From assembly GCA_903813345.2 (NCBI GenBank), contig CAIIXF020000001.1, positions 58,512,270-58,576,269 on the forward strand: DNA of 64,000 nt, read 5' to 3'. This document shows, in pieces, positions 1-64,000 of the stretch. The translations under genes were made by a program, and so were the position numbers. How positions within the stretch are numbered: the stretch's first letter is position 1; each line of letters begins with the position of its first letter. The notes below the pieces were generated by a model. It had not been told where the DNA came from, made no database searches, and saw nothing but the letters and a program-made list of their open reading frames with translations. The DNA is from Owenia fusiformis (lineage: Eukaryota; Annelida; Polychaeta; Sabellida; Oweniidae).

Positions 1-975
1 ACTGCTCCCAGGCTTGTCAGGATTATCCCAGTCAGGTATGGTTTGCCTGTCCTTTGGTCAGACGTTGTGTTGATTGTACCATTGATGGTTATATTGCTGC
101 TTAGGTGTGTTTCATTACCAAGTGGGTCAAAGTATTTGGCTATCGCTTTACCATGGGGCACCAAAATTAAACCACATATAATCCCAATAGATAGGGTTAT
201 AATAAATGGTCGCCTTCGTCCTAAAGAGCATGTACATCTGTCACTTATAGATCCTAGTAATGGCACGATAAAGAATCCAAGCAATGGGCTGCAACACCAT
301 ACTAGCGACATATATGTAATTGGCATACCAATGGAAAGGAGGATTGGAACAACAAAAGCTGACTCTGCTGCATAGCAGAACTCAATCCCACAAACAGCAG
401 CACTCAAGCGCATCAATTGAAGCCTTGTCCTGTGCATTTTATAAACTTGCTTCTTTGGAATCTCTTCAAGTCCCACTAGAGCAGCATCAGAGTTAACTTT
501 GTGCATGGGAGTGTCAGAATGAATTGGAATGGGGTTTGGTGTCTGAAGTATGATAACACTATTTGTAGTTTTCAGATTTTGATCCTGTAAGATGAAAAAT
601 GTAAAATACTTTTGAAATATGGCATTCTAAAATATAAATTTTTATCATGGTCATTATTGTATATGTCCAATTTGCATTTTTGACTTTTTTCTTGTTTAGG
701 TGCTAAATTAAATATAATTCAAATAGTTCACAGATGAAATAATTGATGTTTCATATTTATTTAGTTTTATAGAATGAAAGTAAAAAAAACATTTAACTTT
801 AATACTACAAACTGTGTCTCTTGTATTTGTACAGTATGAGTAAAAATCAGAAATCTTTTAATACAATACCTACAAGACCAAACTTTTAACAAACCTGAAT
901 TTTGTCTCCAGGACCAATGATTCTAACATCTTCATCCCGCTTTCCTATCTTTACTAATGTGACATTATTTTCCAT
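1..975 (-). CDS. SLC45-type MFS transporter, first two coding exons (3' part beyond window)
   Basis: Two minus-strand exons join in phase 0. Exon 1 is 975-895 (ATG at 975-973, 27 codons, donor gtttgt). Exon 2 is 584-1 (acceptor cttacag) and continues past the left edge. The product is a multi-pass membrane transporter; SLC45 proteins are proton-coupled sugar carriers in plasma or organelle membranes. Visible in the protein: a cytosolic N-terminus of about 75 aa, TM1 containing CGIEFCYAAESAF, TM2 containing LVWCCSPLLGFFIVPLLG, and the MFS loop 2-3 signature GSISDRCTCSLGRRRPFI. TM3 follows, and then an extracellular loop with several N-x-T/S sequons. The E in 'IEFCYAAE' and the GRRRPFI loop are typical of SLC45 and plant sucrose carriers. 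Which SLC45 member this is cannot be told. It is divergent from the annexin gene on the plus strand. Confidence 0.85.
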
Positions 976-2463
976 CTTCTTTACTAAATGTTTGTGTTAA
1001 ATGAAAAATGGGTCAAACTACTTTTAGTATTCCCTGATAATGTGAAAATTTTTAATCGCATGAATATGACTCCTTGTATTTATTGTCATTTTTTTGTCAT
1101 TCAATTCTAAATTCATCCGTGTCAATGAACTTGTTACTTCAAAGCATTTTGCAAGTACTACCTGAAATCAAAGTGACCATTTCTTATACACTATGCCAGG
1201 GTTGTACCATTTGAACCATCAGTTCATTACATTTCAGATAAAGGAATTAATGAAATGTTCCCAAGCAATCAACATCAAAATCAATATTATACTCCTTGTT
1301 TTGTATTATATATCAAATGATATGTGTGTATTTATACATTTATGAAGTCATCAATCTCACTGGTAATTATTAAGAAAATTAAAAATCAAAATTAAAGATT
1401 GATGGTTACCAAAGAAAAAGTAAAATGATGCATTGTTAGTTACAGGAAATTTAGGTACTTCTTGATTTTTACCCTGCACTCTGAGTCTAGTTATTAACTA
1501 CTCTCTGCCTAGTGTAGATTATATTACAGTTTAGCAGCCCCGCCTTGATGACTGGTGCCTGTGACAGCCCGGGTCATAAATCATTTTAAACCTACCACGC
1601 TGATTTTTTCTCAACTAATCCATGAACTGGAAGGAACACGTGCTACATGCGAGCTTATTAACTCCACAGTTATGTCAGAGAAAATGACCATATATAGAAA
1701 GTCGTTCGTTCGTTCGTTAATGACCTTCTCAAAAAGGTATTTTTTCAACTTGCTTCATATTGACCATTTTTCAAAATCACCTACAATATTATTATGAGCA
1801 ACTAGGTGGTGAAATTTTGTCATGTTAATGCCTTGTTAAAATTGTCTTCATGAAGATGAAACAATCCATAAAAACGTTTATATCTGTAAATATTGAGAGG
1901 GTGAATTATCCAGATGATGCATGAACAAATATAAATCCTTGTATTAGTTTTGTTTCATTTACAGGGTATCTCATAAGGCCATGCGTTGCACTTATACTTG
2001 AAAAGTAAATCAGGATATCAATTTTTCCTAGAAGATTTAATGTTCTATATTTAGACATTCAGAAAAATATATTCAGGATGAAAAATATTGAATATATAGA
2101 AGTTATTTAATGGGAGGTTTTTGATACTCCTCAGATATAAATTATATTTGCACATGTTAGTTACGATTGTTAAGATTGATCTTGGGCTTGCCACTATAAA
2201 ACCACAACATGCTTGATGGACTGTCAGGTCCATTACAGCGATCAGTAATGACTCTATTAGAATGGGCTGGAGGAAATCGGGAATTTTAGTCGTTATAGAG
2301 TAGAATGACTCCTAATGTTTTAACATTTTTATTGATATTTTAGTTCAAGTATTTATTGTGTTTTTTAATAAATAGAGCACCGTGAAGACTGCATATTCTA
2401 TTCTATATTCTATCTATAATCATCCTTAGCCACGCCCATTTTGAGTACTGTATAAATGACTTC
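976..2463. other. Intergenic, upstream of the SLC45 start codon
   Basis: AT-rich DNA with no exon I can support on either strand. It holds a short (TTCG)n run near 1703-1718. A sequence at 1715-1760 (gaccttctcaaaaaggta) resembles one near 61640, so it is probably an old dispersed repeat. The SLC45 promoter should lie here, but no clear core element is visible. Confidence 0.4.
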
Positions 2464-3212
2464 TGTAAGAAAGGATGGGTATCGATATTGCGAACTTTTT
2501 GAACCCACGTTTCTCTTAAACCAGTCATAAAAAAATTCTGAAAATTTTAGACATCGTCAATTAAATGGTCATCTTTTGAATGGTAACAATGTAATTTGAA
2601 AAATATATATATACTTTCATCTATGTTGTTTTAGAAAACACATCAAACACTTGTTTTGTTCTTGGTATCCTGTTTCCAGAGTGAAATGAAACATCTTTCC
2701 GAACCTCATTGGAACAAAACGACATAAACACAACATGTTTAGGTCTCTCAATATTGTAATTATACAAAGGAAATTTTGGTTGATTTTAAAAAAGTATCTT
2801 GTTAATGAAATAAAAGGTTTATCTTGATTTTTATCTATTTTGAGGCGATTTTGTTTTAATTTTTTGAATACTTTTTTAAAATCAACCAAAAATTCCTTTG
2901 TATAACTATGATATTGAGAGGTCTAAAACATGTTGTATATACTATTTTGTTCCAACAAGGTTTGGAAAGACATTTTATTTCATTCTCAAGAATTGGTAAA
3001 AAGGAGCAAAAACAATTGCACTAAAAAAAAAAAAAAATGTTAACAAAAACAGTTATATAAAATATTTCTAAATAATTTTTGCATTAAATTGTTGTCAATC
3101 AGTCAACATTACATGAAATACCGTGTTTTTTACAGAATGTTTTCAATGATTGGTTTAAGAGAAAAACATTGTTGAGTTCAGTTCTCCATATCGATACCAA
3201 TCCTTTACTTGC
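2464..3212. repeat. Foldback element of about 750 bp
   Basis: The two halves are inverted copies. The outer arm 'aaggatgggtatcgatat' (about 2471) pairs with 'atatcgataccaatcctt' (about 3188). 'tctcttaaaccagtcat' pairs with 'atgattggtttaagaga'. The inner arm 'ttggttgattttaaaaaagt' (2777) pairs with 'acttttttaaaatcaaccaa' (about 2870). The loop is roughly 2799-2867. The outer arms contain a less similar stretch and an A15 run near 3024. Foldback or MITE-type mobile element; no transposase is visible. Confidence 0.8.
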
Positions 3213-4814
3213 TAACATGTGAATCGACCGATCTGGGACCACTACAGTAAACATCAAATTTTCACATGCATTTTAATTTCGCGATTATTGTACACCTCGC
3301 TAAAACGCGAAAAATAGATGCATGTGAAATATAAGTGTTATACAGTATAACACTACTAAGTATGGGATAAAACTGATTATCATTCTTTTAGTATGTTGTC
3401 TGACATAAATATGGTTCAAGTAGTATATGGTACATCCCCGAAATGATACGGATACATTACTGTTTATTTTCATGCCTTTTCTGAATCATATCATCCTACA
3501 ATTCATATTAACTCTCGAGAAATATTGATTCTCTAAAGTAAATTATTACCAACCTATGTACTTGGTTACATAGGTAGAATTCTAGTAATTTAAACTGCCT
3601 AAACATACACCTTATTATACACATATTGATTGACAATGAACTTTTCAGACTTTGATTCTCTTGTGCAGTGAAAAAAGCTTTCTGCCTTAGGTTGTTGAAT
3701 AATGCAAACAATTTGTGTATAAGATCAATCCTAAGAGTGTGACCGCATCCTTGAACTTGTTAGAAACCACAATTGTTCCTTTCTAGAAATCTGTGAGTTT
3801 AAGATGACTTTGATTTAGCCCATACAGACTATACAGTTTTGCAAAAAATGATGACCAATTTAATCAATTACAGACATCACGTGACCATGTGTATCATGGG
3901 AAGGCATAGGCTGCAGTGGGGTTCCACCAATCAGATCACATTAGAGGGCTCTTAAAAGCATATACATGTAATCGAAATCCATCATATAAGTCAAGTTAGG
4001 GGTCATTAATAGTGTATAACATTAAATGACTGTGACAAGAGTAGGTTTCAAATGATGTAATATTAATTTGTGCCTCTGAAAATCCAAAATGGCTGCCTTA
4101 TGTGGGGATTATAGCTATAATTCTGAGGTCCCTTCAAAGTATGGCTTCATATACGGTATATAGTACTCAAATTAGAGATTATTTAGAGATATCAAATATT
4201 ATATTGTTTTCTGATTTGTGCCATAGGAACTTTTTAAATGGTCACAGTAGAAATTCACAATGATTTTGAGATATCTACAAGGTATGGCTATATTATAATT
4301 ATTCAAATCTTATGGTATTTTTGAAGGGATCTTAAATAGCATATAGTGTTTCTGAGTTGTGTCTTTGAAAATTAAAAATGGACCTCCAAATTCTTAAATT
4401 GGTGGAATTCTGAGATAAATCTCCTATATGTGCCTTTCTATGTGCAAATCAAGGCTATATATGAGCAGATAGTAAACCATTATTATTTTAAATTAATGAT
4501 TTAAGACTTTGACTCAGTGCAATGTGGAATGACCATTTCTTGAAGGTAATTGCTTTCCAAAATTTGCGCGAGATACTTTGCACGGGGGTAAAGCAGACCC
4601 GATGATGCAATGAGCTTGCTCGGCGATATCATGACTGTGTAACGGGTCTGTATGTATAAGTGTGCTCGGCGGTAGGTTCAAACAACGCGGATCCTCAAAG
4701 CATGTGCTCATGGTATATTCGTGTTTTAACACCCGTGCTTTGCATCAAGTGTTAATTTTAGGAAGCAACGCCTGAAAGTGAATAATAAAACAAATATTTC
4801 ATACTATTTGCGTT
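3213..4814. other. Intergenic, no gene seen
   Basis: AT-rich, without supportable exons. I looked here for annexin repeats 1-2 and found none. The stretch 4511-4740 is more GC-rich and begins with 'gactcagtgcaatgtgga', which recurs at 61609, so it belongs to a dispersed repeat. Confidence 0.4.
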
Positions 4815-4914
4815 GAATACCAGCTGAACTTTCAGTGATTCTGCAAGGTGTATTCCCCTGGCCTTTCGTGGAATACACCTTGCTAGAATCTTTGAAAGAT
4901 GAACAGGTATTCAG
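4815..4914. repeat. Imperfect hairpin, about 100 bp
   Basis: 'gattctgcaaggtgtattcc' and 'ggaatacaccttgctagaatc' form a stem around the loop ccctggcctttcgt. Pairing extends outward through 'gaatacc..gctgaa' and 'ttcagc' or 'ggtattc'. It lies about 120 bp upstream of the first annexin exon seen. It could be a tiny MITE or a structured RNA. Confidence 0.6.
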
Positions 4915-5030
4915 CTAACAGCATACAGTAATATTTTATCTTTAGATATTCAAAAAAAGAAAACAAATTAAACATGACTGTTTTTTATTTCAATTTGGAA
5001 TTACAAGTCCATCTGATATTGTATTTACAG

Positions 5031-5220
5031 GCTCTATTTGAGGCAGGGGAAAATAAGTGGGGAACGGATGAGTCCAAATTCAACCAGATTTTATCGAGCC
5101 GCAGTTTTGCACATTTACGAGCTGTGTTTGAAGAATATGGAACGCTGTCAAAGAAAAGCATGGAAGACGTCATCAAAGCAGAATTTTCGGGAGATATCAA
5201 AAATGGCCTGCTTACAATTG
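5031..5220 (+). CDS. ANXA6-like: Annexin exon: repeat 3
   Basis: Acceptor gtatttacag, donor gtaagg. Starts in phase 0 and ends with one base of a split Val codon. It encodes a repeat-3 core ([14 protein letters not shown] ... [14 protein letters not shown] ... [10 protein letters not shown]). It is paralogous to the second half of exon 13021-13347. In that exon, upstream repeat-6 sequence is fused to it without an intron, so intron positions differ between the two tetrads. Confidence 0.9.
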
Positions 5221-8200
5221 GTAAGGATGAAAACCATGTTATCCCTTAGAGGGTGTCTTAACAAGTCACACACCTTACATATTCGACAAAGAACTGTAAT
5301 TTAACTAATGATTTTGATTCCAAAAATTAAGAAGATATAAATTTTAGAAAAATATTGGGCAATAATAGTTATATCCATCAGTTTAGCAATGTTACAGTCA
5401 TAACAGTTGTTTGTTGAGGCTTATGTCCCATTATTATGCACCTCATTAAAATACTCAAATCTGACTGGTTAAGCTACAGAGTCTATTGCCATACATGGCA
5501 GCAAGATCTCGTTCTATCCAGTATTGAAGCAACGAGATCTCCAACCATCCCGTATGCCAGAATACCTATCCTCGAAAAAAATACTAGGCTCGGCTTCTGT
5601 TTTAGTAGACCCATTCTTTAAAATAAAGTATTTCTTGACAATTTAACACCATCTCTTATTTATCTACTAACAGTAAATTAATGGTAGGAATATGATATTA
5701 ACCAAGGGAGGTGCATAATAAAATTCGGAGAGAAGTCTGTCATTAAGATATAAAAGCATACACAATTATAATTGCAGATGCAAAAAAACCTGCATCAATC
5801 ATACATATAGCACATATGTCCCAGTCTGCAATCTGGTTAACTTGTATAATTTTTACCCAAAGAAGATGTTCAAATACTCACTACATTGATATATTGTAAC
5901 TTAAACATTTTGTTCATTTTAACTTTTAATAACAAATACAGGGTATCCCATAAGTAATGATAATTATAAATTGAAATTCACACAAATTAAAGATTTAGAT
6001 ATGAGCTTCATTTTGCTATATTACATATATTTATTATGTAACACAAAAATATTCCATGTCTAATTACAATATCTGTCTAGTCATGCCGCAATAACGAGTC
6101 CATTTTTGTTGCAGTGCGTGTCATCCAGAATAAACCCGGATACTTCGCCAAACAGCTACATAAGTCTATGCAGGGACTGGGGACAAATGATGATCTCCTG
6201 GTGCGAGTAGTCGTCACACGCTGTGAATGTGACATGGTGCAGATCAAGGAGGAGTTCCAGAAGCAGTACAAAGGCACTCTCGCTGAGTGGATCATTGTAA
6301 GTATACTTGGAGTACATTTAATGGTTTGCTAGCCCTCTTGCTATGATCTACAGTATGTTCACCTGTTCACTGCATGTATGTTAAATTACTAATGTACAGG
6401 ATAAGCCAAATAGATAAATCTTAATAACTCAGTGATCAATTAAACCTTGCTCAATGTTCTTTCATTCCACCAAATTTCATTGGTCTATTCTGGCTACACG
6501 CTCGCAGATATCTTGTGTAATGGCTTTCATTTTCCTTCTAATCTCAAGTTGTTAATGTACATATTAGAGAGTTTAAGCTTCCAATATTTTTCACAACAGA
6601 ATAGTTAACGCAAAGCCAATGAATCCATACAGTAATGTATATAGCGAGCATAGAAAACAAGCGCTACTCAGTCTACTTCAAATACCCAATCAGCTTCAAA
6701 TATGTGTTTAGAATTGGGAGATTTGCAATTTCACGTTGGTGTCAACAGAAATCATTATACTCATGTCTATTGAATACTATGCTGGCAATTTTGATTTCGA
6801 TGCACAGTATAATGCTTTCTGAAGAAATTGATGTGTGTCATACATGTTTTAGCCCCAAATATCTTACGAAACGAGCTTGTTTAAAATATGTATCATAGAA
6901 AACTAGCTATATAACTACCAATGGCATTTTACACAATGATGTGTAGTCTATGCAACGGACTAATTAAACACTATAACTGAATGATTGTTTATGTGGGAAA
7001 ACTACATGCATTTGTATAGTGCAACTTGTGCGTACAGGTTGATGTTTCGATTTTTATATGCATTGCTTAAAGTCTCAAATATCTTCGAAATAGCCCTAGT
7101 GATAAAATTCTGTGGGTTCACAATGGGCGATTTTGGTATGTTTTGGTATTTTGACCATGTTTTGCAAAGTGGCCATAAAATAGTGACCATTTTGAATAGA
7201 CCAATGAAACTTACTAGAATGAAATAACAGTAATCAAGGTTCAATTGTGTAAATTAGAGAGCTTTCTTGCAACTTTTACTTTTAAATTACGTTAACACCA
7301 CTGGGGAGGAAGGTTTCTCAAAGAAACCAGGAAAGAATATTTCATAAGAAAAATTTTCCTCATTTCCTGATCAAGGGAATTGATTTGTGAATATCCCAGC
7401 AATGGCAGAATTTATTTCTTCGTTGTAATCATATTTTGAAACTAGAACTCACGAACTACATACTTGCGAAATATTTGTTTTGATTTGAAGGATGAAAGCA
7501 CCCTATCTTCATTTACAGAGTTCCTCCTCAGTGCTACACCTGACTTGTACAATCATAAATTTGACTATACATATTCCAAATAACTTATATCGAAAGCTCT
7601 CTGATATCATTTTAAACCCATACAGGATGACTGAGTTACTAAGATTTATTTGGGTTACCTTCTTTGGCTGACCCTGTGTATTTAGACCTAACTGAGAGGC
7701 AGAACTGTTTCATCAATTATTTCCTAGTCTAGCCACAAACCCTTGTAACCCCCCTCCCCCTGTTTGGGTGAAGAAGATATGGGGATGAGTCCAGAAACTC
7801 AAAGCAAGACTTGTTTCTCTCTAGCGCTATGAAAAAAATGATTCATAAAAAAAAGTTTGGACTCGAAACCAGCCCAAGGCCATATTATTAATGAACCACT
7901 CTCATATGCAAATGAAATTTTGTTTCAATGCAATTCGATTTAAAAAGAAATTACTCAAAACATCAAGGTATGTAGTGATTTGGCATACAATTAATTGCCT
8001 ATTCATTATAGTTCAATCACCCGGAACTTATTTAACTATGTAACCTTGAATTTCTTTTTATTATTGTTTCCAAAGCTGGGCAATTATTTATTTACCAAAT
8101 GAAGTAATGAACGTTTTTTGTATTTTAATGGACTAATTATACATAAAGCTTTATCATTAACTTCAATTGATCCAGTGATGCCATTAACCATATACTGACA

Positions 8201-9468
8201 TTGGGCAACTACTTTATTAATTACTGTATTGACCTTCATTTAGCTCAAAATAGTTTTCATTTTAGACATCTCATTTTTGCTGTATGTCATTACCCCGTTC
8301 CTTTTTAGCCTTGTTTGTTCATTTACCCTGAGCCTTGTTCAAACAAAATGTCCTGCTTGCTTAAATACTTCAACTTTTCTATTGGAGTAATATTTAGTTT
8401 GTACTGTGAACATAACACCAAACCCAGTTTACATACCAGTCATTCTTTTTATCCAAGCACTGAAAGTGTGCAACTAAGCCCCCTATCACACCAAACTAGT
8501 TCTTACCCATTCTTGCCAGTCCAACGAAAACGTTGTAAAACGGGCTCAATCTGGCTGTGGTCGGGAAATATATCTAAAATAATTAGCTTCTTCGTTCTTA
8601 AACAGTCTTCAATACGTCCATCTCGTTTGCAGTTCGTTCAGGTCGCACCACGTCGGTGTGCAACGTCGTAGAACGCGTCCCTTAGTCTAGAAGGTCAACA
8701 TGACCTGATTACAGAACGGTATGGTCGCCATCGAATTTTGAATCGATTCAAAATTCTAAAATCACATTCCCATCTGAGAACGTTCATAAAGTTCGTAAAT
8801 AGACCTTAGAAAGTTGCAGCTACGTTCATTCTGTTCGCACACAGTTTCAAACCAGTTTTGAAGAACGCAGTGGCAACTTGTTTGGTGTGATAGCTATATT
8901 TTTGCTAACTCGTTCATAAGCAGTGTTAAATACGTTCTTAATCAGTTTAAACCCGTTTGCAATTAGTTCTACCTCGTTCTCAACACGTCCTCAGACAGTT
9001 CAACTCGTTGTTAAAACGTCCCTAGTAGGATTGAAGTACGACGGTTCCGTTCGTAGTACGTCCAGCTCGTCGTTAGAACGTTGTCACTCGTTTTAATTGT
9101 AGAACGTGACGACCACGAGAACATTTTGAGCATTGTCTAAGTTCTAGAGGACCTACCCGTTCGAGTACGTTCGATGAAGCTTGTAAATAGATCCCAAACG
9201 GTTCTTAGTAGGTCCAGTCCGTTCGTACACAGTTGAAGCCCGTTTTCGAGAACGTAGTGAGAACTAGTTTGGTGTGATAGTAGGGTAATATAATTACATG
9301 TATTATAAAACACACAATACATTTATTTACAGGGTGTGTCATACAAGTGTCCAATTAAAAATTTCTAAGACTTTTCAAAAGTGTAAATCTTTTCCTGTAT
9401 TGAAGCCAGTAATTTTTGGGTAACCTGAAATTGTGGTCTAGTTGGACACCTTTGCCAACCCATTGTAC

Positions 9469-9503
<35 letters not shown>

Positions 9504-12500
9504 AAACAATGTTCATGTATTATATACTGTGTTTTGTTAACATCATGAGATAACCTTCAGGGATTTTGGATACATATATAATTAAATTGCCGCCAATTGA
9601 AATCAATATCCCAGATGCGAGTAGAAATAATCTTGATTTACGTCATTAAAAATTCAGTCAAACTGATATCATATTTGGAATCTACATGTAAAATTACATT
9701 TGGAAATGTGATTTTGAAAAGAGTTTATCAACTTTGAAAATTTAATTTTCTTTGAAAATGTGACTTCTAGGTCGGGGAGATTCCCCATAGACCCCATGTT
9801 GTAAAACCACAAAAAGTGAAATATCTTTTCATGTGTTGGGTAGATAATATTTTCTTTTACTGGACATATTTTAATTTGTATAACTATCAGATACATAAAG
9901 GTAATATGAAAAGTGAACCACTAAAACTGATGCATATTCAAGTTTAAGAGAATCTTGTAATACCCTGCCATGTTAATTCCCCCGAATCAGCCACCTGGTG
10001 GCAGAACTGGTAACTACCTACTCGCATCTGAGTAATTGTACTTGTTTATATAAGAAATAAATTGATAACATGAAAAAAAAATAGAAAAGACTGTTTTGTA
10101 GGATGATACATCTGGAGATTACAAAGAGACTCTGTTAGCCTTGATAGGAGAGAGGGCATGTAAGCCTCCTGCTAAAGCTGCTGACCCTTACGATGTAGTA
10201 GTTGGAGAACCTGAGCCTGAGATGGAGCAAGATCTATATGAGGTATTAGAGCACAAAACATCTTTTGGATGTGACATATGAATAGTGTAGCTCCAAAAGC
10301 CATAAAGTTTTGATCTGGGGCAGTTGATTTCTCTCCGACATAAAGAAAAGTTATGTTGAATGAAAACAACCTTTCTTCATTCTTGCCCAAATAAAAACCT
10401 CCCAAGTTGGCCTTTATTGGCATATTTCACATTATAGTAACATAACCTTCTTAACTTTAGCTCTTCTTTCCCCTGTTTACTTTATTCCTTATTTCCTTTT
10501 ATGACCATGATCTATCATTCTGAGGCCCAACTCAATAATTATTTTACAGGAAGAAGGTGTTGTTGGCCCAATTGAAAACTTCCAGGCTGAGAAGGACTGT
10601 GAAGTTCTACGTAAAGCTATGAAAGGGTTTGGAACTGATGAGAAGGCCATAATTGGTGTAATCCCTGCTAGAAGCAATGATCAAAGACAACAGCTCTTGA
10701 CGCAATACAAAACCATGTATGGGAAGGTAGGGCATGAATGTACCTAAAACTAAATTCTCCACTTTTTTGAGTAAACTTTTATTTCATATCATGTATTTCT
10801 TAAATAAAGTTTACCCTGTCATCATGATTCATCTACCTACAAATGTTGAGCAATTCTTGTGACAATCAGTGGTAAATGTAATTTCCTCAATCCACCATGA
10901 GAGGGATAAAATCATTGTATACAAAACAATATGGTTACCATGAGATTTTTTTAGCTTTTTGATAGAAAATGAATACCTGAATAATACATGACAAAAATCG
11001 TGTAAGACACAATTGTTCATTAGATGCAGTACATCACCCCATGCAACTGTTTATGTTCTAGGACCTTATCAAAGAACTAAAGGGTGAACTGGGAGGTAGC
11101 CTCAAAGACACAGTGGTTGGCTTGATGAAGACTAGTACTGATTTCTCAGCCTCAGAGCTTCACAAAGCAATGAAGGTATGTAAATGTTTCATTTATAGAA
11201 CATTTCTTTGCACTAAATTCAAATCGTCCATGTTACAAGGGTATCAGATACAGCTACATGGGCTGACCTTGCATGCTGCCTGCTAGTATCAAGCATGATT
11301 CATTTTTTGGAAATTATCATTACTTATTTTTTACTTTTTGTTCAGTTGTACAGAACAGTTGGTATCCTGAGAAGTGTATGTTGCAACTATTGTATGTCCT
11401 TTTAAAAGCTGTATATTGCAAATACATTTTATTCTAATGTGCCATTACAGGGAGATCGTGGCGAAACGGTGGGTGGTATTTAAATGTGTCTCATAGTCAG
11501 AATAGTTCTCAGAAATTTCAGAAATTAGAGTTTATTTTCAATTTGAAAATGATGATATTTTATTTGGATTTAAGGTAGCCCAAGTGCATTGAGTATAACA
11601 TGGACCTTTAGCATGTGTACACTGTCATCATGTGCAAATGCAAATCCATCTCACTAGGCACACCTTAACATAGGGCCCACATAGGGCATTTGATAAATTA
11701 TGAATGAAAGCTTACTTTTGTACTTTTGAGAAAATTTTGAGGCTTTTTGAGAAATATCTGACTTTGGCTCACTGCTTTGTTTTAATAGATGCACATTTTA
11801 CATTCATATGTTCTTTATTTTGATTATTTTGTAACAATCTTATCACATTTGAAGCAGAGGATTTGGAGGAATCTGAAAGTAGCAAATTGCCTTAAAAAAG
11901 CTTGTATGCATTGTTTCAAAGTGCTTGTGTGATATTCTGTTTGAAAATAGAAGATTATAGTCTAGTAAAAATGCTTCTAGTAAAGTGAGTGTCTGAGTAA
12001 GGTACCTGTGTTAAACATAGGACAAAATTAGATGTTGTTGGTCAATTACTATGATCATACATTAAACACAGTTCTGTCACAGTGCATGCTTTGAATTCAC
12101 TAAAATTGTATCTTTTGAGAAATGTAGTACGTAGAGATTTGAGGTCTAACTGAGTATGGCACCATTATAGTGACACATACTATTTTAGATAATATATGAG
12201 TACTTCGTCATATTACCAGAAACATGATAGCCAAGGGTATGCTACTTGAAAATTCCCTTATAGAGAAACATTATGTTTTTATCATTATTTGTCTAATATT
12301 ATTTGGAAAAGGCATTTGAAGAAGAAAAGATGTAATGTGTAAAACTACAAGCTATCAAGGCATTCATATTACAGTTCAGACCCTAAGAGCATTGGAAGTA
12401 AGCAGTGAAATGGAACATCTTGCCATCTGATATTTAACTGAAAATCATTACATTCTATTTTAGGGCCTTGGTACAGATGAAGATGTCCTCATTGAGCAGA

Positions 12501-15500
12501 TATGTACCAAGAGTAATGCAGAGCTGGCAGCTGTTAAAGCAGCATACAGAAGATGTAAGTTCACAGTGACATCTATATATGTTTCTATATAATCTTCATT
12601 TTCTACCATTATTACCATTTATTTAACATTTCAGCCCCTTTGAATGTTGTAAAAGTTACATTGGTGACCATTGAGATCTTATCGGCATTAAAACTGTTTC
12701 TAGTATTCAAAATTGTCTTATTTTTCAAAGTTCAATGCCAAGAGTAAAAAGTGGTTGCCATTAGCAGCCACCAGGCAACTGTGAGTTTTAAACTAAAGTA
12801 ACATCCTCGCTGTAACTTTTTTGATAACAGAAAATTGCATCATAAGAGATAATGTTTTTTTGTCACTACCACAAGTGGTGACATACTGTTATAGTCTCCA
12901 ACTTTTTGTGACAGTGTTCAGCAATCGGGGGGTTGGCGTTTGGCATCTGTAACAAATGGTAGGTTATGGCATTAATCGTAGAGACCATTGCATTTTAATG
13001 ATAATTTCTTTTTATTTTAGTATTCAGTGCAGACCTTGAGAAGGACATTGTGTCAGAAACATCGGGTCATTTCAAACGCTTGCTTGTCTCATGTTTACAA
13101 GCTAACCGCAACGAGAACAGAGAATTTGATCGTGCAAAAGCCAGAGCAGATGCTGAGGTTCTTTATAAGGCTGGGGAGAAGAAATGGGGGACGGATGAAT
13201 CACGATTTAATGTGATTCTCTGTTCAAGGAGCTATGGACACCTCAGAGCGATGTTTGAGGAATACAAGAAATTCTCTAAGAAAGACATTGAAGATGCTAT
13301 CAAGAGTGAGATGTCTGGGGACTTGGAGAAGGGCATGCTTACAACAAGTAAGGATATTCTGTTCAAAAAGGCTAAGTTTTGAAAAGCTTCTTTAAACATA
13401 TTAAAGCAGTATGAAAGTATGTTAACTATATCTTTTATGATATCATTTATGTATCATGATATCATAAATCCAACAAATTATTTTTTGATTCTTCACTAAC
13501 TAGGAAGATAACATTTCACTCAGTTCACTTCTGGTGGCTTCTACATATACTCCACCATGCATTACAAAGCAAGAAAAACTAAATACACATGTCCATTTAT
13601 TTCTTTGCTTCCAGTCCGTGTTGTGCGAAACAAAGCTGCGTATTTTGCCAAATTGCTACATGATTCAATGAAAGGATTAGGGACAGATGATGACACACTG
13701 ATCCGCGTAATGGTCTCTAGGTGTGAAGTTGACATGGTACAGGTCAAGCAGGAGTTCCTGAGATTATATAAGCAGTCTCTAGATGCATTTGTTGCTGTAA
13801 GTTGCTGTTGATAATGTTTTCTGGGAAGATTCTTGAACTTCTTATAACTTAATTTTAAAGCCATTTTAGCTCAAAATTCATAAAAATAAAGAATTTAGAG
13901 ACATTTATGGATATACCTATTGATACTCTTAGAGCCCATCTGGTTATAAATGTTTGTGACCTGTTCAACCTTTGAATTTTGGGGCTAGCACTCATACCTA
14001 ATTTTTTTTCACTCTATCCCTCTCAGTCTTCCTTTCTTACGCTTTGATGGTAACAACTTATTACATTATTAACCAAGTTGTACATTTGAGCTGTATTTCA
14101 TTTAATTGTATCTTTTCGGTTCTTCAGTTTCTTTGCATTCAACAATAATTTAAATACATGAATGTAAGAAGGGTAAAAAACTTAAAAGGAAGCATGTAAA
14201 TGTACATATGGAATCTCAATATATTTTATGATATATTTTTACTGTAGCTACTTGTAGCTACTTAATATCCATAAATATTTTTCAGGATTTTTTTTTTATT
14301 AATCATTTTTATTTCAAGTTCATATATTATAACATTTAATTTCATACAATGAAAATTCAACAAGGTTAATCAATTTAACATTTGTGTTGAACTTCGCAGT
14401 AAATATACCATACACTTATATGCAATACAAATTTGTTACAATTATTCGTAACTATTCATATATAAACAAAAAGGAAAAAGTACAATTAAAGCTGATATTG
14501 GAATGCTTTACAAAAAAGGTGTGCAGTGGTGTAAATTATGGGATGGTGTAATATACATGTTAGTCAATCTTGGTTGCTTGTAGGAATTTGAAAGTTGCTT
14601 TCAGCAGAAGTGTATTATCTTCATTACTAAGTTCACTGTTACCATGCAAGAGCATATTTACTTTGCTAACAGAGTTAGCATCTAAGAATTTTTCTAAACA
14701 ACCAGTAATATGGAGATCTATAAGTAGTTGGATTCTATCATTTACAAATTGAGGGCATTTGAGGAAAAAATGAGTAGGGGTTTCATTTTCATGACCACAG
14801 TTACAGGCTGGTGAGTCAATGTTTGTAAAGTGATGAGCAAATAATTGACTTTTTAGAAATAGGTCCACTTTTAACCTGTTAAATATAATTTCAGTTTTTC
14901 TAGTGATATCAAGTGATGCTATTATATTTATACATTTTTCATTCCCGAAATGCTTTCTAAGTTTGCCTTTAAAAGTTGATATTCTATTACAATTTCTTAA
15001 ATCATTAGGCAGACCATTCCATTCTTCAATCGCAGCAAAATATGTAGTTTTTCTAAATGAAATGCTGATATTTAGAGGCACAATATACTCTCTGACAGCC
15101 CTTAGAATTCTATTTGGTTCATGTAAGTATTTATTAAATAATTCAGTGACATATGAAGCTGATAAATTGATTCTACTTTTAAATAGAAATGAGCAAAGAT
15201 GGCTTCTTCTTCTCTCAGACAAAGTAATCCAATTTAATGTCTTCAAGACCTTATAGGTGCTTGAACCATGCAGAGCACCGGAAATTAGACAAGCTGCATT
15301 ATAATGCAGTCTTTCAAGTTTGCTGGTAGCTATATTTGGAGCACTAATGTAAATTATATCAGCATAATCAATTTTACTTAGAATAAAAGAATTATATATG
15401 GTTTCCAAATGATTCGAACGAAGAATGTGAGTTAATTGTTTAAATGGATTTAAGATTGTCTGTAATTCCTTGGTGAGCTCATTAACATGTTCCTTGAAAT

Positions 15501-18387
15501 TAAGCTTTTGATCTAAAATAACACCAAGGTGTTTATGACTAATAGTTTTAGGAATGGGGTCACCTCCCAAATAGAGTATAGGTTCATTAACAGGGTTTGT
15601 TAAAGGTGATGTAAAAGTCAGGTCAGCACTTTTTGATGCCTTAAATTTCATTTGCCAGGTATCAGCCCAGGTTTTAATTGTATTTAGGTCCATTTGCAGA
15701 TTTTGAGAGAGTAAAGGGCTTTTCTTAGAGTAAGGAAGGAAGATTGATGTATCATCTGCATAAATGAAAGTCTTACAATTTAGGTTATCAGGTAGATCAT
15801 TTATATACATTAAAAACATAAGCAGCCCTAATACACTGCCTTGTGGCACACCAGCATTGATAAAATCAGGTTCTGACCATTTCGAGAAAGAATTATTTAC
15901 TTTAACCTTCACTTGTCTTTGTGACAGATATGAATTCATTAAAAGTAAGAGATTATTGTTGATGCCATAAGATCTCATCTTTTGTAATAGTAATTGATGC
16001 GGAACGACGTCAAAAGCTGACGCTAAATCAAGAAAGATAGTTCTTACATTGTTTCCATTATTCAATTCTTCTTGAATGCAATGAATAATATATGAAAGTT
16101 GGGAAGTGGTATTATGCTTAGGAAGAAATCCTGACTGAAAACTGTAAAAGAGGTTATTTTGGATCATGTGATTGAAAATTCTATCATAAATAATCTTTTC
16201 CAGAACTTTAGATAAGGCATTTAACAATGTGACTGGTCTATAATTGACAACTTTAGATCTATCTCCTTTCTTGTGTAATGGAACAATAATACCCTCTTTC
16301 CAAATCTTTGGGAAACAATGAGATGTAAAAATTTTGTTAAAAAGCAAACTCAATGGTTCACATATCGTCTCAGCTGATAAAATTAGCATTCTATTATTTA
16401 TTTTATCTGTCCCCTCCCCCTTTGATGCATCAAGTTGTTGAAGTAGTTTTAAAACCTCATTCTTATCAGTAAAAATATCTTCCAAGTTTAGATTACACCT
16501 TAATGGAAAATTTGGTAATGGTTCGTGTATTTGATCTACGTTGTTCTTCTGGATAAAATATTTAAGAAAAAGTTCAGCTTTCTCAGAAGAAGATCCCGCA
16601 GATAGTTTAGGATTATCTAAATGTAAATAAGGCAGTGACACATTAAATGACTTTCCAAGTAGCTTCTTCAAAAGTATCCAGTAATCTGTTGAGTTTCTAT
16701 TTAAATCTGATAAAGTTCCACATGTTGATTCTATATGTTTACGCTTAGCTTCATTTATCATATTTACAACACATAAGCTTTGTTCTTTGTATTTTTGAAG
16801 AAAGGTTAAATCATTTGAATGTTTAAATTTATGATGAAGTCAATCTCGTTTATTAATTTGCTTCTTTATATCAGAATTGAACCAAGGCTGATCGTTTTCT
16901 TTTATTAAAACCTCTTTATGCGGAATTGTTTCCTTAAAAATGTTGAACAAAGTATCAACAAACCTATGAGTGGAAATATGAACATTTTGAAGTTCTAAGA
17001 TCTCTCCCCAGTTTGAATTAAGTATTCTTTGATTCAATATTGTTTTATTAAGTTTATCATATTGCCAAATGATTTTCTTGGTTGGAGTTTCTTTAATAAT
17101 GTTCATTTTTAGGTATGTTAACAAAGTGCAATGATCAGTATTTCCTACTGGTGGTAGAACTTTATGATTAGATATTATATTAATATTATCTGTAAAAGAC
17201 AAGTCTATACATGATTTAGTAATAAAGTTGTTACGAGACTGCACTCTTGTTGGTTCATCTATAAGTTGTATAAAATTAAGATCAAATAAGATGTTGTGCA
17301 AGTTAGTCCCTGCTTCATCAACTTTATCATCTTTCCACCAAAAAGAATTACGTGCATTAAAATCTCCATTTACTACAGTTGATCCAGGAAGTTTCTGAGC
17401 ATCCTCAAGGTTTTTACCAAGTAATTTGAAATAGTCTAGTCTACTTATTTTATCTTGTGAAGGTGATCTATAAAATACTCCATAATTGAATAGTTTACCA
17501 CTTACTTTAAGATTTAACCAAATATTTCCTAGTGTATCATTCATTAGTTCATGAATTATTTCAGCTTCTAATGAATTATGAACATATAGTATAAGACCTC
17601 GATTATTTGATCTGTAATGTTTAAGTTCAAAATTGTCAATTTTAAGATCTTTTTGTATGTCACTATTTGTCAAATTTCCCACCTCACATAGAGCAATAAC
17701 TTTAATTTGTTGCTCTTTTACTTTGAACTTTAGTGCTTCAAAACGTGCTAAACTATTTGCTTTGAGACTATTAATATTAGAAAATAATATGGGTAATTCT
17801 GATATAGGACCTGGATTTTTTTCAATGTCACCAGATAAATATAATAATTGAGAGCAATCATATAAGCAATCGAGTAAAGGTGAGCCAGGAAATATCAGCA
17901 ATATTAAAAGTAATTTAAATATTCTAATTAAAATCTTGAAGTATGACGTATTTGATGTAAAAGAAATATAACCGATGCAATAGTAGACAATTAAAATGAT
18001 CATACTTTGATATTTTTCAGGATGACCTATCAGGTGATTACAAGAAGATCATAGTTGCTCTGGTAAATGGTAATGGCTGTGGAGTGAAGTCATCCAGTGG
18101 GCAGACAGAGAATGTCTTCAAACCAGATGGTGTGTGGCAACTAGATTCTCTCTAAGAATGGTCAAAGAAAAAAATGGATATTTTTTAATCTTTTTGGTTC
18201 ATTTCACCAAATCATGATTATCATTGTCAAAGTAACCCTGTACCAAAGTAACAATCATCTGTGTACAGAACAGAAAATGTTTTTAACCAGACTTGTTTTG
18301 TTTCAATAAAAACAGTTTAAAAAGAATGCTAATGACTTCTATGTATGTTTTTCTGCAGATGCAGCCAGTGGGGATGAAGAGGACTAG
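5031..18387 (+). CDS. ANXA6-like: Annexin A6-like octad gene, repeats 3-8 (5' exons not in window)
   Basis: Ten exons join in a single frame: 5031-5220, 6115-6296, 10102-10242, 10550-10726, 11062-11175, 12464-12554, 13021-13347, 13615-13796, 18021-18129, 18359-18387. They total 1542 nt, 513 codons plus TAG. Annexins bind anionic phospholipid in a Ca2+-dependent way at membranes. Six annexin repeats are readable with type II Ca2+ loops ([28 protein letters not shown]) and two KWGTDES loops typical of repeats 3 and 7. A proline/acid-rich linker ([21 protein letters not shown]) separates the two tetrads. A complete octad is about 670 aa, so about 150 aa (repeats 1-2) are missing. The last intron carries a LINE, and the last two exons are repeated downstream by the tandem triplication. 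Confidence 0.9.
5431..5721. repeat. MITE-like element with 14-bp inverted ends, annexin intron
   Basis: TTATTATGCACCTC at 5431-5444 is matched perfectly by its reverse complement GAGGTGCATAATAA at 5708-5721. The roughly 290-bp interior has no convincing coding sequence. Flanking target duplication is not clear. Confidence 0.6.
6115..6296 (+). CDS. ANXA6-like: Annexin exon: repeat 4
   Basis: Acceptor ttgttgcag; begins with two bases completing Val and ends at a complete Ile codon (donor gtaagt). 182 nt, the same length and phase as its paralogue 13615-13796 (repeat 8). It contains the Ca2+ loop MQGLGTND and the [10 protein letters not shown] helix. Confidence 0.92.
6395..7680. repeat. Inverted-repeat-bounded element in annexin intron
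   Basis: The left end (tacaggataagccaaat, then aaatcttaataactcag) is mirrored at 7620-7680 (ctgagttactaagattta, ggctgaccctgtgta). A second inverted pair lies inside: 'tttcattggtctatt' near 6476 and 'aatagaccaatgaaa' near 7195, with similar flanks. The interior has no intact protein. This looks like a degenerate DNA-transposon derivative of about 1.29 kb. Confidence 0.5.
8483..9280. repeat. CpG-rich TIR element rich in CGTTC/GAACG motifs
   Basis: CTATCACACCAAACTAGTTCT at 8483 is repeated inverted as AGAACTAGTTTGGTGTGATAG, ending at 9280. A third, related end (acttgtttggtgtgatagct) lies internally near 8877-8896. The inside is much richer in CpG than its surroundings, with dozens of CGTTC/GAACG pentamers in both orientations. 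No transposase can be read. Non-autonomous DNA transposon, possibly composite. Confidence 0.7.
9469..9504. repeat. (AAAT)n microsatellite, probable retroposon tail
   Basis: About eight AAAT units. The 150 bp before it begins with 'acagggtgtgtcataca', which resembles sequences at 1961 and 5939 (acagggtatc). This suggests a SINE or LINE 3' end with a simple-repeat tail. Confidence 0.7.
10102..10242 (+). CDS. ANXA6-like: Annexin exon: end of repeat 4 and inter-tetrad linker
   Basis: Acceptor ttttgtag, donor gtatta; 47 codons, phase 0 at both ends. It starts [16 protein letters not shown], the final helices of the first tetrad. It then becomes a proline/acid-rich linker ([26 protein letters not shown]). 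This is where an octad annexin joins its two four-repeat cores, and it is the main reason for the A6-like call. Confidence 0.88.
10550..10726 (+). CDS. ANXA6-like: Annexin exon: repeat 5, first part
   Basis: 59 codons in phase 0 (acceptor ttttacag, donor gtaggg). It opens the second tetrad with [20 protein letters not shown], the type II Ca2+ loop and helix A/B of an annexin repeat. It then reads [20 protein letters not shown]. Confidence 0.92.
11062..11175 (+). CDS. ANXA6-like: Annexin exon: repeat 5 end / repeat 6 start
   Basis: 38 codons, phase 0 (acceptor ttatgttctag, donor gtatgt). It encodes [20 protein letters not shown], then ELHKAMK. The exon ends immediately before the GLGTD Ca2+ loop, so an optional cassette here would fall inside that loop. 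Confidence 0.92.
11451..11468 (+). CDS. ANXA6-like: Candidate 18-nt cassette microexon in annexin repeat 6 loop
   Basis: Between two phase-0 exons lies 'ccattacag', 18 nt encoding G-D-R-G-E-T, then 'gtgggt'. Both splice signals are acceptable and the length keeps frame. Inclusion would give AMK-GDRGET-GLGTDE, placing six residues in the Ca2+ loop and creating a K-G-D triplet. No transcript evidence; the pyrimidine tract is only moderate. Confidence 0.3.
11469..12463. other. Annexin intron, nothing further seen
   Basis: Plain AT-rich intron without inverted-repeat elements or exons that I can support. Confidence 0.4.
12464..12554 (+). CDS. ANXA6-like: Annexin exon: repeat 6 Ca2+ loop
   Basis: Acceptor ttctattttag, donor gtaagt; 30 codons plus one base. 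It encodes [20 protein letters not shown] and the AAVKAAYRR helix. The split codon with the next exon is Leu (t|ta). Confidence 0.92.
12862..12960. repeat. Dispersed repeat, second copy near 57655-57765
   Basis: 'agtggtgacatactgttatagtctc ... ttttgtgacagtg' here matches 'agtagtgacatattgttatggtctc ... ttttgtgacggtg' in the distant GNAT intron. Both continue into 'ggttgg.gt.tg.catctgtaacaaat'-like sequence. Interspersed element of unknown class. Confidence 0.55.
13021..13347 (+). CDS. ANXA6-like: Annexin exon: repeat 6 end and repeat 7
   Basis: 327 nt (acceptor ttttattttag, donor gtaagg). It encodes [20 protein letters not shown], a linker helix with [19 protein letters not shown], and [20 protein letters not shown]. 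The long repeat 6-7 exon contrasts with the split arrangement in the first tetrad. Confidence 0.93.
13615..13796 (+). CDS. ANXA6-like: Annexin exon: repeat 8
   Basis: 182 nt (acceptor tgcttccag, donor gtaagt). It begins with two bases completing Ile and encodes [18 protein letters not shown], the Ca2+ loop KGLGTDDD and [12 protein letters not shown]. The following intron carries the LINE. Confidence 0.93.
14275..14288. repeat. LINE target-site duplication, left copy (decoy splice acceptor)
   Basis: ATATTTTTCAGGAT, identical to 18010-18023. It is the genome-side copy of the duplicated annexin 3' splice site. It still contains ttttcag|GAT but now runs into the LINE poly(T), so using it would not give annexin sequence. 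Confidence 0.88.
14560..16761 (-). pseudogene. LINE ORF2, reverse transcriptase half
   Basis: 733 aa from an internal Met, in the same frame as the upstream endonuclease half. Motif [10 protein letters not shown] is at about 243-251, motif [10 protein letters not shown] at 304-312 and catalytic YADD at 334-337. Fingers motifs are PLHKKGD and [19 protein letters not shown]. The C-terminus has a Cys/His cluster (CNCG at 653-656, then [11 protein letters not shown]) that is common in CR1-like and related elements. The usual Pro after the motif B 'GSVLG' is Leu. RT residues look intact, but the premature stop upstream means the whole protein cannot be made without readthrough. Confidence 0.92.
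16840..18003 (-). pseudogene. LINE ORF2, 2A-like leader and endonuclease half
   Basis: 387 aa. Residues 1-55 are hydrophobic (membrane or signal-like), followed by [11 protein letters not shown] with the 2A-type core D59-I-E-K-N-P-G-P66. The endonuclease/exonuclease/phosphatase domain follows: SNINSL at 75-80, catalytic E107 in [12 protein letters not shown] at 213-220 and NTDHCTLL at 288-295. The frame ends in TGA at 16842-16840. Without that codon it continues in frame for 26 residues into the reverse transcriptase ORF. GAT-TGA fits a CpG transition from GAT-CGA. Confidence 0.92.
18010..18023. repeat. LINE target-site duplication, right copy (working annexin acceptor)
   Basis: ATATTTTTCAGGAT. 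It includes the last 11 intron bases and the first codon (GAT) of the annexin exon. Copies lie at 29851-29864 and 42165-42178 in units 2 and 3. Confidence 0.9.
18021..18129 (+). CDS. ANXA6-like: Annexin exon: end of repeat 8 and C-terminal tail
   Basis: Encodes [19 protein letters not shown], the last annexin helix, then a Ser/Gly-rich tail. It is paralogous to the start of exon 10102-10242 ([16 protein letters not shown]). Its acceptor lies within the LINE target-site duplication, so branch point and most of the pyrimidine tract now come from LINE sequence. Donor gtgtgt; ends in phase 1. Confidence 0.93.
18359..18387 (+). CDS. ANXA6-like: Annexin terminal coding exon
   Basis: Acceptor tttttctgcag. 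With the split Asp codon it reads D-A-A-S-G-D-E-E-D then TAG at 18385-18387. The short acidic C-terminus comes after a 229-bp intron. Confidence 0.9.
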
Positions 18388-19102
18388 GGATCTCTCCAAT
18401 GGCCAGTTTTCCAGATACTGTGCATCATAAGAAATTGGAACCTCTTGGTTAAAGTGAACAACTGATGAACATGTCAAATTAATTTGAAATATGCACAGAA
18501 ACACTATTTGGCTGTGAGGCTCTGTGAGACTGTTTGTTGTTCCCTACCTGCGAATGAGCTATCAAGACATGAACGCTGGTAGAATCAGGGTTGAAACGTC
18601 AGGGAAATTCAGAATTTCTTTAAAAGTGGCTAAAATGATCTGGAAATTTTCAAATTCTTTGAATAGTCGGTAGAGCTCAAGTGATTGAAGTTTTGAGACA
18701 AACTAAAGAGAAAAAACTAAAAGATAACTACCTAGATAAAATCATGTAGTTGCAGTCAGTGCCCTTGTAATTGTTTCTTTTATGTACTTTATTTTTCTTT
18801 AATACTTTTACATTTAGATATAAATTATAAAATTTGCAATATGCCATATCTATTTACAATGTTGCTTATGCTGGCATACAGTGTGTTTATGATATTTTGT
18901 GTAAAAAATAGGAAAGATAATATAGCCTATATGCTGTTGTACTATATACATTTTATTGTATAGATATTTAGTATATTTAGTATATACAAAATGTATATGT
19001 AAATTGTGTACAAAATTGGAATCATGCTTTATGTTACCACTTCAAGAGTAAAAATGGCAGGTGGTGACATTTGCATGTTAATGTCTTGTTACAGTATGGC
19101 TT

Positions 19103-19108
19103 AATAAA
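19103..19108 (+). terminator. Candidate annexin poly(A) signal
   Basis: AATAAA in 'ggcttaataaagagggtgg', about 715 bp after the stop codon and followed by GT-rich sequence. Other AATAAA motifs occur near 20333 and 20820, so the true cleavage site is not fixed. Confidence 0.45.
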
Positions 19109-20532
19109 GAGGGTGGTAGTTTGAGTTGCTTCAAAGTATAAGCTTGAGATCAAAACATTCCAGTTCATGGTGTGTGTCATAAGATTTTAAGATTAAGTGG
19201 TTAAAATTGGATTTTACATACCAGTATATAGGCTGGAATTATTATCGTGTCTAAAGTTCACTGGTAACTGTTCCAGTGCTTACTTTTTCCATAAAATGCA
19301 CTTATGTTTCTTAAAGAGCTGTGCCGTCCAACATTGTTGCAATATTTTATCTATACAGTATACACTTTATTCCTACATGTATATACACAGTGACAGTTTA
19401 CTGCACACTCTGTGAAGTTTATCTTACATTTTATTTTTAATCTACATGTATATATTATACATAATTATGACAAGTTCTTTTTTATATAAAAAGCTTGATT
19501 TTATGTTTAGAGTTGTAATATAGGAATTCTGTATTGTGCATTCAGTATGAAGCATCAACAACAATGAATAGACATCATAAAATCAATTGATCTAAGTGCT
19601 GATTGGTTTAGATTTACTTTCCACAAATTATTTGTCTTCCCTCACAAGTTCTCAGAATCAAAATTCCCAAAATATATCCATTATATGTACTGTCATCCGT
19701 CCATGCATGTTTTTTGTAAAAGTATGCCTTTAGTACTATATTCACTTATTTAAAAATAGATTGCAAATAGGAACAAAGCTATTTTGAAGTACTTCATTGG
19801 GATATTTTTTTTTATTTGAAAGGATGATTGTACAGTTTAGCTCAATAAGTAAAGCTAATTTTGCTTTAAAACTTTTATTTTGCAATATCTATATCAAATT
19901 TACATAGCAGTAGCATTATGCATTTCACAAACCATCCTGAAAGGTTGGCAAAAGTATGCTGATATTTGGCACTGTAGTGGTTGTCATAGTAACTTGAAGT
20001 AGGGTTCAACGGAGCAAATCATAACCAATAAAAACTTGGCTATAAATATTCAATGCAAAATATTTTTAGAGCAGAATTAGCTTTACTTATTGAACAACCT
20101 GTAAATTGTTTTTGTTATTTTGTAGAATTTTAGATTAGTTCAAAATATATATTGATGTTACAAAGTACATTTGTTTGTTTTCTTGTGAATTGAATTGAAT
20201 TGTGATGGGCACTACACCATGGTATGTAGTGGTAGCCACTACACCATGGTAACACAATATTTCAAAAGAAAACATATTCAAGGCAAAGACTTGAATGATA
20301 AAGCTTGACATTCACTATTTATGTCTCAGCAATAAACCATTGACAAACCATTGAACGACCTATTTCAACAAAGTTGCATCTATATGTTATTTAAAGCAGC
20401 AGAATTCTCAGCTTTAAGCCCTGACTGCAAAGCAAAATGGGTTTGGGAGATAGTTTCAGTAATCAATTGGGGAAAGATCAATTTTTATTTTTATAGACAA
20501 GATATATGGATCATATGCTTACAATGTATTGT

Positions 20533-20717
20533 CAGGCCTGTAGCCAGGGGATTCCCCCCCCACCTCCCTGGCCAAAAAATCTTTCAAAGTCATGCTCATT
20601 CTGAGCACTTTTTAAGTGATTTTGGCCATTTTTTGATCAAAATTGTCACAAGTGAAGCCCCCCCTGGAATTTTTCAAAAAGTGAACGTCCCCTTGGCAAA
20701 TCCTGGCTACGGGCCTG
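20533..20717. repeat. MITE with CAGGCC(T/C)GTAGCCAGG ends (unit 1)
   Basis: Left end CAGGCCTGTAGCCAGGGG, right end CCTGGCTACGGGCCTG, flanked by ATTGT on both sides. 185 bp. 'Gcc-gtagccagg' elements of this type are widespread in invertebrate genomes. Copies at 32375-32560 and 44689-44874. Confidence 0.8.
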
Positions 20718-20989
20718 ATTGTCATTATCTGAATGTATATTTCAGTTTGTTATATTTATATGATATGGTGCACTTGGCTATCGCAACCATGGCTCACAAC
20801 CCATGTGCCACTGAGAGCAATAAATAAATGAAAAAATAAAACAATGAGTTACCATCTTGGAGAATGCCAAAGCTCACTATTCTTCAACTTGTATTAACTA
20901 AATCAGTATTACAAAACTTATCTCTATGCTCATTTCAAAACTAACAAACATCCAGCATTATCTATCTGTTGATAGGACTTCAGAATCAC

Positions 20990-21110
20990 TGTGGATCCAT
21001 TTATATCAGAACATTGCCGTCAAATTAAACACGTGCTTCTGTTTACAAACAAACAAATTGACCAATAAGAGCTCTTCCTTTTTTTAACCGCGGGACAGGT
21101 TTGTTGAAAA
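20990..21110 (+). promoter_or_regulatory. GNAT gene promoter and 5' UTR (unit 1)
   Basis: The sequence before the ATG holds an E-box CACGTG (21030-21035), a CCAAT box (21062-21066) and 'ccgcggg'. The start context is gaaaaATGGCG, with A at -3 and G at +4. No TATA box is placed well. Near-identical promoters precede the copies at 32954 and 45268. Confidence 0.45.
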
Positions 21111-24100
21111 ATGGCGTCCATAACTGCACCAGTTTCTCCAGTTTTTCAAACTAATATCGACAATTACTTCAATACTACAGGAGGAAATGTTGCCGAAATG
21201 AATCTCCACGATGCATTAGATATCGAGGAAGACGGAGAGTTTGTGAAGGGTGCACAATTTGCTGGGAAACAGGAATTTCGAGACAAGAAAGGAAAATGTG
21301 TTAGAATTTCGCCGCTGCTCGTTGATTTCCGAAGATTGCTAGGCTCAAAATTATCGGCGGAAGTCATTGAAGGGGTATGCACGTTGTTTGAGGATAATTT
21401 CATTTATACTTTTTTATGCTTGCTCTATTGACTTCATTTTCTTTCTAGAGTCCATTTCATTGTTTAACTGCGTCAGTAAAAGCTAAAAAATAAGAAATCA
21501 AAATATCATTTTGCAATAAGACTTATATAGGGGAAATGGTCCTATCACCGCACGGGTATGGAATTGTATGAAATTCTTCAAATTACAAGACGGCACAGGG
21601 TTATTCAATGCACAAAAAAACTAAAAAATCTGAAATATACAAATGTCATTCATGTACATTATGAATATACTTTTCCATATATTATTGCACAATGGTCTCC
21701 CAATTTCTTATTTTTGCCGTTCTACTGACGCAATGAAGCAGTGAAATGGACTCTAGACGAATTCCTGTGGATGGGGCAGCAGCTTACAGCTAGAATATCT
21801 ACCTTTAGAGTCAAGTCTTGTTTTAACATTAGCTTAAAGGATGTATAAAACTATCAAGAGCTTGAAAAACGATAAAAATGAGTTTTTTTAAGAATACCAT
21901 CAATTAAATTCAATTTCATCAATTAAATGCAATAACTACGCTTTCGCTTAGATAATCAAATGTGAAAGTGCTCTAATAACGAAAGTGAAAGTATTGGGCC
22001 ATTGTAAGGAATTCCCCAAAACAACTATCACAATGATTGTCTGCATATTACCTAACGCATATTGATGTTGTCATACTCGTGGCCTGCTTTTTGGGAAATC
22101 CAATGTAATGTGATGTCATTACCCTAAGAACGATAGCTTTCGAGAAACCCCCTAACTGTTATTGGATAACTAGAGTGCAATAAACATTCTATCATATTGC
22201 AATCAATTCCTCATATTAATACAACTATATGATAATAATAGCGCATCATGCTTTTAAGAAATAAGCCTAAAAACGTCAGTGTTATTGTAATTGAATTAAG
22301 GTGGGCCCCCCACTGAACGAAACATTCTTGTTTAAAGTGGGGTTCATTGTAACAGCTCACACTCCGTCAATATTTTATCAATTTCTGTTTTCTTTATATG
22401 GAATGAAAGATGGGTATCCACTACAATAGTAAAAACAGTATTATAAATGCACTGCAACATGCTGTATTGAGGCTTTGAAAAGGAGTGAAAATCACTTTAA
22501 TAGTTATATACAACTTGTAACATTTGAATGTGGTGCCAGGGAGCCCTACTTAAGAATTGAATGCTTAAAATCCCTCAGTATTATGTGTGATTGTCCAGTC
22601 CCATTCCCTACTACTATTCTACTACTATGCAGGTTTTACATTTTACCAATCTTACACAATATACAATGACTGAATAAACTTTGCGAAACTGGTGTAAAAC
22701 TCCCATTTACCTTTGCATGTATGAAAATGATAAAGGTATAAATGTTTTACATTTAGGTATCTAACAGAGAGCTGTTGCATGCTGTGATAGGCCTGTATGA
22801 TGTTTCGTTGAGTGAGATGACACCTGAGGTCTTATATGGAACTGTCTGCGAGAAATGGGCAAGAACAGCTATCCTACTACGTGATACTAAAGGTACAGTG
22901 ATTTACAAAGATAACATTTTCACTTCATTATAGTTACTGTGATATGAACTTGTAAATATTCCTATTATTAGCTCCTACTCCCTTATAATTGCCTGCACCA
23001 CCTTTGCAATCTATTAAGGATGATGTGAAGAATGTCAAGGGAATATCTGTATTAAAGATAATGAGCATTTTATAGTTACGAACTAATACACACAATGTAT
23101 TACTAAAACCTATATATTCCTTGAGAAAAAGCTTTTGGACTCTCCATGGACCATTCATGAGCTCCTTGTCCCATTTTTTGAATCTGAACTCAACCACCTG
23201 ATCCAATGGAAAATCATTTAAACATCAATATTGAATTTTTTGTACACACACCCATAATTCGAAACTCTTTTGAAATGCCCTACACACTTAACATTTTATA
23301 TTTTCTAGATGTTTTGGAGGAGTTTGAAAGAAAACGAGCTAAAAAAGCAAAAAACACTGAAGCACCATCACCAAAAAGCATTCCAAATGAAACAACACCA
23401 CTACAAAGCAATGAAGACATTAAAGTGATTGACCTTGAAGACAATAATCAATCCCAATCCCCAGTGACCACCCCAACCCCTCAAACTGCATCCTCCACAG
23501 AGGAAACACCTACTAGTCAAATCACCAAAGATCTCAATGCTCAAGTAAAGCAAAATGAAAATACCTCTTCTGATAATGATCTGATTACATATGAAGATAT
23601 AGCTGCTGAGATAATGCAGGATATAGAAGATGCTGTCAATGATAAAGGATCTGATATTCTTGAGCCTGAAGAAACTAAACCGTGCAAGTTTGCTAATTGT
23701 TATAGTGATACTGAAGATGAGGATGAAGATGATGACAGGTGAGATGGGGAACACTTAGATAACAAAACAGGAAATGATTTTAATTTCCAACCCTACAAAA
23801 TTATTTATTTAGTAATTTATAAATGATAAGCTATGTGCCATATTTGGGATTCATTGAAAGAATTCAGAAAATGTGAATATGACATAAAATATTGTGAATA
23901 TAGAAAAAATTAATTTTGAAATGTTTACACTTTGTCCTTTTCTGGGATTTATGTGAAGTACACAAAGGTTGAATTCTCTTTTTATGAATGATTTTTTTCA
24001 GTGAAGATGATGAAGAAGATTTCAGTAAGGGCATCAATACATTTCTAGAATGTGTGCGCGAACGTCGTCAAATAAGAGACAACCATGTTGGCCCTTTCAC

Positions 24101-26613
24101 TAGCAAACATGTAGGGATAGAAAATAGGGTTGTGGCTGCTGCTACCTTTGAAAAGGCATTTTGTGGGTAAGATTGATAGACCAGTTGAACTGTAATATGA
24201 ACACTATTTGGTCTGTCTAAGAGGACAAATCATAATAGTATAAGTCAATATAACCTCAAAGTCATTAGTTTTCATTCTTAAAACACTTGACAAAATCAAT
24301 AAATGCTCAAGTTTATTTTTGGGTCTGAAGTGTTTTTTTCGATTTTCGGCTAACATCAAATATTGACCTGGTCTCTATAGGTGTTCATTTATGTGGTGTT
24401 CATAATTCAGGATAGGTTGATAGGACAGACTTGCAGTTCAGGGAAATAGAAAATTTTAATATTTTTATAATGTTCACATAATGATCGTATCACATTTTGG
24501 AAAATGCTTGTCAAATGTGATACAAGAAGGTATTCTACATTTGTATGTTATATTTAAACAAAATATTTGTGACATTATCAAGTGCCATATATCATAATCA
24601 TGTACCTGCATATTTTCTTTTTTTCCAGGAAACGTAGTGAAAAAGTCAATCATTTAACTGTAATAGCTGTGAGGAAACGCTACCAAAAATGGGGAATAGG
24701 CAGATATTTATTATCAGTAAGTATGAATACTTTAATATATCACAGGTACTAAACAAAACTCAATATGCAATAAGTGTTTTAATCTCCTGGTTAAGCTGAT
24801 GATACTGCGAAGTTCACTTATACAATCACTTGCCTCAGCTAGGAAACTGCTGAGCAAATTCAGAGAATAATGAAGCCTGTGTGTACCCGTGTGTTCTCTT
24901 CAATAGAAAATTATGTTCACGCTTTAATCACATTTTCTTCATGTTTGAAATATAGCATACATGTCTGTTCATTCTCAGTTCTACATTTATTCACTGAATC
25001 AATCATTTTCAGCAATTAAAGAATCCTCAAGTCATTGGGCAGTATGATGTCATTGTGGTGCACGCTGATAACTCCGCCATTGATTTCTTTGAGCGTTATG
25101 GTTTTACAGATGATGTAGTTCTTAATAGTAAATGGAGGTTTGTGTAGGGATCATGTCAGTTCAAACCATTTTGACACCTCCTTTTCACTTAAAACCAAAA
25201 CTTATCATTGATAAGCTAAAAGTTAAAACAATGTTTTCAACAGAATTGAACTGGTTATTGGCTGTAAATTGTTAAATCATCTTATCTGATTTCGAATAAT
25301 TCATGAATTATATAAAAAGGAATGTTTTTAAACTTATAGATAACTGATATTAATTTGTTCATAGAGATGGCAACTTTATACATACATATTTACAGGTTAT
25401 GACAGTTTACATATAAGGAAAGTGTTGTGCTATATTTATAAGTTATATGTATAACAGTTTATAAAAGGGAAGTGGGTATTTTATTAGATATATTCTATAT
25501 GTTGTATTTCCAGTGAGTTAGCAGATCAATACACAAACTGCACTTTGATGTGTTACATGCCTCCTTTCACAGGTATGTAGCATAATCACATTTTGATTAC
25601 TTAAAGTGGCAGTAAAGACTAGAGAGTGTAAAATGTTGGGAGCAATGTTTTCAAAAAGCAATGTCGAAGTCACCCTCATGATTGTTATTTCAGTATCTAA
25701 ATGATGCACTGAAATTTCTGAGAAAATATGGAAGTTATTGAAGATTTACGATGCAGACATGTCCAAATATGTCCTTTTTCAGTTTTTCGCCTGAAGCATT
25801 ACCCTAAAATAAAGTCAGAATTACAGTATTGGACTTTGTAGGAAATAACCTTGACATGGAATCTTATGTTGAGACCATTTTAAAATGTTTTAAAAGTTAC
25901 TTACAACTTATCTCTAGTCTTTTGTGCTCCTTTAATATATCTCTTATACCTGTAGGACTTATATATCTAATCTTGGAGAAAGCTGTAATTTTTAGCCATA
26001 CATTCAGGGGCAAAAGTTGCACTTTTGAGATGTTGGTAAAATATTGGACACAATGATGGTTTGTAGTAAGTTGTGATTACAACATAAATAAATATCAACT
26101 AACTTGGTTATATAAGATCAGTTTTATATTTTTTATGCTCTCACCTGTTCCATTTCCAGGTCAGAGTATTTTGGGCAAGTCGGACCCTGCTCTTGATATT
26201 GTAGCAATGGAGAAAGAACTTGCATCATGGTGAGTAGTTTAGGTTATATTAAAAAGAAATTTTCTTTTACAGTAAAACCTGAACACATAATGAGCTGATG
26301 GGAATATTGCTAAAAGACTTCACACTTTATGAGGTCTTTAAATGTTGATACTTTTACTTGGAATCTTAGTCTTTTACGCCCGCTTTTACGTTTACTCCAC
26401 TCATTTAAATGTTTACATATATTGATAATGTCCAAATACCATTTTCTTGGGTCTGCATTCCTTCAATATTTATTTCATTGGTCACTTTCAAGAAAAGAAA
26501 GCTATGAATATTTTTGATTGACTTGCAGGAGGAACAAGAACCTAGAAGCTTACCAGGCCCAGGCATCTTGCTTACAGAGAATGAGGCATGAGATAATACA
26601 CCTTAGAGCATTG
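21111..26613 (+). CDS. GNAT-like acetyltransferase gene, truncated copy 1 (exons 1-9)
   Basis: Exons 21111-21374, 22757-22892, 23309-23738, 24002-24166, 24629-24716, 25013-25137, 25514-25572, 26160-26229, 26529-26613 join in frame to 474 codons with no stop. Exon content is as in the complete copy starting at 45268. Residue 369 is Ile here and Val in the other copies. The donor after exon 6 is gtttgt instead of gtatgt. The copy ends where unit 1 ends, so the coiled-coil exon 10 is missing. The next same-strand acceptor in phase 0 is that of the duplicated annexin exon at 29862, which allows an in-frame fusion. Could be an expressed chimera, a dying copy or an assembly duplicate. Confidence 0.75.
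21448..21753. repeat. TA-flanked MITE, GNAT intron 1 (unit 1)
   Basis: GAGTCCATTTCA at the left end and TGAAATGGACTC at the right end, each next to TA. Imperfect inverted homology runs about 50 bp inward (gcgtcagta, aataagaaat). 306 bp. Copies at 33291-33596 and, split by a younger insert, 45605-46556. Confidence 0.8.
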
Positions 26614-28712
26614 GTATGTAACATCATTTATCCCATAATCACGACAATATTAATAAATAAAGTTACATGAATATAAAAGTTCACACTTTGAATACTCAGG
26701 TTGATATCAGAAAATACATTGGTTATATCATCTCAATATTTTCATCTACATTCCCTTGGCGGATATCACATACCCTCCTTTAATACTATGTGTCCAGAGG
26801 ATAAATTCTTATTTATCTCTTATTTAGTAGGCTTAAAGGGAAATAACAGCAGGACATATATACTTTCTAATTGCCAATTTGCTCATTTAGTACATTTCTC
26901 GTTTGAACTTTTCAATACCTTTCATTTGGTGCAAATCTCATCAAAATTGGGGAAACGTAGAAACAAGAGATGTCAGATTTCATAATTTACTCTTTAGGCG
27001 TGGTTTAGGACACTGATGCCATTACCATAGCAACCTTATAGGAAAAATTCAGACGTATTTCTTCATAAGGATTCCAAAAATGTATAACAAGTATGTTTAC
27101 TCAATGTCCCTTATTGAATCATTTTCTGCCCAGATCTGCCTGCATAAAAAATTAAAAACATATAGATGAAACAAAATTTTTGCTGTTGTCAAAGCCATAT
27201 GTTCTCATTGATAAATCGTCCTGGATGTGCATCAAAGGTTTGAATCTGGTATCTGCGTCTGTCAAGCATTCTTCCCTGAATGCATTAATCAACTAAAGAC
27301 TTGATATGATCAATTAAATTAAATACAATCAAACTTGTTTTGATAACAAAATACCTAGCACATATCTCTCGTGTTCTATTTAAAATAACATAAAATAGGC
27401 CCATTTAGTCTAATTTGCCTTTCGTTTTTAAGTAAAGTAGAAAGTGAACATTTTTAATCTATTTTCTCATCATCTTTCTAAAAGAGCAAAAATAATGTTG
27501 ATTACGGATTTTACTTTCTTAAACTTTACTTTTCTAAGAAAAAAATTATTGAATAGATGGTGTATGTACATGCTGAATAATTTCTGAGCAAATGTCAATG
27601 AAGTTGAACTCAGGCTATGATGACTGACTTCAATAATTCAAGAATTTATTAAAGACACTCTAATTAGGTACTTTATGTACTCCCCAGGTAAAGGAATCTG
27701 AGATTGTTTTATTTCAATAAAACATGCAAATAACATTATCACATATATCCTGACTGGCAGATGATATTACTGGGATTATTTTTCAAAGTCCTGCTTGTAT
27801 TTTGAAAATCAAATATATAAAGGATAACCTATTTTCATGAAATATGTATGCAACAAGTGTTAAAATGGGAAAAGGAAAAGAATAAGTGGTGTAGATAAGT
27901 ACTCACATAGTCATTGAATCGTATCGCCAAGGTGTTATAGAATTTGTCTCGATTAGAAGTTCAGATTTTGCAAATTATTCAAAGAGTCTGAGATTCGCGA
28001 ATTTGTATTCTCATTCGCGATTCAACAGTGAATCCTGACGTCAGATGCATTGTTTTTTCTCACAAACAGTGTCAAACTATGTACAAAATGATTGTTCCAT
28101 GTATTATTTGTTTGAATGAATATGAGTAATAAATCTGATTTGAAAAGTGACAAAACTGCCATGTCTGTGAAAATCAAAATAATTTGGATTTCCATGAACT
28201 ACGCTTTTGCATCCATCGAACACAGGCCTCCAGAACTCGCACCTCCTTCAGAATGAAAATAGTCAGAATTTCATCAGTCCAATAGCAACATCCATGTCCA
28301 AATATTTTACATATAATTTTTCATTGGAAATCATAGCAAATATTTTCATTCCTAATTTATTTAATTAGACTTAAGGTACTTTTAAGTATTATTATCACAG
28401 CACTTCTTGTGATTTGTCTTTGACCTATGACTGCTGACCTATACCGGCGATTACTAGAGTGCTGCTAACTCGATAAAAGGCTGGCGCTGGCCAGAATTGT
28501 CTATGGTTCTAGCAAGGATAAAGATACCAGTTCTTCACCTCGACAATGGGAAGAACTGCTCTACCTTAGTGACTAATATGTCATGATATGACATCTAAAG
28601 AGTCAATAAAAGATATATATCATCTATTTTGTCTTAATTGTTTAAAGGACAACTGAAATAGGTTTTCTCAACTTGCAGCTACAAAAATGCGATTTTCTTC
28701 ATTGTATTAGCC
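26614..28712. other. GNAT intron 9 fragment at the end of unit 1
   Basis: Intron sequence without exons. The last 74 bp or so (28639-28712) have no counterpart in unit 3, where homology stops near 54355. They are present again at the unit 2/3 junction. Confidence 0.6.
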
Positions 28713-29850
28713 CAGAATTGAACCAAGGCTGATCGTTTTCTTTTATTAAAACCTCTTTATGCGGAATTGTTTCCTTAAAAATGTTGAACAAAGTATCAAC
28801 AAACCTATGAGTGGAAATATGAACATTTTGAAGTTCTAAGATCTCTCCCCAGTTTGAATTAAGTATTCTTTGATTCAATATTGTTTTATTAAGTTTATCA
28901 TATTGCCAAATGATTTTCTTGGTTGGAGTTTCTTTAATAATGTTCATTTTTAGGTATGTTAACAAAGTGCAATGATCAGTATTTCCTACTGGTGGTAGAA
29001 CTTTATGATTAGATATTATATTAATATTATCTGTAAAAGACAAGTCTATACATGATTTAGTAATAAAGTTGTTACGAGACTGCACTCTTGTTGGTTCATC
29101 TATAAGTTGTATAAAATTAAGATCAAATAAGATGTTGTGCAAGTTAGTCCCTGCTTCATCAACTTTATCATCTTTCCACCAAAAAGAATTACGTGCATTA
29201 AAATCTCCATTTACTACAGTTGATCCAGGAAGTTTCTGAGCATCCTCAAGGTTTTTACCAAGTAATTTGAAATAGTCTAGTCTACTTATTTTATCTTGTG
29301 AAGGTGATCTATAAAATACTCCATAATTGAATAGTTTACCACTTACTTTAAGATTTAACCAAATATTTCCTAGTGTATCATTCATTAGTTCATGAATTAT
29401 TTCAGCTTCTAATGAATTATGAACATATAGTATAAGACCTCGATTATTTGATCTGTAATGTTTAAGTTCAAAATTGTCAATTTTAAGATCTTTTTGTATG
29501 TCACTATTTGTCAAATTTCCCACCTCACATAGAGCAATAACTTTAATTTGTTGCTCTTTTACTTTGAACTTTAGTGCTTCAAAACGTGCTAAACTATTTG
29601 CTTTGAGACTATTAATATTAGAAAATAATATGGGTAATTCTGATATAGGACCTGGATTTTTTTCAATGTCACCAGATAAATATAATAATTGAGAGCAATC
29701 ATATAAGCAATCGAGTAAAGGTGAGCCAGGAAATATCAGCAATATTAAAAGTAATTTAAATATTCTAATTAAAATCTTGAAGTATGACGTATTTGATGTA
29801 AAAGAAATATAACCGATGCAATAGTAGACAATTAAAATGATCATACTTTG
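28713..29850 (-). mobile_element. LINE 5' fragment, unit 2
   Basis: Carries the 2A-like leader and endonuclease ORF (29844-28699; the frame runs a few codons past the junction and ends G-L-I-Q). The reverse transcriptase is absent because the duplication breakpoint cuts the element. The 2A motif is at 29647-29670. Confidence 0.92.
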
Positions 29851-29861
29851 ATATTTTTCAG

Positions 29862-30228
29862 GATGACCTATCAGGTGATTACAAGAAGATCATAGTTGCT
29901 CTGGTAAATGGTAATGGCTGTGGAGTGAAGTCATCCAGTGGGCAGACAGAGAATGTCTTCAAACCAGATGGTGTGTGGCAACTAGATTCTCTCTAAGAAT
30001 GGTCAAAGAAAAAAATGGATATTTTTTAATCTTTTTGGTTCATTTCACCAAATCATGATTATCATTGTCAAAGTAACCCTGTACCAAAGTAACAATCATC
30101 TGTGTACAGAACAGAAAATGTTTTTAACCAGACTTGTTTTGTTTCAATAAAAACAGTTTAAAAAGAATGCTAATGACTTCTATGTATGTTTTTCTGCAGA
30201 TGCAGCCAGTGGGGATGAAGAGGACTAG
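29862..30228 (+). CDS. Duplicated annexin terminal exons, unit 2
   Basis: Copies of the last two annexin exons at 29862-29970 and 30200-30228, with acceptor and donor signals identical to unit 1. They have no annexin exons directly upstream. The nearest upstream same-strand exon is GNAT exon 9 of unit 1, with matching phase 0. They encode a 45-aa tail ending in GDEED. Confidence 0.7.
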
Positions 30229-32374
30229 GGATCTCTCCAATGGCCAGTTTTCCAGATACTGTGCATCATAAGAAATTGGAACCTCTTGGTTAAAGTGAAC
30301 AACTGATGAACATGTCAAATTAATTTGAAATATGCACAGAAACACTATTTGGCTGTGAGGCTCTGTGAGACTGTTTGTTGTTCCCTACCTGCAAATGAGC
30401 TATCAAGACATGAACGCTGGTAGAATCAGGGTTGAAACGTCAGGGAAATTCAGAATTTCTTTAAAAGTGGCTAAAATGATCTGGAAATTTTCAAATTCTT
30501 TGAATAGTCGGTAGAGCTCAAGTGATTGAAGTTTTGAGACAAACTAAAGAGAAAAAACTAAAAGATAACTACCTAGATAAAATCATGTAGTTGCAGTCAG
30601 TGCCCTTGTAATTGTTTCTTTTATGTACTTTATTTTTCTTTAATACTTTTACATTTAGATATAAATTATAAAATTTGCAATATGCCATATCTATTTACAA
30701 TGTTGCTTATGCTGGCATACAGTGTGTTTATGATATTTTGTGTAAAAAATAGGAAAGATAATATAGCCTATATGCTGTTGTACTATATACATTTTATTGT
30801 ATAGATATTTAGTATATTTAGTATATACAAAATGTATATGTAAATTGTGTACAAAATTGGAATCATGCTTTATGTTACCACTTCAAGAGTAAAAAATGGC
30901 AGGTGGTGACATTTGCATGTTAATGTCTTGTTACAGTATGGCTTAATAAAGAGGGTGGTAGTTTGAGTTGCTTCAAAGTATAAGCTTGAGATCAAAACAT
31001 TCCAGTTCATGGTGTGTGTCATAAGATTTTAAGATTAAGTGGTTAAAATTGGATTTTACATACCAGTATATAGGCTGGAATTATTATCGTGTCTAAAGTT
31101 CACTGGTAACTGTTCCAGTGCTTACTTTTTCCATAAAATGCACTTATGTTTCTTAAAGAGCTGTGCCGTCCAACATTGTTGCAATATTTTATCTATACAG
31201 TATACACTTTATTCCTACATGTATATACACAGTGACAGTTTACTGCACACTCTGTGAAGTTTATCTTACATTTTATTTTTAATCTACATGTATATATTAT
31301 ACATAATTATGACAAGTTCTTTTTTATATAAAAAGCTTGATTTTATGTTTAGAGTTGTAATATAGGAATTCTGTATTGTGCATTCAGTATGAAGCATCAA
31401 CAACAATGAATAGACATCATAAAATCAATTGATCTAAGTGCTGATTGGTTTAGATTTACTTTCCACAAATTATTTGTCTTCCCTCACAAGTTCTCAGAAT
31501 CAAAATTCCCAAAATATATCCATTATATGTACTGTCATCCGTCCATGCATGTTTTTTGTAAAAGTATGCCTTTAGTACTATATTCACTTATTTAAAAATA
31601 GATTGCAAATAGGAACAAAGCTATTTTGAAGTACTTCATTGGGATATTTTTTTTTATTTGAAAGGATGATTGTACAGTTTAGCTCAATAAGTAAAGCTAA
31701 TTTTGCTTTAAAACTTTTATTTTGCAATATCTATATCAAATTTACATAGCAGTAGCATTATGCATTTCACAAACCATCCTGAAAGGTTGGCAAAAGTATG
31801 TTGATATTTGGCACTGTAGTGGTTGTCATAGTAACTTGAAGTAGGGTTCAACGGAGCAAATCATAACCAATAAAAACTTGGCTATAAATATTCAATGCAA
31901 AATATTTTTAGAGCAGAATTAGCTTTACTTATTGAACAACCTGTAAATTGTTTTTGTTATTTTGTAGAATTTTAGATTAGTTCAAAATATATATTGATGT
32001 TACAAAGTACATTTGTTTGTTTTCTTGTGAATTGAATTGAATTGTGATGGGCACTACACCATGGTATGTAGTGGTAGCCACTACACCATGGTAACACAAT
32101 ATTTCAAAAGAAAACATATTCAAGGCAAAGACTTGAATGATAAAGCTTGACATTCACTATTTATGTCTCAGCAATAAACCATTGACAAACCATTGAACGA
32201 CCTATTTCAACAAAGTTGCATCTATATGTTATTTAAAGCAGCAGAATTCTCAGCTTTAAGCCCTGACTGCAAAGCAAAATGGGTTTGGGAGATAGTTTCA
32301 GTAATCAATTGGGGAAAGATCAATTTTTATTTTTATAGACAAGATATATGGATCATATGCTTACAATGTATTGT

Positions 32375-32560
32375 CAGGCCTGTAGCCAGGGGATTCCCCC
32401 CCCCACCTCCCTGGCCAAAAAATCTTTCAAAGTCATGCTCATTCTGAGCACTTTTTAAGTGATTTTGGCCATTTTTTGATCAAAATTGTCACAAGTGAAG
32501 CCCCCCCTGGAATTTTTCAAAAAGTGAACGTCCCCTTGGCAAATCCTGGCTACGGGCCTG
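32375..32560. repeat. MITE with CAGGCC ends (unit 2)
   Basis: Copy of the element at 20533-20717, with a C-run one base longer. Confidence 0.8.
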
Positions 32561-32953
32561 ATTGTCATTATCTGAATGTATATTTCAGTTTGTTATATTT
32601 ATATGATATGGTGCACTTGGCTATCGCAACCATGGCTCACAACCCATGTGCCACTGAGAGCAATAAATAAATGAAAAAATAAAACAATGAGTTACCATCT
32701 TGGAGAATGCCAAAGCTCACTATTCTTCAACTTGTATTAACTAAATCAGTATTACAAAACTTATCTCTATGCTCATTTCAAAACTAACAAACATCCAGCA
32801 TTATCTATCTGTTGATAGGACTTCAGAATCACTGTGGATCCATTTATATCAGAACATTGCCGTCAAATTAAACACGTGCTTCTGTTTACAAACAAACAAA
32901 TTGACCAATAAGAGCTCTTCCTTTTTTTAACCGCGGGACAGGTTTGTTGAAAA

Positions 32954-35900
32954 ATGGCGTCCATAACTGCACCAGTTTCTCCAGTTTTTCAAACTAATAT
33001 CGACAATTACTTCAATACTACAGGAGGAAATGTTGCCGAAATGAATCTCCACGATGCATTAGATATCGAGGAAGACGGAGAGTTTGTGAAGGGTGCACAA
33101 TTTGCTGGGAAACAGGAATTTCGAGACAAGAAAGGAAAATGTGTTAGAATTTCGCCGCTGCTCGTTGATTTCCGAAGATTGCTAGGCTCAAAATTATCGG
33201 CGGAAGTCATTGAAGGGGTATGCACGTTGTTTGAGGATAATTTCATTTATACTTTTTTATGCTTGCTCTATTGACTTCATTTTCTTTCTAGAGTCCATTT
33301 CATTGTTTAACTGCGTCAGTAAAAGCTAAAAAATAAGAAATCAAAATATCATTTTGCAATAAGACTTATATAGGGGAAATGGTCCTATCACCGCACGGGT
33401 ATGGAATTGTATGAAATTCTTCAAATTACAAGACGGCACAGGGTTATTCAATGCACAAAAAAACTAAAAAATCTGAAATATACAAATGTCATTCATGTAC
33501 ATTATGAATATACTTTTCCATATATTATTGCACAATGGTCTCCCAATTTCTTATTTTTGCCGTTCTACTGACGCAATGAAGCAGTGAAATGGACTCTAGA
33601 CGAATTCCTGTGGATGGGGCAGCAGCTTACAGCTAGAATATCTACCTTTAGAGTCAAGTCTTGTTTTAACATTAGCTTAAAGGATGTATAAAACTATCAA
33701 GAGCTTGAAAAACGATAAAAATGAGTTTTTTTAAGAATACCATCAATTAAATTCAATTTCATCAATTAAATGCAATAACTACGCTTTCGCTTAGATAATC
33801 AAATGTGAAAGTGCTCTAATAACGAAAGTGAAAGTATTGGGCCATTGTAAGGAATTCCCCAAAACAACTATCACAATGATTGTCTGCATATTACCTAACG
33901 CATATTGATGTTGTCATACTCGTGGCCTGCTTTTTGGGAAATCCAATGTAATGTGATGTCATTACCCTAAGAACGATAGCTTTCGAGAAACCCCCTAACT
34001 GTTATTGGATAACTAGAGTGCAATAAACATTCTATCATATTGCAATCAATTCCTCATATTAATACAACTATATGATAATAATAGCGCATCATGCTTTTAA
34101 GAAATAAGCCTAAAAACGTCAGTGTTATTGTAATTGAATTAAGGTGGGCCCCCCACTGAACGAAACATTCTTGTTTAAAGTGGGGTTCATTGTAACAGCT
34201 CACACTCCGTCAATATTTTATCAATTTCTGTTTTCTTTATATGGAATGAAAGATGGGTATCCACTACAATAGTAAAAACAGTATTATAAATGCACTGCAA
34301 CATGCTGTATTGAGGCTTTGAAAAGGAGTGAAAATCACTTTAATAGTTATATACAACTTGTAACATTTGAATGTGGTGCCAGGGAGCCCTACTTAAGAAT
34401 TGAATGCTTAAAATCCCTCAGTATTATGTGTGATTGTCCAGTCCCATTCCCTACTACTATTCTACTACTATGCAGGTTTTACATTTTACCAATCTTACAC
34501 AATATACAATGACTGAATAAACTTTGCGAAACTGGTGTAAAACTCCCATTTACCTTTGCATGTATGAAAATGATAAAGGTATAAATGTTTTACATTTAGG
34601 TATCTAACAGAGAGCTGTTGCATGCTGTGATAGGCCTGTATGATGTTTCGTTGAGTGAGATGACACCTGAGGTCTTATATGGAACTGTCTGCGAGAAATG
34701 GGCAAGAACAGCTATCCTACTACGTGATACTAAAGGTACAGTGATTTACAAAGATAACATTTTCACTTCATTATAGTTACTGTGATATGAACTTGTAAAT
34801 ATTCCTATTATTAGCTCCTACTCCCTTATAATTGCCTGCACCACCTTTGCAATCTATTAAGGATGATGTGAAGAATGTCAAGGGAATATCTGTATTAAAG
34901 ATAATGAGCATTTTATAGTTACGAACTAATACACACAATGTATTACTAAAACCTATATATTCCTTGAGAAAAAGCTTTTGGACTCTCCATGGACCATTCA
35001 TGAGCTCCTTGTCCCATTTTTTGAATCTGAACTCAACCACCTGATCCAATGGAAAATCATTTAAACATCAATATTGAATTTTTTGTACACACACCCATAA
35101 TTCGAAACTCTTTTGAAATGCCCTACACACTTAACATTTTATATTTTCTAGATGTTTTGGAGGAGTTTGAAAGAAAACGAGCTAAAAAAGCAAAAAACAC
35201 TGAAGCACCATCACCAAAAAGCATTCCAAATGAAACAACACCACTACAAAGCAATGAAGACATTAAAGTGATTGACCTTGAAGACAATAATCAATCCCAA
35301 TCCCCAGTGACCACCCCAACCCCTCAAACTGCATCCTCCACAGAGGAAACACCTACTAGTCAAATCACCAAAGATCTCAATGCTCAAGTAAAGCAAAATG
35401 AAAATACCTCTTCTGATAATGATCTGATTACATATGAAGATATAGCTGCTGAGATAATGCAGGATATAGAAGATGCTGTCAATGATAAAGGATCTGATAT
35501 TCTTGAGCCTGAAGAAACTAAACCGTGCAAGTTTGCTAATTGTTATAGTGATACTGAAGATGAGGATGAAGATGATGACAGGTGAGATGGGGAACACTTA
35601 GATAACAAAACAGGAAATGATTTTAATTTCCAACCCTACAAAATTATTTATTTAGTAATTTATAAATGATAAGCTATGTGCCATATTTGGGATTCATTGA
35701 AAGAATTCAGAAAATGTGAATATGACATAAAATATTGTGAATATAGAAAAAATTAATTTTGAAATGTTTACACTTTGTCCTTTTCTGGGATTTATGTGAA
35801 GTACACAAAGGTTGAATTCTCTTTTTATGAATGATTTTTTTCAGTGAAGATGATGAAGAAGATTTCAGTAAGGGCATCAATACATTTCTAGAATGTGTGC

Positions 35901-38456
35901 GCGAACGTCGTCAAATAAGAGACAACCATGTTGGCCCTTTCACTAGCAAACATGTAGGGATAGAAAATAGGGTTGTGGCTGCTGCTACCTTTGAAAAGGC
36001 ATTTTGTGGGTAAGATTGATAGACCAGTTGAACTGTAATATGAACACTATTTGGTCTGTCTAAGAGGACAAATCATAATAGTATAAGTCAATATAACCTC
36101 AAAGTCATTAGTTTTCATTCTTAAAACACTTGACAAAATCAATAAATGCTCAAGTTTATTTTTGGGTCTGAAGTGTTTTTTTCGATTTTCGGCTAACATC
36201 AAATATTGACCTGGTCTCTATAGGTGTTCATTTATGTGGTGTTCATAATTCAGGATAGGTTGATAGGACAGACTTGCAGTTCAGGGAAATAGAAAATTTT
36301 AATATTTTTATAATGTTCACATAATGATCGTATCACATTTTGGAAAATGCTTGTCAAATGTGATACAAGAAGGTATTCTACATTTGTATGTTATATTTAA
36401 ACAAAATATTTGTGACATTATCAAGTGCCATATATCATAATCATGTACCTGCATATTTTCTTTTTTTCCAGGAAACGTAGTGAAAAAGTCAATCATTTAA
36501 CTGTAATAGCTGTGAGGAAACGCTACCAAAAATGGGGAATAGGCAGATATTTATTATCAGTAAGTATGAATACTTTAATATATCACAGGTACTAAACAAA
36601 ACTCAATATGCAATAAGTGTTTTAATCTCCTGGTTAAGCTGATGATACTGCGAAGTTCACTTATACAATCACTTGCCTCAGCTAGGAAACTGCTGAGCAA
36701 ATTCAGAGAATAATGAAGCCTGTGTGTACCCGTGTGTTCTCTTCAATAGAAAATTATGTTCACGCTTTAATCACATTTTCTTCATGTTTGAAATATAGCA
36801 TACATGTCTGTTCATTCTCAGTTCTACATTTATTCACTGAATCAATCATTTTCAGCAATTAAAGAATCCTCAAGTCGTTGGGCAGTATGATGTCATTGTG
36901 GTGCACGCTGATAACTCCGCCATTGATTTCTTTGAGCGTTATGGTTTTACAGATGATGTAGTTCTTAATAGTAAATGGAGGTTTGTGTAGGGATCATGTC
37001 AGTTCAAACCATTTTGACACCTCCTTTTCACTTAAAACCAAAACTTATCATTGATAAGCTAAAAGTTAAAACAATGTTTTCAACAGAATTGAACTGGTTA
37101 TTGGCTGTAAATTGTTAAATCATCTTATCTGATTTCGAATAATTCATGAATTATATAAAAAGGAATGTTTTTAAACTTATAGATAACTGATATTAATTTG
37201 TTCATAGAGATGGCAACTTTATACATACATATTTACAGGTTATGACAGTTTACATATAAGGAAAGTGTTGTGCTATATTTATAAGTTATATGTATAACAG
37301 TTTATAAAAGGGAAGTGGGTATTTTATTAGATATATTCTATATGTTGTATTTCCAGTGAGTTAGCAGATCAATACACAAACTGCACTTTGATGTGTTACA
37401 TGCCTCCTTTCACAGGTATGTAGCATAATCACATTTTGATTACTTAAAGTGGCAGTAAAGACTAGAGAGTGTAAAATGTTGGGAGCAATGTTTTCAAAAA
37501 GCAATGTCGAAGTCACCCTCATGATTGTTATTTCAGTATCTAAATGATGCACTGAAATTTCTGAGAAAATATGGAAGTTATTGAAGATTTACGATGCAGA
37601 CATGTCCAAATATGTCCTTTTTCAGTTTTTCGCCTGAAGCATTACCCTAAAATAAAGTCAGAATTACAGTATTGGACTTTGTAGGAAATAACCTTGACAT
37701 GGAATCTTATGTTGAGACCATTTTAAAATGTTTTAAAAGTTACTTACAACTTATCTCTAGTCTTTTGTGCTCCTTTAATATATCTCTTATACCTGTAGGA
37801 CTTATATATCTAATCTTGGAGAAAGCTGTAATTTTTAGCCATACATTCAGGGGCAAAAGTTGCACTTTTGAGATGTTGGTAAAATATTGGACACAATGAT
37901 GGTTTGTAGTAAGTTGTGATTACAACATAAATAAATATCAACTAACTTGGTTATATAAGATCAGTTTTATATTTTTTATGCTCTCACCTGTTCCATTTCC
38001 AGGTCAGAGTATTTTGGGCAAGTCGGACCCTGCTCTTGATATTGTAGCAATGGAGAAAGAACTTGCATCATGGTGAGTAGTTTAGGTTATATTAAAAAGA
38101 AATTTTCTTTTACAGTAAAACCTGAACACATAATGAGCTGATGGGAATATTGCTAAAAGACTTCACACTTTATGAGGTCTTTAAATGTTGATACTTTTAC
38201 TTGGAATCTTAGTCTTTTACGCCCGCTTTTACGTTTACTCCACTCATTTAAATGTTTACATATATTGATAATGTCCAAATACCATTTTCTTGGGTCTGCA
38301 TTCCTTCAATATTTATTTCATTGGTCACTTTCAAGAAAAGAAAGCTATGAATATTTTTGATTGACTTGCAGGAGGAACAAGAACCTAGAAGCTTACCAGG
38401 CCCAGGCATCTTGCTTACAGAGAATGAGGCATGAGATAATACACCTTAGAGCATTG
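32954..38456 (+). CDS. GNAT-like acetyltransferase gene, truncated copy 2 (exons 1-9)
   Basis: Exons 32954-33217, 34600-34735, 35152-35581, 35845-36009, 36472-36559, 36856-36980, 37357-37415, 38003-38072, 38372-38456; 474 open codons. The protein equals copy 1 except Val at 369. It is followed on the same strand by the unit 3 annexin tail exons (42176, 42514) in matching phase, again allowing a fusion. A 469-bp MITE lies in the intervening intron. Promoter motifs and start context match copy 1. Confidence 0.75.
33291..33596. repeat. TA-flanked MITE, GNAT intron 1 (unit 2)
   Basis: Uninterrupted copy of the element at 21448-21753. Confidence 0.8.
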
Positions 38457-39658
38457 GTATGTAACATCATTTATCCCATAATCACGACAATATTAATAAA
38501 TAAAGTTACATGAATATAAAAGTTCACACTTTGAATACTCAGGTTGATATCAGAAAATACATTGGTTATATCATCTCAATATTTTCATCTACATTCCCTT
38601 GGCGGATATCACATACCCTCCTTTAATACTATGTGTCCAGAGGATAAATTCTTATTTATCTCTTATTTAGTAGGCTTAAAGGGAAATAACAGCAGGACAT
38701 ATATACTTTCTAATTGCAAATTTGCTCATTTAGTACATTTCTCGTTTGAACTTTTCAATACCTTTCATTTGGTGCAAATCTCATCAAAATTGGGGAAACG
38801 TAGAAACAAGAGATGTCAGATTTCATAATTTACTCTTTAGGCGTGGTTTAGGACACTGATGCCATTACCATAGCAACCTTATAGGAAAAATTCAGACGTA
38901 TTTCTTCATAAGGATTCCAAAAATGTATAACAAGTATGTTTACTCAATGTCCCTTATTGAATCATTTTCTGCCCAGATCTGCCTGCATAAAAAATTAAAA
39001 ACATATAGATGAAACAAAATTTTTGCTGTTGTCAAAGCCATATGTTCTCATTGATAAATCGTCCTGGATGTGCATCAAAGGTTTGAATCTGGTATCTGCG
39101 TCTGTCAAGCATTCTTCCCTGAATGCATTAATCAACTAAAGACTTGATATGATCAATTAAATTAAATACAATCAAACTTGTTTTGATAACAAAATACCTA
39201 GCACATATCTCTCGTGTTCTATTTAAAATAACATAAAATAGGCCCATTTAGTCTAATTTGCCTTTCGTTTTTAAGTAAAGTAGAAAGTGAACATTTTTAA
39301 TCTATTTTCTCATCATCTTTCTAAAAGAGCAAAAATAATGTTGATTACGGATTTTACTTTCTTAAACTTTACTTTTCTAAGAAAAAAATTATTGAATAGA
39401 TGGTGTATGTACATGCTGAATAATTTCTGAGCAAATGTCAATGAAGTTGAACTCAGGCTATGATGACTGACTTCAATAATTCAAGAATTTATTAAAGACA
39501 CTCTAATTAGGTACTTTATGTACTCCCCAGGTAAAGGAATCTGAGATTGTTTTATTTCAATAAAACATGCAAATAACATTATCACATATATCCTGACTGG
39601 CAGATGATATTACTGGGATTATTTTTCAAAGTCCTGCTTGTATTTTGAAAATCAAATA

Positions 39659-40127
39659 CTGTAAAACGGGTAATTTTGACACCGGGAAATTTTAGCGATT
39701 TTTCAATTTTAGGGGGTTTTAGCGCGGGAAATTTTAGCGAAATGAAGATTAATCTTTAAAAAATCAAATTAGCGAAATGCATTAGAAATTGTATCATTTA
39801 TGGCAGAAGAATCAATAACAGACATGACAGAGGAATTATCAAAATGTAAGACTTCTAACGCACATTGTATTGGTCCAAACTACTGTAATCTCATCTGACT
39901 AATCACAAAATCATGGTAGCATTTAAAATCGTTGATTTTTCGGTCGAGCACTGAACGAAACGCTCCTTAAATACTAGTATTCTTGTTGTTTCCCGGGAAT
40001 TTGCAAATTTTAGCGCCTGGTTTATTTTAACCCCGGTTTATTTTAGCGAATTGAATTTTTAGCGAAACTATAGCGATCGCTAACAATCGCTAACAATTAC
40101 CCCTCGCTAACAATACCCGTTTTACAG
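39659..40127. mobile_element. 469-bp MITE private to unit 2
   Basis: Ends CTGTAAAACGGG and CCCGTTTTACAG, flanked by TA. Units 1 and 3 have the empty site 'aaatatataaag'. The interior repeats 'tttagcga(aa)' and 'cgctaa' motifs in both orientations. No coding capacity. Tc1/mariner-type TA target. Confidence 0.93.
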
Positions 40128-41026
40128 TATATAAAGGATAACCTATTTTCATGAAATATGTATGCAACAAGTGTTAAAATGGGAAAAGGAAAAGAATAAG
40201 TGGTGTAGATAAGTACTCACATAGTCATTGAATCGTATCGCCAAGGTGTTATAGAATTTGTCTCGATTAGAAGTTCAGATTTTGCAAATTATTCAAAGAG
40301 TCTGAGATTCGCGAATTTGTATTCTCATTCGCGATTCAACAGTGAATCCTGACGTCAGATGCATTGTTTTTTCTCACAAACAGTGTCAAACTATGTACAA
40401 AATGATTGTTCCATGTATTATTTGTTTGAATGAATATGAGTAATAAATCTGATTTGAAAAGTGACAAAACTGCCATGTCTGTGAAAATCAAAATAATTTG
40501 GATTTCCATGAACTACGCTTTTGCATCCATCGAACACAGGCCTCCAGAACTCGCACCTCCTTCAGAATGAAAATAGTCAGAATTTCATCAGTCCAATAGC
40601 AACATCCATGTCCAAATATTTTACATATAATTTTTCATTGGAAATCATAGCAAATATTTTCATTCCTAATTTATTTAATTAGACTTAAGGTACTTTTAAG
40701 TATTATTATCACAGCACTTCTTGTGATTTGTCTTTGACCTATGACTGCTGACCTATACCGGCGATTACTAGAGTGCTGCTAACTCGATAAAAGGCTGGCG
40801 CTGGCCAGAATTGTCTATGGTTCTAGCAAGGATAAAGATACCAGTTCTTCACCTCGACAATGGGAAGAACTGCTCTACCTTAGTGACTAATATGTCATGA
40901 TATGACATCTAAAGAGTCAATAAAAGATATATATCATCTATTTTGTCTTAATTGTTTAAAGGACAACTGAAATAGGTTTTCTCAACTTGCAGCTACAAAA
41001 ATGCGATTTTCTTCATTGTATTAGCC

Positions 41027-42164
41027 CAGAATTGAACCAAGGCTGATCGTTTTCTTTTATTAAAACCTCTTTATGCGGAATTGTTTCCTTAAAAATGTTG
41101 AACAAAGTATCAACAAACCTATGAGTGGAAATATGAACATTTTGAAGTTCTAAGATCTCTCCCCAGTTTGAATTAAGTATTCTTTGATTCAATATTGTTT
41201 TATTAAGTTTATCATATTGCCAAATGATTTTCTTGGTTGGAGTTTCTTTAATAATGTTCATTTTTAGGTATGTTAACAAAGTGCAATGATCAGTATTTCC
41301 TACTGGTGGTAGAACTTTATGATTAGATATTATATTAATATTATCTGTAAAAGACAAGTCTATACATGATTTAGTAATAAAGTTGTTACGAGACTGCACT
41401 CTTGTTGGTTCATCTATAAGTTGTATAAAATTAAGATCAAATAAGATGTTGTGCAAGTTAGTCCCTGCTTCATCAACTTTATCATCTTTCCACCAAAAAG
41501 AATTACGTGCATTAAAATCTCCATTTACTACAGTTGATCCAGGAAGTTTCTGAGCATCCTCAAGGTTTTTACCAAGTAATTTGAAATAGTCTAGTCTACT
41601 TATTTTATCTTGTGAAGGTGATCTATAAAATACTCCATAATTGAATAGTTTACCACTTACTTTAAGATTTAACCAAATATTTCCTAGTGTATCATTCATT
41701 AGTTCATGAATTATTTCAGCTTCTAATGAATTATGAACATATAGTATAAGACCTCGATTATTTGATCTGTAATGTTTAAGTTCAAAATTGTCAATTTTAA
41801 GATCTTTTTGTATGTCACTATTTGTCAAATTTCCCACCTCACATAGAGCAATAACTTTAATTTGTTGCTCTTTTACTTTGAACTTTAGTGCTTCAAAACG
41901 TGCTAAACTATTTGCTTTGAGACTATTAATATTAGAAAATAATATGGGTAATTCTGATATAGGACCTGGATTTTTTTCAATGTCACCAGATAAATATAAT
42001 AATTGAGAGCAATCATATAAGCAATCGAGTAAAGGTGAGCCAGGAAATATCAGCAATATTAAAAGTAATTTAAATATTCTAATTAAAATCTTGAAGTATG
42101 ACGTATTTGATGTAAAAGAAATATAACCGATGCAATAGTAGACAATTAAAATGATCATACTTTG
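41027..42164 (-). mobile_element. LINE 5' fragment, unit 3
   Basis: Endonuclease ORF 42158-41013 with the 2A-like motif at 41961-41984. Same breakpoint and same short non-LINE carboxyl end as unit 2. Confidence 0.92.
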
Positions 42165-42175
42165 ATATTTTTCAG

Positions 42176-42542
42176 GATGACCTATCAGGTGATTACAAGA
42201 AGATCATAGTTGCTCTGGTAAATGGTAATGGCTGTGGAGTGAAGTCATCCAGTGGGCAGACAGAGAATGTCTTCAAACCAGATGGTGTGTGGCAACTAGA
42301 TTCTCTCTAAGAATGGTCAAAGAAAAAAATGGATATTTTTTAATCTTTTTGGTTCATTTCACCAAATCATGATTATCATTGTCAAAGTAACCCTGTACCA
42401 AAGTAACAATCATCTGTGTACAGAACAGAAAATGTTTTTAACCAGACTTGTTTTGTTTCAATAAAAACAGTTTAAAAAGAATGCTAATGACTTCTATGTA
42501 TGTTTTTCTGCAGATGCAGCCAGTGGGGATGAAGAGGACTAG
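42176..42542 (+). CDS. Duplicated annexin terminal exons, unit 3
   Basis: Copies at 42176-42284 and 42514-42542, same splice signals and frame as in units 1 and 2. They could serve as the 3' end of a unit 2 GNAT transcript. Confidence 0.7.
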
Positions 42543-44688
42543 GGATCTCTCCAATGGCCAGTTTTCCAGATACTGTGCATCATAAGAAATTGGAACCTCT
42601 TGGTTAAAGTGAACAACTGATGAACATGTCAAATTAATTTGAAATATGCACAGAAACACTATTTGGCTGTGAGGCTCTGTGAGACTGTTTGTTGTTCCCT
42701 ACCTGCAAATGAGCTATCAAGACATGAACGCTGGTAGAATCAGGGTTGAAACGTCAGGGAAATTCAGAATTTCTTTAAAAGTGGCTAAAATGATCTGGAA
42801 ATTTTCAAATTCTTTGAATAGTCGGTAGAGCTCAAGTGATTGAAGTTTTGAGACAAACTAAAGAGAAAAAACTAAAAGATAACTACCTAGATAAAATCAT
42901 GTAGTTGCAGTCAGTGCCCTTGTAATTGTTTCTTTTATGTACTTTATTTTTCTTTAATACTTTTACATTTAGATATAAATTATAAAATTTGCAATATGCC
43001 ATATCTATTTACAATGTTGCTTATGCTGGCATACAGTGTGTTTATGATATTTTGTGTAAAAAATAGGAAAGATAATATAGCCTATATGCTGTTGTACTAT
43101 ATACATTTTATTGTATAGATATTTAGTATATTTAGTATATACAAAATGTATATGTAAATTGTGTACAAAATTGGAATCATGCTTTATGTTACCACTTCAA
43201 GAGTAAAAAATGGCAGGTGGTGACATTTGCATGTTAATGTCTTGTTACAGTATGGCTTAATAAAGAGGGTGGTAGTTTGAGTTGCTTCAAAGTATAAGCT
43301 TGAGATCAAAACATTCCAGTTCATGGTGTGTGTCATAAGATTTTAAGATTAAGTGGTTAAAATTGGATTTTACATACCAGTATATAGGCTGGAATTATTA
43401 TCGTGTCTAAAGTTCACTGGTAACTGTTCCAGTGCTTACTTTTTCCATAAAATGCACTTATGTTTCTTAAAGAGCTGTGCCGTCCAACATTGTTGCAATA
43501 TTTTATCTATACAGTATACACTTTATTCCTACATGTATATACACAGTGACAGTTTACTGCACACTCTGTGAAGTTTATCTTACATTTTATTTTTAATCTA
43601 CATGTATATATTATACATAATTATGACAAGTTCTTTTTTATATAAAAAGCTTGATTTTATGTTTAGAGTTGTAATATAGGAATTCTGTATTGTGCATTCA
43701 GTATGAAGCATCAACAACAATGAATAGACATCATAAAATCAATTGATCTAAGTGCTGATTGGTTTAGATTTACTTTCCACAAATTATTTGTCTTCCCTCA
43801 CAAGTTCTCAGAATCAAAATTCCCAAAATATATCCATTATATGTACTGTCATCCGTCCATGCATGTTTTTTGTAAAAGTATGCCTTTAGTACTATATTCA
43901 CTTATTTAAAAATAGATTGCAAATAGGAACAAAGCTATTTTGAAGTACTTCATTGGGATATTTTTTTTTATTTGAAAGGATGATTGTACAGTTTAGCTCA
44001 ATAAGTAAAGCTAATTTTGCTTTAAAACTTTTATTTTGCAATATCTATATCAAATTTACATAGCAGTAGCATTATGCATTTCACAAACCATCCTGAAAGG
44101 TTGGCAAAAGTATGTTGATATTTGGCACTGTAGTGGTTGTCATAGTAACTTGAAGTAGGGTTCAACGGAGCAAATCATAACCAATAAAAACTTGGCTATA
44201 AATATTCAATGCAAAATATTTTTAGAGCAGAATTAGCTTTACTTATTGAACAACCTGTAAATTGTTTTTGTTATTTTGTAGAATTTTAGATTAGTTCAAA
44301 ATATATATTGATGTTACAAAGTACATTTGTTTGTTTTCTTGTGAATTGAATTGAATTGTGATGGGCACTACACCATGGTATGTAGTGGTAGCCACTACAC
44401 CATGGTAACACAATATTTCAAAAGAAAACATATTCAAGGCAAAGACTTGAATGATAAAGCTTGACATTCACTATTTATGTCTCAGCAATAAACCATTGAC
44501 AAACCATTGAACGACCTATTTCAACAAAGTTGCATCTATATGTTATTTAAAGCAGCAGAATTCTCAGCTTTAAGCCCTGACTGCAAAGCAAAATGGGTTT
44601 GGGAGATAGTTTCAGTAATCAATTGGGGAAAGATCAATTTTTATTTTTATAGACAAGATATATGGATCATATGCTTACAATGTATTGT

Positions 44689-44874
44689 CAGGCCTGTAGC
44701 CAGGGGATTCCCCCCCCCACCTCCCTGGCCAAAAAATCTTTCAAAGTCATGCTCATTCTGAGCACTTTTTAAGTGATTTTGGCCATTTTTTGATCAAAAT
44801 TGTCACAAGTGAAGCCCCCCCTGGAATTTTTCAAAAAGTGAACGTCCCCTTGGCAAATCCTGGCTACGGGCCTG
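44689..44874. repeat. MITE with CAGGCC ends (unit 3)
   Basis: Third copy of the 20533-20717 element; nine-base C-run as in unit 2. Confidence 0.8.
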
Positions 44875-45267
44875 ATTGTCATTATCTGAATGTATATTTC
44901 AGTTTGTTATATTTATATGATATGGTGCACTTGGCTATCGCAACCATGGCTCACAACCCATGTGCCACTGAGAGCAATAAATAAATGAAAAAATAAAACA
45001 ATGAGTTACCATCTTGGAGAATGCCAAAGCTCACTATTCTTCAACTTGTATTAACTAAATCAGTATTACAAAACTTATCTCTATGCTCATTTCAAAACTA
45101 ACAAACATCCAGCATTATCTATCTGTTGATAGGACTTCAGAATCACTGTGGATCCATTTATATCAGAACATTGCCGTCAAATTAAACACGTGCTTCTGTT
45201 TACAAACAAACAAATTGACCAATAAGAGCTCTTCCTTTTTTTAACCGCGGGACAGGTTTGTTGAAAA

Positions 45268-45531
45268 ATGGCGTCCATAACTGCACCAGTTTCTCCAGTT
45301 TTTCAAACTAATATCGACAATTACTTCAATACTACAGGAGGAAATGTTGCCGAAATGAATCTCCACGATGCATTAGATATCGAGGAAGACGGAGAGTTTG
45401 TGAAGGGTGCACAATTTGCTGGGAAACAGGAATTTCGAGACAAGAAAGGAAAATGTGTTAGAATTTCGCCGCTGCTCGTTGATTTCCGAAGATTGCTAGG
45501 CTCAAAATTATCGGCGGAAGTCATTGAAGGG
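45268..45531 (+). CDS. GNAT gene exon 1 (unit 3)
   Basis: 88 codons, start in context gaaaaATGGCG, donor gtatgc, phase 0. The peptide contains 'DALDIEEDGEFVKG' and 'RISPLLVDFRRLLGSKLSAE'. A helical region of unknown function. No signal peptide or membrane segment. Confidence 0.85.
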
Positions 45532-48500
45532 GTATGCACGTTGTTTGAGGATAATTTAATTTATACTTTTTTATGCTTGCTCTATTGACTTCATTTTCTT
45601 TCTAGAGTCCATTTCATTGTTTAACTGCGTCAGTAAAAGCTAAAAAATAAGAAATCAAAATATCATTTTGCAATAAGACTTATATAGGGGAAATGGTCCT
45701 ATCACCGCACGGGTATGGAATTGTATGAAATTCTTCAAATTACAAGACGGCACAGGGTTATTCAATGCACAAAAAAACTAAAAAATCTGAAATATACAAA
45801 TGTCATTCATGTACATTAGAGTCAATACGTCCAAATCCAAACAGGGGGGTAAACACGAACGGGTTCCAAATAATGGCAAGCAGATCATTGAATTGAATAA
45901 TAGTACCTCTACTACCTCTACATAATATTTATAGCCTGAAAGATACAATATAATGATGTATACCAACAATCTTACAATAAAATAATCAATTATGATGATT
46001 TAGGTGTTCGGAATTACCCCCATGCTAGTGTTTGGAATTACCCCCAAAAACTCTGTGCGTTTAAATAAATAGATGTCAGTAATAAATGATTTAAATTTGG
46101 GTTTCTTGATATGCAGGGGTGACAGGATCCAGTATCATAAGTTAAGGGTATCATATAATGATATACCATCAATCTAATAATTAAAACAATAAAGTTTAAG
46201 TTAAGTGTTTGGAATTACCCCCATGCAAGTGTTCGGATTTACCCCCCAAAATAACTCCTGTTCGGAATTACCCCCCTAAAATACCTTGTAGTAAAAATGG
46301 AATAACCCAGATATTTTTTACAATTTTTCGTAATTTTTTCTGCAAATGCATTCTACAGTGGATAATACACATAATATATATAGAATCATAGCATAGATGT
46401 GCAGTACAGCCAAGCTAACTACATTTTTTGATGGGGGTGTTTGGAAATAGACGTACTGACTCTATGAATATACTTTTCCATATATTATTGCACAATGGTC
46501 TCCCAATTTCTTATTTTTGCCGTTCTACTGACGCAATGAAGCAGTGAAATGGACTCTAGACGAATTCCTGTGGATGGGGCAGCAGCTTACAGCTAGAATA
46601 TCTACCTTTAGAGTCAAGTCTTGTTTTAACATTAGCTTAAAGGATGTATAAAACTATCAAGAGCTTGAAAAACGATAAAAATGAGTTTTTTTAAGAATAC
46701 CATCAATTAAATTCAATTTCATCAATTAAATGCAATAACTACGCTTTCGCTTAGATAATCAAATGTGAAAGTGCTCTAATAACGAAAGTGAAAGTATTGG
46801 GCCATTGTAAGGAATTCCCCAAAACAACTATCACAATGATTGTCTGCATATTACCTAACGCATATTGATGTTGTCATACTCGTGGCCTGCTTTTTGGGAA
46901 ATCCAATGTAATGTGATGTCATTACCCTAAGAACGATAGCTTTCGAGAAACCCCCTAACTGTTATTGGATAACTAGAGTGCAATAAACATTCTATCATAT
47001 TGCAATCAATTCCTCATATTAATACAACTATATGATAATAATAGCGCATCATGCTTTTAAGAAATAAGCCTAAAAACGTCAGTGTTATTGTAATTGAATT
47101 AAGGTGGGCCCCCCACTGAACGAAACATTCTTGTTTAAAGTGGGGTTCATTGTAACAGCTCACACTCCGTCAATATTTTATCAATTTCTGTTTTCTTTAT
47201 ATGGAATGAAAGATGGGTATCCACTACAATAGTAAAAACAGTATTATAAATGCACTGCAACATGCTGTATTGAGGCTTTGAAAAGGAGTGAAAATCACTT
47301 TAATAGTTATATACAACTTGTAACATTTGAATGTGGTGCCAGGGAGCCCTACTTAAGAATTGAATGCTTAAAATCCCTCAGTATTATGTGTGATTGTCCA
47401 GTCCCATTCCCTACTACTATTCTACTACTATGCAGGTTTTACATTTTACCAATCTTACACAATATACAATGACTGAATAAACTTTGCGAAACTGGTGTAA
47501 AACTCCCATTTACCTTTGCATGTATGAAAATGATAAAGGTATAAATGTTTTACATTTAGGTATCTAACAGAGAGCTGTTGCATGCTGTGATAGGCCTGTA
47601 TGATGTTTCGTTGAGTGAGATGACACCTGAGGTCTTATATGGAACTGTCTGCGAGAAATGGGCAAGAACAGCTATCCTACTACGTGATACTAAAGGTACA
47701 GTGATTTACAAAGATAACATTTTCACTTCATTATAGTTACTGTGATATGAACTTGTAAATATTCCTATTATTAGCTCCTACTCCCTTATAATTGCCTGCA
47801 CCACCTTTGCAATCTATTAAGGATGATGTGAAGAATGTCAAGGGAATATCTGTATTAAAGATAATGAGCATTTTATAGTTACGAACTAATACACACAATG
47901 TATTACTAAAACCTATATATTCCTTGAGAAAAAGCTTTTGGACTCTCCATGGACCATTCATGAGCTCCTTGTCCCATTTTTTGAATCTGAACTCAACCAC
48001 CTGATCCAATGGAAAATCATTTAAACATCAATATTGAATTTTTTGTACACACACCCATAATTCGAAACTCTTTTGAAATGCCCTACACACTTAACATTTT
48101 ATATTTTCTAGATGTTTTGGAGGAGTTTGAAAGAAAACGAGCTAAAAAAGCAAAAAACACTGAAGCACCATCACCAAAAAGCATTCCAAATGAAACAACA
48201 CCACTACAAAGCAATGAAGACATTAAAGTGATTGACCTTGAAGACAATAATCAATCCCAATCCCCAGTGACCACCCCAACCCCTCAAACTGCATCCTCCA
48301 CAGAGGAAACACCTACTAGTCAAATCACCAAAGATCTCAACGCTCAAGTAAAGCAAAATGAAAATACCTCTACTGATAATGATCTGATAACATATGAAGA
48401 TATAGCTGCTGAGATAATGCAGGATATAGAAGATGCTGTCAATGATAAAGGCTCTGACATTCTTGAGCCTGAAGAAACTAAACCGTGCAAGTTTGCTGAT

Positions 48501-51500
48501 TGTTATAGTGATACTGAAGACGAGGATGAAGATGATGACAGGTGAGATGGGGAACAATTTGAAAACAAAACAGGAAATGATTTTAATTCACCCTACAAAA
48601 CTATTTAGTAATTTATAAATGATAAGCAATGTGCCATATTTGGGATTCATTGAAAGAATTCAGAAAATGTGAATATGACATAAAATATTGAGAATATAGA
48701 AAAAAATTTAATTTTGAATTGTTTACACTTTATCCTTCACTGTACGTTACCTTCCTTTACTTATTTATATGAAGTGCACAAAGTCTACAAAATCCTATTT
48801 TTATTAATGATTTTTTTTCAGTGAAGATGATGAAGAAGATTTCAGTAAGGGCATCAATACATTTCTGGAATGTGTGCGTGAACGTCGTCAAGTCAGAGAC
48901 AACCATGTTGGCCCTTTCACTAGCAAACATGTAGGGATAGAAAACAGGGTTGTGGCTGCTGCTACCTTTGAAAAGGCATTTTGTGGGTAAGATTGATAGA
49001 GCAGTTTAACTGTAATATGAACACTATCTGGTCTGTCTAAGAGGACAAATCATTATAGTATGAGTCAATATAGCCTCAAAGTCATTAGTTTTCATCATTA
49101 AAACACAAAATCAATAAATGCTCAAGTTTATTATTTGGTGGGAGTCCGATGTGTAATTTATATTTTTGGATAACATCAGACACTTTGACCTGGTCTCCAT
49201 AGGTGTTCATTTATGTGGTGTTCATATTTCAGCATTTGTTGATAGGACAGTCTTCCAGTTCAGGGAAACAAATTATTGTACCTACTTTATTTTGAAAAAT
49301 TTGTATATTTTATCTTTATTATGTTTTAACATAAAGGTCATAAAACATTTTGGAAAAAGCTTGGCAAATATTTTATGACAAAAATATTTTTAAGTGTCAC
49401 ATATTATTTTTGATATCATAAAACATGTAACAGCATATTTTTCTTTTTTTCCAGGAAACGTAGTGAAAAAGTCAATCATTTAACTGTAATAGCTGTGAGG
49501 AAACGTTACCAAAAATGGGGAATAGGCAGATATTTATTATCAGTAAGTATGAATACCTAATATATCACAGGTACTGTCCAGAACTCAATATGCAATAAGC
49601 ATTTTAGACTCCTGGTTAAGCTGATGATACTACGAAGTTCACTTATACACATAACCACTTGCCTCAGCTAGGAAACTGCTGAGCAAGTACATAGAATCCT
49701 GAGGCCTGGATAGTACCTGTGTTATGTTTTATTCAATACAAAAGGATGTTCACTCTTTAACAACATTTCTACAATTTTGAAATACAGTGCTTTTTATTAT
49801 TTTAATCTCAGATCAAAAAACATTTATTCATTGGTTCAATCATTTTCAGCAATTAAAGAATCCTCAAGTTGTTGGGCAGTATGATGTCATTGTGGTGCAT
49901 GCTGATAACTCCGCCATTGATTTCTTTGAGCGCTATGGTTTTACAGATGATGTAGTTCTTAATAGTAAATGGAGGTATGTGTGTCGTATTTAGATCATGT
50001 CAGTTCATTAATAGACACCAAACCTTTTTGACCCCTTTTCACTAAAAACCAAAAACTTATCATTGATAATGTAAAAGTAAAATCAATGTTTTCAACAGAA
50101 TTAAACTTATTATTGGCTGTTTTTATTAGATTATCTCAAGTGTTTATTTGGAAGTCTATTTATCTAATTTTGAATAATTTATTATTAAGATAAAAAAATA
50201 TGCCTTTAAACTTTTACTGGTATTTGATTAGTTCATTAAGTTGGCAACTTTATATGCATATTATGTTTAAGCTGTGACAGAAGGAAAGTGCAGAGCAATG
50301 TTTACATAGTTACTATGTTATATATACATTGTTTAAAAGTTTACAAATTAGAAAAGTGGTTATTAAATATATTGTATATGTTGTATTTCCAGTGAGTTAG
50401 CAGACCAGTACACAAACTGCACTTTAATGTGTTACATGCCTCCTTTCACAGGTATGTAGCATAATCACATTTTGATTACTTAAAGTGGCAGTAAAGACTA
50501 GAGAGTGTAAAATGTTGGGAGCAATGTTTTCAAAAAGCAATGTCAAAGTCACCCTCATGATTGTTATTTCAGTATCTAAATGATGCACTGAAATTTCTGA
50601 GAAAATATGGAAGTAATTGAAGATTTACGATGCAGACATGTCCAAATATGTCCTTTTTCAGTTTTTCGCCTGAAGCATTACCCTAGATTAAAGTCACAAT
50701 TACAGTATTGGACTTTGTAGGAAATAACCTTGACATGGAATCTTATGTTGAGACCAAGAGATACTTTTACATTTTAAAATGTTTTAAAAGTTACTTACAA
50801 CTTATCTCTAGTCTTTTGTGCTCCTTTAATATATCTCTTATACCTGTAAGACTTATATATCTAATCTCGGAAAAAGCTGTTATTTTTAGCCATACATTCA
50901 GGGGCAAAAGTTGCACTTTTGAGATGTTGGTAAAATATTGGACACAATGCTGGTTTGTGGTAAGTTGTGATTGCAACGTAAATAAAAATCAACTAACTTG
51001 ATTATATAAGATCAGTTTTATATTTTTTTATGCTCTCACCTGTTCCATTTCCAGGTCAGAGTATTTTAGGCAAGTCAGACCCCGCTCTTGATATTGTAGC
51101 AATGGAGAAAGAACTTGCTTCATGGTGAGTAGTTTAGCTAATATTAAAAAGAAATTTTCTTTTACAATAAAACCTGAAGACGTAATGAACTGTTGGGAAT
51201 ATTGCTAAAAGACTTCACTTTATGAGGTCTTCAAATTTTGATACTTTTACTTGGAATCTTAGTCTTTTACATTTACTCTACGCATTTAAATGTTTACATA
51301 CATTGATATTGGCCAAATAATACACCATTTTCTTTGGTCTACATTCCTTCAATATATTTTTCATTGATCACTTTCAAGAAAAGAAAGCTATAAATATTTG
51401 TAATTGACTTGTAGGAGAAACAAGAACCTAGAAGCGTACCAGGCCCAGGCATCTTGTTTACAGAGAATGAGGCATGAGATAATACACCTTAGAGCATTGG

Positions 51501-54500
51501 TATGTAACATTATTTATCCCATAATCACGTCAATATTAATGATTAAAGTTACATGAATACAAAAGTTCACACTTTGAATACTCAGGTTGATATCAAAAAA
51601 TACATTGGTTATATCATCTCAATATTTTCATCTACATCCCATTGGCGGACATCACCAAAAAATCCAAAAATACATTGGTTATAATATCATCTCAATATTT
51701 TCATCTACATTCCCTTGGCGGACATCACCTACCCTCCTTTAATACTGTGTGTCCAGAGGATTTATTCTTATTTATCTCTTATTTAGTGGGCTTAACGGGA
51801 AATAACAGCAGGACATATATTCTAATTGCTAATTTGCTCATTTAATACATTTCTCATTTAAATTTTTCAATACCTTTTATTTGGTGCAAATTTCATCAAA
51901 ATTGGGGAAACAGGTCATGAGATGTCAGATTTCATAATTTACTCTTTAGGCGTGGTTTAGGACACTGATGCCATTACCATAGCAACCTTATAGGAAAAAT
52001 TCAGACGTATTTCTTCATAAGCATTCCAAAAATGTATAACAAGTATGTTTACTCAATGTCCCTTATTGAATCATTTTCTGGCCAGATCTGCCTGCATAAA
52101 AAATTAAAAACATATAGATGAAACAAAATTTTTGCTGTTGTCAAGGCCATATGTTCTCATTGATAAAACGTCCTGGATATATGTGCATCAAATGTTTGAA
52201 TCTGGTATCTGCGTCTGTCAAGCATTCTTCCCTCAATGCATTAATCAACTGAAAAGACTTGATATGATCAATAAAATTAGATACAATCAAACTTGTTTTG
52301 ATAACAAAATACCTAGCACATATTTCTCATGTGGCCTAACACAACCAAATGCTAAAACATGTGTATTCCCTTCTAAATGATTTGTCCTTCAAAGAAAACT
52401 AGGACATGTTTTGCTATCGTGCCATCATACCCCAGTATGTCCTCTGTCAGTCAAGAAAGTTTGAACCAAAACTCCCCACGAAAATCAAAAGATCTCACCT
52501 GTTGAATACGCCATCTATATAAAATGTCAAAAATTGTCACTCTGATTTTGACAGATGGAGGCAGGTCAAAAAGGTCAAATTTCTTAAAGAAAATGCACCT
52601 CAATCACATCAAATCATGTGTTGGAGTTGGTCCATACATACACTTTTTCATTCACTACCAAAATCCAACCACTGGTGGTGCTAATATAATTACAATAATT
52701 GGACTATATTCTTGTTTTTAAAATGCCATCTATTCGTCTTCCCACTCGCGGAAGGATTAATAAGTTGTGTGTCCCCTGTTCTATTTCAAATAACATAAAA
52801 TAGGCCCATTTGCCATTCATTTTTAAGTAAAGTAGAAAGTGAGCATTTTTATTCTATTCTCCCATCATCTTTCTAAAAAAGCAGAAATACTGTTGATTAC
52901 AGATTTTACTTTCTTAAACTTTACTTTTCTAAGAAAAAATTTATTGAATAGATGGTGTATGTACATGCTCAATGATTTCTGAGCAAATGTAAATGAAGTT
53001 GGACTCAGGCTATAATGACTTACTCGAATAATTCAAGAATCTAATTAGCTATGTTATTTACTCCCCAGGTAAAGGAATCTGAGATTGTTTTATTTTAATA
53101 AAACATGCAAATCACATTATCACATATATCCTGACTGGCAGACCATATTACTGGGATTATTTTTCAAAGTCCTGCTTCTATTTTGAAAATCAAATATATA
53201 AAGGATAAACTATTTTGCAGCAATATCTAAAAATCGAATTCATGAAATATGTATGCAGCAAGTGTTAAAATTGGAAAAAGAAAAGAATAAGTGGTGTAGA
53301 TAAGTACTCACGTAGTCATCGAATTGTCTCGCCAAGGTGTTATAGAATTTGTCGATTAAAAGTTCAGATTTTGCAAATTATTCCATGAGTCTGAGATTCG
53401 CGAATTTGTATTCGCGATTCAACAACGAATCCTGGCAACAAATGCATTGTTTTTTCTCACAAACAGTGTGAACAAACTATGTACAAATAGTGCCAAATAC
53501 AGCTAGAATAGGGAAGATGAAAAGTGTACGTACATTCAGTTTATTAGAGGAAAAATCCAGTTCTCAAACAATGATCTTGCATATGAAGAAAATGTGTCCA
53601 AGACATTACTTCACTAATGTACAAAATTATGGAACATTTCAGTCATACCACCAAGTCATTACAATAGTACAATGATACAATAAATTGGTTTCATTACAAA
53701 GCATTATTGATTCGGGATCTCAATTTGTTTTACTAAATGAAAAAAAAACCTTTAACTGTTGATTTAATTTTGTGAGTTGCAACTTTCCCAGGAAATTTGA
53801 TTCAAACCCCTGGGAATTTAGGAATGCTCTGGTTGTGAATGTGCATCCCCACAAATAGTTCAATATAAGTATTTCTAGGCAATCATCAAGGTATTCCTCA
53901 TTTATTAATACCCTTACCAGAGCTTAACTTCAATAATACTATTTATATAAGTGATGATTCCTTGATCTAGTCTAATCCAATCAGAATCTAATGTCCAATC
54001 AGAATTTGTAGTTAGAAATCATGGCACTACATTTTCTGTTTATTAAAACATTTGAAACATCCATAAAATAGCATGAATATTTCATTTAAGATTGATAAGA
54101 TCTGTAAAACTTTCTTTATAGTCAGAGGGAAGCTCACTAGCTGATGGGGATTCAGGATCTTAAAGTTGGATTCATCAGAATGAAAATATTTTAATTTAGA
54201 ATTTCATCAGAAACTGCCAAATAGCAACATCTATGTCCATATATTTTACATATAATTTTTTATTGGAAATCATATATATATTCTCATTCCTAATTGGATT
54301 AATTAGACTTAAGGTACTTTTCAGTATTTTTATCATCTATTTTGTCTTCATTGTTTAAGATCATTGACAATTGGTTAAATCAGGTATCCATCTTTACATA
54401 TCATTTTTATTCACTAGACATTATGATGCAATGTCAAAGTGAACCCTGTTGAATTTCCAATGCAAAGTTATGTCAACCTTTCTGAAAAAATCATTTTAAG

Positions 54501-57500
54501 ATCTTTTGTTTAAGTTTGATGTATGGTACACACAGTTTTGGAAGATTTTCACCTGTATAAAAGAGAAAATAGTTATTTCCGCGGCAGTTTGGTCAGAATA
54601 AACCAGTCTGAAATTTTACCTGACACGAAAGAAACTAATTTATAGTATGTTTATCGGAAATATGTTAAACCCTAGTCACTTGAGCACTTAAAAGGTAAGG
54701 AATTTCAATAAAACATCAAAGCGGAGTGTTTTTTTACAAAATCGGGTTTTGTAATTTTGTGATTAAAAAAGTCATTTATCAAATTATGACAGCAAACGTG
54801 ACCTAACTCTGACATGACATTATAAAATATGAAATATCATCCAAATCAAACTTTTACAAGAACAAGTTGCCCTATGTTCAAAATAAATGTGATAATAAAA
54901 TAATAAAAGATAAATCCAGTGTCAAGTTGATCGATGTATCTGAAAAATATACCTTAATGTATAGCGTTTAATCAACATTGAACCAATGCTTCACTCATTT
55001 ACATATAGAACAGATCACATGTAAGTAGAAGATTTTGCTTCATTGCAATGTAATGCTTTCTATAGAAAAGGGTACAATATTGTTGTCAGCATGTTGGGCA
55101 GGTGGTGGTGTCTTACTTTTCCTGACATGCATGTTTCAAGACTAATCACTTGGTGGATTAATTTGAAGTTTTCAGAGATGTTTCCTAGTATGAAAATCTA
55201 AAACCATTTTTGAGTCTGTTTGGTATTTAAGGTTGTCTTTTTCAAATTTTTTGGTACGATATTGTTCACTCTGTACCTCGTTACAGATTATATGAATGAG
55301 GAAAAATGCATGATCTCAGGTATATAACGGGATAAAATATGGAAAGCATAAATTAGGAAAAAGTTGACAAGGTGTAAATGGAAGAGTCTTCATGTTTGCC
55401 TAAGTAGGATACAGCTAATCCTGGAATATTGCATTTAGTTATTCCAATCAGTTACGTTGTACTTTCATGTTCTTACTTGTCAGTCCTGAGTGAGACAGCC
55501 ACATTTGCATTATCGAATATGCTTACATAGTTATGTTTAAGAAAAGCCAATGCCATGACTTGTTTGGTGCAAAAACAATAATTTTCATTTGTTCTTTCTA
55601 GTCCATCCAGAAATCTAAAATAGATACAGTAAAACCTGTCTTAGTGAACACCTCTCTCTAGTGAACACCTGTCCCTAGTGGACACCCTTCCTACGCACAT
55701 AGTCCACTGACTTCTGTATAAATTACCCTCTCTCTAGTGAACACCTTCATACAGTGAACGTTTTTTCTTGGCAAAAAAATGTTCACTATACACAAGTTTT
55801 ACTGTACTGTGATTTTAGGAATTTGTTTGAATTCACCAAGGCTGAAATACTCTCAAAATCAACAAGTTGTCATTTAACTGAATAGTTGGGGTACGACATC
55901 ATGTGTTACCATGGATTCACACATACATGGGATAACAATCAGATTCCTTATGAATCTTATTGATAAAAGACCTTCTTTCACTTATCTTTATTTTTCAGAA
56001 TTTTGAGGTCAAAGAAGTCGATTTTTAAAATATTATTATTACAAACTGCATCGTTACCAGTAATCAGACAAGCATGTCCATCCTAACTGATTGGTTTTTG
56101 TTGATAACATTTACAAAAAATCATTTGGGATACTCAAGTAATGATGCATGGTTAATTTATTGTTATATTGAGATATCTTATAATCTCCTCTGTCATAACT
56201 CAGTTGCAAAATGAAGGTATAACAGTGTTGTGTTCAAATCCTTTGGGAAGGTCTCATTTTTCTAATCAGCTGTGTACATCCTGGAGAAAAAGAGAATATT
56301 ATTTTCACCATAATTATCCTATTTGAGACAGCTAGAAAGCTCAGTACAGTAATGTAAAACTCTTAATCTAATTTAAAGCAACATTGTGACACTATCGCTG
56401 ATTCTGTAGACAAGGGGATTTGTTAAAAGTAATTGACGTCTTGTGGCGATGTTAATTAACTTTCACACCCATTTTTGCTGTATACAAGCACCCTTGAAGC
56501 ACAACGGGGGATTTAATTAACATGTAATATCTGTACAGGAAAGTATATTTTTGTACATCCAGGGGAACAAGATCCCTTTTGTAGTCATATAAGTATATGG
56601 CATGGCATTTTCTTGTCGATTGATATTATCTGTTGCATAATTCATGTCATACAGTCAAACCTAATCTGATTGAACACCTCTATATTTATCCCATTGAACA
56701 AAGTTTGGAGGGATATAGGGAACGCCTCCGTCCGTCCATCAGTCTGTTTGGGCGATAACACAAATACCGTTGGCCCTATTTTGTTCATATTTTGTACACA
56801 TATGCCCTATGGGGGTAGAAGTTCTGCTCGAAAGCAGATTTTCAAAATGGCCACTCGTTTAAAAATGTATTTTATGTGTGTCATTTTACGTTTTTACTAT
56901 AACTCGGAAGGTAGTAGAGGAGTAACGATTTTGTTCATATTTGATATGTGAATACTCATAAGCATGCCACACTGTCTAATGACACTTTGGTGGTATGCGG
57001 CCATTTTGAAAAATGGCTGCCATTTTTAGGTTTTTTATTATAACTCGAAAAGTAGTGGGGCGATTTTGTTCATGTTTGATATGTGAATACTATAAACATG
57101 GCACACTGTCTAATGACACTTTGGGGAGTAGGTGTCCATTTTGAAAAATGGCCACCATTTTTACATGTGTCATTCTACTTTTTTTTTACAACAGTTAAAA
57201 AGTAATAGAGCGATTTTGTTCATATTCGATATGTGCTATATACTTTGTTTGTAAAAAGGCGTTGATGTTGTCTAGTTTACATCTTTTATGGAACAGTTTT
57301 CTAAGAACCAAGTCCCTTTTACTTTCTACTAGCAAACAAGAGCCCCAAAGAAGCTTCATTAAGCTTCATGCCCCAATTTGCCACAAGGTTTCAGTAAATC
57401 CATTGGAAATGTGAGAATTTTTACTTCTCCAAAAGATGTTTTATGAAATAAACCCCGTTTGACAAACATTCTTCTATAATTGATTTTTTATGTAAAGTTA

Positions 57501-59690
57501 TTCATCAGCAAGATTCTGTAATAAGATTTTCATTCCTTACTTATTCACCTTTCCAATGGTAAATTAAAACTCTGGTGTACATAGCATCATTCTTTTTACC
57601 TTCATTTGCATTAATATACATTAAAGGAACTTATTATGCATAATGTAGTATTTTTATGTCACCACCAAAAAGTAGTGACATATTGTTATGGTCTCTGTTT
57701 TTGTGACGGTGGTTGATGATCGGCGGTTGGTGTCTGTAACAAATTGTGGTGACATTTTGTATGTTAATGTATTAACATTAACATTATTATTATATTATCA
57801 CAGGCTGGTATCGAAATATTTGTCCGCTGTGACGGAGCATGCTATTTTTTACAAAAACACTAAGAATACTTCACGATTTATTTTTTAACTCATATCTTTC
57901 GTTATACCATACAAAATTACTTACTCCATGCAATGGATATATCATTTGCGGGTAACTTTCACTTCTGTTTGAAGTCCAATTACGCTGGGAAGAAAAGCTA
58001 TTGAAAATGGCGCCGGAGTATCATACTTCAAAATGTACCATTTCTTGTTTAACTTTCTAATGGCACGATATAGTGACACGATAATATTTACACATGGTTT
58101 CAGCATAACTATGAAGGTATAAATGAGATGTTGATGTATTTGGTCTTTTTAATTCTTTTATAAAAAATAATGTTTAATTTTTTTGTCCGCTGTGACAGAG
58201 CAGTTGCAAATGTGAACTGCGAGAATGCTCCGTCACAGCGGACAAAAAATATTAATATTATTTTTTATAAAAAAAATTAGAAAGACCCAATGCATTAATA
58301 TCTCATTAATACATTCAGAGATATGCTGAAAATATATGTATATATTATTAAATATGTGATAAACAAAGATTATGTAGTTAGTAGATATTAATGTATTTAT
58401 TTATTTTTTAGAAACTACTACATTGTATCTTATGCTATATGGGCAATGATTTAGCCTATGTGACAAATTATTGATCGACAGTCATTTGACATAACTATAT
58501 GTGCAATACTTCTAATATACATGTATGAAACGTCTCTCATAAGCCGCACTGGCTGGGGCAGTGTTTTTATTATGACATTTTAGTACTATTAGTATCTGTA
58601 AAATAAATCTGCTGTGAGACGAAAATAAATAAATAAATAAATAAATAAATTATCGTGTCACTATATCATGCCATTAAAAAGTTAAAAAAGAAATGGTTCA
58701 TTTTAGAGTTTGATACTCTGGCGCCGTTTTCAATAGATTTTACTCCTAGCGTTATTGGACTTCAAACAGTAGTGAAGGTTACACGCAAATGATATATCCA
58801 TTGCATGAAGTAAGTAATTATCTTTGATATAACGATACATATGAGTTAAAAAATAAATCGTGAAGCATTCTTAGTGTTTTTATGAAAAATAGCATGCTCC
58901 GTCACAGCGAACAAATCTTTCGATACCAGCCTGTGATTATGTATGTTATTTAGAATATAATTAATTATTTAGAATATAATTAATGAATGATCTCAGATAT
59001 GCCTTAGATCAGGATCTAATATTAGTTTTATATTTCAAGTAACAATGGTCAATAAAGTTTTTAGTTTTATTCTATTGCAAGTTCAAGGGACCTGTTTAAG
59101 TGGATTGACTTTACAGAGTAGTCTAGAGGACTTTATGAGTGTGGATTTTCGAGTATGAATTGAAAATTCAAATATCTTTTATTTGCATTAGTACTTTTCT
59201 AACTGGTGCACATTAAGTTTCATTGCTTGCTGTATTTGCTAACTATTAAACTGAATGACTTATCATTTAGAAGCACCTCCTTATGGTCATGCGAATGTCC
59301 ATTAGAATGTGAGAGAGGTATATAATGTTCAGAGTGCTGCTTTATGTCTCTATTGGGATTCCAAATGGATACGTACTATTAAGAGTATTTCATTGAGTTC
59401 TCATACAAATAGACATTAATAGAAGTTGTGTTCATTCAGATAAGACCATATCATTCCAGGTGCATTAGCTTTCCAAGAGAATTCTTTATTTTTTTGCATT
59501 GAATTTGTTTTCCTTTACCTAAGATGCTTTAAAACACGATTGTTGATTATCCATGTATTTTTGGACATTCTTGAAGTAAACAATTCTGATTGTTAACCTC
59601 TCCTATATTTACAGGTCAGCTCTCAGCAAGACCTACTGACACATCTAGAAGCTGAAAATGAGGAACTGAGCCGAGATAAATACCAAATAG
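45268..59690 (+). CDS. GNAT-like N-acetyltransferase gene, most complete copy (3' end beyond window)
   Basis: Exons 45268-45531, 47560-47695, 48112-48541, 48822-48986, 49455-49542, 49850-49974, 50393-50451, 51055-51124, 51415-51499, 59615-59690 give 499 open codons. Regions: N-terminal 1-133, no known domain seen; 134-290, low-complexity, Ser/Thr/Pro then acidic (TEDEDEDDD, SEDDEED), with a basic RKRAKKAK patch near 140 that could be a nuclear signal; GNAT fold about 290-425. The GNAT acetyl-CoA loop is Q351-K-W-G-I-G356 and motif B is N381-SAIDFFERYGF392. A predicted coiled coil follows 447 (YQAQASCLQRMRHEIIHLRA, LTHLEAENEELSRD). Substrate unknown; I do not recognise an orthologue. Confidence 0.85.
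45605..46556. repeat. TA-flanked MITE of intron 1, split by a younger MITE (unit 3)
   Basis: Same GAGTCC ends as the 306-bp copies, but interrupted at an internal TA by the 644-bp element 45819-46462. A nested insertion. Confidence 0.85.
45819..46462. mobile_element. 644-bp MITE private to unit 3, with iterated 'gttcggaattaccccc'
   Basis: Ends GAGTCAATACGTC and GACGTACTGACTC, flanked by TA; the empty site 'acattatgaata' is present in units 1 and 2. The interior repeats a motif close to 'tgttyggaattaccccc' five times (about 46003-46280). Confidence 0.93.
47560..47695 (+). CDS. GNAT gene exon 2 (unit 3)
   Basis: Acceptor tacatttag, donor gtacag; 45 codons plus one base. Encodes VSNRELLHAVIGLYDVSLSE and a WARTAILLRDTK helix. 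Identical in all three units. Confidence 0.85.
48112..48541 (+). CDS. GNAT gene exon 3, low-complexity acidic region (unit 3)
   Basis: 430 nt. Ser/Thr/Pro/Gln-rich (SQSPVTTPTPQTASS) with an acidic end (SDTEDEDEDDD) and a basic N-terminal cluster. Unit 3 begins to diverge inside this exon at about 48341. Amino-acid changes are Ser to Thr in 'ENTS(S/T)DND' and Asn to Asp in 'CKFA(N/D)C'. Confidence 0.85.
48822..48986 (+). CDS. GNAT gene exon 4, start of the acetyltransferase fold
   Basis: Encodes the acidic end SEDDEEDFS, then GINTFLECVRERRQVRDNHV and the beta-strand NRVVAAATFEKAF. Five substitutions against units 1 and 2 in 165 bp, one of them amino-acid changing (Ile to Val). Confidence 0.85.
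49455..49542 (+). CDS. GNAT gene exon 5, acetyl-CoA binding motif A
   Basis: Encodes NHLTVIAVRKRYQKWGIGRY: the beta-4 strand followed by the Q-x-x-G-x-G pyrophosphate loop of GNAT enzymes. The encoded residues are identical in all units. Confidence 0.88.
49850..49974 (+). CDS. GNAT gene exon 6, motif B
   Basis: Encodes YDVIVVHADNSAIDFFERYG and FTDDVVLNSKW, matching the GNAT motif B pattern in which an Asn and a 'FFE.YGF' helix-strand contact the cofactor. Donor gtatgt here; gtttgt in units 1 and 2. Confidence 0.88.
50393..51499 (+). CDS. GNAT gene exons 7-9 (unit 3)
   Basis: Exons 50393-50451, 51055-51124, 51415-51499. Exon 7 completes the fold (ELADQYTNCTLMCYMPPFTG). Exon 8 is a short linker (GKSDPALDIVAMEKELASW). 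Exon 9 starts the coiled coil. Exon 9 ends in phase 0. Confidence 0.85.
51598..51730. repeat. Local tandem duplication in intron 9, unit 3 only
   Basis: 'aatacattggttat(a)atcatctcaatattttcatctacat.cc.ttggcggacatcacc' occurs twice in a row with small differences. Units 1 and 2 have it once (26714 and 38557). Confidence 0.8.
55627..55804. repeat. CAGTAAAACCTGT-type MITE
   Basis: Ends CAGTAAAACCTGTC and AAGTTTTACTG, flanked by TA. The interior repeats 'tagtgaacacct' three or four times. 178 bp. A relative lies at 60091-60289, and a half-copy at 56655 begins cagtcaaacct. Confidence 0.85.
56690..57240. repeat. Dispersed repeat with internal ~125-bp direct repeats
   Basis: Starts 'ttatcccattgaacaaagtttggagggatatag' with 'cgcctccgtccgtccatc', like the copy at 61205. 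Inside, 'cgattttgttcat.tt.gatatgtgaatact', 'cacactgtctaatgacacttt' and 'ccattttgaaaaatggc' repeat in two to three units. Element class unknown. Confidence 0.7.
57655..57765. repeat. Dispersed repeat, second copy of 12862-12960
   Basis: See the copy in the annexin intron. It ends a few bases before the palindromic element. Confidence 0.55.
57799..58935. mobile_element. 1.1-kb palindromic element with nested insertion
   Basis: Ends CACAGGCTGGTATCGAAA and TTTCGATACCAGCCTGTG, flanked by ATTAT. Arms of about 410 bp mirror each other to a centre near 58210 (gcagtt/aactgc). The 14-mer 'tccgctgtgacrga' or its inverse occurs four times, at the outer and inner ends of the arms. The right arm is split by 58349-58650. 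No ORF. Non-autonomous foldback transposon. Confidence 0.88.
58349..58650. mobile_element. (AAAT)n-tailed retroposon inside the palindrome
   Basis: About 300 bp that breaks the right arm and has no partner in the left arm. It ends in six to seven AAAT units directly before the arm resumes at 'tatcgtgtcac'. The tail points to a SINE or a truncated LINE in plus orientation. Body (gccgcactggctggggcag, tctgctgtgagacg) not assigned. Confidence 0.7.
59615..59690 (+). CDS. GNAT gene exon 10, coiled coil (single copy)
   Basis: Acceptor ctatatttacag, donor gtgagt; 25 codons plus one base. Encodes SSQQDLLTHLEAENEELSRD in heptad-like spacing, continuing the coil begun in exon 9. It is the only GNAT exon outside the triplicated units. 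Confidence 0.8.
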
Positions 59691-60090
59691 GTGAGTGTGC
59701 TTATATTTCTCTTTAAATCTGAATTAAAGTGTCATTTTAGTAATTTCCGTTTGTTCTCACTAAAATAGATTTATTTGGTATTGCTAAGTAAGAATAGTGT
59801 TTGAACAGACTCACAACTTATTCTGATTGTTCATTAGTGGCAAAATAAGATTTCCTGGTGAAAAACAAGACGTCACAAACAGAACCACTTAATGGCACTT
59901 CAAACCTAACTGTGTAGGGTAATCGGAATCAAATCAAATACAGCACAGTGGTCGCAAATTATTTTTCCACAGCAATGACCTATGGAGATTTATATGAGCG
60001 AAGTCCTTTGTTTCTACAGCTACAAATTTGCCACTAGTAGTGGCCTATATATCTACCTAGTCCCATGATCTTTCCAACAAGATTGAAATA

Positions 60091-60289
60091 CAGTAAAACC
60101 TGTTTAGTCTGAACATTATTGGGAATGGCCAAAAGTGTTCAGATTACCAGGTGTTCATATTTCAAGTTTTCTTTAATATGAACACCTTCTTTTAATATAG
60201 TCAATGAGAGATAACAAAGAACCAAGAAAAAGTGTTCACATTGAGAGGTGTTCGGATTAGAGAGGTGATCAGATGTACAGGTTTCACTG
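60091..60289. repeat. CAGTAAAACCTGT-type MITE, second copy
   Basis: Ends CAGTAAAACCTGT and ACAGGTTTCACTG next to TA. The interior carries 'gtgttcaga' and 'gaggtgttcgga' motifs. 199 bp. Confidence 0.85.
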
Positions 60290-61204
60290 TATAGGCAAAT
60301 CACAGAGAGCATTATAGTATTTACAATTTCTCGCCTCACTTTATTGTAGATAATGCATTTAACGCAGATTGGCAATTTCTTTTATTATAAGATGTTGGCT
60401 GACTTTATTACGTGTAAAATATATTGAAGAAATGCCAGAGGCATACTGAGATTATTATATGGCGCTGAAAGCCAAATGAAGTCTTTAATTACGATGTTTT
60501 AATGTTCATTTTACGTCAAAGACAGTTTGTCAAATTGAGGTAATGTTCATTGTTATCGGAATTGTTAATTAGAATTCAAAGAAAAAAGCCACATTCTGAA
60601 CATAAAGGGAGATTGTATGATAGAGTTCTAACCACTCATAGAACTTGGTTTTCTTGATGACGGGATATTTCCTTGTAACGCAGTTTTCCTGTCTATTTCA
60701 GAATTGTCGTTGCATATAATCCAAACAGAATTACCTGTCAAATAAAGTTAATTATAAAGTGCTTTAGTAAATGAAATATTTATAAATAAGTGAGCAATTT
60801 ATTAAACACAGTGTGACAATGTAAGACTACCCTGAAATTCTATTGGCAAGTTGCTCTACCCTCTGAGGATGACAGACAACTATGCAGCTTTGATGTTGAT
60901 CTTAATAATCTCACATGGGTCTTTATGGGAGTTTGAATGCAAATATAGCAACTGTGATTTTTTAACTACACTGAGTGAATATGCCCTCCAAATCAAAGTT
61001 ATATCTAATTAAAGAGTAAGCCAAAGTTTTACCATGGAAATACAAATCAAAGATGACGTAGATCCCTCATAGATGGCCATGACAAGTACCATAGGTTTAA
61101 TGTTGCTTAGCAACCGTATTATTACACACTATAGTGGTTTCTATTGTAATTCTGTATTTGCATCTCACAGTTCTCCTAATTATAATCCACATGTAATGTA
61201 CATG

Positions 61205-61570
61205 TATTTATTATCCCATTGGACAAAGTTTGAGAGGGATATAGAGAAGCTGTCCATCCATTCGTACATTTGTTCATCTGTCTGTCTAGGGAATAACTGA
61301 AAAATAATGGTTGATGAATTATTTTCAAGTTTTATAGGCTTATGCCTTATGTCCTCTGCTTCAGAAGGAATTTTCAATATGGCCGCTCCATTCAAAATGA
61401 CCATCATTTTTCAGAAACTGTAATCTTTGATAACAAACGACAAATACTATTCCAGTGACCAAATTTAATGCAGATCTCATTTGCTGATGCCTGAAGGACA
61501 TAGGAGCTCTGTTTAAGAAATAAATTTTCAAGATGGCCACTGGATTGAAAATGGGTGCCATTGAAGAGCA
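61205..61570. repeat. Dispersed repeat related to 56690-57240
   Basis: 'ttatcccattggacaaagtttgagagggatatag' with 'tccatccattcg', then 'caatatggccgctccattcaaaatgaccatcattttt' and a second 'caagatggccactggattgaaaatgggtgccatt'. Confidence 0.65.
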
Positions 61571-62542
61571 CATATCATTTGTGTATATTTAAAGATTTAA
61601 ACCCAGGGGACTCAGTGCAATGTGGACTGAATCATTCCTCAAAAAGGTGTTATTTCAACCTTTGCATGAGATGCGCAGCATCCAAAATAACGTCTGAGTA
61701 GAATGAATCAGCCACAATGCATCAAGTCTCAATCACCTGAAAGACACAAAATCAGTAAAAGAACATGAAACTTTTTTCAAGGGTCAAGTTAGCAAAGCAT
61801 CATTTCAATCTGTAGAGTCAAGTTGTCTCCTTGACAACCATTCAATGAATGACCTTGGGTTGGTTATTGGTTATATAATTCAGTGCAGTTATATGAAATA
61901 CTTTGTTCGGATTGGCTAGAATCGGACATACCTTGCCTAGGAAGAGGAAAAAATATTACTGTATTTCTGCCTGGTTATTTCTATCATGTTATGTTTAAAA
62001 TGAATGATTTGATAAAATATGTTTTGTTTGGTGGGATTTGCTACTCTGTGGAGTTGCTGTTTTCTCTAGCAGTTCAAGTGATGAGAACATCTGTGTTACA
62101 ATATTAAGTGCTCTAATTACCTTATAAAGTGAGATTCCTGCACCTACCAATTGATAATAATAAGAATGATAGTATTCGCATCCTGGATGATATAAATCTA
62201 ATAATTATCTTACTTTGTGAAAAGAGCAGAACAATAGAGAATATGGCAATTATTTCTTATCCTCAGACAGGCTATGTTCATTAACATCAGAATGTTGCTC
62301 TGTTGAGTCATTGGTTTCGCATTTTTATCATTTCGTCCAAATTTAAGTCAAAATTCCACTAGTATTTTCACTAGTGCTTTGCCTTCCATTATCAGTTTTA
62401 TCATCAAATCGTGGAAAATTTATTCCTTGGAAATCCAATATGTTGAAACTGCTCTTTTTGAAATTCTGTTATACAGAACAGTACAGTACCGCTTTCAAAA
62501 ATAAGGGGAATTGGAAAAACAAAATCTTTAGTTTTCATACAT

Positions 62543-63310
62543 TCATGGTTTTCTGAGTACCTTAATATGATAGCCTTATGTTTTTTTGAGTACCCTAATA
62601 TGGTAGCCTTATGATCTCCTGAGCACCCCAATATGGTAGCCTCATGGTTTTCTGAGTACCTTAACCCTTTCACGATGATAGGCTCCATATGGAGGTACCC
62701 ATATGGAGCCCTATTATGTAATACCTTTCAGGATGATAGGCTCCTTTTGGCACCATTATTTTTATTGATATACATCAATGAAATGACCATATCTTCAGTT
62801 CTATTCAGTATTTTTACACCAAATCGTTAGAAGTTGTTGAAATGTGACAATCCTTTTTAAAAATTGTATTTAAGTGATAAAATTTAAAGCATAGGTCCTG
62901 GGGTAATTTGCAGCTTTTTCCTAAAACTGCTCTTACCTATCCGTCACCGGGCCAACATTTTCCTTTTATATTCACGTCGGGAAAGGGTTAATATGGTAGC
63001 ATTATGGTTTTCTGAATACCTTAATATGGTAGCCTTATGGTTTTCTGAGTACCCCAATATGGTAATTTTATGGTTTTCTGAGTACTCTAATATGGTAACC
63101 TTATGGTCTCCTGAGCACCCTAATATGGTAACCTTATGGTTTTCTGAGTACCCTCATATGGTAGCCTTATGGTCTTCTGAGCACCCTAATATGGTAACCT
63201 TATGGTTTTCTGAGTATCCTAATGTGGTAACCTTATGCTTTTCTGAGTACCCTAATATGGTAGCCTTATGGTTTTCTGAGTACCCTAATATGGTAACCTT
63301 ATGGTCTTCT
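62543..63310. repeat. 33-bp minisatellite in two blocks
   Basis: Consensus near 'aatatggtagccttatggttttctgagtaccct'. About 3.5 units lie at 62543-62664 and 9-10 units at 62988-63310. Units vary mainly at gtagcc/gtaacc and ttttct/tctcct. The array is open in one frame (MV(A/T)LWFSEYPN) because 33 is a multiple of three; I do not regard it as a protein. Confidence 0.88.
62665..62987. mobile_element. piggyBac-like MITE inserted in the minisatellite
   Basis: TTAA is duplicated at 62661-62664 and 62988-62991. The ends are CCCTTTCACGA and TCGGGAAAGGG. Removing it and one TTAA restores the repeat unit 'gagtaccttaatatggtagc'. 323 bp, no transposase. Confidence 0.88.
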
Positions 63311-63891
63311 TTAAGTTTCTTTTATATATGATTAAGTGAAGGTTATGTGAAAGATGATTCTGTGAAATCGAAATATTGATGATGTAATAAGAAGAAACAG
63401 ACAAAATTCATATTTTTATATTTTCCTTGAAACATTAGTGTTATCGAACTCAACATTAAAAAAAATTAGTTTTAATATGGTAGATTTTCCTCCTGTGTAT
63501 GTACATATAATTAAATCTATTTATTTACTTTAACCTATTACAATACAAATTATTGACACAAGTGCTATAAACAGGACTAAGAAGTGATATATTTTAAGGT
63601 TATCAGATTTTGGGCTTACTATGTCATAAAGTCATCTTTGGAATGAGCATTTTTATGATGATCGCAGACATAAACTCCCTTAGTTATTACAAAGATATAA
63701 TTATAAGAGTTGTTAAACATGGATGTTATGAAATTATGTTGTTGGATCAGTTGATGAACAATGTACTTAAGCCTCGCACCAACGCATGTCATTAATTACA
63801 GTTGCCGTATACAGATAATCAAATCAGTGATTATTTCACTATAAGATCATTTTCTAATCACGTATGAGGATACAGCTTCATGATTTTTCAC

Positions 63892-64000
63892 AATATCTTA
63901 TAGTGCACTATATAATATCTTATAGTGCACTATATAATATCTTATAGCGCACTATATAATATCTTATAGCGCACTATATAATATCTTATAGCGCACTATA
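63892..64000. repeat. 22-bp palindromic tandem repeat at window edge
   Basis: About five units of 'aatatcttatagygcactatat', continuing past the window. Each unit holds the inverted repeat tatagtgcactata. The y is T in the first two units and C in the last three. Confidence 0.9.

Follow-up and report, generated by a model that had tools for sequence, protein, structure and literature searches.

Predicted in-frame chimeric genes in a tandem array at an annexin/GNAT-PARP locus of Owenia fusiformis

The window, a 64,000-nucleotide stretch of Owenia fusiformis DNA, contains an array of head-to-tail units, which were delimited by self-BLAST and a difference map:

16873–28712 (+): unit 1, which starts inside the LINE of the annexin last intron and ends in GNAT-PARP intron 9
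28713–41026 (+): unit 2
41027–54358 (+): unit 3, which holds exons 1–9 of the complete GNAT-PARP gene; its right edge is approximate (last match 28618–28645 versus 54331–54358)

Positions 16856–16872 were also considered as part of the unit 1 homology; on reading the sequence, these were rejected as edge noise. The breakpoints lie in two different genes on the same strand: the left in the last intron of the annexin gene (inside the LINE), and the right in intron 9 of GNAT-PARP. The junction at 28712/28713 sits between unlike sequences (a repeat end and the interior of the LINE), and the hybrid structure is present twice, running from unit 1 into unit 2 and from unit 2 into unit 3. Units 1 and 2 are distinguished by six single-base changes or 1-base indels in ~11 kb, plus one insertion of ~470 bases. 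Leaving aside a 644-base insertion, unit 3 is identical to unit 2 except for one base up to 48340; beyond this point unit 3 is a diverged haplotype, with the switch at 48341 falling inside an exon.

The annexin parent and its LINE comprise the following features:

10550–10726, 11062–11175, 13021–13347 and 13615–13796 (+): modelled exons of the annexin parent
14288–18013 (−): LINE in the annexin last intron
18021–18387 (+): native annexin tail in unit 1, consisting of 18021–18129 and the last exon from 18359 (end placed by offset)

The annexin model lacks a 5' end, and at least one further exon is indicated by a Pfam match near 12461–12553, outside the modelled exons. The native join to the tail aligns with the Pfam Annexin profile along its whole length (66 of 66 positions, E 9.8e-23), and is gap-free in the two PDB matches with alignments shown. 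The sequence ATATTTTTCAGGA, which contains the splice acceptor, is found at both ends of the LINE (14275 and 18010). We read this pair as a LINE target-site duplication; it seems that the element inserted at the acceptor of the annexin exon and thereby duplicated it, the AGs of the two copies being at 14285 and 18020. The hybrids hold only the copy of the acceptor on the LINE side (score 9.9), and the other copy in the annexin intron is slightly better (10.78). Of the two parents, GNAT-PARP is complete and the last acceptor of annexin carries a LINE, by which it appears to be disturbed.

The second parent, GNAT-PARP, extends beyond the window:

45268–51499 (+): exons 1–9 of the complete gene (unit 3)
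59615–59690 (+): exon 10, a coiled coil by its heptad pattern, VSSQQDLLTHLEAENEELSRDK
C1:58579779–58585221 (outside the window): exons 11–16

Together, these 16 exons encode 747 amino acids without an internal stop. The PARP catalytic domain is recognized by Pfam (PF00644, 41.4 bits against a cut-off of 26.7, E 1.5e-10), as is the GNAT domain (above cut-off, E 1.1e-7); PF13673, PF13508 and PF00583 all exceed their cut-offs within residues 294–394 of the GNAT product. The sequence QKWGIG of this product is presumably the QxxGxG acetyl-CoA motif. A PDB search with exons 11–16 gave no match at E 0.01. The parent is hence a putative PARP/ADP-ribosyltransferase with a GNAT domain and a coiled coil, a composition that goes beyond the preliminary description of the locus, as does the apparent identity of the hybrid acceptor as a target-site-duplication copy beside the LINE. 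The pairing of a GNAT with a PARP domain was not found in the literature searched, and may still be described elsewhere. Exon 10 was one of 967 candidates; it combines an acceptor score of 9.8 with a heptad-like pattern of 0.625 and, while it tops the list by neither measure alone, was accepted because its inclusion results in a complete 16-exon gene.

A genome search places exons 10–16 only downstream of unit 3 (seven matches, one per exon). Exon 1 occurs at three places and exons 3–9 in 21 matches, all within the three units; no further copies of these exons were found in 525 contigs, by searches of a kind that can miss copies. Two small contigs were searched separately as possible haplotigs: one stretch is a multicopy repeat, and the other matched elsewhere in repeat parts only. 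Exons 1–9 are intact in all three units, with exon 9 ending in phase 0. Exon 1 also ends in phase 0, and phase 0 is found in six of the 15 GNAT-PARP introns.

The predicted chimeric genes are made up as follows:

21111–26613 (+): 5' part of chimera 1, GNAT-PARP exons 1–9 of unit 1 (474 codons, ending in phase 0)
21111–21374, 22757–22892, 23309–23738, 24002–24166 and 24629–24716 (+): exons 1–5 of unit 1
25013–25137, 25514–25572, 26160–26229 and 26529–26613 (+): exons 6–9 of unit 1
26614–29861 (+): intron of chimera 1, a hybrid of 3248 nt
28395–28620: SINE-like repeat in the hybrid intron
28713–29854 (−): antisense 5' fragment of the LINE, at the start of unit 2
29862–29970 (+): annexin terminal coding exon of unit 2 (phase 0)
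30200–30228 (+): annexin last exon of unit 2, coding part, ending DAASGDEED and stop
32954–38456 (+): 5' part of chimera 2, GNAT-PARP exons 1–9 of unit 2
42176–42284 and 42514–42542 (+): 3' part of chimera 2, annexin tail exons of unit 3 (ends by offset from unit 2)

The preliminary description had proposed that nine GNAT exons, encoding 474 residues and ending in phase 0 at 26613, are followed by a phase-0 annexin exon. Both elements were borne out: the nine unit 1 exons have GT/AG borders and together stay open for exactly 474 codons, and the annexin exon begins at 29862, directly behind an AG at 29860–29861. The corresponding exons of unit 2 encode a single amino-acid difference (I369V); unit 3 also has V369, and the I369 of unit 1 goes with a private base at 25034. 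In both units, the next known exons after exon 9 are the annexin terminal exons. The frame across the junction is open for 518 or 519 codons, depending on the last annexin intron. If this intron is kept, exon 29862 is read through to a stop at 29994–29996 (AATAAA at 30146), giving a 44-aa tail; if the donor at 29970 is joined to the last exon at 30200–30228, past which an AATAAA lies at 30945, the tail has the 45 aa originally predicted. The tail holds the end of annexin repeat 4 only, and exon 9 plus tail gave no Pfam match at E 1. The loss of the coiled coil foreseen in the preliminary description also holds, as judged by the heptad pattern of the absent exon at 59615–59690. The PARP catalytic domain is lost with it: neither unit 1 nor unit 2 gave a match to exons 13–16.

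An in-frame match is weak evidence when taken alone, because with six of 15 introns in phase 0 its prior chance is ~40%. The gene structure of the predicted in-frame chimera nevertheless has good support, because the breakpoints lie in introns of same-strand genes and exons 10–16 are absent between donor and acceptor. Exons 10–16 being found once, downstream of unit 3, units 1 and 2 are without a native 3' end. The DNA should therefore encode, in two nearly identical versions, a hybrid protein read in frame. Gene structures, phases, breakpoints, the single PARP half, the duplicated acceptor and the top acceptor score were all read from sequence. The earlier suggestion of the birth of a chimeric gene stands as far as the gene structure goes (phases, breakpoints and the location of exons 10–16 elsewhere); birth in the full sense needs a transcript too.

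The hybrid intron consists, in order, of the start of GNAT-PARP intron 9, the SINE-like repeat, the end of another repeat, the junction, the LINE fragment and the annexin acceptor; as had been proposed, it crosses both the unit junction and an antisense LINE. The annexin acceptor ranks first among the 166 AGs of the intron under a position weight matrix (PWM) built from 21 introns excluding that acceptor, and first of 170 under a PWM of 14 training sites. Its score of 9.9 compares with a median of 8.9 for known acceptors, and the runner-up, an AG at 29229, comes close with 9.61. The location of this acceptor agrees with the preliminary description; the "known use" ascribed to it there rests on annexin homology rather than on transcripts. 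At the expected place of the branch point, the annexin tail acceptor of the units has LINE DNA. The exon 9 donor is typical (8.1 by leave-one-out; the 21 donors span 2.3 to 9.5), and the acceptor of the annexin last exon (30200) is low-normal at 4.76.

The duplication is very young, going by the few differences between units 1 and 2. The LINE is older, and two other copies of it diverge from it by 0.9%. On its right side, unit 3 shows 9.0% noncoding divergence from units 1 and 2 (328 of 3642 sites; 2.6 to 19.7% by segment), with dS 0.16 and dN/dS 0.04 over 265 codons. Since the LINE that was cut is only 0.9% from its other copies, this divergence should predate the duplication, and is thus read as that of two haplotypes joined by a crossover or an assembly phase switch at 48341. 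An old duplication and selection on the chimera were rejected as its source.

We propose that a recent tandem duplication of the annexin/GNAT-PARP locus has probably produced an in-frame chimeric gene, the transcription of which, and its splicing from exon 9 to annexin, we infer. One breakpoint would have fallen in the LINE of the annexin last intron; the second would have cut intron 9 of GNAT-PARP, the neighbouring gene on the same strand. At the resulting junction, the GNAT-PARP upstream region and exons 1–9 would have met the remainder of the annexin intron with its terminal exons and poly(A) signals. A later unequal exchange may have added the second copy, placing two chimeras between annexin and the complete GNAT-PARP gene. 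Cells expressing GNAT-PARP would start transcription in the duplicated upstream region, and splicing of exon 9 to the annexin exon would yield a protein of 518 or 519 aa. This predicted chimera would consist of (i) the N-terminal region and GNAT domain, (ii) an interrupted coiled coil without PARP, and (iii) the tail of 44 or 45 aa. Its effect, if any, would most likely be that of an extra or PARP-less acetyltransferase rather than a new annexin function. We think it improbable that the full sequence of events ran from a LINE landing exactly on the acceptor, through a LINE-borne breakpoint of a segmental duplication that took along only the LINE-side acceptor and the capture of the 5' half of GNAT-PARP by the freed terminal exons, to two hybrid genes for a PARP-less acetyltransferase that rivals or supplements the parent enzyme, with the copy number of the array rising for that reason.

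The hybrids could also exist in DNA only, with transcripts of units 1 and 2 ending in intronic polyadenylation past exon 9 or the units being silent, and so amounting to truncated GNAT copies or pseudogenes. We hold this to be unlikely, though it is the most serious of the alternatives. Six AATAAA signals lie in the hybrid intron ahead of the acceptor, at 26652, 26656, 27716, 28128, 28605 and 29062. The first two are just past exon 9 and are not AATAAA in the complete gene (unit 3 reads AATGAT and ATTAAA at the matching positions); of the other four, 27716 and 29062 have counterparts in the native introns, and 28128 and 28605 fall outside the stretches matched to these. The LINE DNA upstream of the acceptor points the same way, but the acceptor itself scores above the known median. 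Moreover, native introns at this locus often contain AATAAA (intron 9 of GNAT-PARP in unit 3 has 18, the annexin last intron three), so that the motif by itself does not terminate transcripts. An assembly artefact, by stacked haplotypes or a repeat mis-join, would leave fewer chimeric junctions or none. Units of ~12 kb with 99.9% identity are hard to assemble, and the abrupt passage from identity to ~9% noncoding divergence at 48341 is what a haplotype switch would give. However, the window contains no N, the junction does not join two copies of one repeat, and the 525 contigs, within the reach of such searches, yielded no other copy of exon 1 or exons 3–9. In each of units 2 and 3 there are private insertions, which belong to transposon families with copies elsewhere; the units are therefore not one repeated sequence, which lowers the likelihood of an artefact to a rather small one.

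Two further outcomes concern splicing. Exon 9 could skip the annexin tail and join exon 2 of the next unit (at 34600 in unit 2), giving a single long product in which GNAT is repeated and PARP occurs once. Exons 1 and 9 both ending in phase 0 would allow this, and the exon 2 acceptor of unit 2, at 10.19, slightly exceeds that of annexin (its unit 1 twin is in the training set); but the nearer annexin acceptor and the AATAAA signals at 30146 and 30945 would have to be passed over, and we give this outcome little credence. Very little indeed is given to ordinary read-through between intact neighbours, in which a native terminal exon is skipped. A candidate for such an exon is a short phase-0 frame at 27688 (VKESEIVLFQ and stop) with the AATAAA at 27716 nearby. 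It was rejected: its acceptor scores −4.49 with the 14 training sites and −0.55 with 21, against 2.8 for the lowest known acceptor, its conservation is that of the local background only, and the complete 16-exon gene via 59615 replaces it. No terminal exon of the donor gene's own was encountered ahead of the annexin acceptor, exons 10–16 lying downstream of unit 3. Read-through, or transcription-induced, chimeras arise between same-strand neighbours by an in-frame splice into an exon of the downstream gene. The array resembles them in its same-strand layout and in the predicted splice, and differs in that native 3' exons are missing from the donor copy ahead of the acceptor; no terminal exon skipping is therefore needed.

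Retrotransposons can insert at splice sites or close to them, duplicating their target site at the intron–exon border; L1 and Alu insertions in NF1 are reportedly among the examples. The LINE and its putative target-site duplication at the annexin border are of this type, with the differences that the duplicated target holds the acceptor, and that a segmental duplication later separated the two copies. Our literature search found nothing related to an annexin/acetyltransferase-PARP chimera formed by tandem duplication. Chimeric genes formed by tandem duplication are known in Drosophila, where the 5' end of one gene is joined to the 3' end of another, as for GE18453 with GE18451 (PMC5460883). 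The junction described here has the same construction. Here, by contrast, the fused intron can be followed base by base, the array holds the hybrid twice, and the acceptor is apparently a target-site-duplication copy made by a LINE. As judged from its DNA, the array is an example of this kind of chimeric gene.

Most chimeric genes are seen long after their birth; here, both parents, the breakpoints, the transposon and the duplicated splice site are still legible. A chimera this young lets one ask, with RNA data, whether a competent hybrid is transcribed and spliced immediately. The locus also suggests that a target-site duplication can copy a splice acceptor, and thereby prepare the ground for exon shuffling.

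Three units lie head to tail in the window, as seen in a self-comparison and a difference map, and the 64-kb sequence contains 0 N. The features relevant to the rearrangement are as follows (C1, coordinates on the contig beyond the window).

14288-18013, minus strand: antisense LINE in the last intron of the upstream annexin gene
16873-28712: unit 1
26614-29861: hybrid intron, predicted to join the GNAT exon 9 donor (unit 1) to the annexin tail acceptor (unit 2)
28713-41026: unit 2
41027 to ~54358: unit 3
45268-51499: exons 1-9 of the complete GNAT-PARP gene (unit 3)
59615-59690: GNAT-PARP exon 10, downstream of unit 3, continuing the coiled-coil heptad pattern
C1:58579779-58585221: GNAT-PARP exons 11-16 (six exons), outside the window

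Over ~11 kb, six single-base changes or 1-base indels separate units 1 and 2, and unit 2 has in addition an insertion of ~470 bases. When unit 3 is compared with unit 2, its left part shows a single difference in 4813 bases; past a 644-base insertion of unit 3's own, the two match exactly until 48340. Haplotypes may have been stacked in the array, though this is the less probable reading: both insertions (39657-40127 in unit 2, 45819-46462 in unit 3) are private and MITE-like, with copies at ~100% identity elsewhere in the genome. The unit 2 insertion recurs at full length and 99-100% identity in at least seven other places, and in more at lower identity (40 of 251 first-look candidates scored); that of unit 3 recurs at 98-100%, complete or nearly so, in at least 39 (40 of 141 candidates scored). 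The insertions are members of transposon-like families and, because they are private, mark the units as distinct sequences.

Every unit carries the same nine GNAT-PARP exons (1422 nt, 474 codons, ending in phase 0), whose product contains a GNAT domain (Pfam). The complete gene has 16 exons and a 747-aa open frame, with a PARP catalytic domain at residues 585-740 (Pfam, E 1.5e-10); the exon 10 coiled-coil call comes from inspection and a crude heptad score. In a search of the genome (498,259,871 bases, 525 contigs, C1 of 62.2 Mb), which can miss matches, exon 1 DNA gave three matches and exons 3-9 gave 21, all inside the three units, while the exon 10-16 query (273 residues) gave seven, one per exon, all at this locus. 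The predicted protein thus combines an acetyltransferase domain of the GNAT type with a coiled coil and, towards its C-terminus, the PARP catalytic domain; we found no paper on the GNAT and PARP pair among the literature matches listed. Inverted repeat arms, ~89% alike, and a short tandem-repeat block lie downstream of unit 3, at 57791-58943 and 62989-63310.

The upstream annexin gene ends with exons 13615-13796 and 18021-18129, followed by the last exon. The 13796/18021 join is in phase 0, fills the Annexin profile (66/66 positions, Pfam) and opens no gap in either PDB alignment shown. Further upstream, annexin exons at 5031-6296 apparently belong to a second annexin gene, and more annexin matches lie at C1:58504612-58505606. 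The sequence ATATTTTTCAGGA is present at both LINE ends (14275 and 18010), suggesting that the LINE inserted exactly on the acceptor of the last annexin intron and that the target-site duplication supplied a second acceptor copy; we saw no copy of the site free of the insertion. The left copy has old intron upstream and LINE sequence downstream; the right has LINE DNA upstream and the annexin exon downstream. They rank first and second of 246 AGs (10.78 and 9.9, respectively), and splicing to the left copy would give 17 residues, then a stop. The breakpoint of the duplication falls within the LINE, at 16873, so that units 2 and 3 retain the right copy only. The LINE reading frame (16840-18003, minus strand) starts with what we take to be a 2A-like motif and has one in-frame stop between parts that we presume, from the family, to be endonuclease-like and reverse-transcriptase-like. 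Among the papers listed, we found no description of such a LINE/target-site-duplication history for a splice acceptor.

The preliminary description proposed an in-frame GNAT-annexin fusion, and as a predicted structure this is better founded than was then known: exon 9 ends in phase 0 after 474 codons, the hybrid intron donor scores normally, and the acceptor before 29862 ranks first of 166 AGs in the hybrid intron (matrix built from 21 introns, this acceptor left out), with the second-best AG, at 29229, scoring close to it (9.61). As proposed, the intron spans the unit junction and the antisense LINE fragment; at 28712/28713, that fragment abuts GNAT-PARP intron 9, whose final part holds a SINE-like element (28395-28620) followed by the end of another repeat. 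The annexin terminal exons come with AATAAA at 30146 and 30945. The predicted protein would be 518 aa long if the first of these exons is read through, and 519 aa if the last exon is joined by splicing. Phase 0 occurs in 6/15 GNAT-PARP introns, giving the frame match alone a ~40% prior chance; the case's weight lies instead on structure, because we found no 3' end for the truncated copies in units 1 and 2 other than the annexin terminal exons. A serious rival is that transcripts end early, by polyadenylation within the hybrid intron: six AATAAA motifs lie there, only two with counterparts in native introns, and unit 3 has other bases in place of the two AATAAA directly 3' of exon 9.

The expected coiled-coil loss holds in that the chimera lacks exon 10, and with it much of the coil, but the earlier account omitted the PARP domain, which is lost as well; judged from sequence, this combined loss would be the bigger change. 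The annexin tail holds the end of repeat 4 only and has no Pfam match, so annexin function is not expected.

The LINE differs from two other copies by 0.9%. As the breakpoint cuts this young element, the duplication is younger still, and the 9% by which unit 3 departs from units 1/2 in noncoding DNA beyond 48341 should therefore predate it. The switch, from near-identity, falls inside exon 3; we read the sequence beyond as a second haplotype, joined by crossover or by an assembly phase switch. The dN/dS of 0.04 in this diverged part is, given its age, a mark of the complete gene rather than of the chimera, whose sequence carries no sign of selection. Within intron 9, units 1 and 3 are ~97% identical at 26990-27350, while adjoining introns are far more diverged.

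The published Owenia fusiformis assembly, which this genome resembles, is given as 505.8 Mb with 12 chromosome-scale scaffolds (PacBio, purge_haplotigs, 3d-dna; PMC9977687); the fourteen developmental transcriptome samples reported in that paper could contain chimera junction reads. On our analysis, the event would be a very young new example of the tandem-duplication chimeric gene, a kind already known (PMC5460883).
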